A stretch of 64,000 bases of DNA, taken from Nanobdellota archaeon. Lineage in GTDB: Archaea; Nanobdellota; Nanobdellia; Parvarchaeales; Parvarchaeaceae. The DNA lies in contig JAKAPK010000001.1 of the NCBI GenBank assembly GCA_021807125.1, forward strand, positions 246,354-310,353. The letters run 5' to 3'. Below the pieces are notes generated by a model. The model saw only the letters and a list, made by a program, of their open reading frames with translations, made no database searches and was not told the DNA's origin. The translations under genes were made by a program, and so were the position numbers. This document shows, piece after piece, positions 1-64,000 of this stretch. Each line of letters opens with the position of its first letter. Within the stretch, counting starts at the first letter, position 1.

Positions 1-8
1 AGAAACTA

Positions 9-533
9 ATGGTCCTTGAAGAAGCCATAAAATATGTTGTAGAAGTGAGCGGGGATAAAGGGTTAGAAGTATTTAATTATCTGCTTAAACGCGGCACAAT
101 GGAGGAAAATTCTCTCGCAAGAGCGATGAAATTCGAAAAGGCAAACAGCATAAGAAAATTCCTTTATAAGTTGTACAATAAAAACCTCGTATCCTATATC
201 AAAAAGAAAAGGGGCAAAAAGGCATGGTACACTTATTACTGGACCGCAAACGCCGAAAGACTTATCTTTCTGCTAAAAAAACAGTATGAGGATGAGATAG
301 CCCAGACAAAACAATCCATAACTCTTAATAAGGTTAACGATTTTTACATCTGCAATACGTGCAATAGGCGATACGATGTTACCAAGGCGCTTGAAAACGA
401 TTACAAGTGCGCTAACTGCGGCAGTATACTGCAGCATCTGGATATAAATTTGGTTCTTAATGACAAGCAGAACAGGATAAGCTTCCTTAACGAAAAAATA
501 AAGAGATTGTTAGGATTAGTAAAATACAAGTAG
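9..533 (+). CDS. tfe: Transcription initiation factor TFE, alpha subunit (N-terminal wHTH, C-terminal zinc ribbon CxxC...CxxC)
   Basis: 174 aa ORF; wHTH-like N-terminus and CNTCNRRYD...CANCGS zinc ribbon. Confidence 0.85.
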   Translation: MVLEEAIKYVVEVSGDKGLEVFNYLLKRGTMEENSLARAMKFEKANSIRKFLYKLYNKNLVSYIKKKRGKKAWYTYYWTANAERLIFLLKKQYEDEIAQTKQSITLNKVNDFYICNTCNRRYDVTKALENDYKCANCGSILQHLDINLVLNDKQNRISFLNEKIKRLLGLVKYK

Positions 534-535
534 AT

Positions 536-817
536 TCAGGAAAGCTGGCAATTCTGGTTAAGGTAAATAGTGTTGCTGTTTGCACAAACGTAAGCACTAC
601 TGTTTGAGGATACAGCACAAGAATAGCCGTAACTTATGTTTTTAGCGATGCATGTCTGGTCCGCAATGGACGATGAAGAGCTTAGGTTCTGGCATTTTAA
701 CTGACATACGACCCTAGCTATCTGCAAATGGTTCTGTGAGGCTGAATTATAGAACACCGCAGCAGCGACTATCAAGGCAAAAACAATTCCCAAAACTATC
801 GCCTGTGATTTATCCAT
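536..817 (-). CDS. Small membrane-anchored / pilin-like protein, Cys-rich ectodomain
   Basis: ORF track 536..874; start more likely at MDKSQAIVLGIVFALIVAAAVF (cat at 815-817), a class-III-like signal; several Cys in ectodomain. Confidence 0.5.
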   Translation of the reverse strand: MDKSQAIVLGIVFALIVAAAVFYNSASQNHLQIARVVCQLKCQNLSSSSSIADQTCIAKNISYGYSCAVSSNSSAYVCANSNTIYLNQNCQLS

Positions 818-981
818 AATAGTCTGCAAATACGGGCATGATTGCTCCAACCGGAACAAGTTGTGTCTCGTCAATCTCCTTATATGAGTCTATCCAATAG
901 ACTAATTTAAGGTTTTCCCGGCCCAACAACACGCATTTTGTTGTGTTTAACATTTATATTTCTAAACTGAGCACTTTAATT

Positions 982-1395
982 ATGTACAGGCGAACCGCGG
1001 TTATAATCCTAAAGGGAAATAAGGTTCTTCTAGTTAAGCTGAAAGAACAGGACAGGATGCTTCCAAGGGCGACATGGGTATTTCCATACATAGAACTCAA
1101 AGAGATGGATAGCCCAAGAAAGAGCGTTAATGACATACTTTTAAAGATGGGGCTCAAGTTCAGCATGACAGACAAAGTATTCAAATATTCGCCAAGCGAA
1201 AATCCGAAGATAAACTATATAACTTATGTTGTAAATTGTGATGGGGGAGAACCAGATGTCAGCGACAGTTTCCAAACGTTCAAGTGGGTAGAAATAGGGG
1301 ACATAGTCGCGTATTCTACTTCCTTTATGGATGGAAACGTTTCTAAATACCTCAATAATCTCAAGGAAAAAATGGACAAACTCGGCGTTCAGTAA
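982..1395 (+). CDS. NUDIX family hydrolase
   Basis: ORF 943..1395; internal ATG at 982 about 26 nt downstream of TATA-like aacatttatatt (leaderless); MYRRTAVIILKGNKVLLVK...ATWVFPYIELKEMDSPRKSVNDIL resembles a divergent Nudix domain. Confidence 0.6.
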   Translation: MYRRTAVIILKGNKVLLVKLKEQDRMLPRATWVFPYIELKEMDSPRKSVNDILLKMGLKFSMTDKVFKYSPSENPKINYITYVVNCDGGEPDVSDSFQTFKWVEIGDIVAYSTSFMDGNVSKYLNNLKEKMDKLGVQ

Positions 1396-2097
1396 TCAGC
1401 CGTAAAGTTCTTCTTGACCTTTTTCCTCGCCTGCCGGCTGGACATTCTTCACAGTGCGATTTATTTTGCCCATCATCTTTTTGTATTCCATAACAAGACC
1501 GCTTGTATCTACGTCAAGCTTTATGATCGTTTTTAGCGCGGAAATCAGCGCAGCGGCCGCGATGCCGTCCGGTATGCTTTCGTGAGTCTCTGCCATCAGC
1601 ATAATCAAGGGGGTTGAAGTTTCCTTACACTTGAACGCGAGTCTCGCATTTAAGCCGAACACAGCGCCTTCTTCAAGAAGTTTGAATTTTGTCAGTTTGT
1701 CCTTTAAATTTACAGGCACATAGTACACTTCACTAGTGTTCTTCTGTTCGTTTATGCCTATGCCGTCCAACGCTATTATTGCCTTACACTTATTTTTTTT
1801 GTATATATTAATTATTTCGTCGACAACAGGATCTACCTCATTCCTGAGCATCGGCAGTTCAGACGATATAAAGATAGCATCATCGCTTTCGAGTACCCTT
1901 ATAGGGAAAGTAACATCCCCCTTTTCTACCAAAGCAACGTATCCTCCGTTCTCAGACTCTATATAGCCGGAATCCTTTATTATGCCCTTGTCCTCGAGAT
2001 AACTCAGTGCCAATACGGATATAAAACCGACTGTCTGGAATCCCGTTATAATATATTTTCCTGGTTCAGGTTGCTTATAAAAATGTGCGCTTGCCAT
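1396..2097 (-). CDS. PAC2 family protein (proteasome assembly chaperone-like)
   Basis: 233 aa; TGFQTVGFISVLALSYLEDKG, ALDGIGIN, GLNARLAFKC, LMAETHESIPDGIAAAALI typical of archaeal PAC2 proteins. Confidence 0.8.
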   Translation of the reverse strand: MASAHFYKQPEPGKYIITGFQTVGFISVLALSYLEDKGIIKDSGYIESENGGYVALVEKGDVTFPIRVLESDDAIFISSELPMLRNEVDPVVDEIINIYKKNKCKAIIALDGIGINEQKNTSEVYYVPVNLKDKLTKFKLLEEGAVFGLNARLAFKCKETSTPLIMLMAETHESIPDGIAAAALISALKTIIKLDVDTSGLVMEYKKMMGKINRTVKNVQPAGEEKGQEELYG

Positions 2098-2128
2098 TAA
2101 TAGACTATTAATTTAAACTTTAAATAAG

Positions 2129-3220
2129 TTAAAAGAATCCAGGTATAACTCCAGTTATCATCAGACCGCTCATTATGGCGGGTAACAAGAAGAAGAACAG
2201 CCAGTAAGTCTTTTTCCATACGAAAACCTTATAGCCGTCCAGCGCTACGACTCCAAAATTTAGAGGTAACATGTTGAAAGCCGCAAAATAAAAATTTACG
2301 AAGCTTGTAAGCCTTGCAATCGTCAATATCGTAAACGTAATTATGTCCAGAGTACTGCCGGCCAGGGTCAAGGTTATATAGAATATGGCCATGAACAGAA
2401 AACCGAAAATCATATTTATTTTTGGACCAGCCAAGGATATCTTGGCATATCTTTCTATGAAACCCTGTCGGTCAGTATACATCTCACTCGCATCAGGATT
2501 GAAATATGTAGCTCCTGGAGCCGCGAATATGAAGCCAAATAATGAAGTTACGAGAGCTAATAAAACACCGGGCACCCACAATCTGAATTCGGCAGGGTAA
2601 CCATAATTTTGTGCGGAAAACTTGTGCATCAATTCGTGCATTATGAATCCGAAAGCTATTGCTATCAACGAAGCGGTTAGCGCAACAAGGAAAGAACCCG
2701 CCGTCAGGGATGGAGAAAACAAATAAGCGAACGCAAAAGAAAGCACAAGCCAGGCTATAAGTATGTTATATACTTCAGTTTTGGAAAATCTTCCAAAAAA
2801 GCCAGATCTCTTTTTGTACTGCTTAAATCCCGGCTGATAAAGCCGCTGGCTTAACTTATTTCTGACTTTGATATCGTGTCTATCGTTATCCGAGTACCCT
2901 TCGCCATAATTGTAGTTAATACTGCTATTGTCAAGGAACTTGTTTAAATTTGCATACTCTTCCTTTCTTAATTCGTCGAGTTTAGGTTCCAATGCGTCGC
3001 GACGGTTGCGCGCCATTACAAGGGAACGGTCATAATGGTATGCCATGTCATAAGAGGTAAATGCACTGCGATATTCTCCCAATTTCTCAAGAATAACGGC
3101 CTTTTTGTATAAAAGCCCTGCATTCTGCTTGTCGCTATCCAGTTTTCCTTCCAGCCTTTCTAGTTCTCTTGCAAGTTTTTCACGGTCTTCTTGGTTTTTT
3201 GGCCGGCGTCCTTTATCCAT
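2129..3220 (-). CDS. M50 (site-2-protease-like) membrane metalloprotease with N-terminal TPR-like segment
   Basis: HELMHKF in a TM segment plus downstream NMLPL; start may be internal because the ORF overlaps the ksgA 3' end. Confidence 0.75.
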   Translation of the reverse strand: MDKGRRPKNQEDREKLARELERLEGKLDSDKQNAGLLYKKAVILEKLGEYRSAFTSYDMAYHYDRSLVMARNRRDALEPKLDELRKEEYANLNKFLDNSSINYNYGEGYSDNDRHDIKVRNKLSQRLYQPGFKQYKKRSGFFGRFSKTEVYNILIAWLVLSFAFAYLFSPSLTAGSFLVALTASLIAIAFGFIMHELMHKFSAQNYGYPAEFRLWVPGVLLALVTSLFGFIFAAPGATYFNPDASEMYTDRQGFIERYAKISLAGPKINMIFGFLFMAIFYITLTLAGSTLDIITFTILTIARLTSFVNFYFAAFNMLPLNFGVVALDGYKVFVWKKTYWLFFFLLPAIMSGLMITGVIPGFF

Positions 3221-3999
3221 AAACCAACATTTACTGCACTATTATAAATATTAATCAGTTCAGGCACCTCAAAATAAAATACCTTCTTCCTAAGACTAGC
3301 TTCATCAATTTTATTCAGTTTTTCCCTTATCGAATTCTTGTCATAAGTCGCTAACTTTGTCCTAGAATCTATTATAGCAGAATAAAGGTTCTTTTTTTTG
3401 TGCTGGAATATTACCCTGCAAAATGCAAGGAAATCATCGTCTATTTTGATTTCTTTGGGTCGCATCTTTATTACGATTGAATCCACGGCCGGCACCGGTC
3501 TGAAGTTGGCCTTGCTCACGTCCATTACTTTCTCAACGTTCATACAGTATTGCACGAATACAGACAACATCGAGTAATCTCTCAACCCTGGAAAAGCCAC
3601 CATTCTGTCTCCGAATTCCTTCTGATACATCAATACAGCCAGAGAACCTCTAACATTATTCATAAAATAAATTAATTTTTCCGTTATCGGTGAAGATATG
3701 TTGTACGGCAGATTTGATACTATTTTATTTACATCGTTAGGGATATCCATCTTGAGTATGTCGGCGTTTATGAAGTCTATATTCTTTATATCCACCAGAT
3801 TCATTTTGGATTCGTCCAATAGATACAAATCTTTTTCTACAGCATACACCTTTTTTGCTTTCTTAGCAATATGCCCCGTCATTCTCCCGTCGCCACTACC
3901 GATTTCGAGAACTACGTCTTTATCGTTAAGCTCTGCTGCGTCTATTATTCTTTCTATGACTTTCTCATTTTTTATGAATATTTGGTTATTCCTGATCAT
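3160..3999 (-). CDS. ksgA: 16S rRNA dimethyladenosine transferase (KsgA/Dim1)
   Basis: VLEIGSGDGRMTGHIAKKAKKVYAVEKD; SNLPYNISSPI; FRPVPAVDSIVIKM. Confidence 0.93.
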   Translation of the reverse strand: MIRNNQIFIKNEKVIERIIDAAELNDKDVVLEIGSGDGRMTGHIAKKAKKVYAVEKDLYLLDESKMNLVDIKNIDFINADILKMDIPNDVNKIVSNLPYNISSPITEKLIYFMNNVRGSLAVLMYQKEFGDRMVAFPGLRDYSMLSVFVQYCMNVEKVMDVSKANFRPVPAVDSIVIKMRPKEIKIDDDFLAFCRVIFQHKKKNLYSAIIDSRTKLATYDKNSIREKLNKIDEASLRKKVFYFEVPELINIYNSAVNVGLWIKDAGQKTKKTVKNLQEN

Positions 4000-5138
4000 A
4001 CCAATATTTTTATTATCTGTCCATTTTTTACTGGCTCATCGTTTTTTATTTTTAAGCCCGTGCGGCAGTCTATCGCACCTTTGTAACGCTTTGCTATCTC
4101 AGTATGCACTATAGAAGCTACGTCTTTGGGGTTTGCGTCTTTTGGAACTATATAAGCGTCAGGAAGGACGTTTCCACGTTTGTCCGACATTTTATTTTCG
4201 TCTTCAACCGTAAAGACAACTTTCGCTTTCATTACATCAAAAACAAGCGAATTAAGAGCTTCCTGGACACCTGTTGTACCAAATCTATTTAATATATGTT
4301 TCAGGACATCCATCGCGCCTTTTTGATATTCATTAAGTTCGCCTTTAATTTCGACGCTGTTTCCAAAATAATCGATAAACCCGTTCTTTTCAGCTTCCTT
4401 TAGAGCCAGTTCAGCTTCTGCAGAGCATGGAATGCATTCATAATCGGAGTTTTTCTTAATGTTTTCGAGATTAGCCCCAAAATTTTTGTCTAGGTCCATC
4501 TTATTCGCAGCTATCAGTATTGGCTTTTCAGATGCTATTATAGAATTGCTTAGTTTTTCTAACGTATCATCGTTATCGAGAGTCTTTATGTCAAATTCAC
4601 TTATTTTTTCCTTTATGCAGTCGTAACCTATTTTTACTCCAGATAGCTTCTTTGATACTTGAATGGATATATCATCCCCGCTGCGCAATTTTGTCTCTTT
4701 TATCAGCGACGATATCCACAACACGAGTTCGTTTTTTACCATTTTTACATCGTTCAGCGGCTCGTAATTTGACGTATGCATACCTTCGGAGTCGGTTGTG
4801 CCAGACGCGTCAACCACTTCTATAAGCCCGTCAGCTTCCATAGCATCGCTTAGAAATTTGTTTCCGAGACCCCTTCCTTCGTGAGCGTTCTCTACCAATC
4901 CTGCGACATCTATCATCTCCAGAGGTACAAAACGTGTTCCATGTTTACACGGAGCGTTGTGCGGACTGCATTTCTTTCCAAATTCGGATTCTGGACACTT
5001 AACTGTAACATAAGCTATGCCTCTGTTCGGTTCTATTGTAGTGAAAGGCCGGTCTTCTATTTTTATATTTTCGAGAGTAAGCGCTTTAAAGAAAGTGCTC
5101 TTTCCAACATTTGTTCTGCCTATTACGCCTATTTTCAT
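3996..5138 (-). CDS. YchF/Obg-like GTP-binding protein
   Basis: MKIGVIGRTNVGKSTFFKALT; DVAGLVENAHEGRGLGNKFL; NKMD; C-terminal TGS-like domain; start taken at internal ATG 5136-5138. Confidence 0.9.
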   Translation of the reverse strand: MKIGVIGRTNVGKSTFFKALTLENIKIEDRPFTTIEPNRGIAYVTVKCPESEFGKKCSPHNAPCKHGTRFVPLEMIDVAGLVENAHEGRGLGNKFLSDAMEADGLIEVVDASGTTDSEGMHTSNYEPLNDVKMVKNELVLWISSLIKETKLRSGDDISIQVSKKLSGVKIGYDCIKEKISEFDIKTLDNDDTLEKLSNSIIASEKPILIAANKMDLDKNFGANLENIKKNSDYECIPCSAEAELALKEAEKNGFIDYFGNSVEIKGELNEYQKGAMDVLKHILNRFGTTGVQEALNSLVFDVMKAKVVFTVEDENKMSDKRGNVLPDAYIVPKDANPKDVASIVHTEIAKRYKGAIDCRTGLKIKNDEPVKNGQIIKILV

Positions 5139-5491
5139 AGTAAGATATAAATTATAACCGAGCCGATTATACAAGGTATTAAGAACAAGACTTGATAATT
5201 TATTATCCGGGTAAGGTCAGATTTTACTGCCGTATAAAACGCAGATAACATTACGTTTAATATAGCCACAAGGTATAATATCACTACATAGAAATCACCT
5301 GCGTATGCATAAGACGCCAGTATAACTAGGACTTCAACCGCTATAACTGCGAACCCGAATAATTTGTTTATCTTTATCCTTTTGCCTAGCTTTTCTATCT
5401 CCGATTCTGCGTAAAACCCTACAAAGTAACCGCCAGGAAAAGAGAATGATAAAAATAACGCGGCGAGTATTTCGTTTATAAGTGAAATCAT
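5135..5491 (-). CDS. Small multi-TM membrane protein
   Basis: 118 aa hydrophobic ORF overlapping the ychF-like start; no family recognised. Confidence 0.5.
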   Translation of the reverse strand: MISLINEILAALFLSFSFPGGYFVGFYAESEIEKLGKRIKINKLFGFAVIAVEVLVILASYAYAGDFYVVILYLVAILNVMLSAFYTAVKSDLTRIINYQVLFLIPCIIGSVIIYILL

Positions 5492-5567
5492 TTAATCTAT
5501 TGTACAGATTCTAATAAAAGGGTTATTATATATAACTATAGCAATCTAAACTGTTAATTGGTATCCG

Positions 5568-7115
5568 ATGGCAGAAAAGGAGTATGTCAGCGAAGAACTC
5601 GAAGAAGAAAGGCGCACGGTAGCGACAAACAGCGTATATTCCTTTAGCAGATCGATATCGCGTTTCGTGCTGTCATTTATAGTGAGCATATTTCTAGTAA
5701 GAGTTCTCGGAGCACAAAACTACGGATTATATTCTTTAGTAGTTATTTATTGGACGGTCTTTGAAGGATTGTCAACGTTCGGCATAGACGGAATGATAAG
5801 TTACGCAGTGGCAAGATATCGCGCGCAGGGCAAATATAGTAAGTTAAAATGGGTAGTTAAACATTATTTTTATTTAATCGTCGTTACTTCGATAGTTTTG
5901 TCGTTCGTGATGTTCATAAGTGCGAACATAATATCTTATTTTTACAATTTGCCGCAGATGGCATATCTTCTTAAGATATTGTCAGTAGGGCTGGTTTTTT
6001 ATGTGATAGCTGACAGGTTCATTCCAAACATATTTCAGGGATTCCAAAAAATGAAATATACTTTAATAGCAGGAGTAACGCTTGATGCTTTACGCGGAGT
6101 ACAAGTAGTCGTGGTTGTAATAGGATTCGGGCTTGTTGGCGCAATAGCGTTTTATGATATAACTTACGCAATAATAGCAGCAATATCAATATATTTCTTG
6201 TATTCCCTAACAAAGAACATTAAATCTTATTCAATACCCTCAAAAAATGAGAGCAAGAGATTGATGCACTATAGCGTGTTCACTTACGAAAGCATGTTAA
6301 TGTTTCTCGTTTCTAGCCCAATGATAACTCTGTTGCTTGGTTATTTCGCCTTCAACACCAGCTATGTAAGCTTTTTCAGGGTAGCGAACCTGATGTCGGG
6401 TATAATCTACATGCCAATGGGTGCGTTAGGATCCGCTTTCTTTGCAACAATAACGAAGTACTTTGTAAAAAAAGACTATACTAACTTTTATGCTCTTCAA
6501 AATACTCTTATAAGGTATTCTGCACTGTCGGTTATACCCTTAGTCGTAGCTTCTATAATAGCCTCAAATCAAATAATAGAGTTCTTTTATCGTTCGGCAA
6601 TGTCCAGTGCCGTAATACCATTTATAATTTTGCTTATACCAATAGCAATATCGAGTGTATTCGGGCCTATAGTAATAGTACTTAGCGCTATAGGAAAACA
6701 AAAGTATTTCATGTACTCTAATCTGGCTGCGACGATAGTCAGCATAGTGGCATCGATAACGCTTATACCTATGTTTTTATCAGAAGGCGCAGCCATCGTT
6801 TCAATGGCCGTTAGTATGTCGGCGCTGTTTACTAATCTGTATTTTACATCTAAATACATAAAAATAAGACTTCCCATAATTGCGATACTTAAATCTATAT
6901 TTTCGACTGGGATAATGGGAATCTATACATTTCTGTTGTTGGCTATTACACCCTTGATAATGCTGCCGCTTGTCCTCATATCTGCCATAACTCTGTATGT
7001 CTTTATACTGTACTTTGTAAAAGCCATAACCGACAAGGATATAAAATTTATACTGAGATTAAGCGGTCTGGGTAATTTATTAAGGAGATATGGTTTATAC
7101 AACGGCAAAAGCTGA
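5568..7115 (+). CDS. Polysaccharide biosynthesis flippase (Wzx/MATE-like)
   Basis: 515 aa, about 12-14 TM; SRFVLSFIVSIFLVRVLGAQNYGLYSLVVIYWTVFEGLSTFGIDGMISY. Confidence 0.85.
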   Translation: MAEKEYVSEELEEERRTVATNSVYSFSRSISRFVLSFIVSIFLVRVLGAQNYGLYSLVVIYWTVFEGLSTFGIDGMISYAVARYRAQGKYSKLKWVVKHYFYLIVVTSIVLSFVMFISANIISYFYNLPQMAYLLKILSVGLVFYVIADRFIPNIFQGFQKMKYTLIAGVTLDALRGVQVVVVVIGFGLVGAIAFYDITYAIIAAISIYFLYSLTKNIKSYSIPSKNESKRLMHYSVFTYESMLMFLVSSPMITLLLGYFAFNTSYVSFFRVANLMSGIIYMPMGALGSAFFATITKYFVKKDYTNFYALQNTLIRYSALSVIPLVVASIIASNQIIEFFYRSAMSSAVIPFIILLIPIAISSVFGPIVIVLSAIGKQKYFMYSNLAATIVSIVASITLIPMFLSEGAAIVSMAVSMSALFTNLYFTSKYIKIRLPIIAILKSIFSTGIMGIYTFLLLAITPLIMLPLVLISAITLYVFILYFVKAITDKDIKFILRLSGLGNLLRRYGLYNGKS

Positions 7116-7180
7116 ATGATACGTTGTTCATAAAAACATATAAAACATATAACCTAGCTGTGCATAGTCAATAATGAGAA

Positions 7181-7954
7181 ATGAATGCAAGTGAAATTAT
7201 GCGATTGAATACAAAATCTGTCAATTTAGAACTGAATATAGAATCAAAAAAACTCTTATGCAACGGCTCCGAAGTGCCCTTTTCTGTAAGAAGGCTCGGT
7301 GATATGTCACCCGTACTGTTGAGTGCGAATCTTATTAACAAGAACAATCGCGATGATGTCTTATATTATATGTATAGAGCTGCCGGTCTTTCGATAAATC
7401 CAACCATATTCGAGGCGCACAACATGCGCTATGATGTCACTATGATGGTAAATTACAATCTTGGAAAGGAATTTAATAAGACGTTCGGACATTACCATCC
7501 GCTTGCCGAGAACGACCTAAGTTATCCAGAAATATACGAACTGCTATATGGTGAAGCAATGTATGTTCTTCAGGCAAAACAAGGCGATGAGTATAAAGTT
7601 AGACTCGTACGCGCTAAAAAAGGAGATCGTATAATCATGCCGCCTAACTACGGGCATATAACCGTTAACGTAGGTAACGGACCATTGGTGGAAGCCAACC
7701 TTGTTAGTTCGAAATTCAAATCCGACTATATGCCTATAAAGGATATGGGCGGCGGCGCGGTATACGTGTTAAATGATAACAATATAGTAGTGAATAAAAA
7801 TTACAGCAACGTTTCGATAGGCTATTTTGAAGAGCCAGAAGAGCTTGCATTTCTTGACAACAGCAAGAGCCTTTATGATGAGTATATAGCGCATCCAGAG
7901 CATTTTGAGTTCCTTGAAAAACCGAGTTTACTTGCTGGGAAGATAACGCAGTAA
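7181..7954 (+). CDS. pgi: Glucose-6-phosphate isomerase, archaeal cupin type
   Basis: KTFGHYHP...YPEIYELLYGEAMYVLQ...PPNYGHITVNVGN cupin metal-binding motifs. Confidence 0.88.
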   Translation: MNASEIMRLNTKSVNLELNIESKKLLCNGSEVPFSVRRLGDMSPVLLSANLINKNNRDDVLYYMYRAAGLSINPTIFEAHNMRYDVTMMVNYNLGKEFNKTFGHYHPLAENDLSYPEIYELLYGEAMYVLQAKQGDEYKVRLVRAKKGDRIIMPPNYGHITVNVGNGPLVEANLVSSKFKSDYMPIKDMGGGAVYVLNDNNIVVNKNYSNVSIGYFEEPEELAFLDNSKSLYDEYIAHPEHFEFLEKPSLLAGKITQ

Positions 7955-8037
7955 AGTACTTTATTACAGGCGAAGATAATATCTATCCAAATAACCTTTA
8001 AAAAGCACTGTTGTATTGTTTAATACTATAAAGTTTT

Positions 8038-11000
8038 ATGGACGAGAGTGAAATAAAAAACCTTGAAAAGAAGATAGATTCTGATTACTCAAAACTCGGC
8101 AGCGAAATAAAGAAGGAAGAAAAATTAGTTGAAAAGGAGATAGAAAAGACGCATGCTGAAAAAACGGCGATAACGGAAATAGAGCTTGAAATAAACGCCG
8201 AAAGTATAAAGCGTTTCGGTAGAGTATTGTATGATATATTCATAGCTAAAAAGGTACTTTTTTATGTCATTTTGGCACTGGCGGTCATAATCGGTTTTGA
8301 GATAAGAATCGCCAGCCTTCCCGCACTCGGTGCATCACCTCTAATAGGCAATAATTATCTTAACGTAGGCGGTTCTCTGTCAGGTTTGGACCCATATATA
8401 TTCTATATAGAAGCTGTAAACATACTCCATTTCGGTAATGTGCCGCTTACCGAGCACTTAGAATATTTACCCATAGGTTATCCTGCTAGAGTAGATAGGT
8501 ACGTAGTTTCTTTCTTTGGCGCGTATGCGTATAATCTGCTGCATTTTATAGAACCATCGGCGACTTTGATGACGTGGTTTATGGTGATACCGCCGTTTAC
8601 TGCGATATTTATGACGATATTGTTATTTTTTATAATACTGGAATTGTTTAATGATTACTGGGCCGCCTCTATAGGAGCGCTAATGTTCCCCGCGTTCCAG
8701 ACTCTACTTAGTCGTGCAGTGGCCGGTTTTTCAGACAAAGAGATGATAGGTTTCATGTTTATGCTTTTAGCCATCTTAATGATTATAAAACTCATAAAGA
8801 GCAAGAATGTTAGTTCTAAAGTCGTCTTTGGTTTCATGCTAGCTCTTGCTACAGGATTAACTGGCGCCTCGACAGGTTATGTGCAGTATCTTGCTCTTGG
8901 TATACCTGCAGTGTTTATCGCTCTTATAATGTTGGATTTCGCAAAAAAAGGGGATCTATACGCGTTCCTGCCATTTGGGCTATGGATTCTATTTACAGAA
9001 AGTATGGTCTATCAGCCAATCAGCTCGCTACTTACTAATATAATATATTTACCCACTTATTTTGTTTATTTATTGATTTTGTTTAAATTGTTTGTATACG
9101 ACAAATACAAGTCAAAGCTAAAGATTCCTTTTGTTGGACATGGAGTCTCTTTAGTCGTCTACAGCGGACTCGTGGCTATAGGGCTACTTGGAGTTACAGG
9201 ACTTAACCGTCTGTTTAACATATTTTCCACTATAGTGTCTGAAATCGCTTATCCTCTTGGTATAGGACAACCTAATCCCGTGTCATTGACCGTTGCGGAA
9301 TATGCCCCACAGACCCTCGCACAAAGAATATGCGATTATAACTTCTTCTTAGGCTCATGCGGAGACCCAAATACCATAGGCCTGAATTTGATTTTATTTT
9401 ACGGAGGAATGTTCTTCTTATTATACCTTATAGCAAAAAGATTTAAACACGGAAATGCGCTGTACCTTTTCGCACTGCCTATAATTATGCTGCTAAATGG
9501 AGGTACGTTCACGCCTGGAAACGGCTCAAATTCGCTTGTAGCACTATTTTCCTTCGCAGCTCTTTTACCGTTGGTTGATTGGGCAATAAACAGGAAAAAA
9601 TCACAGCGAAAAATTTCAGTATCCATATTATTGGTGTTAATACTGGTTTCTATGATATTATCAGTGTCGTTTTCAGGTATAAACCAGACAACTAATTATT
9701 ACAAATACGCAGCCATAGCATTTGCAGTGCTTATTCTTATTTGGGCCGCGTTCGATAAACTGGAAGACGATGCACAAAACAAGCCCATATATCTTGTGAT
9801 GCTTATATTTTTCGTATTGACGATGGCCCTTTCAAACCTTGAAACATGGCTCATACAAATAACCGAATTAATAGCGGCAGTATTGATACCGTTTGCGATA
9901 GTATTTATGACACGTTCTGGCGTTACACTATCTAGAATGCTATTTAAGAAGCATGGATACGTGCTATTTGCAGGCGCCATAATAATCCTAGCAATTGCTT
10001 TCGTTGCTTACGATCTTTACACCAGTCTTAATTACTCTTATGCTGTGGCACAGAGCAGCGGGAGCGGCCTAGCACTCTGGGGGCCTTCGCTTCTTTGGGT
10101 AAATCAGAATACACCTTATAATTCAACGCTGATATCGTGGTGGGATTACGGTTATTGGGAAGAAGCAATAGGAAACCGTACAACGGTTGCTGATGGAAGC
10201 AACGCATTCGGTTATCAGTCTATGATAGCAAAATACTTCTTTGAAGCTACCTCGCCTTATCAATATGCTACATACCTGAATTTCGTGCATCAGCCCACTT
10301 ATGCAGTTATAAGCGGGAGTGAAGTACTGAAGTTTTCTGCTATATCGACTATAGCGCTCAATTACACCCAGTTTACTCCTATGACACAATCACCTAGCTC
10401 TGCACTCAATACGCAGAACATAGGAAACAAGAGCTACAAATACTTGGCTATTTTTGGAGGTAACAACGCAGGGATAGGTCCTGTAGAACAAAATATGGTG
10501 GTCAATGGAGAACCGTGGAACTCTTCTGAAACGTTATTGGTAAATGTATTGATACCGTTCAATTATACGAACGGTACATACGTTGAAGGACCACCTTATG
10601 GCGTGGTTTATAACCCACTTACTCAACAGCTGTCAAACGCATTACCGATTAATAATTACTGTGTGTACGGCTCGGGATGCGTGAATGAGAGTAATAGTGG
10701 CATACCTGGAGCGATAATGCTTCTTAATGGTACAGACACCCCTGTATTGCATATAGGCGGTTATTCTCAATTCCCGGGAGGGTACGCTACCGCTCCGATT
10801 AACATGCAGGCCTACGGAAATTCACCGTCGCTACTGTACATGCCACAGAAATCGCTTAACACGTTGTTTGTTAAATTATACCTTCTAAATGAAACGGTTC
10901 CTGGATTCAAGCTTGTTTTCACTGATAATCTGCCAGCAGATTCTCTTCTCAGCATTGAGAACCAAGTGCTTACCAACATAAACATCTATCAGATTAACTA

Positions 11001-11136
11001 CACAGCGCTTCAAAAATACATGCTAACGGGACAATGTTCGATAGATACATCGGCACAGAACTATTGTGCAAACCTGAATTATTTACCAGGAGTATACTTT
11101 AACAATACGCAGCTCATTTCTGGTACGCCGATATGA
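8038..11136 (+). CDS. aglB: Oligosaccharyltransferase STT3/AglB
   Basis: 1032 aa, multi-TM, WWDYGYW motif and DPYIFY; unusual charged coiled-coil-like N-terminal extension. Confidence 0.9.
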   Translation: MDESEIKNLEKKIDSDYSKLGSEIKKEEKLVEKEIEKTHAEKTAITEIELEINAESIKRFGRVLYDIFIAKKVLFYVILALAVIIGFEIRIASLPALGASPLIGNNYLNVGGSLSGLDPYIFYIEAVNILHFGNVPLTEHLEYLPIGYPARVDRYVVSFFGAYAYNLLHFIEPSATLMTWFMVIPPFTAIFMTILLFFIILELFNDYWAASIGALMFPAFQTLLSRAVAGFSDKEMIGFMFMLLAILMIIKLIKSKNVSSKVVFGFMLALATGLTGASTGYVQYLALGIPAVFIALIMLDFAKKGDLYAFLPFGLWILFTESMVYQPISSLLTNIIYLPTYFVYLLILFKLFVYDKYKSKLKIPFVGHGVSLVVYSGLVAIGLLGVTGLNRLFNIFSTIVSEIAYPLGIGQPNPVSLTVAEYAPQTLAQRICDYNFFLGSCGDPNTIGLNLILFYGGMFFLLYLIAKRFKHGNALYLFALPIIMLLNGGTFTPGNGSNSLVALFSFAALLPLVDWAINRKKSQRKISVSILLVLILVSMILSVSFSGINQTTNYYKYAAIAFAVLILIWAAFDKLEDDAQNKPIYLVMLIFFVLTMALSNLETWLIQITELIAAVLIPFAIVFMTRSGVTLSRMLFKKHGYVLFAGAIIILAIAFVAYDLYTSLNYSYAVAQSSGSGLALWGPSLLWVNQNTPYNSTLISWWDYGYWEEAIGNRTTVADGSNAFGYQSMIAKYFFEATSPYQYATYLNFVHQPTYAVISGSEVLKFSAISTIALNYTQFTPMTQSPSSALNTQNIGNKSYKYLAIFGGNNAGIGPVEQNMVVNGEPWNSSETLLVNVLIPFNYTNGTYVEGPPYGVVYNPLTQQLSNALPINNYCVYGSGCVNESNSGIPGAIMLLNGTDTPVLHIGGYSQFPGGYATAPINMQAYGNSPSLLYMPQKSLNTLFVKLYLLNETVPGFKLVFTDNLPADSLLSIENQVLTNINIYQINYTALQKYMLTGQCSIDTSAQNYCANLNYLPGVYFNNTQLISGTPI

Positions 11137-11681
11137 ACGTCATAATATCCGGACTGACGGCCTCCGGAAAATCTACACTTGCTAGAAATATAGCAGCGGA
11201 TTTTAATCTTACTTATTTCTCTGCAAGTTCGAAGCTGCGTGAACTGCTTCCGCCAAAAGAATTTCAGTTTTGGGAATCAAAAAAAGGGATAGACGCGATA
11301 AAATTCAGGTTATCTCATCCGAAATACGATAAACTGCTGGATTCTTATATAATAAAATACATGTCTGAAAACGATAATCTGATAATAGACAGTTGGGTTG
11401 CTTCATGGAAAGTAAAAGATGATAGGACAATTAAAATATATCTTAAGGCCACGATTGAAGAACGTGCAAGAAGAGTTAGCGGAAGAGACGGAGTAGATTA
11501 TAAGAACGCTCTTGATTTCATGAAAACAAAGGACAAACTAACATCGAAGATATACAAACAAGTCTATGATATAGACGTTATAAGTGATTTGACTCCCTTT
11601 AATCTTGTGGTTGACTCGACAAAATTGGATGCGGAAGTCCTAAAAACCGTTTGTGAAACTTTCTTACACAGCGTAAAATAA
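11133..11681 (+). CDS. cmk: Cytidylate kinase (archaeal)
   Basis: MNVIISGLTASGKSTLARNIAADFNLTYFSAS; location next to cbf5. Confidence 0.82.
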   Translation: MNVIISGLTASGKSTLARNIAADFNLTYFSASSKLRELLPPKEFQFWESKKGIDAIKFRLSHPKYDKLLDSYIIKYMSENDNLIIDSWVASWKVKDDRTIKIYLKATIEERARRVSGRDGVDYKNALDFMKTKDKLTSKIYKQVYDIDVISDLTPFNLVVDSTKLDAEVLKTVCETFLHSVK

Positions 11682-11711
11682 TTATTTAACCTAACTCTGA
11701 GCAATTATTTA

Positions 11712-12725
11712 ATGGGTTTACCATTTGAGAACATAAAGCGCGATGTGCATGTGCTTCGTGATGAATCTACGGAAGACGGATACGGAATATACCCCGAAAA
11801 AAGGACTATATCCCAAAAGCTTGAAGGAGGATTTATACTTCTGGATAAGCCGTCCGGTATAAGGTCTAGGACCGCCGCAGAAACCGCAAAACGCATGCTG
11901 TCCTCTTTAGGCGTTAGTAAACTGGGTTACTCCGGGACCTTAGAACAATGAGGAAATCCTGCAGTTACAGGTTTATTACCGCTAACATTGAACCGCGCAA
12001 ACAAAGTCGTATCTATGCTCTTATTGGGCGGTAAAGAATACGTCGGTATTATGCACCTCCACGGCGCCGTTTCGTCGGAAACGCTTGAGAAAACAATAAA
12101 ATCTTTTACCGGGAAGATAACTCAGCTTCCGCCAGTAAGATCAAACGTCAAGCGCGCTCTAAGAGAAAGAGAGGTCTTCTATCTTGATATCCTTGAAGTA
12201 ATGGACAAAGACGTGCTGTTTAAAACCGGTGTTCAATCCGGTACTTATATAAGAAAATTAGTCCATGATATCGGACAAACACTAGGTACTGGCGCACACA
12301 TGTCAGAATTGAGAAGAACAAAAGTATGTTCGCTTAAAGAAAGTGACAGGCTCGTTACTCTACAGGATATAGACGATGCCGTTTTTTATTATGTCAACGA
12401 AAACGATGGCAAATTCCTAAATTACTGCGTTCAAAACATAGAATCTGCTATTGATTTCATGCCGAAGGTATTCTTATCAGATTATGCGGTGGACACCATA
12501 TGTCATGGTTCACCGGTAGCAGTTCCAGGAATAGTAAAATTCAATGATTTTTCTAAAAATGAAAAGATAGCACTATTCAGCCTTAAAGGGGAACTCGTGG
12601 CGATTGGGGATTCAATTGTGGAATCACAAAATCTTTATGGAATGGAAAAAGGCATTGTTGTTAAAACGGATTCGGTTGTTATGCCTATAGGCACATATCC
12701 AAAATACGAACGTGAAAAGGTTTAA
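11712..12725 (+). CDS. cbf5: Cbf5/TruB family RNA pseudouridine synthase, encoded in two exons: join(11712..11943,11956..12725)
   Basis: Track ORFs 11712..11951 and 11988..12725 are halves of one Cbf5; removing 11944-11955 deletes the in-frame TGA and gives SGTLDPAVTGLLP; exons total 1002 nt (333 aa + stop). Confidence 0.88.
11944..11955 (+). other. Candidate 12-nt BHB-type archaeal intron in cbf5 (aacaatgaggaa)
   Basis: Outer helix 11933-37/57-61, bulge 11954-56 (aaa), central helix 11938-41/50-53, bulge 11942-44 (aga); predicted cuts after second nt of each 3-nt bulge give the boundaries that restore GTLDP. Confidence 0.8.
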
Positions 12726-12751
12726 TTTGCCCAGCGCGCGGTATCTAATCA

Positions 12752-12825
12752 GGGGTGGTGATCTAGCTTGGTATGATGCCAGACTCGGGCTCTGGCAGTC
12801 CTGGGTTCAAATCCCAGCCGCCCCA
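12752..12825 (+). tRNA. tRNA-Pro (CGG)
   Basis: GGGGUGG/CCGCCCC acceptor; CCAGA-CUCGGGC-UCUGG anticodon arm; CUGGG-UUCAAAU-CCCAG T arm; no encoded CCA. Confidence 0.92.
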
Positions 12826-13050
12826 TAGCGAATATATAATAATTGCTCTCTAAGAGGGAAGACACTCCCATGGGCGAGTGGAGTTTAGGCCCGCATGTTT
12901 ATGATGCTACGGATCCGGGTTTTGAGAATTCTGAAATTTACGTAGATACCATAGCTAAATTAGGATAACTATGATCTATTAGGCAGGCTGGCTACAAAAT
13001 ATCCTTGACTGGTGCGATCTTTGACTTATACATAACTTTTCTTAAAAATG

Positions 13051-13162
13051 TGGGGTCAGCCGGATTTGAACCGACGTCAAGCGCTTTCACCTTTAATCAT
13101 CCTTGCGTCATTTTTCCAGTCAAGCTGGAGGCGCTTGTTCTACCGGGCTAAACTATGACCCC
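13051..13162 (-). tRNA. tRNA-Trp (CCA), intron-containing
   Basis: GGGGUCA/UGACCCC acceptor; AGCGC/GCGCU anticodon stem; loop CUCCAG^intron^A; 112 nt precursor, 73 nt after removing 39 nt. Confidence 0.85.
13086..13124 (-). other. tRNA-Trp intron (about 39 nt, canonical 37/38 position)
   Basis: Removing CUUGACUGGAAAAAUGACGCAAGGAUGAUUAAAGGUGAA gives a 7-nt loop CUCCAGA; central helix CUCC/GGUG has one U-U mismatch (relaxed BHB). Confidence 0.7.
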
Positions 13163-13164
13163 AC

Positions 13165-13695
13165 TTAAGTGAATATTCTGTATTTATCCTTTCCTTCAAG
13201 CTCTTCCATTACTCTTTCAGCTATGTCTTTTTCTATGCTTGATGGTAACTGCAGTCTTTTATTTATATCTTCATAATCCAAAAATGGCTGTTTTTTTCGT
13301 TCATCTATTATTTTCTGAGTCATTTTTTTGCCTATATTTGGTATCAATTCCAATGAATTTAGCCTTACGTTTACAGGTCCCAAAACATTTATTATCGTAG
13401 TGAATTTTTGCTCTTCTTCTTTAACTCTCTTAGATATTAATTCGGCCAATCTTTCTTTTCCTGCACCACTTAGTTTTTCTGGTTTTATCCTGCCGATTAT
13501 ATGGTGTATTTCATCTCTTTTGTTCTCACCTATGTATACTTTCTTTTCTGATTCAAGAGATACGTCTTTTTTTGTAGCTGCTACAAGTAATGATAGAGAA
13601 TCTGTGAGTATTATTGCGGATGCCTTGTGGTCTTTTGAGTCCATAAGACCGTGTGGTAGGTATTCTATCACATAAGCATATTCGTCTTTTCCCAT
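13165..13695 (-). CDS. DUF655 family protein (HhH-containing, nucleic-acid binding)
   Basis: ELIPNIGKKMTQKIIDERKKQPFLDYEDINKRL; conserved position next to rpoF and rpl21e. Confidence 0.85.
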   Translation of the reverse strand: MGKDEYAYVIEYLPHGLMDSKDHKASAIILTDSLSLLVAATKKDVSLESEKKVYIGENKRDEIHHIIGRIKPEKLSGAGKERLAELISKRVKEEEQKFTTIINVLGPVNVRLNSLELIPNIGKKMTQKIIDERKKQPFLDYEDINKRLQLPSSIEKDIAERVMEELEGKDKYRIFT

Positions 13696-13714
13696 AAGGA
13701 TATAAGGATTTTAC

Positions 13715-14038
13715 TTAGCTATATTTCTTTAGAACCGCAAGAATTTTCTTTATATCCTCCTCTTTTACTACTTCTTTTAGGGGAGAAAGTATCGCACGTA
13801 CCTGGTCGACAGAAGTAGGCGCTGCGTCGATTATCATGCGTATATAGTCATCGCGTATAGAAAGATTTAAAGCCTGAATATCGGAAAATGCTTTATCAAA
13901 ATCCGACAATTTTATGTTTTTGGTTATATGTTCGACCAATTTCTTACCTAGTTCTAAGTTTGAATCAACGTACTTAGCGTATTTCTCCTTTACTTCAGTT
14001 TCGCTTATCAACTTTTCATCAACTATTTCGTATTCCAT
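13715..14038 (-). CDS. rpoF: DNA-directed RNA polymerase subunit F (Rpb4)
   Basis: 107 aa; L21e-RpoF-DUF655 gene order; VDQVRAILSPLKE...ILAVLKKY. Confidence 0.82.
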   Translation of the reverse strand: MEYEIVDEKLISETEVKEKYAKYVDSNLELGKKLVEHITKNIKLSDFDKAFSDIQALNLSIRDDYIRMIIDAAPTSVDQVRAILSPLKEVVKEEDIKKILAVLKKYS

Positions 14039-14041
14039 GTT

Positions 14042-14332
14042 TCAGACCTTTTTTAAGTGGACTGGTAGTATATTTACGTACTTTATCGCTTTTCCCGAAA
14101 TGAATTCCACGGTGTAGGACCTACCGCGCTGCTCTATCACCTTTCCAGCCACACCAAAAAATCTCCTGTGAGGTATGTTCTTTTGTACGGATGGATCAGG
14201 GATTACAACGACTCTATCATTAACATTGAAAGATTGAAGAGCAGCTTTTATGTTTATTTTACCGTGTTCATCAACGGCTCTGGTTAGTCTATTTCTAGAT
14301 CTTCTGTGCATTCCTTTTCCTGTTGTTGCCAT
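14042..14332 (-). CDS. rpl21e: 50S ribosomal protein L21e
   Basis: MATTGKGMHRRSRNRLTRAV...GDRVVVIPDPSVQKNIPHRRFFGVAGKVIEQRGRSYTVEF-like. Confidence 0.95.
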   Translation of the reverse strand: MATTGKGMHRRSRNRLTRAVDEHGKINIKAALQSFNVNDRVVVIPDPSVQKNIPHRRFFGVAGKVIEQRGRSYTVEFISGKAIKYVNILPVHLKKV

Positions 14333-14463
14333 ATTAATCCTGTATTGAGATATACAGATTTTTTGCCATTATAAACTTTGCTATCCTTATATATGCTTAT
14401 TATTTTTACGCTTATTGTGCTTATTAAGTTTATAAGCAAGTATACTTCTAATAATTATTTGTC

Positions 14464-15507
14464 ATGGCAGGAAAAGGGGATTATTATAGAGTTTCTTTGG
14501 AGGACATGATAGCCTCACAAAAGACATTAAACGCTTATTTTGAGATCTTTGATAGATACAAAGAATTTAAACCGGAAGCATACGCGTTTGCGCTCCAGGT
14601 GATGGGATACAAGCGCATGAATTCTAAATATAACATAAATTGGCTGGATCAGAGTGCGACCGAACTTCACGTTTATGCGAAACAAAAGACTTTTTTTGAT
14701 GAGTCTGGAAAAGCGCTCGATTTGAATGATTTATATGAGAGCTTTGGTGAGAAGGACGTATCGAACGACATTAAAATCCTAACATATTCGATAGAAAGCA
14801 CTCTTTCAACAGAAGGTTCGACATTTTTAGAGATTGACAAAAATTCAACACTAAAAGAAAACAAGTCAAATTACATTCCACCGTGCCTTGCAGGTATGAG
14901 AATAAAAATAGGGCAGTCAGAGAAAACGCTAGACAAGGTGCTACTGCTTGACAGTTCCGCTAATTTCAGCTTCAGCGGAAATACGATCGAATTCGAAACT
15001 TTATCCACCAACTTCAGTTTCAATGAAAACGTATATTCGCTAAATATCAGCAAAACCTTAGACAAAAGCAGCAGTGAGCCGATTTACAGGCTTAAATACG
15101 TAATAAGAGAATTCGGTCCCGAAAATCGCGATGTTACCATAGTAGACGAGGCAAATACTAAGATTTTAATCGCATTTGCGAAAGCAATAAAGAATGATAT
15201 GATATTCTCAACAGTAACGTTGAACGGCAATACGGATTCGCTTAGGGCAGCAGACTTGATCACCAAGAGAAAGATTACCAAACAATCGCTACAGGACCAG
15301 CTGTATAAAGAAGCCGAAACTATCAATTCCGAGATAAAGGAAAGTGCAGCTTCTTACGTCCTTAATTCCGGTAGATATAAATTAAACAATGGACTTGTAT
15401 GCGACGGTTTGAAATGTGTGCCTGTGAAGGTCTTTATAAAAAGCTGTGAAAATCTGGTAGACGAAATTACACTGTCAAAACTAAGCCGAATTGAAGGCTT
15501 TGGATAA
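14464..15507 (+). CDS. Hypothetical protein, no family recognised
   Basis: 347 aa ORF with TATA-like upstream sequence; starts near-leaderless. Confidence 0.65.
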   Translation: MAGKGDYYRVSLEDMIASQKTLNAYFEIFDRYKEFKPEAYAFALQVMGYKRMNSKYNINWLDQSATELHVYAKQKTFFDESGKALDLNDLYESFGEKDVSNDIKILTYSIESTLSTEGSTFLEIDKNSTLKENKSNYIPPCLAGMRIKIGQSEKTLDKVLLLDSSANFSFSGNTIEFETLSTNFSFNENVYSLNISKTLDKSSSEPIYRLKYVIREFGPENRDVTIVDEANTKILIAFAKAIKNDMIFSTVTLNGNTDSLRAADLITKRKITKQSLQDQLYKEAETINSEIKESAASYVLNSGRYKLNNGLVCDGLKCVPVKVFIKSCENLVDEITLSKLSRIEGFG

Positions 15508-15694
15508 TTACAATTTTTTTATAAAATATCGCGCATTTCCAAGTATTTAGACTCGACTTTTCTATGTACCTGACAGCGTACGATCCTTATTCACGTCGCA
15601 GTACCATCAGCTGTGCCACATAAACTTTCATTTTTTATTGTGTATTTCACTAATTAAAATACATACATTAGAAGACATCGTGAAAATGCGAAGT

Positions 15695-16333
15695 TTAAGG
15701 GGGTGATGCTAAATGTCCCGGTAACGCCGCACCACCTATAATGAACGCAACTATTCCAGCGGCTATAAGAAGGATCCAAAGAACAGCAAGTAATATATTC
15801 CAGCTCATTGGCATGTCAATCTTTCTTTTTGGAAACTTATCAAGTATAAGAGAGGCTGGGAAAGTGAATATTGCCGCTAATCCAAACAATATAAATAAAG
15901 CGAGAAGCTCAAACGGCTCCTTTGTGAGCCCTAGAGAATAACTCGATATACCGTACCATATCGTCATGCCTCCAAACATTAGAGATAGGAAGCCGGCGTA
16001 ACTCGTTTTTACGCGCAGTCTTATACTTAATGAGAAAGCTAGCATTATTATGCCGAATGCGACAAGCGGATCAAAAAATAATATGTTGTACGGACCAGGT
16101 AAGAACCACATAAATTGAGATACTACTCCTATGATCAGCGTATAAACGGCGACTATCGCCATGGTAATTGATAGGCTTTCTAACATCGGCTTCAGCGACA
16201 TTTGACCCCTTCTATAGGCCCAATACGCATCGGCCATCAAATAAGCCAATAAAAGCGCAGAAAACGAGATAGAGAAAAGATAAAAGGCAAGCTCATCTGT
16301 GAATGCCATAGTCGCTACACTACTATAAAGCAA
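15695..16333 (-). CDS. Multi-TM membrane protein, DUF981-like
   Basis: LLAYLMADAYWAYRRG...WFLPGPYNILFFDPLVAFGIIML...SYAGFLSLMFGGMTIWYGI. Confidence 0.65.
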   Translation of the reverse strand: MLYSSVATMAFTDELAFYLFSISFSALLLAYLMADAYWAYRRGQMSLKPMLESLSITMAIVAVYTLIIGVVSQFMWFLPGPYNILFFDPLVAFGIIMLAFSLSIRLRVKTSYAGFLSLMFGGMTIWYGISSYSLGLTKEPFELLALFILFGLAAIFTFPASLILDKFPKRKIDMPMSWNILLAVLWILLIAAGIVAFIIGGAALPGHLASPP

Positions 16334-16432
16334 CCTCTCAATTTAAAGATTGATTTACAAAATAGTTTTTCCGGAGAGGTAATGAATAAGTAATATATCT
16401 CTAATACGGGCCGACTTCATTTAGAAGATAAT

Positions 16433-16515
16433 TGCAGAGGGAGGGATTCGAACCCTCGAAGGCCTGAGCCATAAGGTCCTTAGCCTTACGCGTTTGACCG
16501 CTTCGCTACCTCTGC
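16433..16515 (-). tRNA. tRNA-Leu, apparent anticodon AAG
   Basis: GCAGAGG/CCUCUGC acceptor, A73, long variable arm, anticodon arm UAAGG-CUAAGGA-CCUUA. Confidence 0.88.
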
Positions 16516-16641
16516 ATTAATAAATCTAATCTTATTATTTGTTGCTTATAAAAGATTAGTGGGACTCTCTTAAAAGAGAAAAAGCACATTAAGATCTAAT
16601 TTTAATTTAGAAGCTATATCGCAGAGATGTCTTCTTTGTCA

Positions 16642-17730
16642 CTATAGCACTTCTGTACCGTTTTTTCTTATAACTATATCATCTTCGAACCTTACTCCGC
16701 CGAATCCCTCTATATATATGCCTGGTTCGACTGTGAACACCATATTGTCGGCAAGTTTTATATCGGAATATGAACCTAAGCCACCTCCATCGTGTACTTC
16801 CAGACCCAAAGAATGACCTAAGGAGTGTATAAACTTTCCTTTGTATATACCACCCGCATAAGAGTTTATATTTGATTCTGCCAACGAGTGTATAGATTTC
16901 GCTAGTTCTCCCGGTCTAATACTTTTTATAGCTAGATTTTGAGTTGCCAATACCAAATCGACCATCTCTTCCTTTTTTTTATAATCGTTTCCCTTGCCGA
17001 ACAATATAGTTCTTGTGATATCACTGCAGTAATTGTCTACTTTCGCACCGACATCTATCAAAACGAAATCTCCATTTTTTAGCTTAGTCATATCAGGTGA
17101 ATGGTGTGGTTGAGACGCATTCTTGCCGAAGCAGACTATACTTTCAAAAGATGTTGAATCTGCGCCTTTTTCGACCAGAATCTCAGCAAATTTTTCCGCA
17201 ATATTTTTTTCGGTAACATTCTTTCTCAATAATGTCATTGTTTCCTTTATAGCCGCCTTCGTCAATTTGCAGGCTTTTTTAATTCTGCGTATTTCGTACT
17301 CATCCTTTGTTATTCTGGCATCCATAAGTGATTTTGATATATCTAATGGAGTTTCTGAGGATATGTTCTTTAATAATGTGTAAGTATTCAACGGCAGATA
17401 TCCTCCGTTTACACCTGTCCTTTGGTTATGGAGTTCATTTATCAGGCTATCGCGCATTTTATCCCAACTATCTATACGAACGACGTCAATATCTTTTGAG
17501 GACTGTTTTATCGCAGTCTCATACTCAAGGGGATAACAAAATAGCTTTATTCCATTTCTGTCAGCTATTAGATAGTCTCCTTCAAAAAGACCAGAAGTAA
17601 AATCCGTAAGATACTTGAAATTCGCATCCTGGCAGCCGGATATCGCGTTAGATATAACTAATTTATCAATATCACACACAGAAAATATCTTTTTAAGCCG
17701 ATTTAGGATTACCCCTTTTCTCAGCACCAT
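16642..17730 (-). CDS. M24 family aminopeptidase (Xaa-Pro peptidase-like)
   Basis: GDFVLIDVGAKVDNYCSDITRTILFG; HSLGHSLGLEVHDGG; VFTVEPGIYIEGFGGVRFEDD. Confidence 0.92.
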   Translation of the reverse strand: MVLRKGVILNRLKKIFSVCDIDKLVISNAISGCQDANFKYLTDFTSGLFEGDYLIADRNGIKLFCYPLEYETAIKQSSKDIDVVRIDSWDKMRDSLINELHNQRTGVNGGYLPLNTYTLLKNISSETPLDISKSLMDARITKDEYEIRRIKKACKLTKAAIKETMTLLRKNVTEKNIAEKFAEILVEKGADSTSFESIVCFGKNASQPHHSPDMTKLKNGDFVLIDVGAKVDNYCSDITRTILFGKGNDYKKKEEMVDLVLATQNLAIKSIRPGELAKSIHSLAESNINSYAGGIYKGKFIHSLGHSLGLEVHDGGGLGSYSDIKLADNMVFTVEPGIYIEGFGGVRFEDDIVIRKNGTEVL

Positions 17731-17809
17731 CTCATCTTATCAAGTTTGTGATATTTAATAAATCAGATTTTTAAGAAAAGTTTATAAATCGCAGTTTTGT
17801 ATCCTTTGG

Positions 17810-19066
17810 ATGAATAGTACTTACGCTTACATATTTTTTGCTTTTGTTAGCGTACTTGTAATCGCGTTAGGGATATATTATATAAGCAGCCTCATAAGTA
17901 CTACACAAATCCCCGTATCTTCTATGCAAGTCAGCGTAAGACTTACAGATCCATCGGACGTTCCCCTTGGTACGACAAGCCTGACTATAAACTACTCCGA
18001 GATATATTTACACGTTATCGCTAACGGCTCATCTGAATGGATTACTGAGAATTCGAGCGGCAGTATAAACTTGCTGGCTCTCGTTAATCGCAGTGCTTTT
18101 CTGGGGATAATCAACCTATCTGGTAGTCTTATAATAGAGGGGGCTGGCTTTAACATTAGCGCGGCAAGCATAACCATAAATGAGTCTCAGCATGACGTTA
18201 TAGCTTCTGGTAACAGATTTTTGGTGAACGTAAGCAATCAGTTAAATCTAAATAGAAGTGCTAGCGTGCTCATAGACCTTAACCCGACTATCTTGATAAT
18301 GCTTACCGCAAACGCACCTTTGTTTGTAATAGTACCTTCCCTTGGGGCGATAATTGAGAATAATTCCGAAACTATTCCATTAAACACCGGAAAAAACAAT
18401 TTAAACCCGGTATCACACAGCGAGATGAATCTGTTAAATAGAGCAAGACCCAATATAAGCATAACGTCTGCTTTTCTAGGAGTTTTCGATAATTTCACAA
18501 GTTTGTCACTAACCGTGAGAGATAATTCAAACGCCAGCATTGCACTTAATAGCCTTAAAGTTTATGGGCCTTTAGAAATGATAATAAACGAAACAGACTT
18601 GGGCATTTTGAACGATACGCTCCTAAATTTTACTAAAGATATCGCTAATTTTAGCGTTGGATTAGAACATAACATCAGTGAAAACGGACGTGAATTCGTA
18701 GGAATGCAGGGGGTAAATTTTTTAATAAACTCCAATGGGGCTTTATTCTTACCGTTCAACAGACTGGAAGCCGTTTCATCGCAGGCTCAAAACAGTCAGA
18801 CTGTGTCTAGTAGCCTGCACTGTGGTACTATACTCCCTTTGCTATCCCCCAAGACTGAGTCACAAATAAACGGCGCAATTGCCTCCTGTGTTGAGAATAA
18901 TGCGTTTATTCTTGGCGCCTCGCAATCGGCGACGTTATCATTCAATGACATTATACGTTTTGGTTTTGGTGCATTAGTGGTAAAGCCGATAATAGGCGAT
19001 AGTTATAAGATTATTTTGCACGGAAATTCAGATTCTGCCGCAATAGCGAACACTAGCGCAAACTAG
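17810..19066 (+). CDS. Secreted/anchored DUF4382-like protein
   Basis: N-terminal TM; VRLTDPSDVPLGTTSLTINYSEIYLH; paralog of 59857..61548. Confidence 0.6.
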   Translation: MNSTYAYIFFAFVSVLVIALGIYYISSLISTTQIPVSSMQVSVRLTDPSDVPLGTTSLTINYSEIYLHVIANGSSEWITENSSGSINLLALVNRSAFLGIINLSGSLIIEGAGFNISAASITINESQHDVIASGNRFLVNVSNQLNLNRSASVLIDLNPTILIMLTANAPLFVIVPSLGAIIENNSETIPLNTGKNNLNPVSHSEMNLLNRARPNISITSAFLGVFDNFTSLSLTVRDNSNASIALNSLKVYGPLEMIINETDLGILNDTLLNFTKDIANFSVGLEHNISENGREFVGMQGVNFLINSNGALFLPFNRLEAVSSQAQNSQTVSSSLHCGTILPLLSPKTESQINGAIASCVENNAFILGASQSATLSFNDIIRFGFGALVVKPIIGDSYKIILHGNSDSAAIANTSAN

Positions 19067-20856
19067 TCAATCTTTACATCCTTTTCTAGCTTTATATTGA
19101 AATCATCTTTTAATCTCCCAGAGTTTATACTACTAGGAGACGAATCTAAAGGAGACTGCCCCCGTCTGTTTTTAGGAAAAAGAATGAAATCTTTTATATC
19201 ATCGTCTCCCATTAAAACGGATATTACTCTATCGAGCCCAAGCGCTAAGCCGCCGTGTATCGGTGCACCGTAGCTCAATGCTTCTATAAGGAAACCCATC
19301 GAACGATCTATGTCTTCTTTAGGAACTCCTATTATTTCAAATATCTTCCTTTGCATATCAGAATTCTTTATTCTTATCGCACCGCCACCTATCTCTATGC
19401 CATTTAAAACCAAGTCATATTTTCTGCCTATCACCTTTTCAGGCTCTGAATACAGAAGTTTTTCGGTTTCGGCATTTGGACTAACGAACGGATTGTGTGA
19501 CGGCTGCAATGCTCCTGTTATCTCGTCTTTTTCAAAAAGTGGAAAATTGTCAACCCATAGGAAGGCCGTTTCAGTATCGAATTTGCCTATTTTTTTGTCA
19601 AATATTCGCCTTAGTTTCGAAAGCGCAGAAAGAAGAATCGGCTCTGACATGTCAGCACCAATAACGATTATATTTCCTTCTTTTGCTCCTAACTTTTTAA
19701 GCAATGGTTTTTCTATTGGTTTCATAGTTTCGGCTATCGTAATCGGTTCCGATTCAAGTGCGTCGTTATGCATAAACATCCAGGTCAGTCCCTTCAGTCC
19801 GAGTCTTTTCGCGAGGTCTATTAACTCTAGCATATAATTCTTTTTTATTGTGCATTCTTTAGAAGTGAAGTCTACGTCAAAAACCACAGCTCTTACGTTA
19901 CCTCCATTGGAGGCTATCCGTTTTATTATGTCATAATTGCTTAATTTCGCTTCTGTAGTTATATCGATTAATTTATTGCTGAATCGCAAGTCTGGTTTGT
20001 CATTTCCATAGTCGTTCATAGAATCCTTATAGTCCATGTGTGCGAATGGTATTTTTAGATCTTTTCCAAGAACCTCCTTAAAAAGTCTCTTAAAAAGCCT
20101 TTCTATGAGATCCTGAATGTAATTTTCATCCTTAAATGAGACTTCCAGGTCTACCTGTGTAAATTCCGGCTGTCTGTCCTCACGCGGGTCTTCATCCCTG
20201 AAAACTCTAGCTATCTGAAAATACTTGTCTAATCCACCTATCATGCACAGCTGCTTATATATCTGGGGTGACTGAGGCAGCGAATAAAATTTACCTTTGT
20301 TAACGCGTGATGGTACTAAAAAGGTTCTAGAACCGCTTGCGTCATAGGTGTCTCTCACTAAGTATGGCGTTTCTAGTTCAAGAAAATCGTTGTCCCAGAA
20401 AAATTTTCTTATAGTTTTAGTTGCCTTGTCTCTAAACTCTATCGTTTTTATCATTCTTTTTCTTCTTAAATCAATATATCTATATTTGAAACGAATGTCC
20501 TCCGACGGAAGAAGATTTTCTCTTTCTTCAGTTATTTCAAAAGGTATTAGTTTTGACTTATTGACTAATTCGAAGGCGTCCACGTTTATTTCTACCATAC
20601 CGGTAGGGTTTTTCGTATCTATTGTTTCTCTGGATCTTTTTCTTACTTTTCCGTTGACTTTTATAACATATTCTTTACCGAGTTCATCAGCCTCCTTTTT
20701 TATTTCTTTTTCAAATACTAGTTGAGTAATCCCGTATCTGTCCGCAAGATCTATAAAAAGTTTTCCACCGTGATCGCGTATGTACCTGCACCAACCATAT
20801 ACGGTTACTTCATCACCATCATTTTTTTCGTTTATTTTACCGCAGTTTATTTCCAT
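19063..20856 (-). CDS. aspS: Aspartyl-tRNA synthetase, bacterial type
   Basis: 597 aa; FRDEDPREDRQPEFTQVDLEVSF; YRYIDLRR; GLALGLDRVISVLMG; large central insertion (GAD-like) expected of bacterial AspRS. Confidence 0.93.
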   Translation of the reverse strand: MEINCGKINEKNDGDEVTVYGWCRYIRDHGGKLFIDLADRYGITQLVFEKEIKKEADELGKEYVIKVNGKVRKRSRETIDTKNPTGMVEINVDAFELVNKSKLIPFEITEERENLLPSEDIRFKYRYIDLRRKRMIKTIEFRDKATKTIRKFFWDNDFLELETPYLVRDTYDASGSRTFLVPSRVNKGKFYSLPQSPQIYKQLCMIGGLDKYFQIARVFRDEDPREDRQPEFTQVDLEVSFKDENYIQDLIERLFKRLFKEVLGKDLKIPFAHMDYKDSMNDYGNDKPDLRFSNKLIDITTEAKLSNYDIIKRIASNGGNVRAVVFDVDFTSKECTIKKNYMLELIDLAKRLGLKGLTWMFMHNDALESEPITIAETMKPIEKPLLKKLGAKEGNIIVIGADMSEPILLSALSKLRRIFDKKIGKFDTETAFLWVDNFPLFEKDEITGALQPSHNPFVSPNAETEKLLYSEPEKVIGRKYDLVLNGIEIGGGAIRIKNSDMQRKIFEIIGVPKEDIDRSMGFLIEALSYGAPIHGGLALGLDRVISVLMGDDDIKDFILFPKNRRGQSPLDSSPSSINSGRLKDDFNIKLEKDVKID

Positions 20857-20884
20857 AGAACCAACCCGTGAGTAGTTAGACTAC

Positions 20885-22180
20885 TCAATTATTATCGATT
20901 ATATCTTTAAGTACAATGCTTAGTCTTTCTGATACTAATTTTGATTGTAATCCAAAATTCTTTGTTATACTACCGACCATGAAATCATATACTTTCCTAT
21001 CCTTTTTATACTTTTCAACCATATCTGTGTTTTTCTGCAAGAATGCGCGTATTATTTCGTCTATGCGTTCCGGCGAACTGTATACTGATTCTATCTGCAT
21101 TCCCTTCTCAAGTTTGATTATTGTCTCCTTTGTTATATCGATCTTTCTTTTTAAAAGATCCATTAAGGCATCAAACACCTTGTCCTTTATGCTCGTGCAA
21201 TCAAATCTTTTCAGTATTTCTAGAAGGTTTATTATCGATTGACTGTCATATTTATTTTTAGCGTATTCTACCAACCGTAGAGAATCTTTATCAAAGTAAA
21301 TAAGTTCGCTTAATGTCTTTAGATTGAATCCGTACGAAACGGAAAGTTCATGGGCTATATGTCTAGCTATTATGGGCACAGGTATATTGACATCTATAGA
21401 ATAATATTCTGTAAGATCTGGTTCATATATGAAACCGTATTCCTCATCGCTTTCTTTTTCTCTTGAAGTTTCCGTAATCTTTCTAGATTCATCGTAGGAT
21501 CTCGTTTCTTTTAGGACTTGTCTTCCACCTTCTATAAGTAATGATTGTCGTTTAATTTCATATCTTGCGGCATCCATCAGGTTCTTTATACCAGTTATAT
21601 TTTTCACCTCGACACGTTCATCGGCTAACGATATATTAAGGTCTGCTTTCATTTCACGGTCTATATCTATGCCCTGGTAGTATAACAAACTGCGCAGCTC
21701 ATATAAGAATTCGTGTGCCTCATCTTCGCTGTAAATATCTGGTTCAGTAACTATCTCGACTAGTGGAACGCCGGACCTGTTAAAATCCAAGAGTGAGTAA
21801 TTCTTCTCCCTTAATATTTTTGCAGGATCCTCCTCCAACTGAATTCTTCTTATACGTATCGTTTTTCCTGTTATATTAACTTCGCCATCGAAGCCGCTAG
21901 GTTCATACAACTGCGTAATCTGGTAAGACTTCGGAAGATCTGGGTAGAAGTATATTTTTCTTACGAATGATACTCTATCATTTGTTTTGCATTTAAGAGC
22001 TCTTGTTATGCTTAGCGATATCCTAAGCGCTTCCCTATTAAGCATTGGTTTTGATCCGGGAAATCCCATACATATTGGACATATATTCAGATTTGGAACT
22101 TCATTATCTTGATTCAAACATCTGCAGAAAAGTTTAGTTTTTGTAGGAAGAGCTACATGTATTTCAAGTCCTATTTTCAT
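20885..22180 (-). CDS. gatB: Asp-tRNA(Asn)/Glu-tRNA(Gln) amidotransferase subunit B
   Basis: MKIGLEIHVALPTKTKLFCRC...CPICMGFPGSKPMLN; start at internal ATG 22178-22180. Confidence 0.95.
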   Translation of the reverse strand: MKIGLEIHVALPTKTKLFCRCLNQDNEVPNLNICPICMGFPGSKPMLNREALRISLSITRALKCKTNDRVSFVRKIYFYPDLPKSYQITQLYEPSGFDGEVNITGKTIRIRRIQLEEDPAKILREKNYSLLDFNRSGVPLVEIVTEPDIYSEDEAHEFLYELRSLLYYQGIDIDREMKADLNISLADERVEVKNITGIKNLMDAARYEIKRQSLLIEGGRQVLKETRSYDESRKITETSREKESDEEYGFIYEPDLTEYYSIDVNIPVPIIARHIAHELSVSYGFNLKTLSELIYFDKDSLRLVEYAKNKYDSQSIINLLEILKRFDCTSIKDKVFDALMDLLKRKIDITKETIIKLEKGMQIESVYSSPERIDEIIRAFLQKNTDMVEKYKKDRKVYDFMVGSITKNFGLQSKLVSERLSIVLKDIIDNN

Positions 22181-23523
22181 ATTGCACCAATGTTGTATTT
22201 GAATTTTGGCTTGAATGATTTTTCCCAAGCCTCCAAAAATGAAATCAATGCATAATCATTGAAATGATCCGTAACTATTTGTGCCCCGACTGGCATACCA
22301 TTCAGGTATGTGTACGGAAAAGACATATGTGGCAATCCGGAAAGATTCGGAGGTATAGTTATAGCATCCATAGAATAATTTTGTACTGGAGTAAGCTCCT
22401 TTACTTCGGAGAATTTTGGTGTGAATACCGGCATTGTCGGTGATATTATTAAGCTGTCTTTTAAAGTTTCTTTCAGCGCAGCGATTATCGTATTTCTTAT
22501 GTTCAAGGCTTTGAAATAATACCTGTTTTTTACACTTGCACTTCTTACGAAAGTACCGAGTATTACGCGTCTTTTCGCCTCAGTCCCAAACGCCGTCCTA
22601 GAATTGGTGAAGAAAAGATTGTAGTTTTCGGTGAATTCCATATTTTTATGACCATATTTAAAACCAGTATATTTTGCAAGATTTGTAGAAGCTTCTGCCA
22701 TTGATATTATATAGTATGCTGGTATCGATTGTTTCAATATTTCTAGGCTTTTATATTCTACGGAGTATCCCTGTCCCTTTAACGTATCCAAAAGAGAATT
22801 AAATGGCTCTAATATCTCAGAGTCGACATTTTCAACCAGTTCTTTAATCACTGTCAATTTGTTCGTACTAAAATTTTCTATTGCACGATTCGTGCATGTT
22901 GAATCATAATCATCTGTCCCGCGGATAATATCAAAAGCATATCTGAGATCAGATGAGTTTCTAGCCATTACTCCTATCTTATCAAGAGAATTCGCGTAAT
23001 CTATTAACCCATATCTTGATACAGCTCCATAGGTGGGTGTGAACCCGACAACGCCACAAAACGCTGCAGGAGCGGATATGGACCCTCCAGTTGATTCTGC
23101 GATAGCAATGTGATGTTTTAGTATTGCAGTAGCGACGGCTGCACCACTACTAGAACCACCGGCGACCCTCTCTTCATCAAACGGGTTTTTTGCTGGAGTA
23201 TCACAGTTTATACCAAAAGTGCCGAAGCCAAATTCGTCCATAGATGTCTTTCCAATGAAACTGAATGAAGCCTGTTTGATTTTTTCGACAACAGTAGCAT
23301 CAAAAGGCGGTATATATCCTTTCAATATCGGCGAGCCTGCAGTGGATTCTACACCGTTTACGCATATATTGTCCTTTACGCTGAACGGGACGCCTCGGTC
23401 TATTTTTGATAATAGGTTAAATGCATGGAGTCTATTATTTAGTTCGTTTATGTCGCGGTTTAATTTTTCGTAATATGAAGGTGGCTTGTCAACACTTGCG
23501 AATTCTTCTATTGTCTCCGTCAT
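22177..23523 (-). CDS. gatA: Asp-tRNA(Asn)/Glu-tRNA(Gln) amidotransferase subunit A
   Basis: Amidase signature: GVPFSVKDNICV, AGGSSSGAAVATA, STGGSISAPAAFCGVVGFTPTYG. Confidence 0.95.
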   Translation of the reverse strand: MTETIEEFASVDKPPSYYEKLNRDINELNNRLHAFNLLSKIDRGVPFSVKDNICVNGVESTAGSPILKGYIPPFDATVVEKIKQASFSFIGKTSMDEFGFGTFGINCDTPAKNPFDEERVAGGSSSGAAVATAILKHHIAIAESTGGSISAPAAFCGVVGFTPTYGAVSRYGLIDYANSLDKIGVMARNSSDLRYAFDIIRGTDDYDSTCTNRAIENFSTNKLTVIKELVENVDSEILEPFNSLLDTLKGQGYSVEYKSLEILKQSIPAYYIISMAEASTNLAKYTGFKYGHKNMEFTENYNLFFTNSRTAFGTEAKRRVILGTFVRSASVKNRYYFKALNIRNTIIAALKETLKDSLIISPTMPVFTPKFSEVKELTPVQNYSMDAITIPPNLSGLPHMSFPYTYLNGMPVGAQIVTDHFNDYALISFLEAWEKSFKPKFKYNIGAI

Positions 23524-23789
23524 ATTTTTGGTCCTACGATGTAGAAACGATACGTCCTTGTATTCTTGAGAATACCTTCGACGTTATCAAATTTTTTAGG
23601 TACATCTTCGCCTAGATTCTCTTTTATATTTATAGGGTGATAAGCAGGGTTTTCCTGGCATTGGGTGTTGTCTATGCTGTTAAAATAGGATATTATAGAT
23701 TCTATATCGTTCTTTATTTTGTCGTATTCCTCTTTTGTAAGTTTTATTCTGCAAGTCTTAAGCAATCTGTCAAATTCCTTCTCTTCCAT
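23520..23789 (-). CDS. gatC: Asp-tRNA(Asn)/Glu-tRNA(Gln) amidotransferase subunit C
   Basis: 89 aa; LTKEEYDKIKNDIESIISYFNSID; gene order gatC-gatA-gatB. Confidence 0.85.
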   Translation of the reverse strand: MEEKEFDRLLKTCRIKLTKEEYDKIKNDIESIISYFNSIDNTQCQENPAYHPINIKENLGEDVPKKFDNVEGILKNTRTYRFYIVGPKI

Positions 23790-23790
23790 T

Positions 23791-24351
23791 TTATGTCGGG
23801 CTCTTTGAGTCTAATATATAGTTTGTTATATCTATGCACGATGCAGCGAGGTACTTATTGCGTCCCAAAGAAACTTTTTTTGCTCCCTCTCTTTCTAAAA
23901 AGCCCTCAAATTTCTTTGGCAGACCTATATGATCTCCTAGAAAGAAAACAGGGTTTTCGTTGAATTTCATATTGTCTATAATGTTACCGTTCTCACTTAA
24001 TACATATTTTTCATTGACAGTTTTTACGAAATTTTCTATGCCTTCCTTTGTAAGTGATACGCCAGCGTGTTGCTTGTTCATCAACACTTCATTTATTATT
24101 ACTCTCCATGTATCTTCGTCAATTCTTACATCATATAATTCTGCGCCGTTAACTTTCAGATGCAACGGAGGATTAGGACGGCCGTATAGAAAAGCGTGGA
24201 ATTCCACTTCTCTTCGTATAGTGTGCGACGCGAACAGACTTGTAAGTATGCACTGATATACTATATCTAATCTTCCGGCTAGCCTTAAGTTTCCTTTGAA
24301 AGGAACTGTGCTTCCGGTTCTAGAATAGAGCACGAAAGTTCTTTTTGACAT
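23791..24351 (-). CDS. trmY: tRNA (pseudouridine-54 N1)-methyltransferase TrmY (DUF358)
   Basis: RLDIVYQCILTSLFASHTIRREVEFH; FFLGDHIGLP. Confidence 0.85.
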   Translation of the reverse strand: MSKRTFVLYSRTGSTVPFKGNLRLAGRLDIVYQCILTSLFASHTIRREVEFHAFLYGRPNPPLHLKVNGAELYDVRIDEDTWRVIINEVLMNKQHAGVSLTKEGIENFVKTVNEKYVLSENGNIIDNMKFNENPVFFLGDHIGLPKKFEGFLEREGAKKVSLGRNKYLAASCIDITNYILDSKSPT

Positions 24352-24400
24352 ATAGTAAATAACATAACATATAATTTATATTGTTAAATTAATCCAAAAA

Positions 24401-24416
24401 AGAAAGTATTTAAATG
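24401..24416 (+). promoter_or_regulatory. Candidate BRE/TATA promoter of the 16S rRNA transcription unit
   Basis: agaaagtatttaaatg, purine-rich BRE followed by TTTAAAT, about 175 nt upstream of mature 16S start. Confidence 0.5.
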
Positions 24417-24561
24417 AATACTATCAAAATAAGTAATCGTCTATAACTCCCGGAAAAGGTCGGAGTGCCGATATTCGGTGCGTTGATGACTTACTTTCAG
24501 TTATAGATGAGCTAGATGTCCGAATGGACAGATGAAAATTGTGAGTGCATAAACTCATGTT

Positions 24562-24587
24562 TATGTATGATGATGCTGATATCTTCC
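24562..24587 (+). other. 5' arm of 16S rRNA precursor processing stem
   Basis: tatgtatga+gatgctgatatcttcc is complementary to 26119-26143. Confidence 0.8.
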
Positions 24588-24590
24588 GCA

Positions 24591-26089
<1,499 letters not shown>

Positions 26090-26118
26090 AAATTTTTTAA
26101 CAGTGAGGTAATAATCAT

Positions 26119-26143
26119 GGAAGATATCAGCATCTCATACATA
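26119..26143 (+). other. 3' arm of 16S rRNA precursor processing stem
   Basis: ggaagatatcagcatctcatacata, reverse complement of the 5' arm apart from one bulged nt. Confidence 0.8.
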
Positions 26144-26174
26144 CTTTTATGTTTATAACTTTCTAAGAATAGCT

Positions 26175-26477
26175 ATGAAAAGCCTTAAAAATGTAATAGC
26201 GAATCTAGTGTCCCAACTCTCTTATGACGTGAGCAGTTCGCATAGAGATCTTCCGTTTATGACAAAGGATGGGCTAATCGGTAAGGACTTGAAAATTTTA
26301 AGGATAAGAAATGCATGGACTAAATACGGCGTTAGAAGAGTCTATGAGACCTCATCGTTCAAATTCTTTGGTTCCGAGGTCTTGGACAATGAACCGGAAA
26401 GCAGCGTTCTTAATCAGACGAGACACATAAAGAATGGTACGTCGAAAGACGGGAAGAACTATTATGCTTGGCAGTGA
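26175..26477 (+). CDS. Hypothetical protein
   Basis: 100 aa ORF directly downstream of the 16S gene. Confidence 0.4.
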   Translation: MKSLKNVIANLVSQLSYDVSSSHRDLPFMTKDGLIGKDLKILRIRNAWTKYGVRRVYETSSFKFFGSEVLDNEPESSVLNQTRHIKNGTSKDGKNYYAWQ

Positions 26478-26525
26478 GCAACCGGTCGACTGGAAAGCAT
26501 TTTTAATAGTATAGGCAATCTGAAT

Positions 26526-26840
26526 ATGTCTATGAAAACTCTTGAAGATTTGATAAAGGAACTGACATCAAAAATCTCCGACGGCGTTGAGTTAAGGTGC
26601 TGTGCCGCATCAACAAGTCGATTCGCGGATGGACGGGGATATTCTACACCGATTTCCACTGTGTATAAAAAATCTGGGATCATTGACGATGCAATATCGA
26701 CTGGCGGAAATTTTCCGCATGAGATAGTTTTTAATGATGATTATTCGATAGGAAGATATCTGATTACGCATGCCGACACCGGCACAATAGACGGAACTTT
26801 ATGCCTAAATATCCCTAAAACAAGGGAGGGGTGCTTATAG
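26526..26840 (+). CDS. Hypothetical protein
   Basis: 104 aa ORF, no family recognised. Confidence 0.45.
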   Translation: MSMKTLEDLIKELTSKISDGVELRCCAASTSRFADGRGYSTPISTVYKKSGIIDDAISTGGNFPHEIVFNDDYSIGRYLITHADTGTIDGTLCLNIPKTREGCL

Positions 26841-27097
26841 CAATATTATCACACGATCCAAGGTATCTCTGCGAAAAATATAGGGGTGAAATCAAGAAAA
26901 CAAATGAAGGTCTATATACTTTAGAAATCCATAACGAAGATACCACTACGCGAATAGAAATACATATCGATAACGACGAGCTTAAAAAGTTGGTGTCCAT
27001 TACAGAAGACATATTATTGAAAAACGCAACGATAAGCGGAAAGGATGTTTTGCTCTCCTATTTTAAATACGAAGTAAATTTCTGCAATAAAAATTAA
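26831..27097 (+). CDS. Hypothetical protein
   Basis: 88 aa ORF, no family recognised; overlaps preceding ORF. Confidence 0.4.
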   Translation: MLIAILSHDPRYLCEKYRGEIKKTNEGLYTLEIHNEDTTTRIEIHIDNDELKKLVSITEDILLKNATISGKDVLLSYFKYEVNFCNKN

Positions 27098-27163
27098 TTG
27101 AATTCCTGTTCAATTATATTTAAAAATGACAAAACGCTTATTGTAGATAATAATGGAGGAAAA

Positions 27164-29446
27164 ATGCCCGTAGAATTACCTAGTGAGACCCTTGAATTTT
27201 TTCAAAACGATGAACTTCATGCAAGGATATTCTACGAAAAATATGCTATCAAGGACATTGACGGAAATATAATAGAAAAGACGCCGGTAGAGATGTGGAA
27301 GCGTCTTGCAAAAGAAATTTCCAGTGTTGAAAAAGACCAAAAAACTTATGAAGAAAAGTTTTTTTGGTTGCTAAACGATTTTAAATTTGTTCCTGGAGGT
27401 AGGATACTTTTTGGCACTGGTTCACCGAGGAGGGCCACTCTTCTTAATTGTTATTATCTGCCAATAAAAGAAGATTCTATTGAAGGCATATTCGAAACTG
27501 CCAGGGAAATGGCTAGAACATACTCTTTCGGTGGGGGGGTCGGCATTGATATTTCTGTATTAAGACCCAAAGGGTGTTTTGTTAACAATGCGTCAATAAG
27601 GACTACTGGTGCGGTTTCCTTCATGGAATTATATTCTGTTACTACTGGAACGATAGGACAATCTGGCAGACGCGGTGCGCTTATGATAACTATGGATGTC
27701 CATCATCCAGATATAGAAGATTTCATCGTTGCAAAAAGCGACAAAAGGAGTGTCAGATACGCAAACATAAGTGTAAAAGTATACAACGATTTCATGCACG
27801 CGGTGGAAGAAAACAGCGATTTCGAACTGCATTTCAAGAACAACCTTGCAGAAGCGAAAAGAAAGGTTAATGCCAGAGTTATTTGGGAAAAAATAATAGA
27901 TACTGCTCTTAATACTGGTGACCCGGGCATAATATTCTGGGATCACGTCAAGGATGAATCACCGGTAGAATACGATCCACGAATGTCTGTGAAGGGTACA
28001 AACCCCTGTGCAGAACAGCCTTTAGAGAACTATGGTGCTTGCGATTTAGGTGCAATAAATCTAGAGTACTTCGTCAAAGATTCATTTACGAAAAATGCGA
28101 ACATAGATTGGAAAACGCTTGAAACCACAATAAGATACTCTGTCAGGTTCCTAGACAACGTACTTGATTATAGCTATCCTAGACACGCTTTGAAAGCACA
28201 GGCAGAGCAAACTGTATACACAAGAAGAATAGGTTTAGGGGTTATGGGTCTGGCAAACATGCTTATAAGATTAAACATAAAATATGATACAGACGCCGCT
28301 ATAAAATTTGTAGATGAATTTTTCGGAAAATTCAAGGAAATCGCATATGACGAGAGTTCAAATATAGCAAAAGAGAAGGGATCTTTTAAGGGGTTCAATG
28401 CGGAAGAGCACGTAAAAAGAAATTTTATAAAAAGATTAAGCAGTGAACTGAAGAAAAAAATAAAAGCACAAGGTCTAAGAAATGGCGCAGTTCTTACAAT
28501 AGCTCCGACCGGTTCGATATCTTCTATGATAGGAGTAAGCGGTGGCGTTGAACCTATATACGCATTGAGCTACACGCGCAGATCAGAATCCTTATCAGAA
28601 GAAAAATTTGAGATTCTTGATCCTATAGTAAAGACATACATGAATGAATTCAAATTAAAGGAAAAGAGACAACTGCCCGATATTTTTGTGGTTGCGCACG
28701 CAGTAGACCCATTTTTTAGAGTTAAAATGCAGGCAACTATACAGAAACACATAGACTCATCAATATCTTCAACTGTGAATCTTAAAAACGACACTGGGAA
28801 AGATACAGTTAATAAAATATACATTGAGGCGTGGAAACAGGGCTGCAAATCGATAACGATATACAGAGAAGGTTCTAAAGAAGACATATTGACAGCAACC
28901 GATGAAGCGGGACAACAGCCTCCGCCAGAAAAAATAGAAGCAGAACTTAGCGAGCTTGAGGAGAGACCGTTTATAATGCAGGGAACTACAATAAAATTCC
29001 CGCTTCCACAGGGAAACCTTTACGTTACGGTAAACAAAGGTCCAAATGATGCGATAAAAGAAGTTTTTATAAGTATGGGTAGATCGGGTGAAGCGGAAAA
29101 GACATATACCGAAGCGATAGGTAGATTAATAAGCGTATATTTACAATCAGGCGGAAACGTAGAAAGAATAATAAATACTTTAAAGGGAATAAGGGGCGAT
29201 ACTACGGTGTGGTTCAATGGAATAAGACTTCTATCGCTTCCCGACGCCGTTGCAAAAGGGTTAGAACTGGTAGAAAAAGGGGCTAAGATAACCACATTGA
29301 AAGGAAACGAACAGACCGAAAATCTAAAAGGAAAAATAGAGCCGGTTTCAATGACTAAAAGATGCCCGTCTTGTTTGCAGGATACGCTAATATTTGAGAA
29401 CGGTTGCTTCGTGTGTAAGTCATGCGGATATACAAAGTGCGAATAA
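27164..29446 (+). CDS. nrdJ: Ribonucleotide reductase, adenosylcobalamin-dependent (class II)
   Basis: Start at MPVELPSE with ggagg upstream; NCYYLPI, GGGVGIDISVLRPKG, NPCAEQPLENYGACDLGAINL, C-terminal CPSC...CKSCGYTKC. Confidence 0.93.
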   Translation: MPVELPSETLEFFQNDELHARIFYEKYAIKDIDGNIIEKTPVEMWKRLAKEISSVEKDQKTYEEKFFWLLNDFKFVPGGRILFGTGSPRRATLLNCYYLPIKEDSIEGIFETAREMARTYSFGGGVGIDISVLRPKGCFVNNASIRTTGAVSFMELYSVTTGTIGQSGRRGALMITMDVHHPDIEDFIVAKSDKRSVRYANISVKVYNDFMHAVEENSDFELHFKNNLAEAKRKVNARVIWEKIIDTALNTGDPGIIFWDHVKDESPVEYDPRMSVKGTNPCAEQPLENYGACDLGAINLEYFVKDSFTKNANIDWKTLETTIRYSVRFLDNVLDYSYPRHALKAQAEQTVYTRRIGLGVMGLANMLIRLNIKYDTDAAIKFVDEFFGKFKEIAYDESSNIAKEKGSFKGFNAEEHVKRNFIKRLSSELKKKIKAQGLRNGAVLTIAPTGSISSMIGVSGGVEPIYALSYTRRSESLSEEKFEILDPIVKTYMNEFKLKEKRQLPDIFVVAHAVDPFFRVKMQATIQKHIDSSISSTVNLKNDTGKDTVNKIYIEAWKQGCKSITIYREGSKEDILTATDEAGQQPPPEKIEAELSELEERPFIMQGTTIKFPLPQGNLYVTVNKGPNDAIKEVFISMGRSGEAEKTYTEAIGRLISVYLQSGGNVERIINTLKGIRGDTTVWFNGIRLLSLPDAVAKGLELVEKGAKITTLKGNEQTENLKGKIEPVSMTKRCPSCLQDTLIFENGCFVCKSCGYTKCE

Positions 29447-29480
29447 TCAAATTTAAAAAGGCTAAATACTTATCTAATAG

Positions 29481-29753
29481 ATGGAAATTGAAGTACTAGA
29501 AAAGAGCGATTCGTCTATTAAATTCAGGGTTAAGGGCGGTTCGCAATCAATACTTAACCTATTAAAGGAAGAGGCAGATTCGATAGAAGGCATATCTTTC
29601 GCGGGTTTTGCAACTGAACATCCTTTGGAACGTTCATCTATTTTTGTGCTTCGTACGAAATCTAAGGACGCTGAAAAAGTATTTAAAAAAGTTGTCGAAA
29701 AAGCAATGGATGATTTAAACGAAGCGAAGAAATTATTCAGCAAGCTTTCTTAA
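29481..29753 (+). CDS. rpoL: DNA-directed RNA polymerase subunit L (Rpb11)
   Basis: 90 aa; FRVKGGSQSILNLLKEEADSIEGISFAGFATEHPL. Confidence 0.85.
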   Translation: MEIEVLEKSDSSIKFRVKGGSQSILNLLKEEADSIEGISFAGFATEHPLERSSIFVLRTKSKDAEKVFKKVVEKAMDDLNEAKKLFSKLS

Positions 29754-29765
29754 ATATAAAAAGGC

Positions 29766-30335
29766 ATGAAATTTTCAAAAGATAAGTTTGTCTCTCTTAT
29801 CAAACAACTAACAGGGGGACAAAGCTGGATATCTTTTTTGTTTTATATAATAATAGTATATCTTGGCGTTAGCTATATATTTCTGCCTGCTTTGTATCAT
29901 TTTACTTCAATAAATTACATAAGTGCAGTCGTTTCCGGGAGCATGGACCACTCTGCGCCAGATATACAGTATACTTATAACTTCTGGCTTCAGCAGCGCG
30001 GATTTAATTACACGTCATGGCCGTATCCTAACGGCGTAAGTATCGGTTCTTTGGTGATAGCATATAAAACGCCAGCAAGCCAAATAAACATAGGAGATGT
30101 TATAGTGTACGATATAAAATACCAGGGAATAACGGAAGAAGTTATCCATCGAGTAATAAACCGCACGGAAATAAACGGAACGTATTACTTTACGACTAAA
30201 GGCGATGCGAACCCGGCTTCTCTGCCTTTTGAAATAAATATACCTTACTCGGATATAACAGGTAAGGTACAGACAGTAGTACCGTATCTGGGTTATCCAA
30301 GGTATTTATTATACTTACTTTACAGTTTAATATGA
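29766..30335 (+). CDS. Signal peptidase I (S26/Sec11 type)
   Basis: TM segment then VVSGSMDHS; IGDVIVYDI; VIHRVI; KGDANP. Confidence 0.88.
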   Translation: MKFSKDKFVSLIKQLTGGQSWISFLFYIIIVYLGVSYIFLPALYHFTSINYISAVVSGSMDHSAPDIQYTYNFWLQQRGFNYTSWPYPNGVSIGSLVIAYKTPASQINIGDVIVYDIKYQGITEEVIHRVINRTEINGTYYFTTKGDANPASLPFEINIPYSDITGKVQTVVPYLGYPRYLLYLLYSLI

Positions 30336-30895
30336 AAACGATAATATGTTTTACTGGTATGCCGGGCAGCGGGAAATCTATAGCTGCTGAAGCTCTTAAG
30401 AAAAAGGGTTACATAGTTTTGAGTATAGGAGATGCCGTAAGAAATGAGATGCGAAGACAGGGAATACCTATTAACATAAAGACTTTGGACACTTTTTCTG
30501 TAGAAGCTAGGCAAAATCTTGGAAAAGACTATGCGATACGGCTTCTTGAATCAGAGATTGACGAAGCCTTAAAAACAAAGGATACTTTATTCGTAGACGG
30601 GATAAGGACTATGGGCGAAATCGACAGACTTAAGAGCCGTGGATATAAAGTGGTAGCGCTAGCCTTGATATCCGACAAAAAAACTAGATTCGAAAGATTG
30701 ATGAAAAGACAGAGGGAATCGGATCCAAAAGACTTAGAAGACTTTCTATGGAGAGAGAAAAAGCAGCTTGAAATGGGAATAGCTGAAGTAATAGCCACCA
30801 CAGATTATTTCTTGGAGAATGGAAACAGCGTCTCAAAATTCCAAAACAGTCTCCTTAAAAAAGTAAAATTTATAATAAACTCCGAAAAATCATAG
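30332..30895 (+). CDS. P-loop kinase, UPF0200 / dephospho-CoA kinase-like
   Basis: CFTGMPGSGKSIAAEALKKKGY, SIGDAVRNEMRRQGIPI, VDGIRTMGEI. Confidence 0.7.
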   Translation: MKTIICFTGMPGSGKSIAAEALKKKGYIVLSIGDAVRNEMRRQGIPINIKTLDTFSVEARQNLGKDYAIRLLESEIDEALKTKDTLFVDGIRTMGEIDRLKSRGYKVVALALISDKKTRFERLMKRQRESDPKDLEDFLWREKKQLEMGIAEVIATTDYFLENGNSVSKFQNSLLKKVKFIINSEKS

Positions 30896-32809
30896 TAATA
30901 TCTTAAAATTATCCGCAGTTTCTTCTAAATTGACATTGGACTTAAGTTTTTTGCCGTCAAATTCTAAATCTATCTGCCCCATAGGTGTACGCAAATGTCT
31001 CTTAAACTTGACAGCATAATTTTTCTTGTCTATTGTTATAGTTTTATTAAGAATGTCCGGTCTTATGCCAAGAATACATCTGTCTATTATCTCAGGCAAA
31101 CAGCACATAGACCATGCTTGTGATGGGCAACCTTGCGGCTTACCGTCGGGTTGTATTATTTCGTTTATTCTAGATGAACATTGAGAACCGAGATTCCTTT
31201 TTGAAACTATATTTAGAATTTTTTCTCCTAAATTAGAGTCCCCATACATGTATGAGCCACCCGCTGCAAAACAGCTTATGAACGGCCATATTTGACCATC
31301 GTGATAGCCGTTTATGGAGAATGTGGGGTCGTTTTTTGCCATGCTGAATACGCCGTCCTCGGAAATCATGTTAGCTTTTATATTTTCAATAACCTTATTT
31401 GCTGTATTCTTGCTTAAAGAACCGAGGTAAAGGGGAAAAATCTGATTGCAGGAATTAATATCTCTGCTTAACTGATCGGAAAGAAAACCTTCCCTTTCGT
31501 ATAAATTAATATTGTTTCTTAACGTCTTCGATAGTTCTAGGAGCCCTAAATAGTCTTGGCCTATTTTACGTAAAATTCCGGATATGGCAGAAAGCGCGTT
31601 TTCCCACAATGCCTGTATCTCTATAGAGAATTCTCGGTCTTTAGAGTCCATCCAAGTTTCCCTTCCTTTATCATGTATAAGCCCGTTTGATACTCTGGAT
31701 CTTGCATACGTTATTATGCGCATAATATTGTCATAGTTCGATCTGAAAAAATCTATATCGCCTGTATATGCTACATAGTCGGATACATCTTTCAGAAATA
31801 TCGCAGGCACATCCAGTGGATAAAGTTCGCTAGAAGAGGTACTTGGCATTTTACCGTCGTGTATTAGGTTTATAGTGTGTAGTAGTATTCTTTTTACGAA
31901 ATCTGGATTATTCAATATTAGAAACGATGGTGCGATAAGAAGGGCATCGCGAAGCCAAAACTCGTTGAAATATGGGAATCCCGCATATATTTCAGAATCA
32001 TTAAAGTTAGAATATGAATACATTGCATCAATGACATCCAGTAAAAAAGAATTATCAAACGCAGTTGAACTGCCGTAAGCAGTTGCCGCTGCCTTTATTA
32101 TACCGGATATATCCACTGCATATCTCTTTCTGTTCTTAGAATTTCTGTATATGGTTTCATCGTCTGCAGGGTATGTAAAAAAAGATAAATTAAATTCTTC
32201 TCCTTTCTTAAGGTTAGCGGTTATTATGCCAGGAACATACTTGTTTTGCGGCTGAGAATCATCAAAATATTTACTGAAACCCTTTTCTTTGGCGTATTTT
32301 CCTGGTATATGTATACCATAGTATTCGCTTTTACTGAATTCACCTTTGTCAAATGTAAACATAAGACCTTTATTATTTAGCAAAATTTGCACTTTTTTGT
32401 CTTTTTGAAACAAACCGTATAATTTAGACTCGACATAATTTTCGGATCTATCCCGTATATTTACCCCTGTTTCGAATACCATTTTACAGTCGAAATCTGG
32501 CTTTACCGTAATAAATACGGATCTGTCCGTGCAGATATCTTCTTCAGTAATTTTTCCATATCTAGTAGTGTAATCATAGCTGCAGAAACCGGAGTTGTAA
32601 AACTTGAAATCTGAGATATTTTCATCTGATAAGAAGTCTTCGTTCATCTTAAACGCAAAATAATCTACGAACTTGGTGGTTTTTTCCCATATACCACACC
32701 ATTTCGAACCGAAAGCGCCATTATTGAATCTGAATAAGAACGTTCCATTACGCGAAATAACATTCACTTTCTTATCTAATAAACTGTCCATACCGTTCAC
32801 TATACACAA
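30890..32809 (-). CDS. Glycogen debranching enzyme / amylo-alpha-1,6-glucosidase-like (GH63/GDE-type alpha/alpha toroid)
   Basis: GFPYFNEFWLRDALLIAP; DGQIWPFISC; QAWSMCCLPEII. Confidence 0.75.
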   Translation of the reverse strand: MCIVNGMDSLLDKKVNVISRNGTFLFRFNNGAFGSKWCGIWEKTTKFVDYFAFKMNEDFLSDENISDFKFYNSGFCSYDYTTRYGKITEEDICTDRSVFITVKPDFDCKMVFETGVNIRDRSENYVESKLYGLFQKDKKVQILLNNKGLMFTFDKGEFSKSEYYGIHIPGKYAKEKGFSKYFDDSQPQNKYVPGIITANLKKGEEFNLSFFTYPADDETIYRNSKNRKRYAVDISGIIKAAATAYGSSTAFDNSFLLDVIDAMYSYSNFNDSEIYAGFPYFNEFWLRDALLIAPSFLILNNPDFVKRILLHTINLIHDGKMPSTSSSELYPLDVPAIFLKDVSDYVAYTGDIDFFRSNYDNIMRIITYARSRVSNGLIHDKGRETWMDSKDREFSIEIQALWENALSAISGILRKIGQDYLGLLELSKTLRNNINLYEREGFLSDQLSRDINSCNQIFPLYLGSLSKNTANKVIENIKANMISEDGVFSMAKNDPTFSINGYHDGQIWPFISCFAAGGSYMYGDSNLGEKILNIVSKRNLGSQCSSRINEIIQPDGKPQGCPSQAWSMCCLPEIIDRCILGIRPDILNKTITIDKKNYAVKFKRHLRTPMGQIDLEFDGKKLKSNVNLEETADNFKILL

Positions 32810-32948
32810 GGAACGTCAACATAAGATTAATAATTTAAATTTTTAGAAATGCGGCACATATAATAAATATTCATAAAATTCAGTTAACGGCTAAAGTAAG
32901 ATATCTGGAAAAGAAATATTTAAATACTCTAAATCTATTAAAATGTAG

Positions 32949-33392
32949 ATGATAGTTAATTACCTTATAACCAAAATAGAAGCTAACAGAGACATTGTAG
33001 CTCCTGCTAATTCTCAGATAAGCATAACTGACAATATATCGCTTACAAACCTTGAAAAAGACGATAAACTTAATATCTTAAGATTCAGCTTCAGATTCGA
33101 TGCATCGGTAATGGCAGATCAGAAAAATTTCGGTAAAATAGGTGTAGAAGGTGTATTGTTCTATGCTGGTGATAAACTTGAGGAAATATTTAAGGGCTGG
33201 AATGAAGGAAAAAAAATAGAGCCTTCTCTTGCAGTGGAAGTAACGCAAGCGGCCTCTGACATAGGGTCTATAGAAGCTTTGGCATTGTCAAAAAGTCTTC
33301 AACTTCCACCTGTTATAACATTACCAAGAGTTACTGCACAAACTACAGAAAATCAATCTCAGGAACCTCCTAAGAAAAGCTCAAAAAAATAA
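32949..33392 (+). CDS. Conserved archaeal protein, possibly SecB-like
   Basis: C-terminal SIEALALSKSLQLPPVITLPRV; directly upstream of grpE-dnaK-dnaJ. Confidence 0.45.
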   Translation: MIVNYLITKIEANRDIVAPANSQISITDNISLTNLEKDDKLNILRFSFRFDASVMADQKNFGKIGVEGVLFYAGDKLEEIFKGWNEGKKIEPSLAVEVTQAASDIGSIEALALSKSLQLPPVITLPRVTAQTTENQSQEPPKKSSKK

Positions 33393-33441
33393 TAGCTTGG
33401 TAGCTACTTAAGCCAAAAATCTCTTAATTCGAATTAAAGCT

Positions 33442-33873
33442 ATGACTGAAAATGAACAGACAGAAACTGTAAAAACAGAAGATGTAGACTATAAGAGCAA
33501 ATATTTATATCTATTAGCAGAAGTTGATAATTATAGGAAAACGAGAGAAAAAGAAGAAACACAATTTATAAAATCATCCAATGAAAAATTAATGAGGGAT
33601 ATGCTTAAAGTTTTAGATGATTTCGAAAACGTTATGAAACACAATGACAACGAAGCCATAAAATCGCTTTTTAACTCTCTTTACTCTTCATTATCAGCTA
33701 ATGGACTAACTAGAATGAAGGTTTTGGGCGTGGATTATTCATCAGAAATAGCAGAGGTCGTTAGCACGGAGCAAACGGAAAAAGAAAAAGGGAAGATTTT
33801 GGAAGAAGTACAGGCAGGATACAAGCTTTTTGATAAGGTTATAAGGTATCCGAAGGTGAAAATAGGAATATGA
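33442..33873 (+). CDS. grpE: Nucleotide exchange factor GrpE
   Basis: [17 protein letters not shown]...LLKVLDDFE-like; overlaps dnaK start. Confidence 0.85.
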
Positions 33874-35672
33874 CTGAAAAAGAAAAGATAATAGGTATAG
33901 ACCTTGGAACGTCCAATTCGCAGGCGGCGGTGGTAATAGCGGGAAAACCTTCAATAATACCTAGCGCGGAGGGTGCAACGATTGCCGGCAAGATGTTTCC
34001 ATCAATTGTCGCGTTTACAAAGAAAGGCGAAGTCATAATCGGCGAACCTGCGAGAAGACAGGCTGTGTCAAATCCTGAAGGTACGATTTTCGCAGCTAAG
34101 AGAAAGATGGGCAGCGATTTCAAGTACAAAGTAAACAAAACCGAATATTCGCCCCAACAAATATCTGCATTTATACTACAGAAAATAAAAAGGGACGCAG
34201 AGGCTTTCTTAGGTACTAAAATTTCAAAAGCAGTAATAACGGTGCCTGCATATTTCAATGACAATCAAAGACAGGCGACTAAGGACGCTGGCATAATCGC
34301 TGGGCTTGACGTCGTCAGAATAATAAATGAGCCCACTGCCGCAGCTATGGCATACGGTCTTGACAAAAGTACTGAAACAAAGATACTCGTATATGATCTT
34401 GGAGGCGGCACTCTTGATGTTACTGTGATGGAAATAGGCAGCGGTACGTTCCAGGTTCTTTCAACTTCAGGGGATGTACAGCTCGGTGGCGTAGACATGG
34501 ACAATGCGCTTGTCAATTATATAATCGATTCGTTCAAAACAAAGGAGAAAATAGACCTAAAAAGTGATAACACTGCGATGCAAAGAGTAAAGGATGCAGC
34601 AGAACGTGCAAAGATAGAACTGTCAACTATGCTCGAAACGGACATAAACATACCATATATAACGGTAACAAAAGATGGCCCTAAAAATCTGGAAATAAAA
34701 ATCTCTCGTGCAGAATTGGAAAAACTTGTTAAGCCGATAATTGAACGATCACGACAGCCGATAGAAAACGCCATAAAGGATGCTGACATATCAAAATCAG
34801 ATATATCAAAAATAGTTCTTGTCGGCGGGCCGACGAGAATGCCAGCAGTACAAAAATTTCTTACTGACATATTTGGTGAAAAGATAGAACGCAGCGTTGA
34901 TCCTATGGAGGCAGTAGCTGTAGGCGCTGCAATACAGGGCGCTGTATTGGCTGGAGACATAAAAGATATTGTTCTTCTGGACGTGACTCCACTGACGCTT
35001 AGTATTGAGACCTTAGGGGGAGTTTCCACTCCAATAATAGATAGAAATACCACTATACCAGTTAAAATGAGTAAAGTGTTCACGACAGCTGGAGATTATC
35101 AAAGCGCAGTAACTATAAACGTTGCACAAGGAGAAAGACCTATGATAAAAGATAACGTCATTCTAGGTTCCTTCAATCTTGAAGGTATACCTCCTGCGCC
35201 GCGTGGAGTCCCGCAAATAGAGGTTACTTTCGATATAGATGCAAACGGTATACTGAACGTATCCGCGAAAGACATGGCGACGAAAAAATCACAGACTATA
35301 ACGATAACGGCTCCGAACAAACTTTCAAAAGAAGAAATAGAAAAAATGATGAAGGATGCTAAAGAGCATGAGGAAGAAGACAAAAAGCACAAGGAACAAA
35401 TTGAAATGAAGAATGAAACGTCTGCACTAATGTATTCTCTTGAGAAAAGTCTAAACGAGTTTAAGGACAAGATAAGTGATGAAAACAAAAAAGATGCTGA
35501 AGAAGTCATATCAAAACTAAAGGAATCTCTTGAAAAGGACGAGATCGATAGCATAAAGGAATATAAGGAAAAACTCACAGACTTAATAAACAAAATAGGA
35601 ACCGAGATATACAAAGACGTAAACCAAAAGCCCGAGGATAAACATGAAGACGACACGGGACAAACGACCTGA
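33870..35672 (+). CDS. dnaK: Molecular chaperone DnaK (Hsp70)
   Basis: [58 protein letters not shown]. Confidence 0.98.
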
Positions 35673-35681
35673 GTCGAATAA

Positions 35682-36674
35682 ATGGAAAAAGATCCGTATC
35701 AGGTTCTTGAAATCAAGCAAGGGTCTTCTGAAGAGGAAATAAAGTCTGCATTCAAGCGCTTGGCTAAAAAATATCATCCCGACCTCAACCCTAATAATAA
35801 ACAAGCGGAGGAAAAATTCAAGGAAATAAACGAAGCATACCGTATCCTAATGAATAAGGGTTCATATAATAATGAAAACGTTAGAGGACAGAGCGGCGGA
35901 TTCGAGGATATATTTGGTTTTAATTTCGGGGATTTATTTGGAGGGTTCAGTTTTAGACAAAGAGGGGAAGATCTAAAATATGAACTAAACATAGACTTGA
36001 AGGACTTGATAAAAGAACAGTATAAAACAATAAAAATAGACAGGCCAGTCCCATGCAAAGCATGTAATGGCTCTGGCGCAAAGACAAAAAAGAAATGTTC
36101 TAGATGTGACGGTCTTGGAAAAATAAGGGGTGTTTCCAGGCATGGTGCATCCACTTTCATAACAATGACCGAATGCAGGGCCTGCAACGGAAAAGGATAT
36201 AATGTAGAGACTAAATGCGACAAGTGCGGTGGAGTTGGATATGAGAATTCCGCTGAAGAGATCCGTATACCAATAAGACGAGGTATAATAGAAGGAGATA
36301 CTATACTCTTAGAACGTGCCGGCGCTGGATCATTGGATGGCGACTACGGCGACTTATATGTAATTTTTCATATAAACAGAGACCAATACTTTAAAATTGA
36401 AGGCCGTAACTTAGTCACTACTCTGTTTGTAGATGTTAGAGATCTGATAGATCAAAAAGATATAGAAGTAGATACGCCGATAATGAAAAAGAAAATAAAA
36501 TTAAATAGAGAACAAAGATGGCCATTAATAATAAAGGGTGAAGGATTATTTGATAAAAAAGGAAAAAAAGGTGACTTAGTAATAGAACTTTCACCGATAA
36601 TACCTGGCAGTAAAGAAGAAGTGCTAAGGACTTTTTTCTCCGGTGAGAGGGTAAAACCTTACCTGCTGTCTTAG
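35682..36674 (+). CDS. dnaJ: Chaperone DnaJ (Hsp40)
   Basis: J domain with HPD; four CxxCxGxG-like zinc motifs. Confidence 0.95.
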
Positions 36675-36717
36675 ATTAGCGCATAAACTATTTATTACAC
36701 GGTAATTTTATAGGGAT

Positions 36718-38784
36718 ATGTTTAATAGAAAATCTCAAAGTCTTTTAGAGTTCATGACAACTTGGGGGTGGGTTATTCTTATCATAGTAATCGTTATAGG
36801 ACTGCTTTTCAGCTTTGGTGTATTTACTAGCCCGACGATAACCGCACCAGTCATTAATGGGTTTTCAGGTGTAACGGTTAGCAATGGCGCTGCCAATAGT
36901 TCTTTGATGGTTCTTCAATTCCATAATGACGAGAACAAACCAGTGTATATAGATAATGTATCCACAAACTTAAATGGTAATGTTTACAGTTCATTCCAGT
37001 GTGCTCAGCAGACTGTCGCTCCGGGCAGTTCTACGTTCTGCAGGGTCAAAATATCAAATGATCAATCATCTTATACCGCGTCTGTCTCTGTAAAATATAA
37101 TATAACTAATCTAAATTTTTATTCATACTCTAACGGTACTATATCAAGTCAGACGGTCTCAAATCTTGAACCGATAAACAATCAAATAACTTACTTCAAT
37201 GAAACCGGGCTCGTGCCTGGCAGCGTATGGAACGTAACATTCGATGGCATAAAAAAGAGCACTACTGGAAACAACATATCATTTGATATACCGTTTGGTG
37301 AATACAACTACAGCGTAGCTGTAGGCAATTTTACCGGTTGCAATAATTCCATAAGCGTAGATTCTGGTACAGCACAAACGGGCTATTCGATAGTTCTACC
37401 ATTCAAGTCTTCATGTAAGATTACTTTCATAGAAAGCGGGCTGCCTACTGGAATAAATTGGACCGTTACTCTCGTTCAACCGGGTTGTATTGTGCTTGGA
37501 AAGATACATTGTCTTGAGAGGGCAACATATGATAAAACAAATTCTTCAAAAGGCACGACGATAACTTTTGTACTTCCGTATGGCTCGTATGCATATCTAG
37601 ATAGTGCGTATGCTAATTCTACATATGATTTCATAGAGAGATATTCCTCTAATAGCACATCCGGCAGCATCGTGGCTGGAATTTCTAAATATCTTTCTTT
37701 CTCGCCTGATAACTCTGTAGTATATGTATATGCCGCAAATCCAAGCATGAACATAGTGTCTGTTATAAACGCCACTTCGAATGCTGTAATAAAGAATATA
37801 ACAGTTGGTACATATCCACAGTACCTTACTTTGTCAACAAATGGGCAGTTCGTATTTGTACAGAATCAAAAGGCAAACACAACTTCTATAATAAATACGA
37901 CTTCAAATACATTACTAAACACGATAAATGACTATGGAACGGGCACATCTGAGAATCATTCAACGGGAGTTACGTACTTCCTGAATGCTTCTGACGGTTA
38001 TCCAAAAGGCACGGTCTTCGTTCCTGGAACGCCCGGCATAGACGATGTAGGCTTGATAAACGCTTCAAACAATGATTTTGTAGGAGAACGCGGTCCTAGT
38101 TCGCCAACGACAGGAGGAGTAATTATCCAACAATGCCTGAACGTAAGCAATCCTCCGACCAATATTAGCTGTGAAGGTTATGTACTATCCCAGTTTGATG
38201 CAGCCTATATCGGTACCGGCTCTTACGTCCCTTTTACAGCAAATGGAAGCGGCATAGCCTTGGAGAGGTGGGGGAGCGAAGCCAATAAGATAGCTTACGT
38301 TTCTCTTCCAAAACAAAACATGGTAGTAGTGCTTAATGTTTCCTCTGCGCCGGGATCAATTTGTTCCGGAGGTCACTGCTACACGCCTAATCTTATAATA
38401 GCCAATATAACATCACCTTCAGGCTCTCCAACGGCATGGTTCAACGGTGTAAACGCCGTACAATTTAATCCAAATGGCAGACTCGCATATGTACTTAATA
38501 CTGGAGGGGCAGGAATAGGAGTATATGTGTCCGTTATAAACGTGACTACAAGCAAGATAATCACAAACGTCACATTAACAACAAATAGCGGCGCACAGGG
38601 CGAAGACCTTGCAGTAACCCCAGACGGAAACTATGCATATATTTCATACTATTCAACAGCTGGCGGTGACCGTATAAGCGTAATAAATTTGAATACTTAT
38701 TCCACTACATTGATAAGCGGTGTTGCAAGCGGTGCGGGAACTTATTTTGGAATAGCTGCCGCCGCACGCGATGAGAGTATTTAA
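36718..38784 (+). CDS. Pilin-like-anchored surface protein with FxExGLP repeats and YVTN-like beta-propeller
   Basis: QSLLEFMTTWGWVILIIVIVIG class III signal; TYFNETGLVPGSVWNVTFDG, ITFIESGLPTGINWTVTL; VYVYAANPSMNIVSVINATSNAV repeats. Confidence 0.75.
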   Translation: MFNRKSQSLLEFMTTWGWVILIIVIVIGLLFSFGVFTSPTITAPVINGFSGVTVSNGAANSSLMVLQFHNDENKPVYIDNVSTNLNGNVYSSFQCAQQTVAPGSSTFCRVKISNDQSSYTASVSVKYNITNLNFYSYSNGTISSQTVSNLEPINNQITYFNETGLVPGSVWNVTFDGIKKSTTGNNISFDIPFGEYNYSVAVGNFTGCNNSISVDSGTAQTGYSIVLPFKSSCKITFIESGLPTGINWTVTLVQPGCIVLGKIHCLERATYDKTNSSKGTTITFVLPYGSYAYLDSAYANSTYDFIERYSSNSTSGSIVAGISKYLSFSPDNSVVYVYAANPSMNIVSVINATSNAVIKNITVGTYPQYLTLSTNGQFVFVQNQKANTTSIINTTSNTLLNTINDYGTGTSENHSTGVTYFLNASDGYPKGTVFVPGTPGIDDVGLINASNNDFVGERGPSSPTTGGVIIQQCLNVSNPPTNISCEGYVLSQFDAAYIGTGSYVPFTANGSGIALERWGSEANKIAYVSLPKQNMVVVLNVSSAPGSICSGGHCYTPNLIIANITSPSGSPTAWFNGVNAVQFNPNGRLAYVLNTGGAGIGVYVSVINVTTSKIITNVTLTTNSGAQGEDLAVTPDGNYAYISYYSTAGGDRISVINLNTYSTTLISGVASGAGTYFGIAAAARDESI

Positions 38785-38903
38785 CAGAAGAATTTAAAAT
38801 AAAGAGGCTTTGAGTCCGAGTTACTCAAAACCTCTTAAAACCATATTATTAGTTCTAATTAGCCCTTTAAAATAACTTCCTGGAAACTATTGGAAACTGT
38901 TTC

Positions 38904-39500
38904 TTAATCAGAATTGTCAAGCACGAAAACTTCTTTTGATTTCCAGAGTTTTTCTGAGTTGGTTATTACATTTTGCGTTGCGGTATAGAAAAGAATTTTG
39001 TCGTATACTTTTCCAGACGCGGAGACTGCGCCCCCCTTTACCGTCCCTATCTCGTTGAAGCCAACGCTTTTTATGAACTTTAACCCTGAGAGATTATCGG
39101 CAATCACGTCAGCGTACATCAAAGTCACACCTTGCTTGAAAAGCTTTTCAGCCATATTATATATCATGAACTGCGCAAGCCCGCTATTCCTAAAATCTTT
39201 GGCAACTGAAACATTGACATCAGCCGCGTGCTCTTCAGTAGATTTCGCTCTTCTATGTGCGTCGATTATACTGGCTATCTTGTCATTATACACTGCTATT
39301 AACATCAATTTGGTGCGCCAATCTATGCTTTTAAGAGTCTTATCCTCTTCTTCCAAAGTCATTCGTTGGCTTCCCAAGGCCACGGAAACGTAAGCTTTCT
39401 CTTCATAAAGCGACTGCAGAAAATCCAATGCCTGATGCGATATGCCGGGGTCAGTCTTTCTTATTGTTAGCTGTCTTTCATCCTTTAATTTTATTATCAT
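38904..39500 (-). CDS. GNAT family N-acetyltransferase
   Basis: VSVAKDFRNSGLAQFMIYNMAEKLFKQGVTLMYADVIADNLSGLKFIKSVGFNEIG. Confidence 0.82.
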   Translation of the reverse strand: MIIKLKDERQLTIRKTDPGISHQALDFLQSLYEEKAYVSVALGSQRMTLEEEDKTLKSIDWRTKLMLIAVYNDKIASIIDAHRRAKSTEEHAADVNVSVAKDFRNSGLAQFMIYNMAEKLFKQGVTLMYADVIADNLSGLKFIKSVGFNEIGTVKGGAVSASGKVYDKILFYTATQNVITNSEKLWKSKEVFVLDNSD

Positions 39501-39531
39501 ACTATTATTCTTTACTTATTGTTTAAATAAT

Positions 39532-40044
39532 TTATTCCTTATCCGATCCGGAAATTTCGATAATACGTTCTACACCGTTAAAATCTTTTATCAGCTTTAA
39601 CACTTCATCTGGCACAAATTCCTGCCAGTTACCTTCTTTAAGCATGAGCTCTCTAATCCTTGTACCTGAGAGTTTGTTCCGCGTTTTCAAAGGCGTTCCG
39701 CTTACTTTGTATCCTTTCTCGGCAAAAAGTCGCTTTACTAGTGGATTGTTTGAAAACACTGTATCAAACTTCGGACACAGCGTTTCTACCTTAGATACCC
39801 ATACCCCATTTGATTTAGTGTCTTCTATAGGCACAACGAAAAAATTCTTTAATCCTTCAGCATGCAGAGTATTATATATCATTGTCGTTCGCTCGCCAGC
39901 AGTAAACGGGTTGGAAAGAGTATGAGATTCCTCTGCGCTACCTATTGCTATTATAACGTATGATGACGCATTGCAAATTTCTTTTATAAACGCAAGATGT
40001 CCATTATGAAACGGCTGAAATCTTCCTACAAAAAGTGAACGCAT
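39532..40044 (-). CDS. nadM: Nicotinamide-nucleotide adenylyltransferase (archaeal NadM type)
   Basis: MRSLFVGRFQPFHNGHLAFIKEI; AIGSAEESHTLSNPFTAGERTTMI; SGTRIRELM. Confidence 0.92.
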   Translation of the reverse strand: MRSLFVGRFQPFHNGHLAFIKEICNASSYVIIAIGSAEESHTLSNPFTAGERTTMIYNTLHAEGLKNFFVVPIEDTKSNGVWVSKVETLCPKFDTVFSNNPLVKRLFAEKGYKVSGTPLKTRNKLSGTRIRELMLKEGNWQEFVPDEVLKLIKDFNGVERIIEISGSDKE

Positions 40045-40126
40045 ATATTAATAATATCTACATTGGTATTTTATAGTTTCTACCCGCGAAATGCATGCTT
40101 TTAAAGACTATTTTGCATTATATTTT

Positions 40127-40402
40127 ATGTCAGACCGAATAAGATGCGCGCATATCCTTGTTAAGGACAAATTAAAGGCTGATGAGCTATTAAAAAGAAT
40201 AAAAGATGGAGAAAGCTTTTCCAAGATTGCAGAAGAAAATTCAATTGATGGCTCTAGAAGAAGAGGTGGTGATCTTGGCTTTTTTACGCGTGGAGTAATG
40301 GTAAAGGAATTCGAAAAGGCCGCGTTTGCCCTTGATAAGGGCCAGGTATCAGAAGTAATAAAGACACAATTCGGATATCATATAATAAAACGCCTTGAAT
40401 GA
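40127..40402 (+). CDS. Parvulin-type peptidyl-prolyl isomerase
   Basis: RCAHILVKDKLKADELLKRIKDGESFSKIAEENSIDGSRRRGGDLGFFTRGVMVKEFEKAAF; internal ATG 40127. Confidence 0.93.
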   Translation: MSDRIRCAHILVKDKLKADELLKRIKDGESFSKIAEENSIDGSRRRGGDLGFFTRGVMVKEFEKAAFALDKGQVSEVIKTQFGYHIIKRLE

Positions 40403-41465
40403 AATGGCAATAAAAACTGCTCCGGGCAAAAGAAAGAATAATGATGTAAAAATCATACATTCCAGAAAATTACAATCGGCTCTAGAATATCTGATGACAT
40501 ACGGATGGGTGATACTATTCATCGTTATAGCAATGACTATCCTTTATGAATTTGGCATATTCAATCCGTCTTCCGTGATAACTTCTACTCCCATAATCAC
40601 CGGTTTTAATGGTTTATCTATAGTATCACCAGCCGCAAATCAAACGATGTTAAAGTTCTCATTGATGGATAACATTGGACTTCCAATAGAATTGACAGCG
40701 ATAAATTTTACCCAGGGTTCAGCTCATTATTCGAAGGTAAGCTGCCAAAGCAATTACCTACAAGCTGGCGGACTAACAACGTGCTATTTCAACGCTACTT
40801 TTCCAAGTACTGTCTTCGTTTCTATGAGTATTTCATATTTGGAGCTTACGGGTTTTTCATCCAATCCGGAACTTGAAAGCGGTTCTATTCTTATGCAAAG
40901 AACAAACGGGTTTGTTTTACCCCCCGCAAACTCGCCTCAACAGACGAATTTTATAGAAAGCGGGTTGCCGAACAATGCGTCGTGGAGTATATTAGTAAAC
41001 AACAGCTTTTACACATCAAAAGGGGGCTTTCTTAGAATAAGTCTTCCGCCCGGCAATTTTAGTTCTATTTTAGAACCGGTGTACATGTCGCCGCCATCAT
41101 CGGGCTGTAAATCGAACAGCGTTTATTACGTTCCGACTATAAATATAAGCCGAATAGATTCTGGTTCTTCTTATTCCTTCTCATATACCAAAAGAACAGG
41201 CACCGTGTGCACTACTACTGTTTCGGAAACAGGTCTCCCACTCGGATACAAATGGTATTCTTTGTATGGATTCGATTTCAATTATACGACCACGAACAGG
41301 TTAGAATTCACTACTTTATCTAGCAAGTGGCTCTATTTTGGCTTACCGATATTTATGCAGTTAAACAGTAGTTGCTCCAGAACTTATACGGAGAGCCCTC
41401 TGCTGTCCTTCTTAAGCGCAGGAAATTCAAAAGCTATAGTCTTTTTGAATAGCACTGTTTGTTAA
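40395..41465 (+). CDS. Pilin-like-anchored surface protein with FxExGLP repeats
   Basis: QSALEYLMTYGWVILFIVIAMTILYEFGIFNPSS; TNFIESGLPNNASWSILVNN; TTVSETGLPLGYKWYSLYG. Confidence 0.75.
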   Translation: MNEMAIKTAPGKRKNNDVKIIHSRKLQSALEYLMTYGWVILFIVIAMTILYEFGIFNPSSVITSTPIITGFNGLSIVSPAANQTMLKFSLMDNIGLPIELTAINFTQGSAHYSKVSCQSNYLQAGGLTTCYFNATFPSTVFVSMSISYLELTGFSSNPELESGSILMQRTNGFVLPPANSPQQTNFIESGLPNNASWSILVNNSFYTSKGGFLRISLPPGNFSSILEPVYMSPPSSGCKSNSVYYVPTINISRIDSGSSYSFSYTKRTGTVCTTTVSETGLPLGYKWYSLYGFDFNYTTTNRLEFTTLSSKWLYFGLPIFMQLNSSCSRTYTESPLLSFLSAGNSKAIVFLNSTVC

Positions 41466-41545
41466 TTGCAACCGCAATTGCCGCCGCACGCGCATGCATG
41501 CGAATCTTCAGCCTTCTGTTCTTTTTTCTCTATTTTCTTTGCCAT
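41462..41545 (-). CDS. Tiny Cys-rich protein, MAKKIEKKEQKAEDSHACACGGNCGCN
   Basis: 27 aa, not in ORF track; TATA-like ttaaat about 25 nt upstream of ATG on the minus strand (leaderless spacing); CACGGNCGC cluster. Confidence 0.55.
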   Translation of the reverse strand: MAKKIEKKEQKAEDSHACACGGNCGCN

Positions 41546-41598
41546 AATCAAAGCTAAGAAGCGCGCTATTTAAATCCTTTTGCTTGTCGTCAGAATTA

Positions 41599-41871
41599 TC
41601 AACTTAATTCTTTCAGTACTTGTTCGGCCTTTTCAAGGCTATCCTCGTTCATTGCTTCCAAAAGCCTTAATTTGAATTTCTTCCTAAGCTTTACTTTTTG
41701 CCCGTTTTTTAGCACCTTTACGCTTTCCTTACGGATTTCTACTGGAGTTTTTCCTTCTTGGGGCGGGTGAAACGATTCCTTTGCCTCTTTTCTGGAGAAC
41801 AGTATCTCGTATTCCCCGAACTTGAAACTCCGCTTAGTCTGTGCGTTATACAGCTTGTACCAATTTTCCAT
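41599..41871 (-). CDS. Small basic hypothetical protein
   Basis: 90 aa, Lys-rich, no family recognised. Confidence 0.5.
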   Translation of the reverse strand: MENWYKLYNAQTKRSFKFGEYEILFSRKEAKESFHPPQEGKTPVEIRKESVKVLKNGQKVKLRKKFKLRLLEAMNEDSLEKAEQVLKELS

Positions 41872-41941
41872 ATAAGAGGTATACGATTGACATTTAAAAA
41901 TCTTTCTCTAAAACTGATACAAATAGCGGATTTTAAAGCAA

Positions 41942-42604
41942 GTGTACATATACTATAAGATGATAGATACTGTCCTTTTGGATATGGATGGGGTAATTTC
42001 CGACACCGTAAACACTCATTTTACGATAGATCGACAGGTGCTCGGGGAAAACGGGATAAATCTCAGCCTAAACGGGGTATTGGCAGCCCATCAGGGAATA
42101 AAGGACGGTGAATTCTTCAATAAAATATTCAGATTAAATAAAACCCCGGAAGAAATTAGAGGAATAGAAGCAAGAAAATGGGAAATAGCAGAGCAATTGC
42201 CGCCGAATAAGATAAAACCCGTAGAGGGTCTGTATCACTTTCTAGGACTTCTTAAGAAAAGAGACATGAAACTCGGCATAGTATCTTCTTCGCCGCGCAA
42301 GTTCATAGATTTAGTTCTATCCTCTCTCAAAATAAGCGACATGTTCCGAGTCGTAATAAGCTGTAGTGATGTGAAGGCGCTCAAGCCCTCATCGGAGGGA
42401 CTTTTGCTAGCTGCGAAAAGACTGTTTTCCGAGCCTTCAAATTGCCTTGTGATAGACGACGGCATAAACGGAATGCTTGCGGCAAAAGAAGCCAAAATGC
42501 ATTGCATAGGTCTCGTCCGTGAAAAACGTAGGTTGTCTTATCCTGCGGATATTATCGTCGGGAAACTTTCTGATATAACGCTCTCCTTAATTTCGTCTTT
42601 TTAA
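41942..42604 (+). CDS. HAD-superfamily hydrolase (beta-phosphoglucomutase-like)
   Basis: DTVLLDMDGVISDTVNTHF; LGIVSSSPRKFID; VIDDGINGMLAAKEAKM. Confidence 0.88.
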   Translation: MYIYYKMIDTVLLDMDGVISDTVNTHFTIDRQVLGENGINLSLNGVLAAHQGIKDGEFFNKIFRLNKTPEEIRGIEARKWEIAEQLPPNKIKPVEGLYHFLGLLKKRDMKLGIVSSSPRKFIDLVLSSLKISDMFRVVISCSDVKALKPSSEGLLLAAKRLFSEPSNCLVIDDGINGMLAAKEAKMHCIGLVREKRRLSYPADIIVGKLSDITLSLISSF

Positions 42605-42606
42605 GA

Positions 42607-43194
42607 TTACTTTTGATAGGAATTTAAAGATTCTATCACAGAATCTAAAAATGCGCATTCCATGTCCACATCGTACTCCCGACGCAAGTCTATCAAGTAT
42701 ACCTTGCCGGTCTCATCAACCATTATATTACGCAGAGCGATGTCGCCGTGGCCTGTATTGTATAACTTGAACAATCGACGAATGTCTTCCAGGTCGGAGA
42801 CTATGCGTTTACCGAATTTAATGCGTGCGTCTCCATCGCAAAGAATCTCATCCAGAGTCCTGCCGTTTATCTTTTGCATTATGACGCCAACGGTATCACC
42901 GGTGCACCTGTTTCTTACCTTGCTAAAAATGCGTGGCAGATAACCCTGCATCAACTTACTTCTTTCTTCGATTATCTCCGGCTGGTCGCTTTCGGAGCCA
43001 CTTATGTCCTTATAGAATAAATACGGGATTGAAGCAGTATCCAGAGGCTTATCTAAAGAATAAACAAGCGGATCAAAGACCACATCTTTAAGCTTATTTA
43101 GTGAGTATCTATTGGCCACACGTCCATACTCGTTATTACGGAAACGCATATTCTCTAATTCTTCAAGACATGGATTACTCTCTGGATGTTCCAT
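42607..43194 (-). CDS. Protein-kinase-like protein (divergent N-lobe)
   Basis: GHGDIALRNIMVDETGKVYLIDLRREYD resembles HxDxxxxN...DFG-type catalytic and metal loops. Confidence 0.6.
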   Translation of the reverse strand: MEHPESNPCLEELENMRFRNNEYGRVANRYSLNKLKDVVFDPLVYSLDKPLDTASIPYLFYKDISGSESDQPEIIEERSKLMQGYLPRIFSKVRNRCTGDTVGVIMQKINGRTLDEILCDGDARIKFGKRIVSDLEDIRRLFKLYNTGHGDIALRNIMVDETGKVYLIDLRREYDVDMECAFLDSVIESLNSYQK

Positions 43195-43271
43195 AGGTTA
43201 ATTTAGACGATAAAACTATTTAAAATTTACTATTTTAAAGTATTTATATAAGTTAATTTCAAGAATTTGCC

Positions 43272-43922
43272 ATGGAGAGTGTAAAATACAGAATAAAGAG
43301 CATGTACGGTGTATTAAAGATCACGAGACATGCTGGAGATTTTGGCAGAGCTACCATATATTCGCTTGATATACCTTCTCTAAAGGGTGATAGTTTAAAT
43401 TATATCGATAATGAAATTGTTGGCCGCGAAGCGAGTGTAAGCTATCTTGCGCACCGTGGGCTCGTGAAACCCGACGGCACGCGTATCAAAAGTGAAAACC
43501 CTTCTGGTATAGAAACCGTACTTGGAGTTTTAGAGGACCTTGGTTGGAGTATCAAAAGGGATCCTTACAACTCAATGCTAAAACTGACCTTAAAGAACAG
43601 TAAGTACAGCGAAAATAGCGATATTCTGCCACGTACCTTTTCTGAAACAACAGAATACTTAGTCGGCACCCTTTCGACGAGCCGATGTAGATTGAACGCA
43701 GAGAGAGTTAAAAAACTAAGATATGAACTGGACCTGCCTTCATTAAATATGCATGAGATATCGGAGGATCCTTCGAACATAGAAAGCGCGCTGGAAACGC
43801 TGCAAAACGACAAAAGATGGGAAATTGTCAGTGACATCGGCGACCTTTTGATACTTAAGAGAAAAATGACTAGGTTAGGACAGACTAGAATCGCCGGAAA
43901 CTCCTCAAAAAGACAGGTATAA
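43272..43922 (+). CDS. Hypothetical protein with internal duplication
   Basis: 216 aa; DIPSLK...NPSGIETVLGVLEDLGWSIKRD and DLPSLN...DPSNIESALETLQNDKRWEIVSD. Confidence 0.55.
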   Translation: MESVKYRIKSMYGVLKITRHAGDFGRATIYSLDIPSLKGDSLNYIDNEIVGREASVSYLAHRGLVKPDGTRIKSENPSGIETVLGVLEDLGWSIKRDPYNSMLKLTLKNSKYSENSDILPRTFSETTEYLVGTLSTSRCRLNAERVKKLRYELDLPSLNMHEISEDPSNIESALETLQNDKRWEIVSDIGDLLILKRKMTRLGQTRIAGNSSKRQV

Positions 43923-44018
43923 ATATTCTTTTAGGCCTTTTAGCTATTAGCAGATAAATGCCGTAATACTATGTGGTGTTTATAGGCGCTTCCAGTCACT
44001 TTTGGACCGTAAATTAGG

Positions 44019-44579
44019 TCAGATTCTACCCTTCGATTCGCCCCTGGTAATTCCACTTGCAACTAAATTCGCTAATCTTAGAAAATACACGGAATTTTCG
44101 ACCAGATTATTAACGTCTACATTTGCAGGATAAACCTGAACAAAGAAGCCAATTTTCCTGTGTATCTTTATGTTCTTATACACTCTATTTACCGTATCTA
44201 TCCTTTTTCTATAGTCTCCTTTAGCGGATTTTTTAATTGCGGCATTGAACAGTGTCCTTCTCGGCCTTCTCCTTGTAAACATAATTATCGGTATTTTGAG
44301 CGCTTGATTGATCTTTTCAACATCTATAACATTAAGGCCTGCAAGCGCTATTCCATTCAGGGCCAACGCTTTTATTTGAGGGCTAAATCTTGATCTTTTA
44401 ACCGCATTTATTATTTCTTCGGTGCTGTCGTCACCGTCTATAGATACATCGAAACTTATTACACCTTCGATTATATACTCTCTTCCTATTATGCCTACTA
44501 TCTTGTCTTTCTTGTCATTCTTTTTAAAAGGCGCATCATCCGGCGCAAGAATCCTGACGCCGTTTTTTGAGTATAACAT
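44019..44579 (-). CDS. DUF99 family protein (endonuclease dU-like)
   Basis: SRFSPQIKALALNGIALAGLNVIDVEKINQALKIPIIMFTRRRP. Confidence 0.8.
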   Translation of the reverse strand: MLYSKNGVRILAPDDAPFKKNDKKDKIVGIIGREYIIEGVISFDVSIDGDDSTEEIINAVKRSRFSPQIKALALNGIALAGLNVIDVEKINQALKIPIIMFTRRRPRRTLFNAAIKKSAKGDYRKRIDTVNRVYKNIKIHRKIGFFVQVYPANVDVNNLVENSVYFLRLANLVASGITRGESKGRI

Positions 44580-44618
44580 AATAATATCTGTCGTCCTTGC
44601 GGATAAATCAGTATGGTT

Positions 44619-45530
44619 TTATACCTTGTCCAGCCATTCATCAAAATCTGATTCCTGCCCGGATATAACTCGATTATAGAAGTTCTTCAATTTTTCATAT
44701 ACCTGCGCATTTTTAACATTAAGTTTTCTGCTGTCTATTTCTGAAACAAATTTCAAACCAGCTGCCGTGCCCGTTAAGAACGCCTCATCCGCACTCATTA
44801 GTTCCTCCGTAGTGATGTCAGTTTCTGCTACAGGTATATTCAATTTTTTGGCTATCGTTATTATACTGTCACGTGTTATCCCCTCGAGTATGCCTGCAGA
44901 TAATGGGGGTGTCTTCAAATTCCCATTCTCGACTATGAATAGATTTTCACCGGTGCATTCTGCAACTGTCCCTTTTGTATTAAGGAGTATTGCCTCTTCG
45001 TAGCCCCTTTCTATTGCTTGGCGTTTTGCAAGGCTGGAATTGGCATAATTTGCCGTGCATTTTGCATATTGCGGTAGACTCTCGTTAGGTATCTTCCGCC
45101 AGGAGGATACTGTGCATCTTACGCCCTCATCTTTACCTTCCTTTCCAAGATAGCTTGGCCACATCCAGACCATTATTGCTGTCTCCACCGGATTACCTGA
45201 AGCATTTAGTCCGAGTGCACCAGTTCCATAATACACTAGTGGACGAATGTAAAAGTCCTTTGAACCGTTTTCTCTTACTACTTGTTTGCACGCCTCAATT
45301 ATTTGAGTCTCTGTGTAGGGTATTATCAAGTTATATTCTTTGGCACTATTGAATAAACGTGACACGTGTTCCTTAAGTCTAAATACTATAAGTCCTTTTT
45401 TGGCTTTGAAACAGCGTATTCCCTCGAAAACTGCGGTGGAATAATGCAATGAATATGTAAACAGCGATGCACTCACTTTATTTGCATCCAAAATCTGGCC
45501 GTTTAACCAGAGTTTAGAGCCAAATTCCAT
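44619..45530 (-). CDS. ilvE: Branched-chain-amino-acid aminotransferase
   Basis: LHYSTAVFEGIRCFKAKKG; EAILLNTKGTVAECTGENLFIV; GITRDSII. Confidence 0.92.
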   Translation of the reverse strand: MEFGSKLWLNGQILDANKVSASLFTYSLHYSTAVFEGIRCFKAKKGLIVFRLKEHVSRLFNSAKEYNLIIPYTETQIIEACKQVVRENGSKDFYIRPLVYYGTGALGLNASGNPVETAIMVWMWPSYLGKEGKDEGVRCTVSSWRKIPNESLPQYAKCTANYANSSLAKRQAIERGYEEAILLNTKGTVAECTGENLFIVENGNLKTPPLSAGILEGITRDSIITIAKKLNIPVAETDITTEELMSADEAFLTGTAAGLKFVSEIDSRKLNVKNAQVYEKLKNFYNRVISGQESDFDEWLDKV

Positions 45531-45582
45531 ATCGATGTAGATATTAAATTGCTATAATATAAAAAGTATTTGGTATAGAAAC

Positions 45583-46662
45583 TTAGTGAGACCTGACGGT
45601 AGATTCGTAAATTTTTTTATATTCATCGTTCAACTTAACGGTGTCTACGCTAAGGAGCCTGTTAAAGCGATAATTCTTTATTGCTTGGGATAGAAACATG
45701 TATCCCATACCGGCAAAAATCGCCGTAGTGAATATGCTGTTTAAAGTCACATCTGATAGATATCCTGGTGGGGGTGGAAGATTGAATTTTATCTGAATTT
45801 GATAATACAAAGGTTCGTTCATTAAATCTGATAAAAACATGTGCAGTTGTATCGGAGTTCTCTTTCCACCGGGCAATGTGCTCTCACCTGGCAGAGATAT
45901 CAAAGGTATAAAACCAGTTCCTTGCATGTCTGAAATCGAGATTATTAAAGCCACATAACCACTGATTACTGTAATCAGTCTCTTGGCATAATACCTAAAT
46001 GAGTCAGAAACTCCATCAAATAGAGCATCCATTCTTGTTAATTTATCCTTAAAGGGGTGAGTCGAAAAAACACGGGCAGTCTCGTTACGTTTGTAACCAT
46101 AATTTGAGCCGGTGCCGCCGTTTATTACAATGGTTTTGCTCTTGTTCGCAAATGCGCCAACATAATCAAGAGCTATAACGTCTTCGCTATCAAATTTTAT
46201 CTTCTTGATGTGATCTGATACGTTTATAAGATAACTAAGAACTAGTCCACCCATTTGTCTTGGTGAAAGAGGAAGATTTCTAAAGGGCGGTTCTCTTTTT
46301 ATATTATCTGGAAGAAAATTGGATTCGTATCTCCTTGTAAAATCGTTTTTACGGAGCGTATCGTGCAGCAGAGGGGCGGCTGTTTTTACGTCTTCAGCAC
46401 GCATATGCCTAAATACTTCCTTGTCCAATACTGCCTCTAAGGTTTCATAAAATTTGTCAACTGCTTCTTCCGATCCGAATTCCAAATCTTTACATTTAGA
46501 TATGGCGTCTGAATATATCAAAAGCGCAGCTTTCGTACCAAATTCGATACGTGAACATATATTTTTTCTATAAATTTTTATATTATCAGCTGATTTTCGT
46601 CTTTCTAGCAGTTTCTGCAATAGACTTGGTTTATTTGTGGCATCTGTTTTTTTATCTAACAT
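45583..46662 (-). CDS. Hypothetical membrane protein
   Basis: 359 aa with C-terminal TM segments, no family recognised. Confidence 0.5.
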   Translation of the reverse strand: MLDKKTDATNKPSLLQKLLERRKSADNIKIYRKNICSRIEFGTKAALLIYSDAISKCKDLEFGSEEAVDKFYETLEAVLDKEVFRHMRAEDVKTAAPLLHDTLRKNDFTRRYESNFLPDNIKREPPFRNLPLSPRQMGGLVLSYLINVSDHIKKIKFDSEDVIALDYVGAFANKSKTIVINGGTGSNYGYKRNETARVFSTHPFKDKLTRMDALFDGVSDSFRYYAKRLITVISGYVALIISISDMQGTGFIPLISLPGESTLPGGKRTPIQLHMFLSDLMNEPLYYQIQIKFNLPPPPGYLSDVTLNSIFTTAIFAGMGYMFLSQAIKNYRFNRLLSVDTVKLNDEYKKIYESTVRSH

Positions 46663-46798
46663 ACAAACATAAAGAAACTATAAATTATATAAAGATTTAA
46701 CTAAAAAGTTGCAATTAATATGATATTTAATATTGATTTTAATTTTTTATGTACGTGATACGGTTTACACTTAAATTAGTTAATGGACATAGATATAT

Positions 46799-47284
46799 AT
46801 GAAAGACAAAATAAGCATCACCCTTGATGAAAAATTAATGAAGTATATCGATATAATACGCGGTGACATTCCGAGGAGCAAATTTATTGAAAATTACCTC
46901 AGAGACAGTAGTGGGTTGTTTGAAGCAGTTTGGATCTTCTCAGATGAGCTAAAAAAAGTAAATTGGAGATCGCAATTTTCTGCACATACTTCTCAACCGT
47001 TGGGTAAACCTTTACACAAGCATGAGGGATTTATAGGGATAGTTCCTAATGAAATAAAATTTTATGACGGGCAGCTATTACCCTTATTTAATGTAGCTAA
47101 AAAAGATGCTAAAAAAATAAAAGTCGGATACGATGATAATTTTAAAAGATTCGGAGATTCGCGTGGATTAATGCCTCCGCTACATTTCTCATTTGATAAA
47201 AAAACGATCTATATATTCACGAGACAAATTGGAAAAGTGTTTTTCACGGGAAACGATGAAGAAATTTTAAGAAAGGTAAAGTAG
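46799..47284 (+). CDS. Ribbon-helix-helix-like N-terminus fused to unknown beta-rich domain
   Basis: MKDKISITLDEKLMKYIDIIRGDIPRSKFIENYLRD; C-terminal KTIYIFTRQIGKVFFTGNDEEILRKV. Confidence 0.55.
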   Translation: MKDKISITLDEKLMKYIDIIRGDIPRSKFIENYLRDSSGLFEAVWIFSDELKKVNWRSQFSAHTSQPLGKPLHKHEGFIGIVPNEIKFYDGQLLPLFNVAKKDAKKIKVGYDDNFKRFGDSRGLMPPLHFSFDKKTIYIFTRQIGKVFFTGNDEEILRKVK

Positions 47285-47425
47285 ACTGCACATTTTCACG
47301 AGCAAATAAGCTGTTGATTTAATTCTTAAAAAGAAAATGCGCAGCGGCATCTTCAATTAAATGTACCATATAATGATACGCGATTAAATAACCATTAAAT
47401 ATAATGCAGTAATTATATAAACAAT

Positions 47426-50400
47426 ATGCCTAAATCACAATCTGCCTTAGAATATATGATGACTTATGGCTGGGCAATCCTGATAATAGTCCTTATAGCG
47501 GCGATACTTTTCTCCTTTGGTATATTCAATCCTTCGACCAGCGTTACAAACGCCCCTCTGATAACAGGTTTCTCCGATATTCCAGTAACTACAGCGGTGG
47601 CTAATAATAGCTTCTTCAAGATAACTCTGTCAAACCAGTATGGGCAGACAGTAAGGCTAAACAACGCAACTATGCTCTTTGGAAGCACAACGTTCACGAA
47701 AAACAACTGCACGAACATCGTGTTAACAGCTGGACAGTACGCAAGCTGCTACGTTGAAGGAACTTTCTCAGGAAGCACGATATCCGTAGTTGGGACGATA
47801 TTTTATACCATAATCGACAGCAATTTTAACACGTCTACGACAGGAACTATAAGGGTTCAGAATAGCGGCGAGCCGTTATACCCTGCAAGTGTAGCGATGT
47901 GTTCTCTTAGTTATTTACTTAATAAGACAAGTGATAATAAATCTGGAGTTAATTTAGACAATGTAAGCTGGAAGATAGCCAATGCCGGTGAATTTGCTGT
48001 AGTAATGGCTGCCAGTGGCGCTAAATTGTTCGGTGGAAGTTTTAAGATTCCTTCTGGTTGCTATTTCGCAGAACAGAAATCTGACTCATCGAATTCAAGT
48101 ATAGTCATCTGTCCTAATCAATCTCCTGGCAGTTACAGTGTGAATGTCACGAATAACGGTGATTCTGTAGCTTTAGCTGCTTACATATTCCATGGGCCTA
48201 TGTGTTACTATTCTATCAACGGCACGACAGGAGGAACTATACTAAAGTCCTCTTTGCCAGCTGGCGCCAGCCTCTATCTATGTGATGCAGCTTCAAATAC
48301 TGCCTCTGATTTTCTTAATTCTTCTGTGACGGATGTGAACGCTACAAACGCTGAAATAGGCCATCAAACGGGCAATATCTGCTATGGTATAGACCCGACT
48401 ATGCCGGTATTCGGACAAAGCTTATCGTTTATAAGTCTGAATAGTAGTTTCGCTAACGTCACGACATTCTCCGAAACCGGACTGCCTTCAAATATCAAGT
48501 GGAATGTTACTTATGACGGAACACTAAAGGGTACTAAATCGCCGGCGAATATAATATTTGTTACATTACCAGGTAACTATTCATATTCTGCAACAGCTCT
48601 GAGCAACTCTTCATCAAATTGCACCTCTGTATATACTCCTTCAGCGGCTTCAGGATATGATGTCTCTGGCACGCCAAAAAGTATAATATTTTCTACTTCC
48701 ACATCTTGCTCTACGACTTTCAGCGAGAGCGGGCTGCCCAGTGGCTCTCTGTGGAACGTTACCTATAGTTCTGTATATAATGCTTCTACCGCAGTAAACG
48801 TAACCGCAACTACTACCGTAGGTATACACAGCTTTGCGCTATACCGACAGGATGTGAACGGCTGTGTATATATACCGCTCAATTCTTCCTCACTTCAGCC
48901 CATGTTCAGCGGAAATCTGAAGGCTGGTGCTTTCCAAAAAGTGAAGTATAACCTTACTTACTGTCTTACGACCTTTGACGAATCCGGTCTTCCTTTAAGT
49001 ACTATCTGGAATGTGACATTCAATGGGACATTACAGCAGTCAACGTCAACTAAAATAATATTCAATACTACTAATAGATCACTTCCCTTTTTGACTCATA
49101 TCGCATACAGTGGCGGAACACCATACTGTCAGGCGCCGGTTTCAGGAAACTTATTTGCTGGGTCTATTATTACAGTTACTTATTCGTCTACGTGTATCAC
49201 GACTACTTTCACTGAAACAGGTTTGAAATCAGGTAAAATCTGGTCGGCGGTCTACGATAACGAATCAAATACTTCTTCTGATAGCGTTATAACGCTAAGA
49301 TCGATACCTGGAACTTTTGCATTCACGATACCAGCCCAATTTAATTCTTCTTCTGTTTGTGAGATGGCTTTACTTTCTTCAAACAGCTCCGGCAGACTGG
49401 TAGCAGGTTCCACAAAATCAGAAACATTCAATGAAACTTGTGCTATATATTCCAATGAACATATAATTGCGGGACAAAAGATAGTCTATAACTGGTCTAG
49501 TTCGGTTGTACCGGACTTGTATTATCCAACGAATGGCATTATGTATACTGAACACCCTATAAACAGCAGCTGGCGTGAGTGGTACGAAGTAAATGGCACT
49601 TATATACAATATATATCATCACCATTTAAACCCCCTGCTGAGTTTATTAGAACTTGCCCATCCGAGTGTCCGGCTGCGGGAGTAATCGGCACGGAAGGTT
49701 ACTTCTTTGACAGTAATACTGGCTATATCTACTCATCAAAGGGAGAGATATTCAATGGAAGCAGCACGTCGTTTCTAGGTTTTGATAACGGTTTTGGCCT
49801 GACAAAAATCCCGTATGATTTCAGCGTAATAAACAATTCGGGATATGTCTACTTACCGAACCCGAATGGACAAATATCCTTGATAAATAAAAAAACCCTG
49901 TTAACAAATATAACGGTAGGCAACTTCTCCAGGCTTTCTACTCCTTATTATGGCAATGGCGATCAATATGCTGGTGAACAAACAGGTTTGACTATGGATA
50001 ATGTTAATAACTATACCTATGTTATTGCCTTTCCTTTAAACAGGACGCTGGTGATTAGTGGTACTTCGGTAATCGCAAATCTGTCGATGATAAGGCCTTT
50101 GTATGACATAGTCGATACATTCCATAATTATGTATATGTAATAGATGGATTAAATGGAACCAATATAGACATATTAAGCGGTACAAGTGTCATCGGGAGC
50201 TTAACTGTAGACAAAACATTGGATGTTTGTTCACCTCCTTTCTCCGCTACTAAGAGTAGCTGTATGTATTCAGCATCAAATCCAATTTATAACCCTGGCA
50301 ATCACTTATTATATGTTGCCACTGAGGGAGGCTATACAAATATAATAAACGGCACGTTACTTGTAGGGAACGTATCCTCTCTAAACCCAAAAAATACAAC

Positions 50401-50731
50401 TATAACCGGTTTAGGATATGATGCAGCCAAAAGTTACGTTTACGTCGGAAGCAGGGGTTATAATTCCAATTCTAGTGGGACTTACTATCACGACTATATC
50501 ACAGTGATAAATGGCACCAAGGGAATAGCAAATATAACTGTAACCACGGGCGCAAAAGGCAGTGGAATACAAGCTCTTGGTCAACAGATATACGATCCCT
50601 CGAATGGGTTCATGTACATTGGTGACCCGCAGGATAACCAAACGATAATAATGAATCAAACGACGATAGTAGAACGACTCCCGTTAACACTGAGCGGTGC
50701 CACTCTTGTTGGCAAATACTACGAAGTATAA
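47426..50731 (+). CDS. Giant pilin-like-anchored surface protein with FxExGLP repeats and propeller-like C-terminus
   Basis: 1101 aa; QSALEYMMTYGWAILIIVLIAAILFSFGIFNPST; four F(S/D/T)E(S/T)GL repeats; VYVGSRGYNSN..DYITVINGTKGIANITV. Confidence 0.78.
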   Translation: MPKSQSALEYMMTYGWAILIIVLIAAILFSFGIFNPSTSVTNAPLITGFSDIPVTTAVANNSFFKITLSNQYGQTVRLNNATMLFGSTTFTKNNCTNIVLTAGQYASCYVEGTFSGSTISVVGTIFYTIIDSNFNTSTTGTIRVQNSGEPLYPASVAMCSLSYLLNKTSDNKSGVNLDNVSWKIANAGEFAVVMAASGAKLFGGSFKIPSGCYFAEQKSDSSNSSIVICPNQSPGSYSVNVTNNGDSVALAAYIFHGPMCYYSINGTTGGTILKSSLPAGASLYLCDAASNTASDFLNSSVTDVNATNAEIGHQTGNICYGIDPTMPVFGQSLSFISLNSSFANVTTFSETGLPSNIKWNVTYDGTLKGTKSPANIIFVTLPGNYSYSATALSNSSSNCTSVYTPSAASGYDVSGTPKSIIFSTSTSCSTTFSESGLPSGSLWNVTYSSVYNASTAVNVTATTTVGIHSFALYRQDVNGCVYIPLNSSSLQPMFSGNLKAGAFQKVKYNLTYCLTTFDESGLPLSTIWNVTFNGTLQQSTSTKIIFNTTNRSLPFLTHIAYSGGTPYCQAPVSGNLFAGSIITVTYSSTCITTTFTETGLKSGKIWSAVYDNESNTSSDSVITLRSIPGTFAFTIPAQFNSSSVCEMALLSSNSSGRLVAGSTKSETFNETCAIYSNEHIIAGQKIVYNWSSSVVPDLYYPTNGIMYTEHPINSSWREWYEVNGTYIQYISSPFKPPAEFIRTCPSECPAAGVIGTEGYFFDSNTGYIYSSKGEIFNGSSTSFLGFDNGFGLTKIPYDFSVINNSGYVYLPNPNGQISLINKKTLLTNITVGNFSRLSTPYYGNGDQYAGEQTGLTMDNVNNYTYVIAFPLNRTLVISGTSVIANLSMIRPLYDIVDTFHNYVYVIDGLNGTNIDILSGTSVIGSLTVDKTLDVCSPPFSATKSSCMYSASNPIYNPGNHLLYVATEGGYTNIINGTLLVGNVSSLNPKNTTITGLGYDAAKSYVYVGSRGYNSNSSGTYYHDYITVINGTKGIANITVTTGAKGSGIQALGQQIYDPSNGFMYIGDPQDNQTIIMNQTTIVERLPLTLSGATLVGKYYEV

Positions 50732-50880
50732 TTTTGCGGCATAAAAAATTTGTGAGTATCACCGCATAATAACGAAGAAAAAACGCTTGGATTTTTGTTA
50801 AATTTTGTATTTTTGTGTGTTAGTTTTTAAAAGTATGATTTATCCTACTTATCTTACTATTAAAGATTATCAGATATCCC

Positions 50881-51060
50881 CTCTTATATTTAACAATATT
50901 ATTATAATATCATATTATTAAATAATAAATAAAATATTATAATATTATTATAGATGCTTTAATTTTTTCTATTTTATATATTTTATAAATTATATTATTT
51001 TAGTAATTATATTAATATATATAAATATTAGTTTTATATTATTATTTATATTAATTAATC
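50881..51060. other. Extremely AT-rich block (11 G/C in 180 nt)
   Basis: Direct count over 50881-51060. Confidence 0.9.
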
Positions 51061-51153
51061 CATAGTGCGAAGATTTATTTACTGCAAAAAGGTAAAAGTA
51101 TTTATATAAATAACTTCTAATAATTATTATAGTGTAAAATTGGGGGTAATATT

Positions 51154-51645
51154 ATGGCATATGAAGGAACAATTCATTCGAGAGAAGTTGTAAAGTCAAA
51201 TGGCTTCCCGGTGAAGCTTTACAATTTTAAATCAGCTTTTGCAAGTGAAGCGTTTCCCGATAGACGTTCGTCAGCCCAGCATTTGCTCGAGATATTAAAC
51301 AAAGAATTAACTGAAAATTCTAGAAAACGTTATTCTCATGGCATAGCAGGAGCATGGGGCTTCAAATCTGAATCTTCTCATTCTGGAGTGGACGATCGAT
51401 ACGGCGTCAAGGCAATGGATCTTTTTTTGTATTCACGTGAACCTAACTGGAAAACAAATCCCGTAATGTTGGCTTCGGTGTACAATGATGGTTCTCTTGT
51501 TAAAACGCCTTCAGAAACAACTTGCGAGACGATGACTATAATATTGGGCGAAGAAGGAAAGCTCAGGAGAAGATGCCAAAATCTGGATGAATTCATTGGA
51601 TCATGGCCCGATATACAACCACTTGGGCCTACGAACAGCGAATAG
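51154..51645 (+). CDS. Hypothetical protein
   Basis: 163 aa with strong TATA-like aagtatttatata upstream; no family recognised. Confidence 0.55.
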   Translation: MAYEGTIHSREVVKSNGFPVKLYNFKSAFASEAFPDRRSSAQHLLEILNKELTENSRKRYSHGIAGAWGFKSESSHSGVDDRYGVKAMDLFLYSREPNWKTNPVMLASVYNDGSLVKTPSETTCETMTIILGEEGKLRRRCQNLDEFIGSWPDIQPLGPTNSE

Positions 51646-51702
51646 ATTCTCAAATAGATTGTTATAGAAACATTATTAATGCGATGACTGTTTTGCTGTC
51701 AT

Positions 51703-52680
51703 ATGATAGCACCGAAATTAAAAGCTGGAGACGGAGTAAGGATAATCGCGCCTGCAAGAAGCAGGAAACTGCCATTCATAAGCGATGATATAAAAAAAGA
51801 TGCGCTCCAAAATCTTGAGAAACTCGGCTTAAGTGTAAGTTTTGGAAAACATATAGATGAAGTAGACGAATTTTATTCTACAAGCGTAGAACACCGGCTT
51901 GAAGACCTGCACGACGCATTTGCTGACAAAAACGTTAAAGCGATATTGACCGTGATAGGCGGCTTCAATTCGAACCAGCTTCTTCAATACATAGACTACA
52001 AACTAATAAAAAAGAATCCGAAGATACTTTGCGGATATTCTGATATTACAGCGCTACAACACGCTATATATAAGGAGACTGGCCTGGTTACCTATTCCGG
52101 TCCGCATTATTTCACCTTCGGGAGACCTCCGTTTTATGATTACACTGTGGATTACTTTAAGAAATGTCTTTTTGATGATAAACCTTTCGAAATAATGCCG
52201 GCTAAACTGGTCGGTGAGCATTCCTCAAAGGAGTCCATCGAAATAGAGTACCAAAATTCCGGTTTTTGGCTATTTCAGAAAGGCACTGCGAAAGGCAAAA
52301 TACTCGGTGCGAATTTGTGCACATTAAATCTCTTACAAGGTACAGAATTCATGCCCGATATACGAAATTGCATACTCTTTGTGGAGGACGATGGCGTTAG
52401 CGACAAAGTGACATTTGACAGGGACCTGCAGTCTCTCATGCAGCTGCCAGGCGCAAAGAGTATAAAGGCCCTGGTTATAGGCCGCTTTCAGAAAGAAAGC
52501 GACATAAGTATGGATATCCTAGAAAGGATAATACGCAGCAAAAAGGAACTCAAAAAGGTACCTATAATTGCAAATGTTGACTTCGGACATACATATCCTA
52601 TGATAACTTACCCAATAGGCGGAGAAGCGAGCATAAAGATTGGAAATGAATCTGCTGAACTCAAGATAATCAAGCATTAA
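51703..52680 (+). CDS. S66 family peptidase (LD-carboxypeptidase / MccF-like)
   Basis: GDGVRIIAPARSRKL; TVIGGFNSNQLLQYIDY; LCGYSDITALQHAIYKETGLVTYSGPHYFTFG; VEDDGVS; GHTYPMITYPIGG. Confidence 0.92.
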   Translation: MIAPKLKAGDGVRIIAPARSRKLPFISDDIKKDALQNLEKLGLSVSFGKHIDEVDEFYSTSVEHRLEDLHDAFADKNVKAILTVIGGFNSNQLLQYIDYKLIKKNPKILCGYSDITALQHAIYKETGLVTYSGPHYFTFGRPPFYDYTVDYFKKCLFDDKPFEIMPAKLVGEHSSKESIEIEYQNSGFWLFQKGTAKGKILGANLCTLNLLQGTEFMPDIRNCILFVEDDGVSDKVTFDRDLQSLMQLPGAKSIKALVIGRFQKESDISMDILERIIRSKKELKKVPIIANVDFGHTYPMITYPIGGEASIKIGNESAELKIIKH

Positions 52681-52717
52681 GTCGATTATTTATACAACAT
52701 GTTTTCTATACAATATT

Positions 52718-53182
52718 ATGGGGGAAATGGAAGAAGTTGGTATAAGCAGTTTAGATGAGCTTGTCGAACTTAAAAAACAGGAAGCCGTATCAAAAGGCAT
52801 ATATGAAACCGCGTACGAAGTAGCTAAAAAATACGGTAGCTTCAGAGGAGGTCATACTTTATTATATGAAGAGCGCGAGCCGAACGGCAAATTCCTCGGT
52901 ATAATCCCTAAGACTAAACGCATATTTGCCATAGAATACGATGAAGTGAGAGACCTTTACTGCGGCATTTATAGCAGGCATATGAAAATATACGAAGGAA
53001 ATAATTTGATCTTTAAAGCGGATGCAGAAGACTTTGAAGGACTGGCCCGAGTTTGGGGGTGGAGTGACCCAAAAATAGAACGTTATATATCTTCTGAAGG
53101 CTGGGAAAAGCACCTCAAAGACCTACTTTTTAATGGGCCTAAACCGTTGCAGGAAAGAGTCCGCGAGAACTTTAATCTGTAA
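52718..53182 (+). CDS. Hypothetical protein
   Basis: 154 aa, no family recognised. Confidence 0.5.
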   Translation: MGEMEEVGISSLDELVELKKQEAVSKGIYETAYEVAKKYGSFRGGHTLLYEEREPNGKFLGIIPKTKRIFAIEYDEVRDLYCGIYSRHMKIYEGNNLIFKADAEDFEGLARVWGWSDPKIERYISSEGWEKHLKDLLFNGPKPLQERVRENFNL

Positions 53183-53264
53183 TTTCCGTCTTTTGGGAAA
53201 ATCTCACGCTTAATTTCAAATGTTTCCTTAAAGCTTTAAATCTTTTTAGTGTTTACACATCAAT

Positions 53265-53561
53265 ATGAATCGAAATATAAGCATGGAATATTCGGAAATA
53301 GCGGAAAGTTTTTCCAAGTATTTAAGTGCTGAAATGGGGAAAAAAATAGATGCGATAATTATCTATGGATCGGTTGCCAGAAAACAAGCGAAAAAGGCAA
53401 GTGATATAGACCTTATGATCGTTACCAAATACGCAAATAGCCCGGGCTTTATAAGGAAATTATATCACATAAAAGGCACATTTGAGCAGCTTGGGGATTT
53501 CAAGTTCCTAATATCACTATTTGTCATAACGCCGGAGACGTTAAAAAAGGAAAAAAAATGA
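53265..53561 (+). pseudogene. MNT-type nucleotidyltransferase domain, apparently frameshifted at an A8 run
   Basis: IIYGSVARKQAKKASDIDLMIV (GSxAR..xSDIDLxV); shifted frame after the A-run continues MNTPFIANVKSDAVRLYGKKVI*. Confidence 0.65.
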
Positions 53562-53606
53562 ATACCCCGTTTATAGCGAATGTAAAAAGCGATGCTGTAA
53601 GGCTGT

Positions 53607-53726
53607 ATGGAAAAAAGGTCATCTAAAGGCTTGCTTGAGAGTTATTTGAATCTCGCGGATAAGACTCTCGGCTACGATTATGAGAAAAACAATAAACACA
53701 AAAATATAAAATATCTAAAGAGATAA
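53607..53726 (+). pseudogene. Short HEPN-like N-terminal fragment
   Basis: MEKRSSKGLLESYLNLADKTLGYDYEKNNKHKNIKYLKR*, directly following the MNT frame. Confidence 0.35.
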
Positions 53727-54017
53727 GATAGCTAGATTAGTTCGCGAAAGATCGGTTTTCTCAATAAAAAGACACTCAATTCTCCTTTTAGGATAATAGA
53801 TATGCACTTTATTCCTCTCCAAAACAAGTACCCCTATAAAAGGTATCCTCGACACTTGATGTGGATCAAAGGCCCACTTTACCCTATTTTAGGCCATTTT
53901 CTAACCTACAAAGGTATCCGATAGGTGCCTTTATGGGTACTGTGGTATCTATTTTGTACGGTTTCAGATACTATTGTAAAAGGTACCAAAAGAGCTAAAA
54001 AGCACCAAAATCAGACT

Positions 54018-54497
54018 TTATGCTATAAACCAATGCATAAATGGTGCCCCTTTATCGAAAGCAGCACCCAGCTTCTTATAAAATTTTATCGCCGATTTAT
54101 TCTTATCCCAAACACAAAAGTAGACCGCAAAGCCCCCTTTCTTTTTACATATGTCCGCAGCTCGCTTCATTAATAATTTACCTACGCCTTGGCCGCGCGC
54201 ATATGAGCTAACAAACAAATCGACTACATGTATTACCGGTCCCAACATCTCATCCGGATCGTATCCAAAATGATAACAGAGATATCCGACAGGAACACCG
54301 CCTTTTTTTGCTATCAACGTATAGAACAGGCGCTTCTTACCAAAGCCGTAACGCATGAAGGCTTTTTGCCGCTTTTGGGCATAGTTTTTACGTTTCTTGG
54401 TAGTAAGACTCTGCAGGTATGCATCAAATTCTTTCTGAAGTCTAAACACATCTATTGCATCGGATTTCCTGGCAGGCACGATTTCGATTTTGACCAT
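54018..54497 (-). CDS. GNAT family N-acetyltransferase
   Basis: VDLFVSSYARGQGVGKLLMKRAADICKKKGGFAVYFCVWDKNKSAIKFYKKLGA. Confidence 0.9.
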   Translation of the reverse strand: MVKIEIVPARKSDAIDVFRLQKEFDAYLQSLTTKKRKNYAQKRQKAFMRYGFGKKRLFYTLIAKKGGVPVGYLCYHFGYDPDEMLGPVIHVVDLFVSSYARGQGVGKLLMKRAADICKKKGGFAVYFCVWDKNKSAIKFYKKLGAAFDKGAPFMHWFIA

Positions 54498-54638
54498 ATG
54501 ATAACTTACTGTAAACGAATTATATAAATATTAAAATTGATTCGAGCGGAATTAGAGGGGGGTAAAATTGCCATTTTGATGCTTTTTGACGGTAAATTAA
54601 GTCTCAACTATGCTTTTTAGCTGTGCTATGTCCTTGAT

Positions 54639-55097
54639 CTATACTTCTTTATGAGGACATTCTTCAAATGCTTTTTTGCACGCCTTACAATTGTCCTGAT
54701 TGCGATTATGTAAAGTTTCTCTTATTACCCTTGCTTTAGTAGGGGCGAATAAAAGATACTCAACGTAGTGTTTTACGCCGTCGTACCCACGACTTTTAGC
54801 TAAACTATTAAGAACATCGTCTCCTTTCATGTCTGCAGCAGCGAGTTCTGGGTCTTTTTCTTCTAACAAATCCAGAATTTTCACGCGTCTTAAACGTATT
54901 GTGTAAGTTACAGGTAAACTATGACGATTACGACGTTCTTCGGCGTGCGTATGAGCATATAGCCCGGCTTCATGCTTGCAATCGGTAAGATAAAGCCCAT
55001 AGCCAAACCTGCCATTGCTTTCGTGCAACACATCCATCAGACTCGAAACACCCCTGTAAAGCGTAAGGTCTTTGATTTTTCCCATAGTTTTGATCAT
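54639..55097 (-). CDS. ADP-ribosyltransferase-fold-like protein with C-terminal Cys cluster
   Basis: LTLYRGVS; GYGLYLTDCKHEAGLYAH; YTIRLRRVKILDL; SRGYDGVKHYVEYLLFAPTKARVI; CKACKKAFEECPHK. Confidence 0.6.
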   Translation of the reverse strand: MIKTMGKIKDLTLYRGVSSLMDVLHESNGRFGYGLYLTDCKHEAGLYAHTHAEERRNRHSLPVTYTIRLRRVKILDLLEEKDPELAAADMKGDDVLNSLAKSRGYDGVKHYVEYLLFAPTKARVIRETLHNRNQDNCKACKKAFEECPHKEV

Positions 55098-55172
55098 TAA
55101 CGGTTTAAGTTATAATTTTAATGTAAGATTCGAAGAGATATATAAGCATTAAACGCCCTTTTTGACTGGAAG

Positions 55173-55808
55173 CTAAGGAGTGCACATTGACCTCGGACCG
55201 TACATCGGGACACCAAGGACCATCTCTCTCTTACCGCCAAGGTTTCTATATATATCCCACCATCCATGTCCGTGGGCCGCTTCTAGATCGTTTCGATACC
55301 CGTGTATTATCCTATCCAGCTTGTGGGCTTCTTCGTGTATTATGGTCTGTTTTAATCCCGTACGGCCTTGTGAATACGGCGTACCTATCAGGGCATCCCT
55401 GATCACTAACACTAAATTTATCCTTATTTCCCCGGTTACTTGATTATAGTCTGCTTCTTTGTCTCTCGACAACAAGGCGATATGATAACTATGTGGTTCG
55501 GGAAGGATCAATGATTTCGGAAGCTTTAAACTTTCAATATAATTTCTATATTTTGGGTTATTCGTGTAAGAATCTCTGACTTCCCAGATTCTTTCAGCAA
55601 GCCGACTTTCCAGCATTTCGAGTGTTATTTTACCTTTCAATGGAGCCAAGCCCATCCAATTTACAAGGGCCCTCTCAAGGTCGGATTTTGTGACGTCTGA
55701 GTAAGGCGCTTGCTCACCCCGATACGTCCAATTGTAATGATCCGGTACTTTTATTCTACTCAGGTCTAAAATACCTTCTATTGGTCTTTTTTTCATAGTT
55801 TTGATCAT
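55173..55808 (-). CDS. Zincin-like metallopeptidase (HExxH; SprT/WLM-like)
   Basis: LKQTIIHEEAHKLDRIIHGYRNDLEAAHGHGWWDIYRNLGG. Confidence 0.65.
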   Translation of the reverse strand: MIKTMKKRPIEGILDLSRIKVPDHYNWTYRGEQAPYSDVTKSDLERALVNWMGLAPLKGKITLEMLESRLAERIWEVRDSYTNNPKYRNYIESLKLPKSLILPEPHSYHIALLSRDKEADYNQVTGEIRINLVLVIRDALIGTPYSQGRTGLKQTIIHEEAHKLDRIIHGYRNDLEAAHGHGWWDIYRNLGGKREMVLGVPMYGPRSMCTP

Positions 55809-55836
55809 TAACCAATAATATTAAGTTAATTTAGAT

Positions 55837-56322
55837 TTAAGGACGTATATATGGATTCCAATACTCTGAGTTGCTTAATACTCTTACTTTCGGTTTCAGC
55901 ATCATCCGTTCGATTGCGTCATTTGCAGCGTCAAAATCATCATGCGTGTACGATATTATGCCGAACGCGTTCTTCAGCACCAGTTTCTGGTCATTTTCGT
56001 TGTATCGTCCTATACCTAGATAAGCTATCTGCGCCTTATATCTTGCAGGATGATGGACCTTTCCGTCGGCATGCATCAGTTCGTGAAGCAGGGAACGGTC
56101 GATAACACGCCACGAGGCTTCTTCTACAGGTAATCTTGTTTTCTGTGTGTATTGATATAACGGAAGATGCATTAGCCTGTTCACATAAATGGATATGCTG
56201 CCGCCCGGAAGCATCATTGCCGTGATACTATCGTCCGCAGTACCCTCATAAGATCTTGATGTGTAATTTACCCGTGCCGGTGGTTTGATCTTTAGAATTC
56301 CTTCTATAAATCGCTTTATCAT
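55837..56322 (-). CDS. Zincin-like metallopeptidase (HExxH), paralog of 55173..55808
   Basis: SLLHELMHADGKVHHPARYKAQIAYLG; N-terminus MIKRFIEGILKI comparable to MIKTMKKRPIEGILDL. Confidence 0.65.
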   Translation of the reverse strand: MIKRFIEGILKIKPPARVNYTSRSYEGTADDSITAMMLPGGSISIYVNRLMHLPLYQYTQKTRLPVEEASWRVIDRSLLHELMHADGKVHHPARYKAQIAYLGIGRYNENDQKLVLKNAFGIISYTHDDFDAANDAIERMMLKPKVRVLSNSEYWNPYIRP

Positions 56323-56996
56323 GTTTTTACCGCCGGAACGTATTTTGTGCGACTCTGCTTCATGTAGCTTAAGCCTAAATCAACGCCTAAAATTATTGTT
56401 GCAGCACCGATCAGACCTTCAACCACATTCGATACTGGAGCACTATAGAGAATATCATTAACGACAGGCAAGAAGGATTGTGCTCCTATATATAGCCCGC
56501 CTGCCAGAAGTCCCAACGATGCTGCAGCTTTAGCATATAGGCTGCCGGAAGTCGATTTGTAACCGCTTGGAAATTTCGTACTTTCATGGATATAAGATCT
56601 TGCAGCAATTGTTCCTACGCCTAACAAAGCAGCCGCTGTCAATATTCCCAATGTATTGTTAGGCCCTCCGGAAATGCCTGTAGAAACGAAGAAAGAAGAT
56701 ATTCTATGGAACAGAGGATTTGAATAAATCTGACAGAAGATTCCGCACTGTCCCGGCGCTGCGGAAACGGATGTTGGCGTGCTGACCGCTCCGACGTCGT
56801 TTAACCTATCTAAAGTATCGACTTCTGTTAGACCTGTTCCTGAACTTAAGCCGAGTACGGCCAATAGGTGCTTTGGTTTGATAACGCGAATATTGCTCTT
56901 GTGATTCGTCAGACTGTCTTCTAAGGTGTTTTTTGCCATCTTAAGCGGTATAAGAGAATATATTATATAAGTACTTTTGTTGCTGATAACTTGCAT
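56319..56996 (-). CDS. Multi-TM membrane protein
   Basis: Several hydrophobic segments; overlaps 55837..56322 start by 4 nt (translational coupling). Confidence 0.55.
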   Translation of the reverse strand: MQVISNKSTYIIYSLIPLKMAKNTLEDSLTNHKSNIRVIKPKHLLAVLGLSSGTGLTEVDTLDRLNDVGAVSTPTSVSAAPGQCGIFCQIYSNPLFHRISSFFVSTGISGGPNNTLGILTAAALLGVGTIAARSYIHESTKFPSGYKSTSGSLYAKAAASLGLLAGGLYIGAQSFLPVVNDILYSAPVSNVVEGLIGAATIILGVDLGLSYMKQSRTKYVPAVKT

Positions 56997-57053
56997 TAAA
57001 TCCTCTGGATAATAAAATATGAGCGGAAAATTTTTTCATGATTATAAACTGCC

Positions 57054-57506
57054 TCATGAACTATTCCCCGAAAAGCGCCTGCAGGTATCAGAAAACCCCT
57101 CTGGGTCCTCGCACACGGCACATCTGTATCCCTTACCATGGACCTGTCTTTCCACTATCCTGGCGTTATCCGTATCGAAAAGAAGATAAGTAGTGCCGAA
57201 ACGGTTTTCGCCCTTGACCACGTTGCAGTCTTTTGATCTTGCCAATTTCTCATAATCATTGTCTTCCACGGACTCATGCAAGCTATCGAGATCCAGTACT
57301 CTTGCATTCTCTATTCTTATCGTATAAGTAACAGGAGACTCTTTATTTCTCATAGAATGCCCGTGCGCGTAAATGTCCGCTTCATGCTTGAAATTAGTTA
57401 GATAGAGCCCTCTGTTCCAGCAGCCGTTCGTCTTTTTTAAGGCGCTCTCCAATCTGGAAACTCCCCTATAAAGCGTGATTTCTTTTTTCTCGATACTTTC
57501 ACCCAT
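57054..57506 (-). CDS. ADP-ribosyltransferase-fold-like protein, paralog of 54639..55097
   Basis: ITLYRGVSRLESAL; NRGLYLTNFKHEADIYAHGHS; VTYTIRIENARVLDL; TTYLLFDTDNARIV; CAVCEDPEGFSDTC. Confidence 0.55.
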   Translation of the reverse strand: MGESIEKKEITLYRGVSRLESALKKTNGCWNRGLYLTNFKHEADIYAHGHSMRNKESPVTYTIRIENARVLDLDSLHESVEDNDYEKLARSKDCNVVKGENRFGTTYLLFDTDNARIVERQVHGKGYRCAVCEDPEGFSDTCRRFSGNSS

Positions 57507-57697
57507 TTAATTATAATAGAAATCATTGAATAAATGGTTCACTACTTTTGTAAAGTCAATTTACTGCATTATCTATTGCATTTAATATGTTATTATATCA
57601 GTTTATTTGATATATTTATATATTAAAGTTATTAATATATTATCATACTATGCGCATATGACTTAAAGCTTATAAAGTCTAATTAAGCGTTTCATAT

Positions 57698-57717
57698 TTA
57701 TCCTACTAGTAGGATAA
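57698..57717. repeat. 20-bp perfect palindrome TTATCCTACTAGTAGGATAA
   Basis: Read directly; half-site TTATCCTACT also at 50840-50849. Confidence 0.9.
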
Positions 57718-57934
57718 GTAAGATTATATTATTACTGTTTACAAAAACGGAAAACTGCTTAATTCGGACGGAAATAAAGCGTTCACGATTACAACCAGTG
57801 AGAAATAATTTTGTCACAAACTGCATGTTGATTAGAATCAACGCACTCGACTTTATTATAATAAAGCGACCTTTTTAGTGATTCAAGATACTATTTCATG
57901 CTATCGATTACTATTACAAGTTATACTATATAGA

Positions 57935-58252
57935 TTAGAAACTGTCAAAATCGTCAGAAAAGTACTCGCTATTGATTCTTTGCATTCTGTATTTGGAGTA
58001 TGTTGAAACACCGAGGTCCTTATCGAGCATTAATTCCGCTAATTGTTTACCATTTATTAAAATTAGATGTAAGTTTGGCTGACTGGCTGCTGATTCCAAA
58101 GCTTCTTTTGTGAAATCAGAGGTCGTTATAAAAATACCTTTACTGCCTTTTTGATTTACAGCACCAGCAAACTTTTGTATGTCTGGTCTACTAATTGTAT
58201 TTTCCCATCGTTTTGCTTGTATATAAATTTTATCTAAGCCGAGGGTATCCAC
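57935..58252 (-). pseudogene. Mrr-type restriction endonuclease, N-terminally truncated
   Basis: LGLDKIYIQAKRWENTISRPDIQKFAGAVNQKGSKGIFITTSDFTKEAL (QxKR of Mrr catalytic domain); N-terminal domain missing. Confidence 0.7.
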
Positions 58253-58494
58253 ATATCTGAATCCAGATCAGACCAGCCAAAACATTCTGTAAGTAGATAT
58301 TCCGGTTTATACTTTTTTAACAGTTCTAGTTCGTAAGCTTTGTCCTCCAAACTTGTATGCGCCTCCCCGACTAGGATTATGTCATATTTACTAAGATCTT
58401 CGGTTAGTAATGGGTCTTTAGGTAGTTTTCCACACTTTTGGATATCAAAAACTAAAGATTCTAAATTATTAGCAGCTCCATCTTCTTTTACCAT
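58234..58494 (-). pseudogene. Truncated TraB/ChaN-like fragment abutting mrr
   Basis: IILVGEAHTSLEDKAYELELLKKYKPEYLLTECFG then abrupt end at the mrr junction. Confidence 0.5.
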
Positions 58495-58746
58495 ATATCA
58501 CTATAGAGTAGTAGTAATATATAAAGTTTTCAATACTTTAACTTTGGTTTACAAAGTCGACTTCTTGTTTATAAAGTCGCAGTTTTGTTTATATTCGATG
58601 GGCGTGATGGCACAAGTAACAGTGCTATATGTTGTAATTGGTGTTATCTAATACTTACCATTACAAATTTAATAAAAAGCCAAGTTATTTAAGTAGTACT
58701 ATACGGATAAAAAATTTATATACTAGATTCAATCTAATAAAAAACT

Positions 58747-59610
58747 ATGGAAAATGCGATTTCGGCACCGGTCTTTGATGAGATGGGGGAAGCGATTTCT
58801 GTTCTTTCAGAAACTGAAAAGGATGAGACTACGCGCGCGGTCAGGATAGCCCTAAATATGGTCGATAGAAACGAATTAAAAGAGATGTTTGACGACCCGG
58901 AAACTAAGAAAAAAATTGCAGATGACGTTAGCCAGAATATTCGTGAAAGTGGTCTTTTAGAGCTGCTTTATGACGAAACGCCAGACGATCAGATTGACGT
59001 AAGCACTATCACTGGGCAGATTTTAAACGCTACATTTGAAACGGCTTATAAGACTACATCTTACCTCATAGGTTCAAACCAAATAAAACCATACATAAGT
59101 AGATTAAGGGGCTATCTGGATAAGATACTAGTGTACGCGCGTGAAGAATTCAAGGATATTGATGACCTGCACAGCGGTGCTGTTCTTAAACACTTTCAAA
59201 AAGGATTCGACAGTATTATTGCGCTTATTCCGGAAAATCAACCATACCTGGTGTTACAGGACAAGATAGTAGATGAACTTGCACTTAGCGCAAAAAAGAG
59301 TGGCCTTGGAAGTGCTATTACACAACAGAATATAGACGCTGCCATAAGAAAGACAATCCCGACAAAGGCAGATTATACGAATTTTTACCAGGATTCTTAT
59401 AGGGAAATTAAGTTGATCGGACACACTATGATAAATAAACTTGGCGAGATCATTGCCAACGTTTTAAGGGATGTGACAGACGATGAGTCAGAGAGTGAAA
59501 TTTCCCCCATACAGTCCATGATGAATTCTATGTATACCGCAACAGAGAACGCATTTGAAAAAGTGATATTCTCAAAAAAAGAGAATGACGCAAAAAGAAT
59601 TTATGGCTAG
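58747..59610 (+). CDS. Hypothetical acidic alpha-helical protein
   Basis: 287 aa; TATA-like upstream; no family recognised. Confidence 0.6.
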   Translation: MENAISAPVFDEMGEAISVLSETEKDETTRAVRIALNMVDRNELKEMFDDPETKKKIADDVSQNIRESGLLELLYDETPDDQIDVSTITGQILNATFETAYKTTSYLIGSNQIKPYISRLRGYLDKILVYAREEFKDIDDLHSGAVLKHFQKGFDSIIALIPENQPYLVLQDKIVDELALSAKKSGLGSAITQQNIDAAIRKTIPTKADYTNFYQDSYREIKLIGHTMINKLGEIIANVLRDVTDDESESEISPIQSMMNSMYTATENAFEKVIFSKKENDAKRIYG

Positions 59611-59670
59611 CTTATAAAATTATACACAAATTATTAATTACCATATAATCTTGAGAGGTATAATGTCACT

Positions 59671-59811
59671 ATGACCGCTATCACAGTTACTGCTACCGGA
59701 TGGATGGTTGATATGGGCCTTATAAAAATAAATGACATATGGCTTTCTGAGGCTCCGCAAGGTGTTATATACAACGAACAGAAAGGTATGCGAGCTACTC
59801 TAATATACTAA
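59671..59811 (+). CDS. Small hypothetical protein (46 aa)
   Basis: MTAITVTATGWMVDMGLIKINDIWLSEAPQGVIYNEQKGMRATLIY*; not in ORF track. Confidence 0.25.
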   Translation: MTAITVTATGWMVDMGLIKINDIWLSEAPQGVIYNEQKGMRATLIY

Positions 59812-59856
59812 ACCTAGCTTACGAAGAACCTTGGCATGTGTCTGCTTGCAAAATTA

Positions 59857-61548
59857 TTAGCTTGCTGTTATCTGTGTCTGGGCATGCGCCCCTGCCATAC
59901 CGATTACGGATATGCCATAAACATTACCCGAGATAGGGACTGCGAACGGCGGCGAGATGACAATGTTGGACGGTGCTCCCGTAGGTGACGTGGGTGAAGG
60001 GCCCATAACAAGCAATCCGTTTAGAGTGAACGTGACCGATGAATTCGCCGCTAAAGTATAACCCTTAGGTATCTGTGCTGACGATGGCGGCTGTGAACTG
60101 ATATTTGAGACCTCAAACTCGGAAGCGGGGCCGGATGCGGCCTGCTGTGTCATTGACACCGGCGGGAATCCTATGGTGCCATTGGGAAATATCATGAAAA
60201 ACGTCGGCGCATTCCTGAGCTGCGTTAACACCGTCTGTGGGACAGAAGGCATTTTTGGCGGCGTCATACTGGAAGGAAAACTGATGTACATGGTGGTTCC
60301 TATGGGAAGCGTTATAACCGTAGAGTTTTGCGGGATCGTGATATTGCCGGGAACCTGATGCCCGTTTTGATCCGTATAGGAAGGACCCATGTTCTGATTT
60401 AGAGTGCTCGGAGGAACGGAATCTTCCACTACTACGTTTTCACCGCTCATGTTGATTACCGCACCGGTCGAATTAAGGGATATCGCGTATGCTGGCTTGA
60501 TGAGATCTATGATGTAAATCTTCATCTGCTGTTGAGGAGGAGTGTAATTACTGCTGTTAGGAGGAGGCTGCATGGGGAAGCTGTCCGTAGTATTCATGAC
60601 CGTTCCGTTGGGGAAAGTCACTGTGAATTCCGGCGTTACTGCGCTTGCGTTGGCTGGCATTATGCTGCGTGGTACTGCTGGGAAAGGAAATATTATCGAT
60701 GGCATTTTGAAAAGCAGGGATGCGGGCGGAAGAGGGAAAAACACTTCTTTGCTCCCGTTAAGCATTAAACCGTTCAACTGGACGCTTGAATTCCCCGTAT
60801 TTCTCACCGTCACGCTAAGGCTGGTATCGTTTCCACTAGTTGATAACGACGCGGATGTTATGCTAATGGTAGGGGTGACTGCCCTGAATACCTGGGACAA
60901 ATTGGTTCCAGACGTGAAATTTTGTATCTGGCCTGGAGGAGGTTGTATACCATTTGCTCCCGGAGCCCTTGCGAACATTCCTGGTGGAGGCATTACGCCC
61001 CTTACGTTCGGAGTGAGTACATATATTGTTTTGTCTATCGTTTCTATGACCGTTATTGCCGGTATCAGGTCCAATACAGCGTGCTTCTGCCCAAAAACAG
61101 TATTATTAGTGGTGAGGTTGACGACTAGCGTGCCTTCTCCTATAACCACCGTATAGTTTTTGCCGCCTATAGTTATCACGGCGTTTGAAATATTGACTTT
61201 TACCTGTGTCACCTTTGAGCCGTTCGGCACGTTTGCCGTGGCGAGTATTATAGAAGCGTTTCGCAGATTCAATACATTAACAGTCCCGCTGCCGGGTAAA
61301 GATTGTGTACTTGTCTGGCCGTTATTTGACACTTGTATCTGCATTGCCGAGAAAGTAACGAAAAGAGCCGTAGTCCCCGCCGGCACCGTAGCCGGGTCCG
61401 TAAGACTTAGAAGAAGGTTTTTCTCCGCGGCTGCCTGGCTGCCTGTCTGGGTCGCTGTAGAGAATACTCCACTGACGAGAACGTAACCGACGACCGCCAC
61501 TATGGCTATCGCGACAATTGTAATAAACAGGTATCCCTGGAAACCCAT
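59857..61548 (-). CDS. Anchored DUF4382-like secreted protein, Pro/Asn-rich
   Basis: N-terminal TM; LLLSLTDPATVPAGTTALFVTFSAMQIQVSNNG; paralog of 17810..19066. Confidence 0.6.
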   Translation of the reverse strand: MGFQGYLFITIVAIAIVAVVGYVLVSGVFSTATQTGSQAAAEKNLLLSLTDPATVPAGTTALFVTFSAMQIQVSNNGQTSTQSLPGSGTVNVLNLRNASIILATANVPNGSKVTQVKVNISNAVITIGGKNYTVVIGEGTLVVNLTTNNTVFGQKHAVLDLIPAITVIETIDKTIYVLTPNVRGVMPPPGMFARAPGANGIQPPPGQIQNFTSGTNLSQVFRAVTPTISITSASLSTSGNDTSLSVTVRNTGNSSVQLNGLMLNGSKEVFFPLPPASLLFKMPSIIFPFPAVPRSIMPANASAVTPEFTVTFPNGTVMNTTDSFPMQPPPNSSNYTPPQQQMKIYIIDLIKPAYAISLNSTGAVINMSGENVVVEDSVPPSTLNQNMGPSYTDQNGHQVPGNITIPQNSTVITLPIGTTMYISFPSSMTPPKMPSVPQTVLTQLRNAPTFFMIFPNGTIGFPPVSMTQQAASGPASEFEVSNISSQPPSSAQIPKGYTLAANSSVTFTLNGLLVMGPSPTSPTGAPSNIVISPPFAVPISGNVYGISVIGMAGAHAQTQITAS

Positions 61549-61669
61549 AATAAATAATAAAATATTGTTCTATATATATCTTCTTTAGTGTATTTGGGTT
61601 ACACCGACGGTGATTAAGCTTATGCCTTTCACAAAATCCTGTCTTGACGGGGATATTAATAATTAAGCG

Positions 61670-62668
61670 GTGACTTTGCCGCTAAACACATTGCATAATG
61701 GCAACAAAAGTTCGGAAAACATATTTATAGCTGCACCCCCCTATATGGGTTTAACGATTATGGCACTCAAAGGACTAGATTTGAACGGCCTTCTTTCTAG
61801 AGCCCCAGAACCGACGCGGGATTGCGTCAAGGCGCTTTATAGTGGCTGCAAAAACCCGTCGTCTGTCAAATACGAGCCGTTCAACAAAGGCGAGCTCCTC
61901 AAGAAATATTCCGATCTTCCAGCATTGCGCGAACCTGTGCCGGGTGACATGGTATACGATGAGAGCTCGGACAGCGATTATGGTTACAATCTGAAGGGCT
62001 ACAGCATCCGTATCCCTGCACCCAAAGATATAACCGAATTTTTAGAAAGATTCCGTGCATATGCGGATGGAGTCCACGGCATGAAGCGAGTCTTCTCTGC
62101 AGTGGAATTCACCGAGCTGAACGTACCGCAAATAGGCACGGGAATGTCGAAAGCCAGACATGTGTTTGATAAGCAGAGATTTAGTGATGCTGTGAGCGTA
62201 CTATTCGATGGAAAAACTTTTGATCTTGCGGATTTCATGGCCGGCAACATCGGCGCTATATGCTTCAGCAGCGCACTGTCGCTCTACGTTCTGATAAAGA
62301 ACGACGAAGAGTTGTCGCGTGGTGCGTTCAAGCCTTATCTCGGCACGGGAATATACGGAGACGAAGAAGGGGGCCTCCACGCCTGGGTAAATTTGCACGT
62401 AAATCCCTCTGGAAGGGACGGGAATTTTAAATACGAAGATTACGTACTAGATTCGGCCTTAAACATGGTCGGAGTTTACGAAAACTCCATAAGGACAGCC
62501 TGTCCGGGTGACCCGACGTCGGTAGTCAGGATAGATAACGATTGCATACCGCGATGGTCCGAACTTTACTCCTATAAAGAGCTTGAAAACTGGCACGAAT
62601 ATAATAATGGAAGTCGAAAGATTGTCCTTAGGACCGGTATACTCAGGCCGAAGTCCGCATGTTTGTAA
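61670..62668 (+). CDS. Transglutaminase-like cysteine-peptidase-fold protein
   Basis: Possible Cys-His-Asp triad: GNIGAICFSSALSLYVLI / GGLHAWVNLHV / EDYVLDSALN; true start may be ATG 61745 or 61760. Confidence 0.5.
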   Translation: MTLPLNTLHNGNKSSENIFIAAPPYMGLTIMALKGLDLNGLLSRAPEPTRDCVKALYSGCKNPSSVKYEPFNKGELLKKYSDLPALREPVPGDMVYDESSDSDYGYNLKGYSIRIPAPKDITEFLERFRAYADGVHGMKRVFSAVEFTELNVPQIGTGMSKARHVFDKQRFSDAVSVLFDGKTFDLADFMAGNIGAICFSSALSLYVLIKNDEELSRGAFKPYLGTGIYGDEEGGLHAWVNLHVNPSGRDGNFKYEDYVLDSALNMVGVYENSIRTACPGDPTSVVRIDNDCIPRWSELYSYKELENWHEYNNGSRKIVLRTGILRPKSACL

Positions 62669-62736
62669 GCTACTAATATTGATTCTTATCCCTTTGGATT
62701 AAACGTTAGTCCGTACTCGATGACAACACCGCGTTT

Positions 62737-62955
62737 TCAATCGTGTTTTATCTTCATTAAATCGAAAAGCCAGTTTCTTTTTATTAAAAAATACCACCCT
62801 GCTCCTAAATAAACCAGGGCTAAGATACCTGCGTCGTTTGCTCCTACGACATACCCTAAAAATAAAACTATCGAAAAAAATCCGACAACAAAATACAAGA
62901 CTACTATTGAAAGCAAAAGTGTCTTTTGGCGGGAAGTAGGTTTTTCGGTAATCAT
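62737..62955 (-). CDS. Small membrane protein
   Basis: 72 aa, two to three TM segments. Confidence 0.45.
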   Translation of the reverse strand: MITEKPTSRQKTLLLSIVVLYFVVGFFSIVLFLGYVVGANDAGILALVYLGAGWYFLIKRNWLFDLMKIKHD

Positions 62956-63024
62956 ATCAATAAATTTAGTACGTTGTTCGTTAAATAACCGCCCCTGCGC
63001 ATTTTTCAGTATATGCCGTAAAAA

Positions 63025-63612
63025 CTAGCCGAGCCACTTTATCAGCTCATTGGTTGGGATGACATCGAAAAGCTTCGCCATATTTATAAGCGAACGTTGG
63101 TGGGCTTCTTTGTCCATACTGGACGAAGAATCGGACGCGACCACTGTGTAGAATCCGTGGTTTATAGCGTCACGGGCACTGGATTCTACGCCTACCTCGG
63201 TTGCTATGCCCGCTATTATCAGTGTTTCTATACCGGCATTTCTGGCCATAAGTTCGAAATTCGTCCCAACGAATACGCTTGCCGTATTTTTGTTGAGCAC
63301 AATCTCATTTTCCTTGGGCGTTATCTCCAACTCGAACGCCTCCTTAGGCAGCTGTGAAAGATTATACTTCATCTTGGAGGAAGAGTATTTTCTCGCCGGT
63401 GATTCGAACTCGTGCGGCAAAGGTGTTATCTTTGTGAAGAATATCGGCATATTTTTCTCGCGCGCCTTTGCTATCAATTTATTCATATTAGACAGAAATT
63501 CTTCCCTGTTGTAAACTCTCTCCACCAGCATCTTCTGCACGTCCCATACTATAAGTGCACTGTGCTCCGGGTTTACTATTTCATTTATATTTTCATATGC
63601 TTTTCTTACCAT
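63025..63612 (-). CDS. Isochorismatase/nicotinamidase-family cysteine hydrolase
   Basis: HSALIVWDVQKMLVERV; NKNTASVFVGTNFELMARNAGIETLIIAGIATEVGVESSARDAINHGFYTVVASDS. Confidence 0.9.
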   Translation of the reverse strand: MVRKAYENINEIVNPEHSALIVWDVQKMLVERVYNREEFLSNMNKLIAKAREKNMPIFFTKITPLPHEFESPARKYSSSKMKYNLSQLPKEAFELEITPKENEIVLNKNTASVFVGTNFELMARNAGIETLIIAGIATEVGVESSARDAINHGFYTVVASDSSSSMDKEAHQRSLINMAKLFDVIPTNELIKWLG

Positions 63613-63755
63613 TTCATGTTATAGCACTAACGGGTTATAAATTGTAAGTCAGAACATACGATTCATGTCCGTATTTGTCATATGTGTACAAAATATTTAT
63701 ATTTACTATAACATAGTAGTTAAAGATTTATATACTAATACGAATTATAAGTGAG

Positions 63756-64000
63756 ATGAAAGCAACGCGTATCAACTTAGAAACTGTAGGCGAGAAATAC
63801 ACAGATGAAGACCTGGAGTTTATACATAAAAGAAGCTTAGAGGAACAATTGTGGCTAAGTGACCAAAAGCTCTTGGAAACCTACAACGGGCGTCTGATTC
63901 AGGGCTACCCTAAATTAAAAACTGGTGTTCTGCGGCCTATGCCAGCCCAACAAAACGAGTTTTATTCTCAGCTTTCTTACCAGAATAATGAAATTAACGG
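63756..64000 (+). CDS. Partial ORF running off the window, hypothetical
   Basis: MKATRINLETVGEKYTDEDLEFIHKRSLEEQLWLSDQKLL...; TATA-like tttatata about 26 nt upstream; no stop before window end. Confidence 0.55.
   Translation, partial: MKATRINLETVGEKYTDEDLEFIHKRSLEEQLWLSDQKLLETYNGRLIQGYPKLKTGVLRPMPAQQNEFYSQLSYQNNEIN

What the first reader, a model, noticed from the sequence alone, without database searches (positions are those of the whole stretch)
54639..57506. Undescribed-looking cluster: ART-like / zincin / zincin / multi-TM / ART-like, all on one strand
Five consecutive minus-strand genes: ART-like (57054-57506), multi-TM (56319-56996), HELMH zincin (55837-56322, overlapping its neighbour by 4 nt), HEEAH zincin (55173-55808), ART-like (54639-55097). 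The outer proteins share LYRGVS...GLYLT..KHEA..YAH...VTYTIR...(V/I)LDL, which resembles the ADP-ribosyltransferase fold used by many toxins and effectors; the two inner peptidases are paralogs of each other. Duplicated ART + protease + membrane protein in a host-dependent archaeon suggests an effector, interspecies-conflict or host-interaction system, or a mobile-element cargo. I do not recognise this combination as a named system. Function is inference.
Basis: partly seen in the sequence, partly recalled or inferred. Interest (0 to 1): 0.82.

Follow-up and report, generated by a model that had tools for sequence, protein, structure and literature searches.

The report
Archaeal ADP-ribosyltransferase and metalloprotease gene cluster
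A tiny, probably host-dependent archaeon carries a strain-specific patch of genes for two toxin-like enzymes of the ADP-ribosyltransferase kind (one apparently inactivated) and two unrelated metalloproteases; the five-gene set is unique to this genome, but an enzyme-plus-protease pair of the same sort recurs in close relatives, which points to a small conflict-type module rather than a conserved five-gene machine.

Summary
The five minus-strand ORFs are real at the stated coordinates. The outer pair are remote ADP-ribosyltransferase (ART) homologues of the DUF3990 / ART-PolyVal type, linked through relatives found here. ART1 keeps a plausible triad (R15-Y36-E113). ART2 has Thr in place of the acid and is probably inactive. 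The HEEAH protein is SprT-like. The HELMH protein belongs to an unrelated zincin-like family. They are not paralogues: they share only about 34 N-terminal residues. The five-gene set occurs in no other genome searched and sits in a strain-variable region beside degraded Mrr and ChaN remnants. However, a zincin gene followed 10 bp later by an ART gene occurs in two other species of the genus, and a third keeps the zincin alone; both genes are under purifying selection. I read this as a lineage-restricted ART+zincin conflict module, here expanded with accessory genes and possibly with an enzyme/pseudo-enzyme ART pair. Target and delivery are unknown. A side result may be newer: a short N-terminal 'SLDELL'-like peptide, carried by several zincins and membrane proteins of these families, is about 3-fold enriched at N-termini across this genus (16/360) but not in other families (3/453).

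The parts
57054..57506 (-). ART2: ART-like protein, 150 aa; YRG (13-15) and GLYLT (33-37) kept, acid position is T106; probable pseudo-enzyme; C-terminal CxxC...C
   Evidence: 43% identical to ART1; motif positions; DUF3990/ART link only through relatives
56319..56936 (-).
   Evidence: Homologues in G007, G014, G011 at 41-51% identity; start supported by homologues and TATA at -34/-33; about 3 hydrophobic segments
55837..56322 (-). Zincin-like protein 2, 161 aa, HELMH at 80-84; overlaps the TM gene by 4 nt
   Evidence: Related to a HELTH protein in G023 (E 7.8e-5; z = 14.9); no Pfam or PDB family
55173..55808 (-). Zincin 1, SprT-like, 211 aa, HEEAH at 158-162 followed by H...W...LGG
   Evidence: SprT-like in 6 of 9 family members, best E 1.8e-5; HEEAH, H179, W183, G191, G192 invariant; seven genomes of the genus
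54639..55097 (-). ART1: ART-like protein, 152 aa; R15, Y36, E113; SRGYDGV..EYLLFAP motif; C-terminal CxxC...C
   Evidence: DUF3990 E 0.012; z = 10 with the G017 ART; motif positions
55076..55101 (-). 26-bp 5' end of ART1, 92% identical to the 5' end of zincin 1 (55787-55812), containing TTAATGATCAAAACTATG
   Evidence: Direct repeat D9; exact 18-mer at these two sites only among the sequences held at that time
54018..54497 (-). GNAT acetyltransferase with its own leaderless promoter; neighbour, probably not part of the module
   Evidence: Pfam Acetyltransf_1 1.7e-18; TATA at -31; relatives elsewhere in the genus
57935..58252 (-). Remnant: C-terminal part of an Mrr-type restriction endonuclease gene
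   Evidence: Mrr_cat 4.6e-21, matching only profile positions 43-115; PADLOC mREase_IV positions 216-315 of 317
58234..58494 (-). Remnant: N-terminal part of a ChaN/Tiki-type gene that is longer (242 aa) in G021
   Evidence: Cofac_haem_bdg 5.5e-5; 78% DNA identity to G021 stops at 58243
58691..58691 (.). Boundary: same-species assembly G013 is 99.2% identical from here to 63754 and carries unrelated sequence to the left
   Evidence: BLASTN, gene content

Best explanation
This is a strain-specific accessory island built around a small, lineage-restricted ART+zincin conflict module. Inferred working: ART1 transfers ADP-ribose from NAD+ to a macromolecule using R15/Y36/E113. ART2, a diverged copy without the catalytic acid, is a non-catalytic partner (decoy, regulator or immunity copy). 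A zincin encoded beside the ART acts as its companion, either cleaving a second target or processing/removing the ART. The TM protein and zincin 2 form a separate two-gene unit in the same hotspot. Shown here: gene content, remote ART and SprT homology, recurrence of a zincin-ART pair under purifying selection, loss of the acid in ART2, and strain variability. Inferred: enzymatic activity, the pseudo-enzyme role, any functional coupling of ART and protease, the target, and whether the module acts inside the cell (against mobile elements or as a toxin-antitoxin-like unit) or on another cell. I favour action inside the producing cell because no signal peptide or secretion gene was seen beside it.
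For: ART link: the relatives' hits to DUF3990 (4.5e-7) and ART-PolyVal (1.8e-6) and z-scores of 10 and 7 to G017 for the two window copies. DUF3990 belongs to the Pfam ART clan (PMC7955679). Recurrence: zincin + ART 10 bp apart in G017 and G028, at the same site upstream of the proteasome gene; G029 keeps the zincin without the ART. dN/dS is about 0.11 for both genes between G017 and G028 (0.147/1.34 and 0.080/0.735). HExxH genes are 3 of 219 in a random genus sample, so a zincin beside a given ART has a chance near 2.7%, and two among the three genes between the window ARTs about 0.06%. Strain variability. Acid loss in ART2. ART and zincin-like metallopeptidase domains are recurrent partners in phage and plasmid polyvalent proteins (PMC5512222).
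Against: ART1 itself scores far below Pfam cut-offs, and no confident structure was obtained. Its triad R-Y-E is not the H-Y-D of polyvalent ARTs. The zincin of the G017/G028 pair shows no detectable homology to the window zincin 1 (E = 0.35), so the association may reflect similar hotspots rather than a fixed partnership. G003 has an ART-like gene with no zincin beside it. The genes have at least partly separate promoters. No target, immunity gene or expression data exist.
Confidence: 0.45

Rival explanations
1. Accidental collection: a hotspot where unrelated accessory genes (ARTs, zincins, TM protein, GNAT, NTase, Mrr and ChaN remnants) pile up, with no functional link among the five genes.
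For: The five-gene set occurs nowhere else. Each gene has its own, differently placed relatives. Degraded Mrr and ChaN pieces abut. Promoters are partly separate.
Against: A zincin-ART pair recurs at another locus under purifying selection, and zincin density around ARTs exceeds the background.
Confidence: 0.35
2. Host- or competitor-directed effectors: the ARTs and zincins are delivered into a host or rival archaeon, the TM protein helps export, and the shared N-terminal peptide is the targeting tag.
For: DPANN lifestyle (record titles; Parvarchaeales reported host-dependent, PMC10134863). ART plus protease is a classic effector repertoire (general knowledge). Zincins and TM-family proteins carry an N-terminal LxxLL-like peptide that is enriched in this genus.
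Against: No clear hydrophobic signal on ART or zincin ORFs; no recognisable secretion genes among the neighbours scanned; the ARTs lack the peptide; TM homologues lack ART or zincin neighbours.
Confidence: 0.1
3. Cargo of a mobile element or provirus, i.e. split-up polyvalent-type early proteins, rather than a resident module.
For: Strain-variable region; HYD2-type ARTs and zincins are phage and conjugative-element themes (PMC5512222); ARTs weakly match phage family phrog_4700.
Against: No integrase, capsid or replication gene among the Pfam-scanned neighbours. ART scans of viral contigs found no relative; phage and plasmid tblastn gave nothing below E = 0.08. In G017/G028 the pair sits among housekeeping genes at a fixed site.
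Confidence: 0.1

Closest known systems
ART-PolyVal / Tox-ART-HYD2 (PF18760) ARTs of polyvalent proteins and polymorphic toxins
   Same: YxG...GxYx[TA]...GYDG..[acid][YI][VL][VL]F layout; the G017/G028 relatives have H-Y-D exactly as described; frequent company of zincin-like peptidases
   Different: Window ARTs are stand-alone 150-aa proteins with R instead of H and E (ART1) or T (ART2) instead of D; archaeal; below the Pfam cut-off
DUF3990 (PF13151), Pfam ART clan
   Same: Best Pfam match of ART1 and of the G017 ART over the first half of the domain
   Different: E = 0.012 for ART1 and 4.5e-7 for G017, all below the cut-off; second half of the domain not matched
SprT-like / Spartan metalloproteases (PF10263)
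   Same: HExxH plus downstream H and W in zincin 1; 6 of 9 family members match, best E 1.8e-5
   Different: Below the cut-off in the window protein (16.1 vs 25.6 bits); no DNA-binding part tested; N-terminal extension shared with zincin 2
Toxin-antitoxin systems with ART toxins (e.g. DarTG, ParST/RES)
   Same: Small ART gene next to another small gene, sporadic distribution
   Different: No macrodomain or HTH antitoxin found among the neighbours scanned; the partner is a putative protease

Membership tests
ADP-ribosyltransferase superfamily | Detectable homology to ART family profiles | tested here: inconclusive
   ART1 DUF3990 E 0.012, ART2 none; relatives 4.5e-7 to 1.8e-6; window ARTs to G017/G028 relatives z = 5-10
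ADP-ribosyltransferase superfamily | ART fold (split beta-sheet, NAD cleft) | tested here: inconclusive
   AlphaFold2 with two sequences gave pLDDT 35, no usable model
ADP-ribosyltransferase superfamily | Three active-site positions, H-Y-[EDQ] or R-[ST]-E | tested here: inconclusive
   ART1 R-Y-E (mixed), ART2 R-Y-T (acid lost), G017/G028 H-Y-D, G003 H-Y-Q
ART-PolyVal / Tox-ART-HYD2 | H-Y-D triad | tested here: not met
   Neither window protein has it; G017 and G028 do
ART-PolyVal / Tox-ART-HYD2 | Part of a large multidomain protein of a phage or conjugative element | tested here: not met
   150-152 aa stand-alone proteins; no viral or plasmid relatives at the sensitivity used
SprT-like metalloproteases (zincin 1) | HExxH and third zinc-ligand His in a SprT-like profile | tested here: met
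   HEEAH and H179 invariant in nine members; 6 of 9 match PF10263 at E up to 0.1, best 1.8e-5
SprT-like metalloproteases (zincin 1) | Protease activity on DNA-bound proteins | not testable with these tools
   Needs a biochemical assay
Zincin superfamily (zincin 2) | HExxH plus third ligand and zincin fold | tested here: inconclusive
   HELMH conserved as HELTH in G023, with GK..HP after it; no Pfam or PDB match
Toxin-antitoxin module | Toxin toxic alone and neutralised by the partner | not testable with these tools
   Needs expression experiments
Conserved five-gene system | Same gene set in other genomes | tested here: not met

The most novel reading that the evidence does not exclude
This archaeal genus uses a short N-terminal 'SLDELL'-type peptide as a sorting or docking tag on a large, mostly orphan set of accessory proteins, and the zincins and TM-family proteins of this kind of island are tagged clients. 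Neighbouring unrelated genes (zincin 1/zincin 2 here; TM protein/nucleotidyltransferase in G014) would acquire the tag by exchanging 5' ends. The ART+zincin module would then be part of an undescribed targeting or delivery system in a DPANN archaeon.
Probability: 0.15. Interest if true: 0.8.

Novelty: new variant of a known kind. Interest (0 to 1): 0.5.

Why it matters
My full-text search for ADP-ribosyltransferase together with DPANN, archaea and toxin returned no paper, and episymbiotic archaea have few candidate molecular weapons. A recurrent ART+zincin pair in an uncultivated archaeal genus gives concrete candidates to test, and the loss of the catalytic acid in one of two neighbouring ARTs offers a testable enzyme/pseudo-enzyme pair. 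If the N-terminal peptide is a real tag, it would allow the accessory (possibly secreted) proteome of these archaea to be listed by sequence alone.

Tried and rejected
Paralogy of the two inner zincins: rejected beyond the N-terminal ~34 aa. Five-gene cluster as a conserved unit: rejected at the depth searched. Viral origin by similarity: ART and TM scans of viral contigs found nothing; phage and plasmid tblastn gave only E >= 0.08; the zincin-1 profile could not be scanned. Genome-wide scan of GTDB contigs with the ART pair found no relative; with the TM family only the three genus members already known. AlphaFold2 for ART1 (pLDDT 35) and the TM protein (pLDDT 41): unusable, so no fold search was run. 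PDB sequence searches gave nothing significant. DUF3990 search over 364 phylum genomes: besides the window and G017 only sub-threshold hits at E 8e-4 or worse, many with stops or in another part of the profile.

Full report
Setting. The window is contig C7:246354-310353 of a 653-kb, 79%-complete assembly. The record titles of related genomes are 'Nanoarchaeota archaeon' MAGs. The literature describes that order as host-dependent (PMC10134863).

Check of the observation. The five ORFs exist at the stated coordinates, on one strand, with a 4-nt overlap between the TM and HELMH ORFs. The TM protein should be shortened: homologues begin at the equivalent of M21, and in this genus TATA-like boxes peak 27-32 nt before start codons (140 upstream regions), as expected for leaderless transcripts. 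The TM gene has such a box at -34/-33 from M21 and the GNAT gene at -31. Zincin 2 has none, which fits its overlap with the TM gene. ART1 and zincin 1 have boxes only at -48 and -43, and ART2 has none by this pattern. So TM+zincin 2 look like one unit, and the five genes need not be one transcript.

The outer pair. ART1 and ART2 are 43% identical (dN/dS about 0.4 with dS near saturation). ART1 alone touches DUF3990 at E = 0.012 and ART2 hits nothing. A two-sequence profile found a weak match in G017, a 192-aa protein that hits DUF3990 at 4.5e-7 and ART-PolyVal at 3.9e-6. Iterating brought in G028 (ART-PolyVal 1.8e-6) and G003 from another genus of the family (1.2e-4). Local alignment against shuffles gives z = 10.1 for ART1-G017, 7.0 for ART2-G017 and 9.5 for G017-G003. 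DUF3990 is listed in the Pfam ART clan (PMC7955679). Three sites line up: Y[RH]G; GxYx[TA]; and a residue just before [YI][VL][LV]F, preceded by GYDG in ART1, G017 and G028. The residues are R-Y-E in ART1, R-Y-T in ART2, H-Y-D in G017 and G028, and H-Y-Q in G003. H-Y-D is the triad described for polyvalent-protein ARTs (PMC5512222). ART1 is therefore plausibly active with an unusual first residue, and ART2 is probably not. No structure model was good enough to check this.

The inner pair. Zincin 1 has relatives in six other genomes of the genus plus a second copy in its own genome. HEEAH, a downstream H and W, and GG are invariant, and six of nine members match SprT-like. In G008, G005 and G004 a relative lies near a phosphoglycerate-mutase-like gene (identified by eye from sequence), so this family is partly resident. 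Zincin 2 matches a HELTH protein of G023. The catalytic parts of zincin 1 and zincin 2 are not detectably related (z = 0.43), but the first ~34 residues (..KRxIEGIL..IK.P...N.T.R) are (z = 8.8). Zincin 1 also shares 26 bp around its start codon with ART1.

The membrane protein. Relatives at 41-51% identity exist in G007, G014 and G011. They stand in what looks like a restriction-modification island (G007: DNA methylase genes and a Vsr-like gene, identified by eye from sequence), near nucleotidyltransferase genes (G014), and near another small membrane protein (G011), without ART or zincin neighbours.

Strain variability. The same-species assembly G013 is 99.2% identical from 58691 to 63754 and carries different genes to the left. 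Nothing of 50000-58700 is found in it, although its 66% completeness limits that negative. Between the cluster and the boundary lie the C-terminal part of an Mrr endonuclease and the N-terminal part of a ChaN-like gene, joined near 58250, which looks like a deletion scar.

What recurs. In G017 and G028 a 290-aa HEIGHY zincin gene is followed 10 bp later by the ART gene, upstream of the same proteasome gene; in G029 the zincin is there without the ART. Between G017 and G028, dN/dS is about 0.11 for both, so the pair is maintained. This zincin shows no detectable homology to zincin 1. HExxH genes are about 1.4% of genes in a random sample of the genus, so finding a zincin beside an ART independently in both lineages is unlikely by chance (about 2.7% for one flank pair, 0.06% for two of the three genes between the window ARTs). 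These figures are after the fact and rest on few events. ARTs of this type were not found elsewhere in 334-382 sampled genomes of the phylum, except for weak hits I could not support.

Mechanism. I commit to an ART+zincin conflict module acting inside the producing cell, with ART1 as the enzyme, ART2 as a non-catalytic partner and the zincin as companion protease (about 0.45). The main rival is an accidental accessory-gene hotspot (0.35). Delivery to a host or rival, and a role as mobile-element cargo, are each about 0.1.

A side result. While comparing N-termini I noticed a recurring [STNKRG][LI][DE]x[LIVF][LIVF] peptide. Defined on the biased set, it was then tested on two random samples of the genus and matched controls from other families of the class. 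It occurs in 9/219 and 7/220 N-termini of the genus against 1.2-1.3% of internal windows (p = 0.005 and 0.03), and in 2/235 and 1/253 controls with no enrichment. Pooled, 16/360 versus 3/453, p = 4e-4. Most bearers have no Pfam family: 26 bearers plus three others gave 17 families in all, mostly overlapping hits to about eight proteins, versus 129 families for 60 non-bearers. The zincins of the G017/G028/G029 locus and some TM relatives fit the strict pattern; the window zincins (IEGIL) fit only the looser one; the window ARTs do not. In G014 the TM gene and the next, unrelated gene share about 30 N-terminal residues nearly identical in DNA. I do not know what the peptide does.

Verdict. Real genes, partly correct reading: not a conserved five-gene system, but a plausible new stand-alone, archaeal form of a known ART/zincin theme.

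Noticed in passing
genus-wide; e.g. window 52718-53182 (SSLDELV), window 26526-26840 (TLEDLI), L093:190-1065 (SLDDII), L060:8616-9272 (SLDNFL): A short N-terminal 'SLDELL'-like peptide is enriched in this genus (16/360 ORF families) and not in other families of the class (3/453); mostly on proteins without a Pfam family.
   Followed up: partly
L061:8736-9356 and 9353-9988 (G014): Two adjacent unrelated genes (membrane protein, nucleotidyltransferase) share about 30 N-terminal residues almost identical at DNA level, like a recent 5'-end duplication.
   Followed up: partly
window 55076-55101 and 55787-55812: 26-bp repeat (92%) covering the start codons of ART1 and zincin 1.
   Followed up: partly
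window 57935-58494: ChaN-like gene 5' part joined to an Mrr endonuclease 3' part; looks like a deletion scar.
   Followed up: partly
window 53265-53561: Nucleotidyltransferase (MNT-like) ORF; its 75%-identical counterpart in G017 (L027) is followed by a 135-aa ORF that could be a HEPN partner, missing or broken in the window.
   Followed up: no
window 61670-62668: 332-aa protein with no Pfam family; by eye a C...HAW...D pattern like transglutaminase/papain-type enzymes.
   Followed up: no
window 58747-59610: Very acidic 287-aa protein found only in this species among 28 genus genomes, with a 35% identical second copy on contig C6 of the same genome.
   Followed up: no
140 upstream regions, genus-wide: TATA-like boxes peak 27-32 nt upstream of start codons, so leaderless transcription seems the rule; useful for correcting gene starts.
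   Followed up: partly
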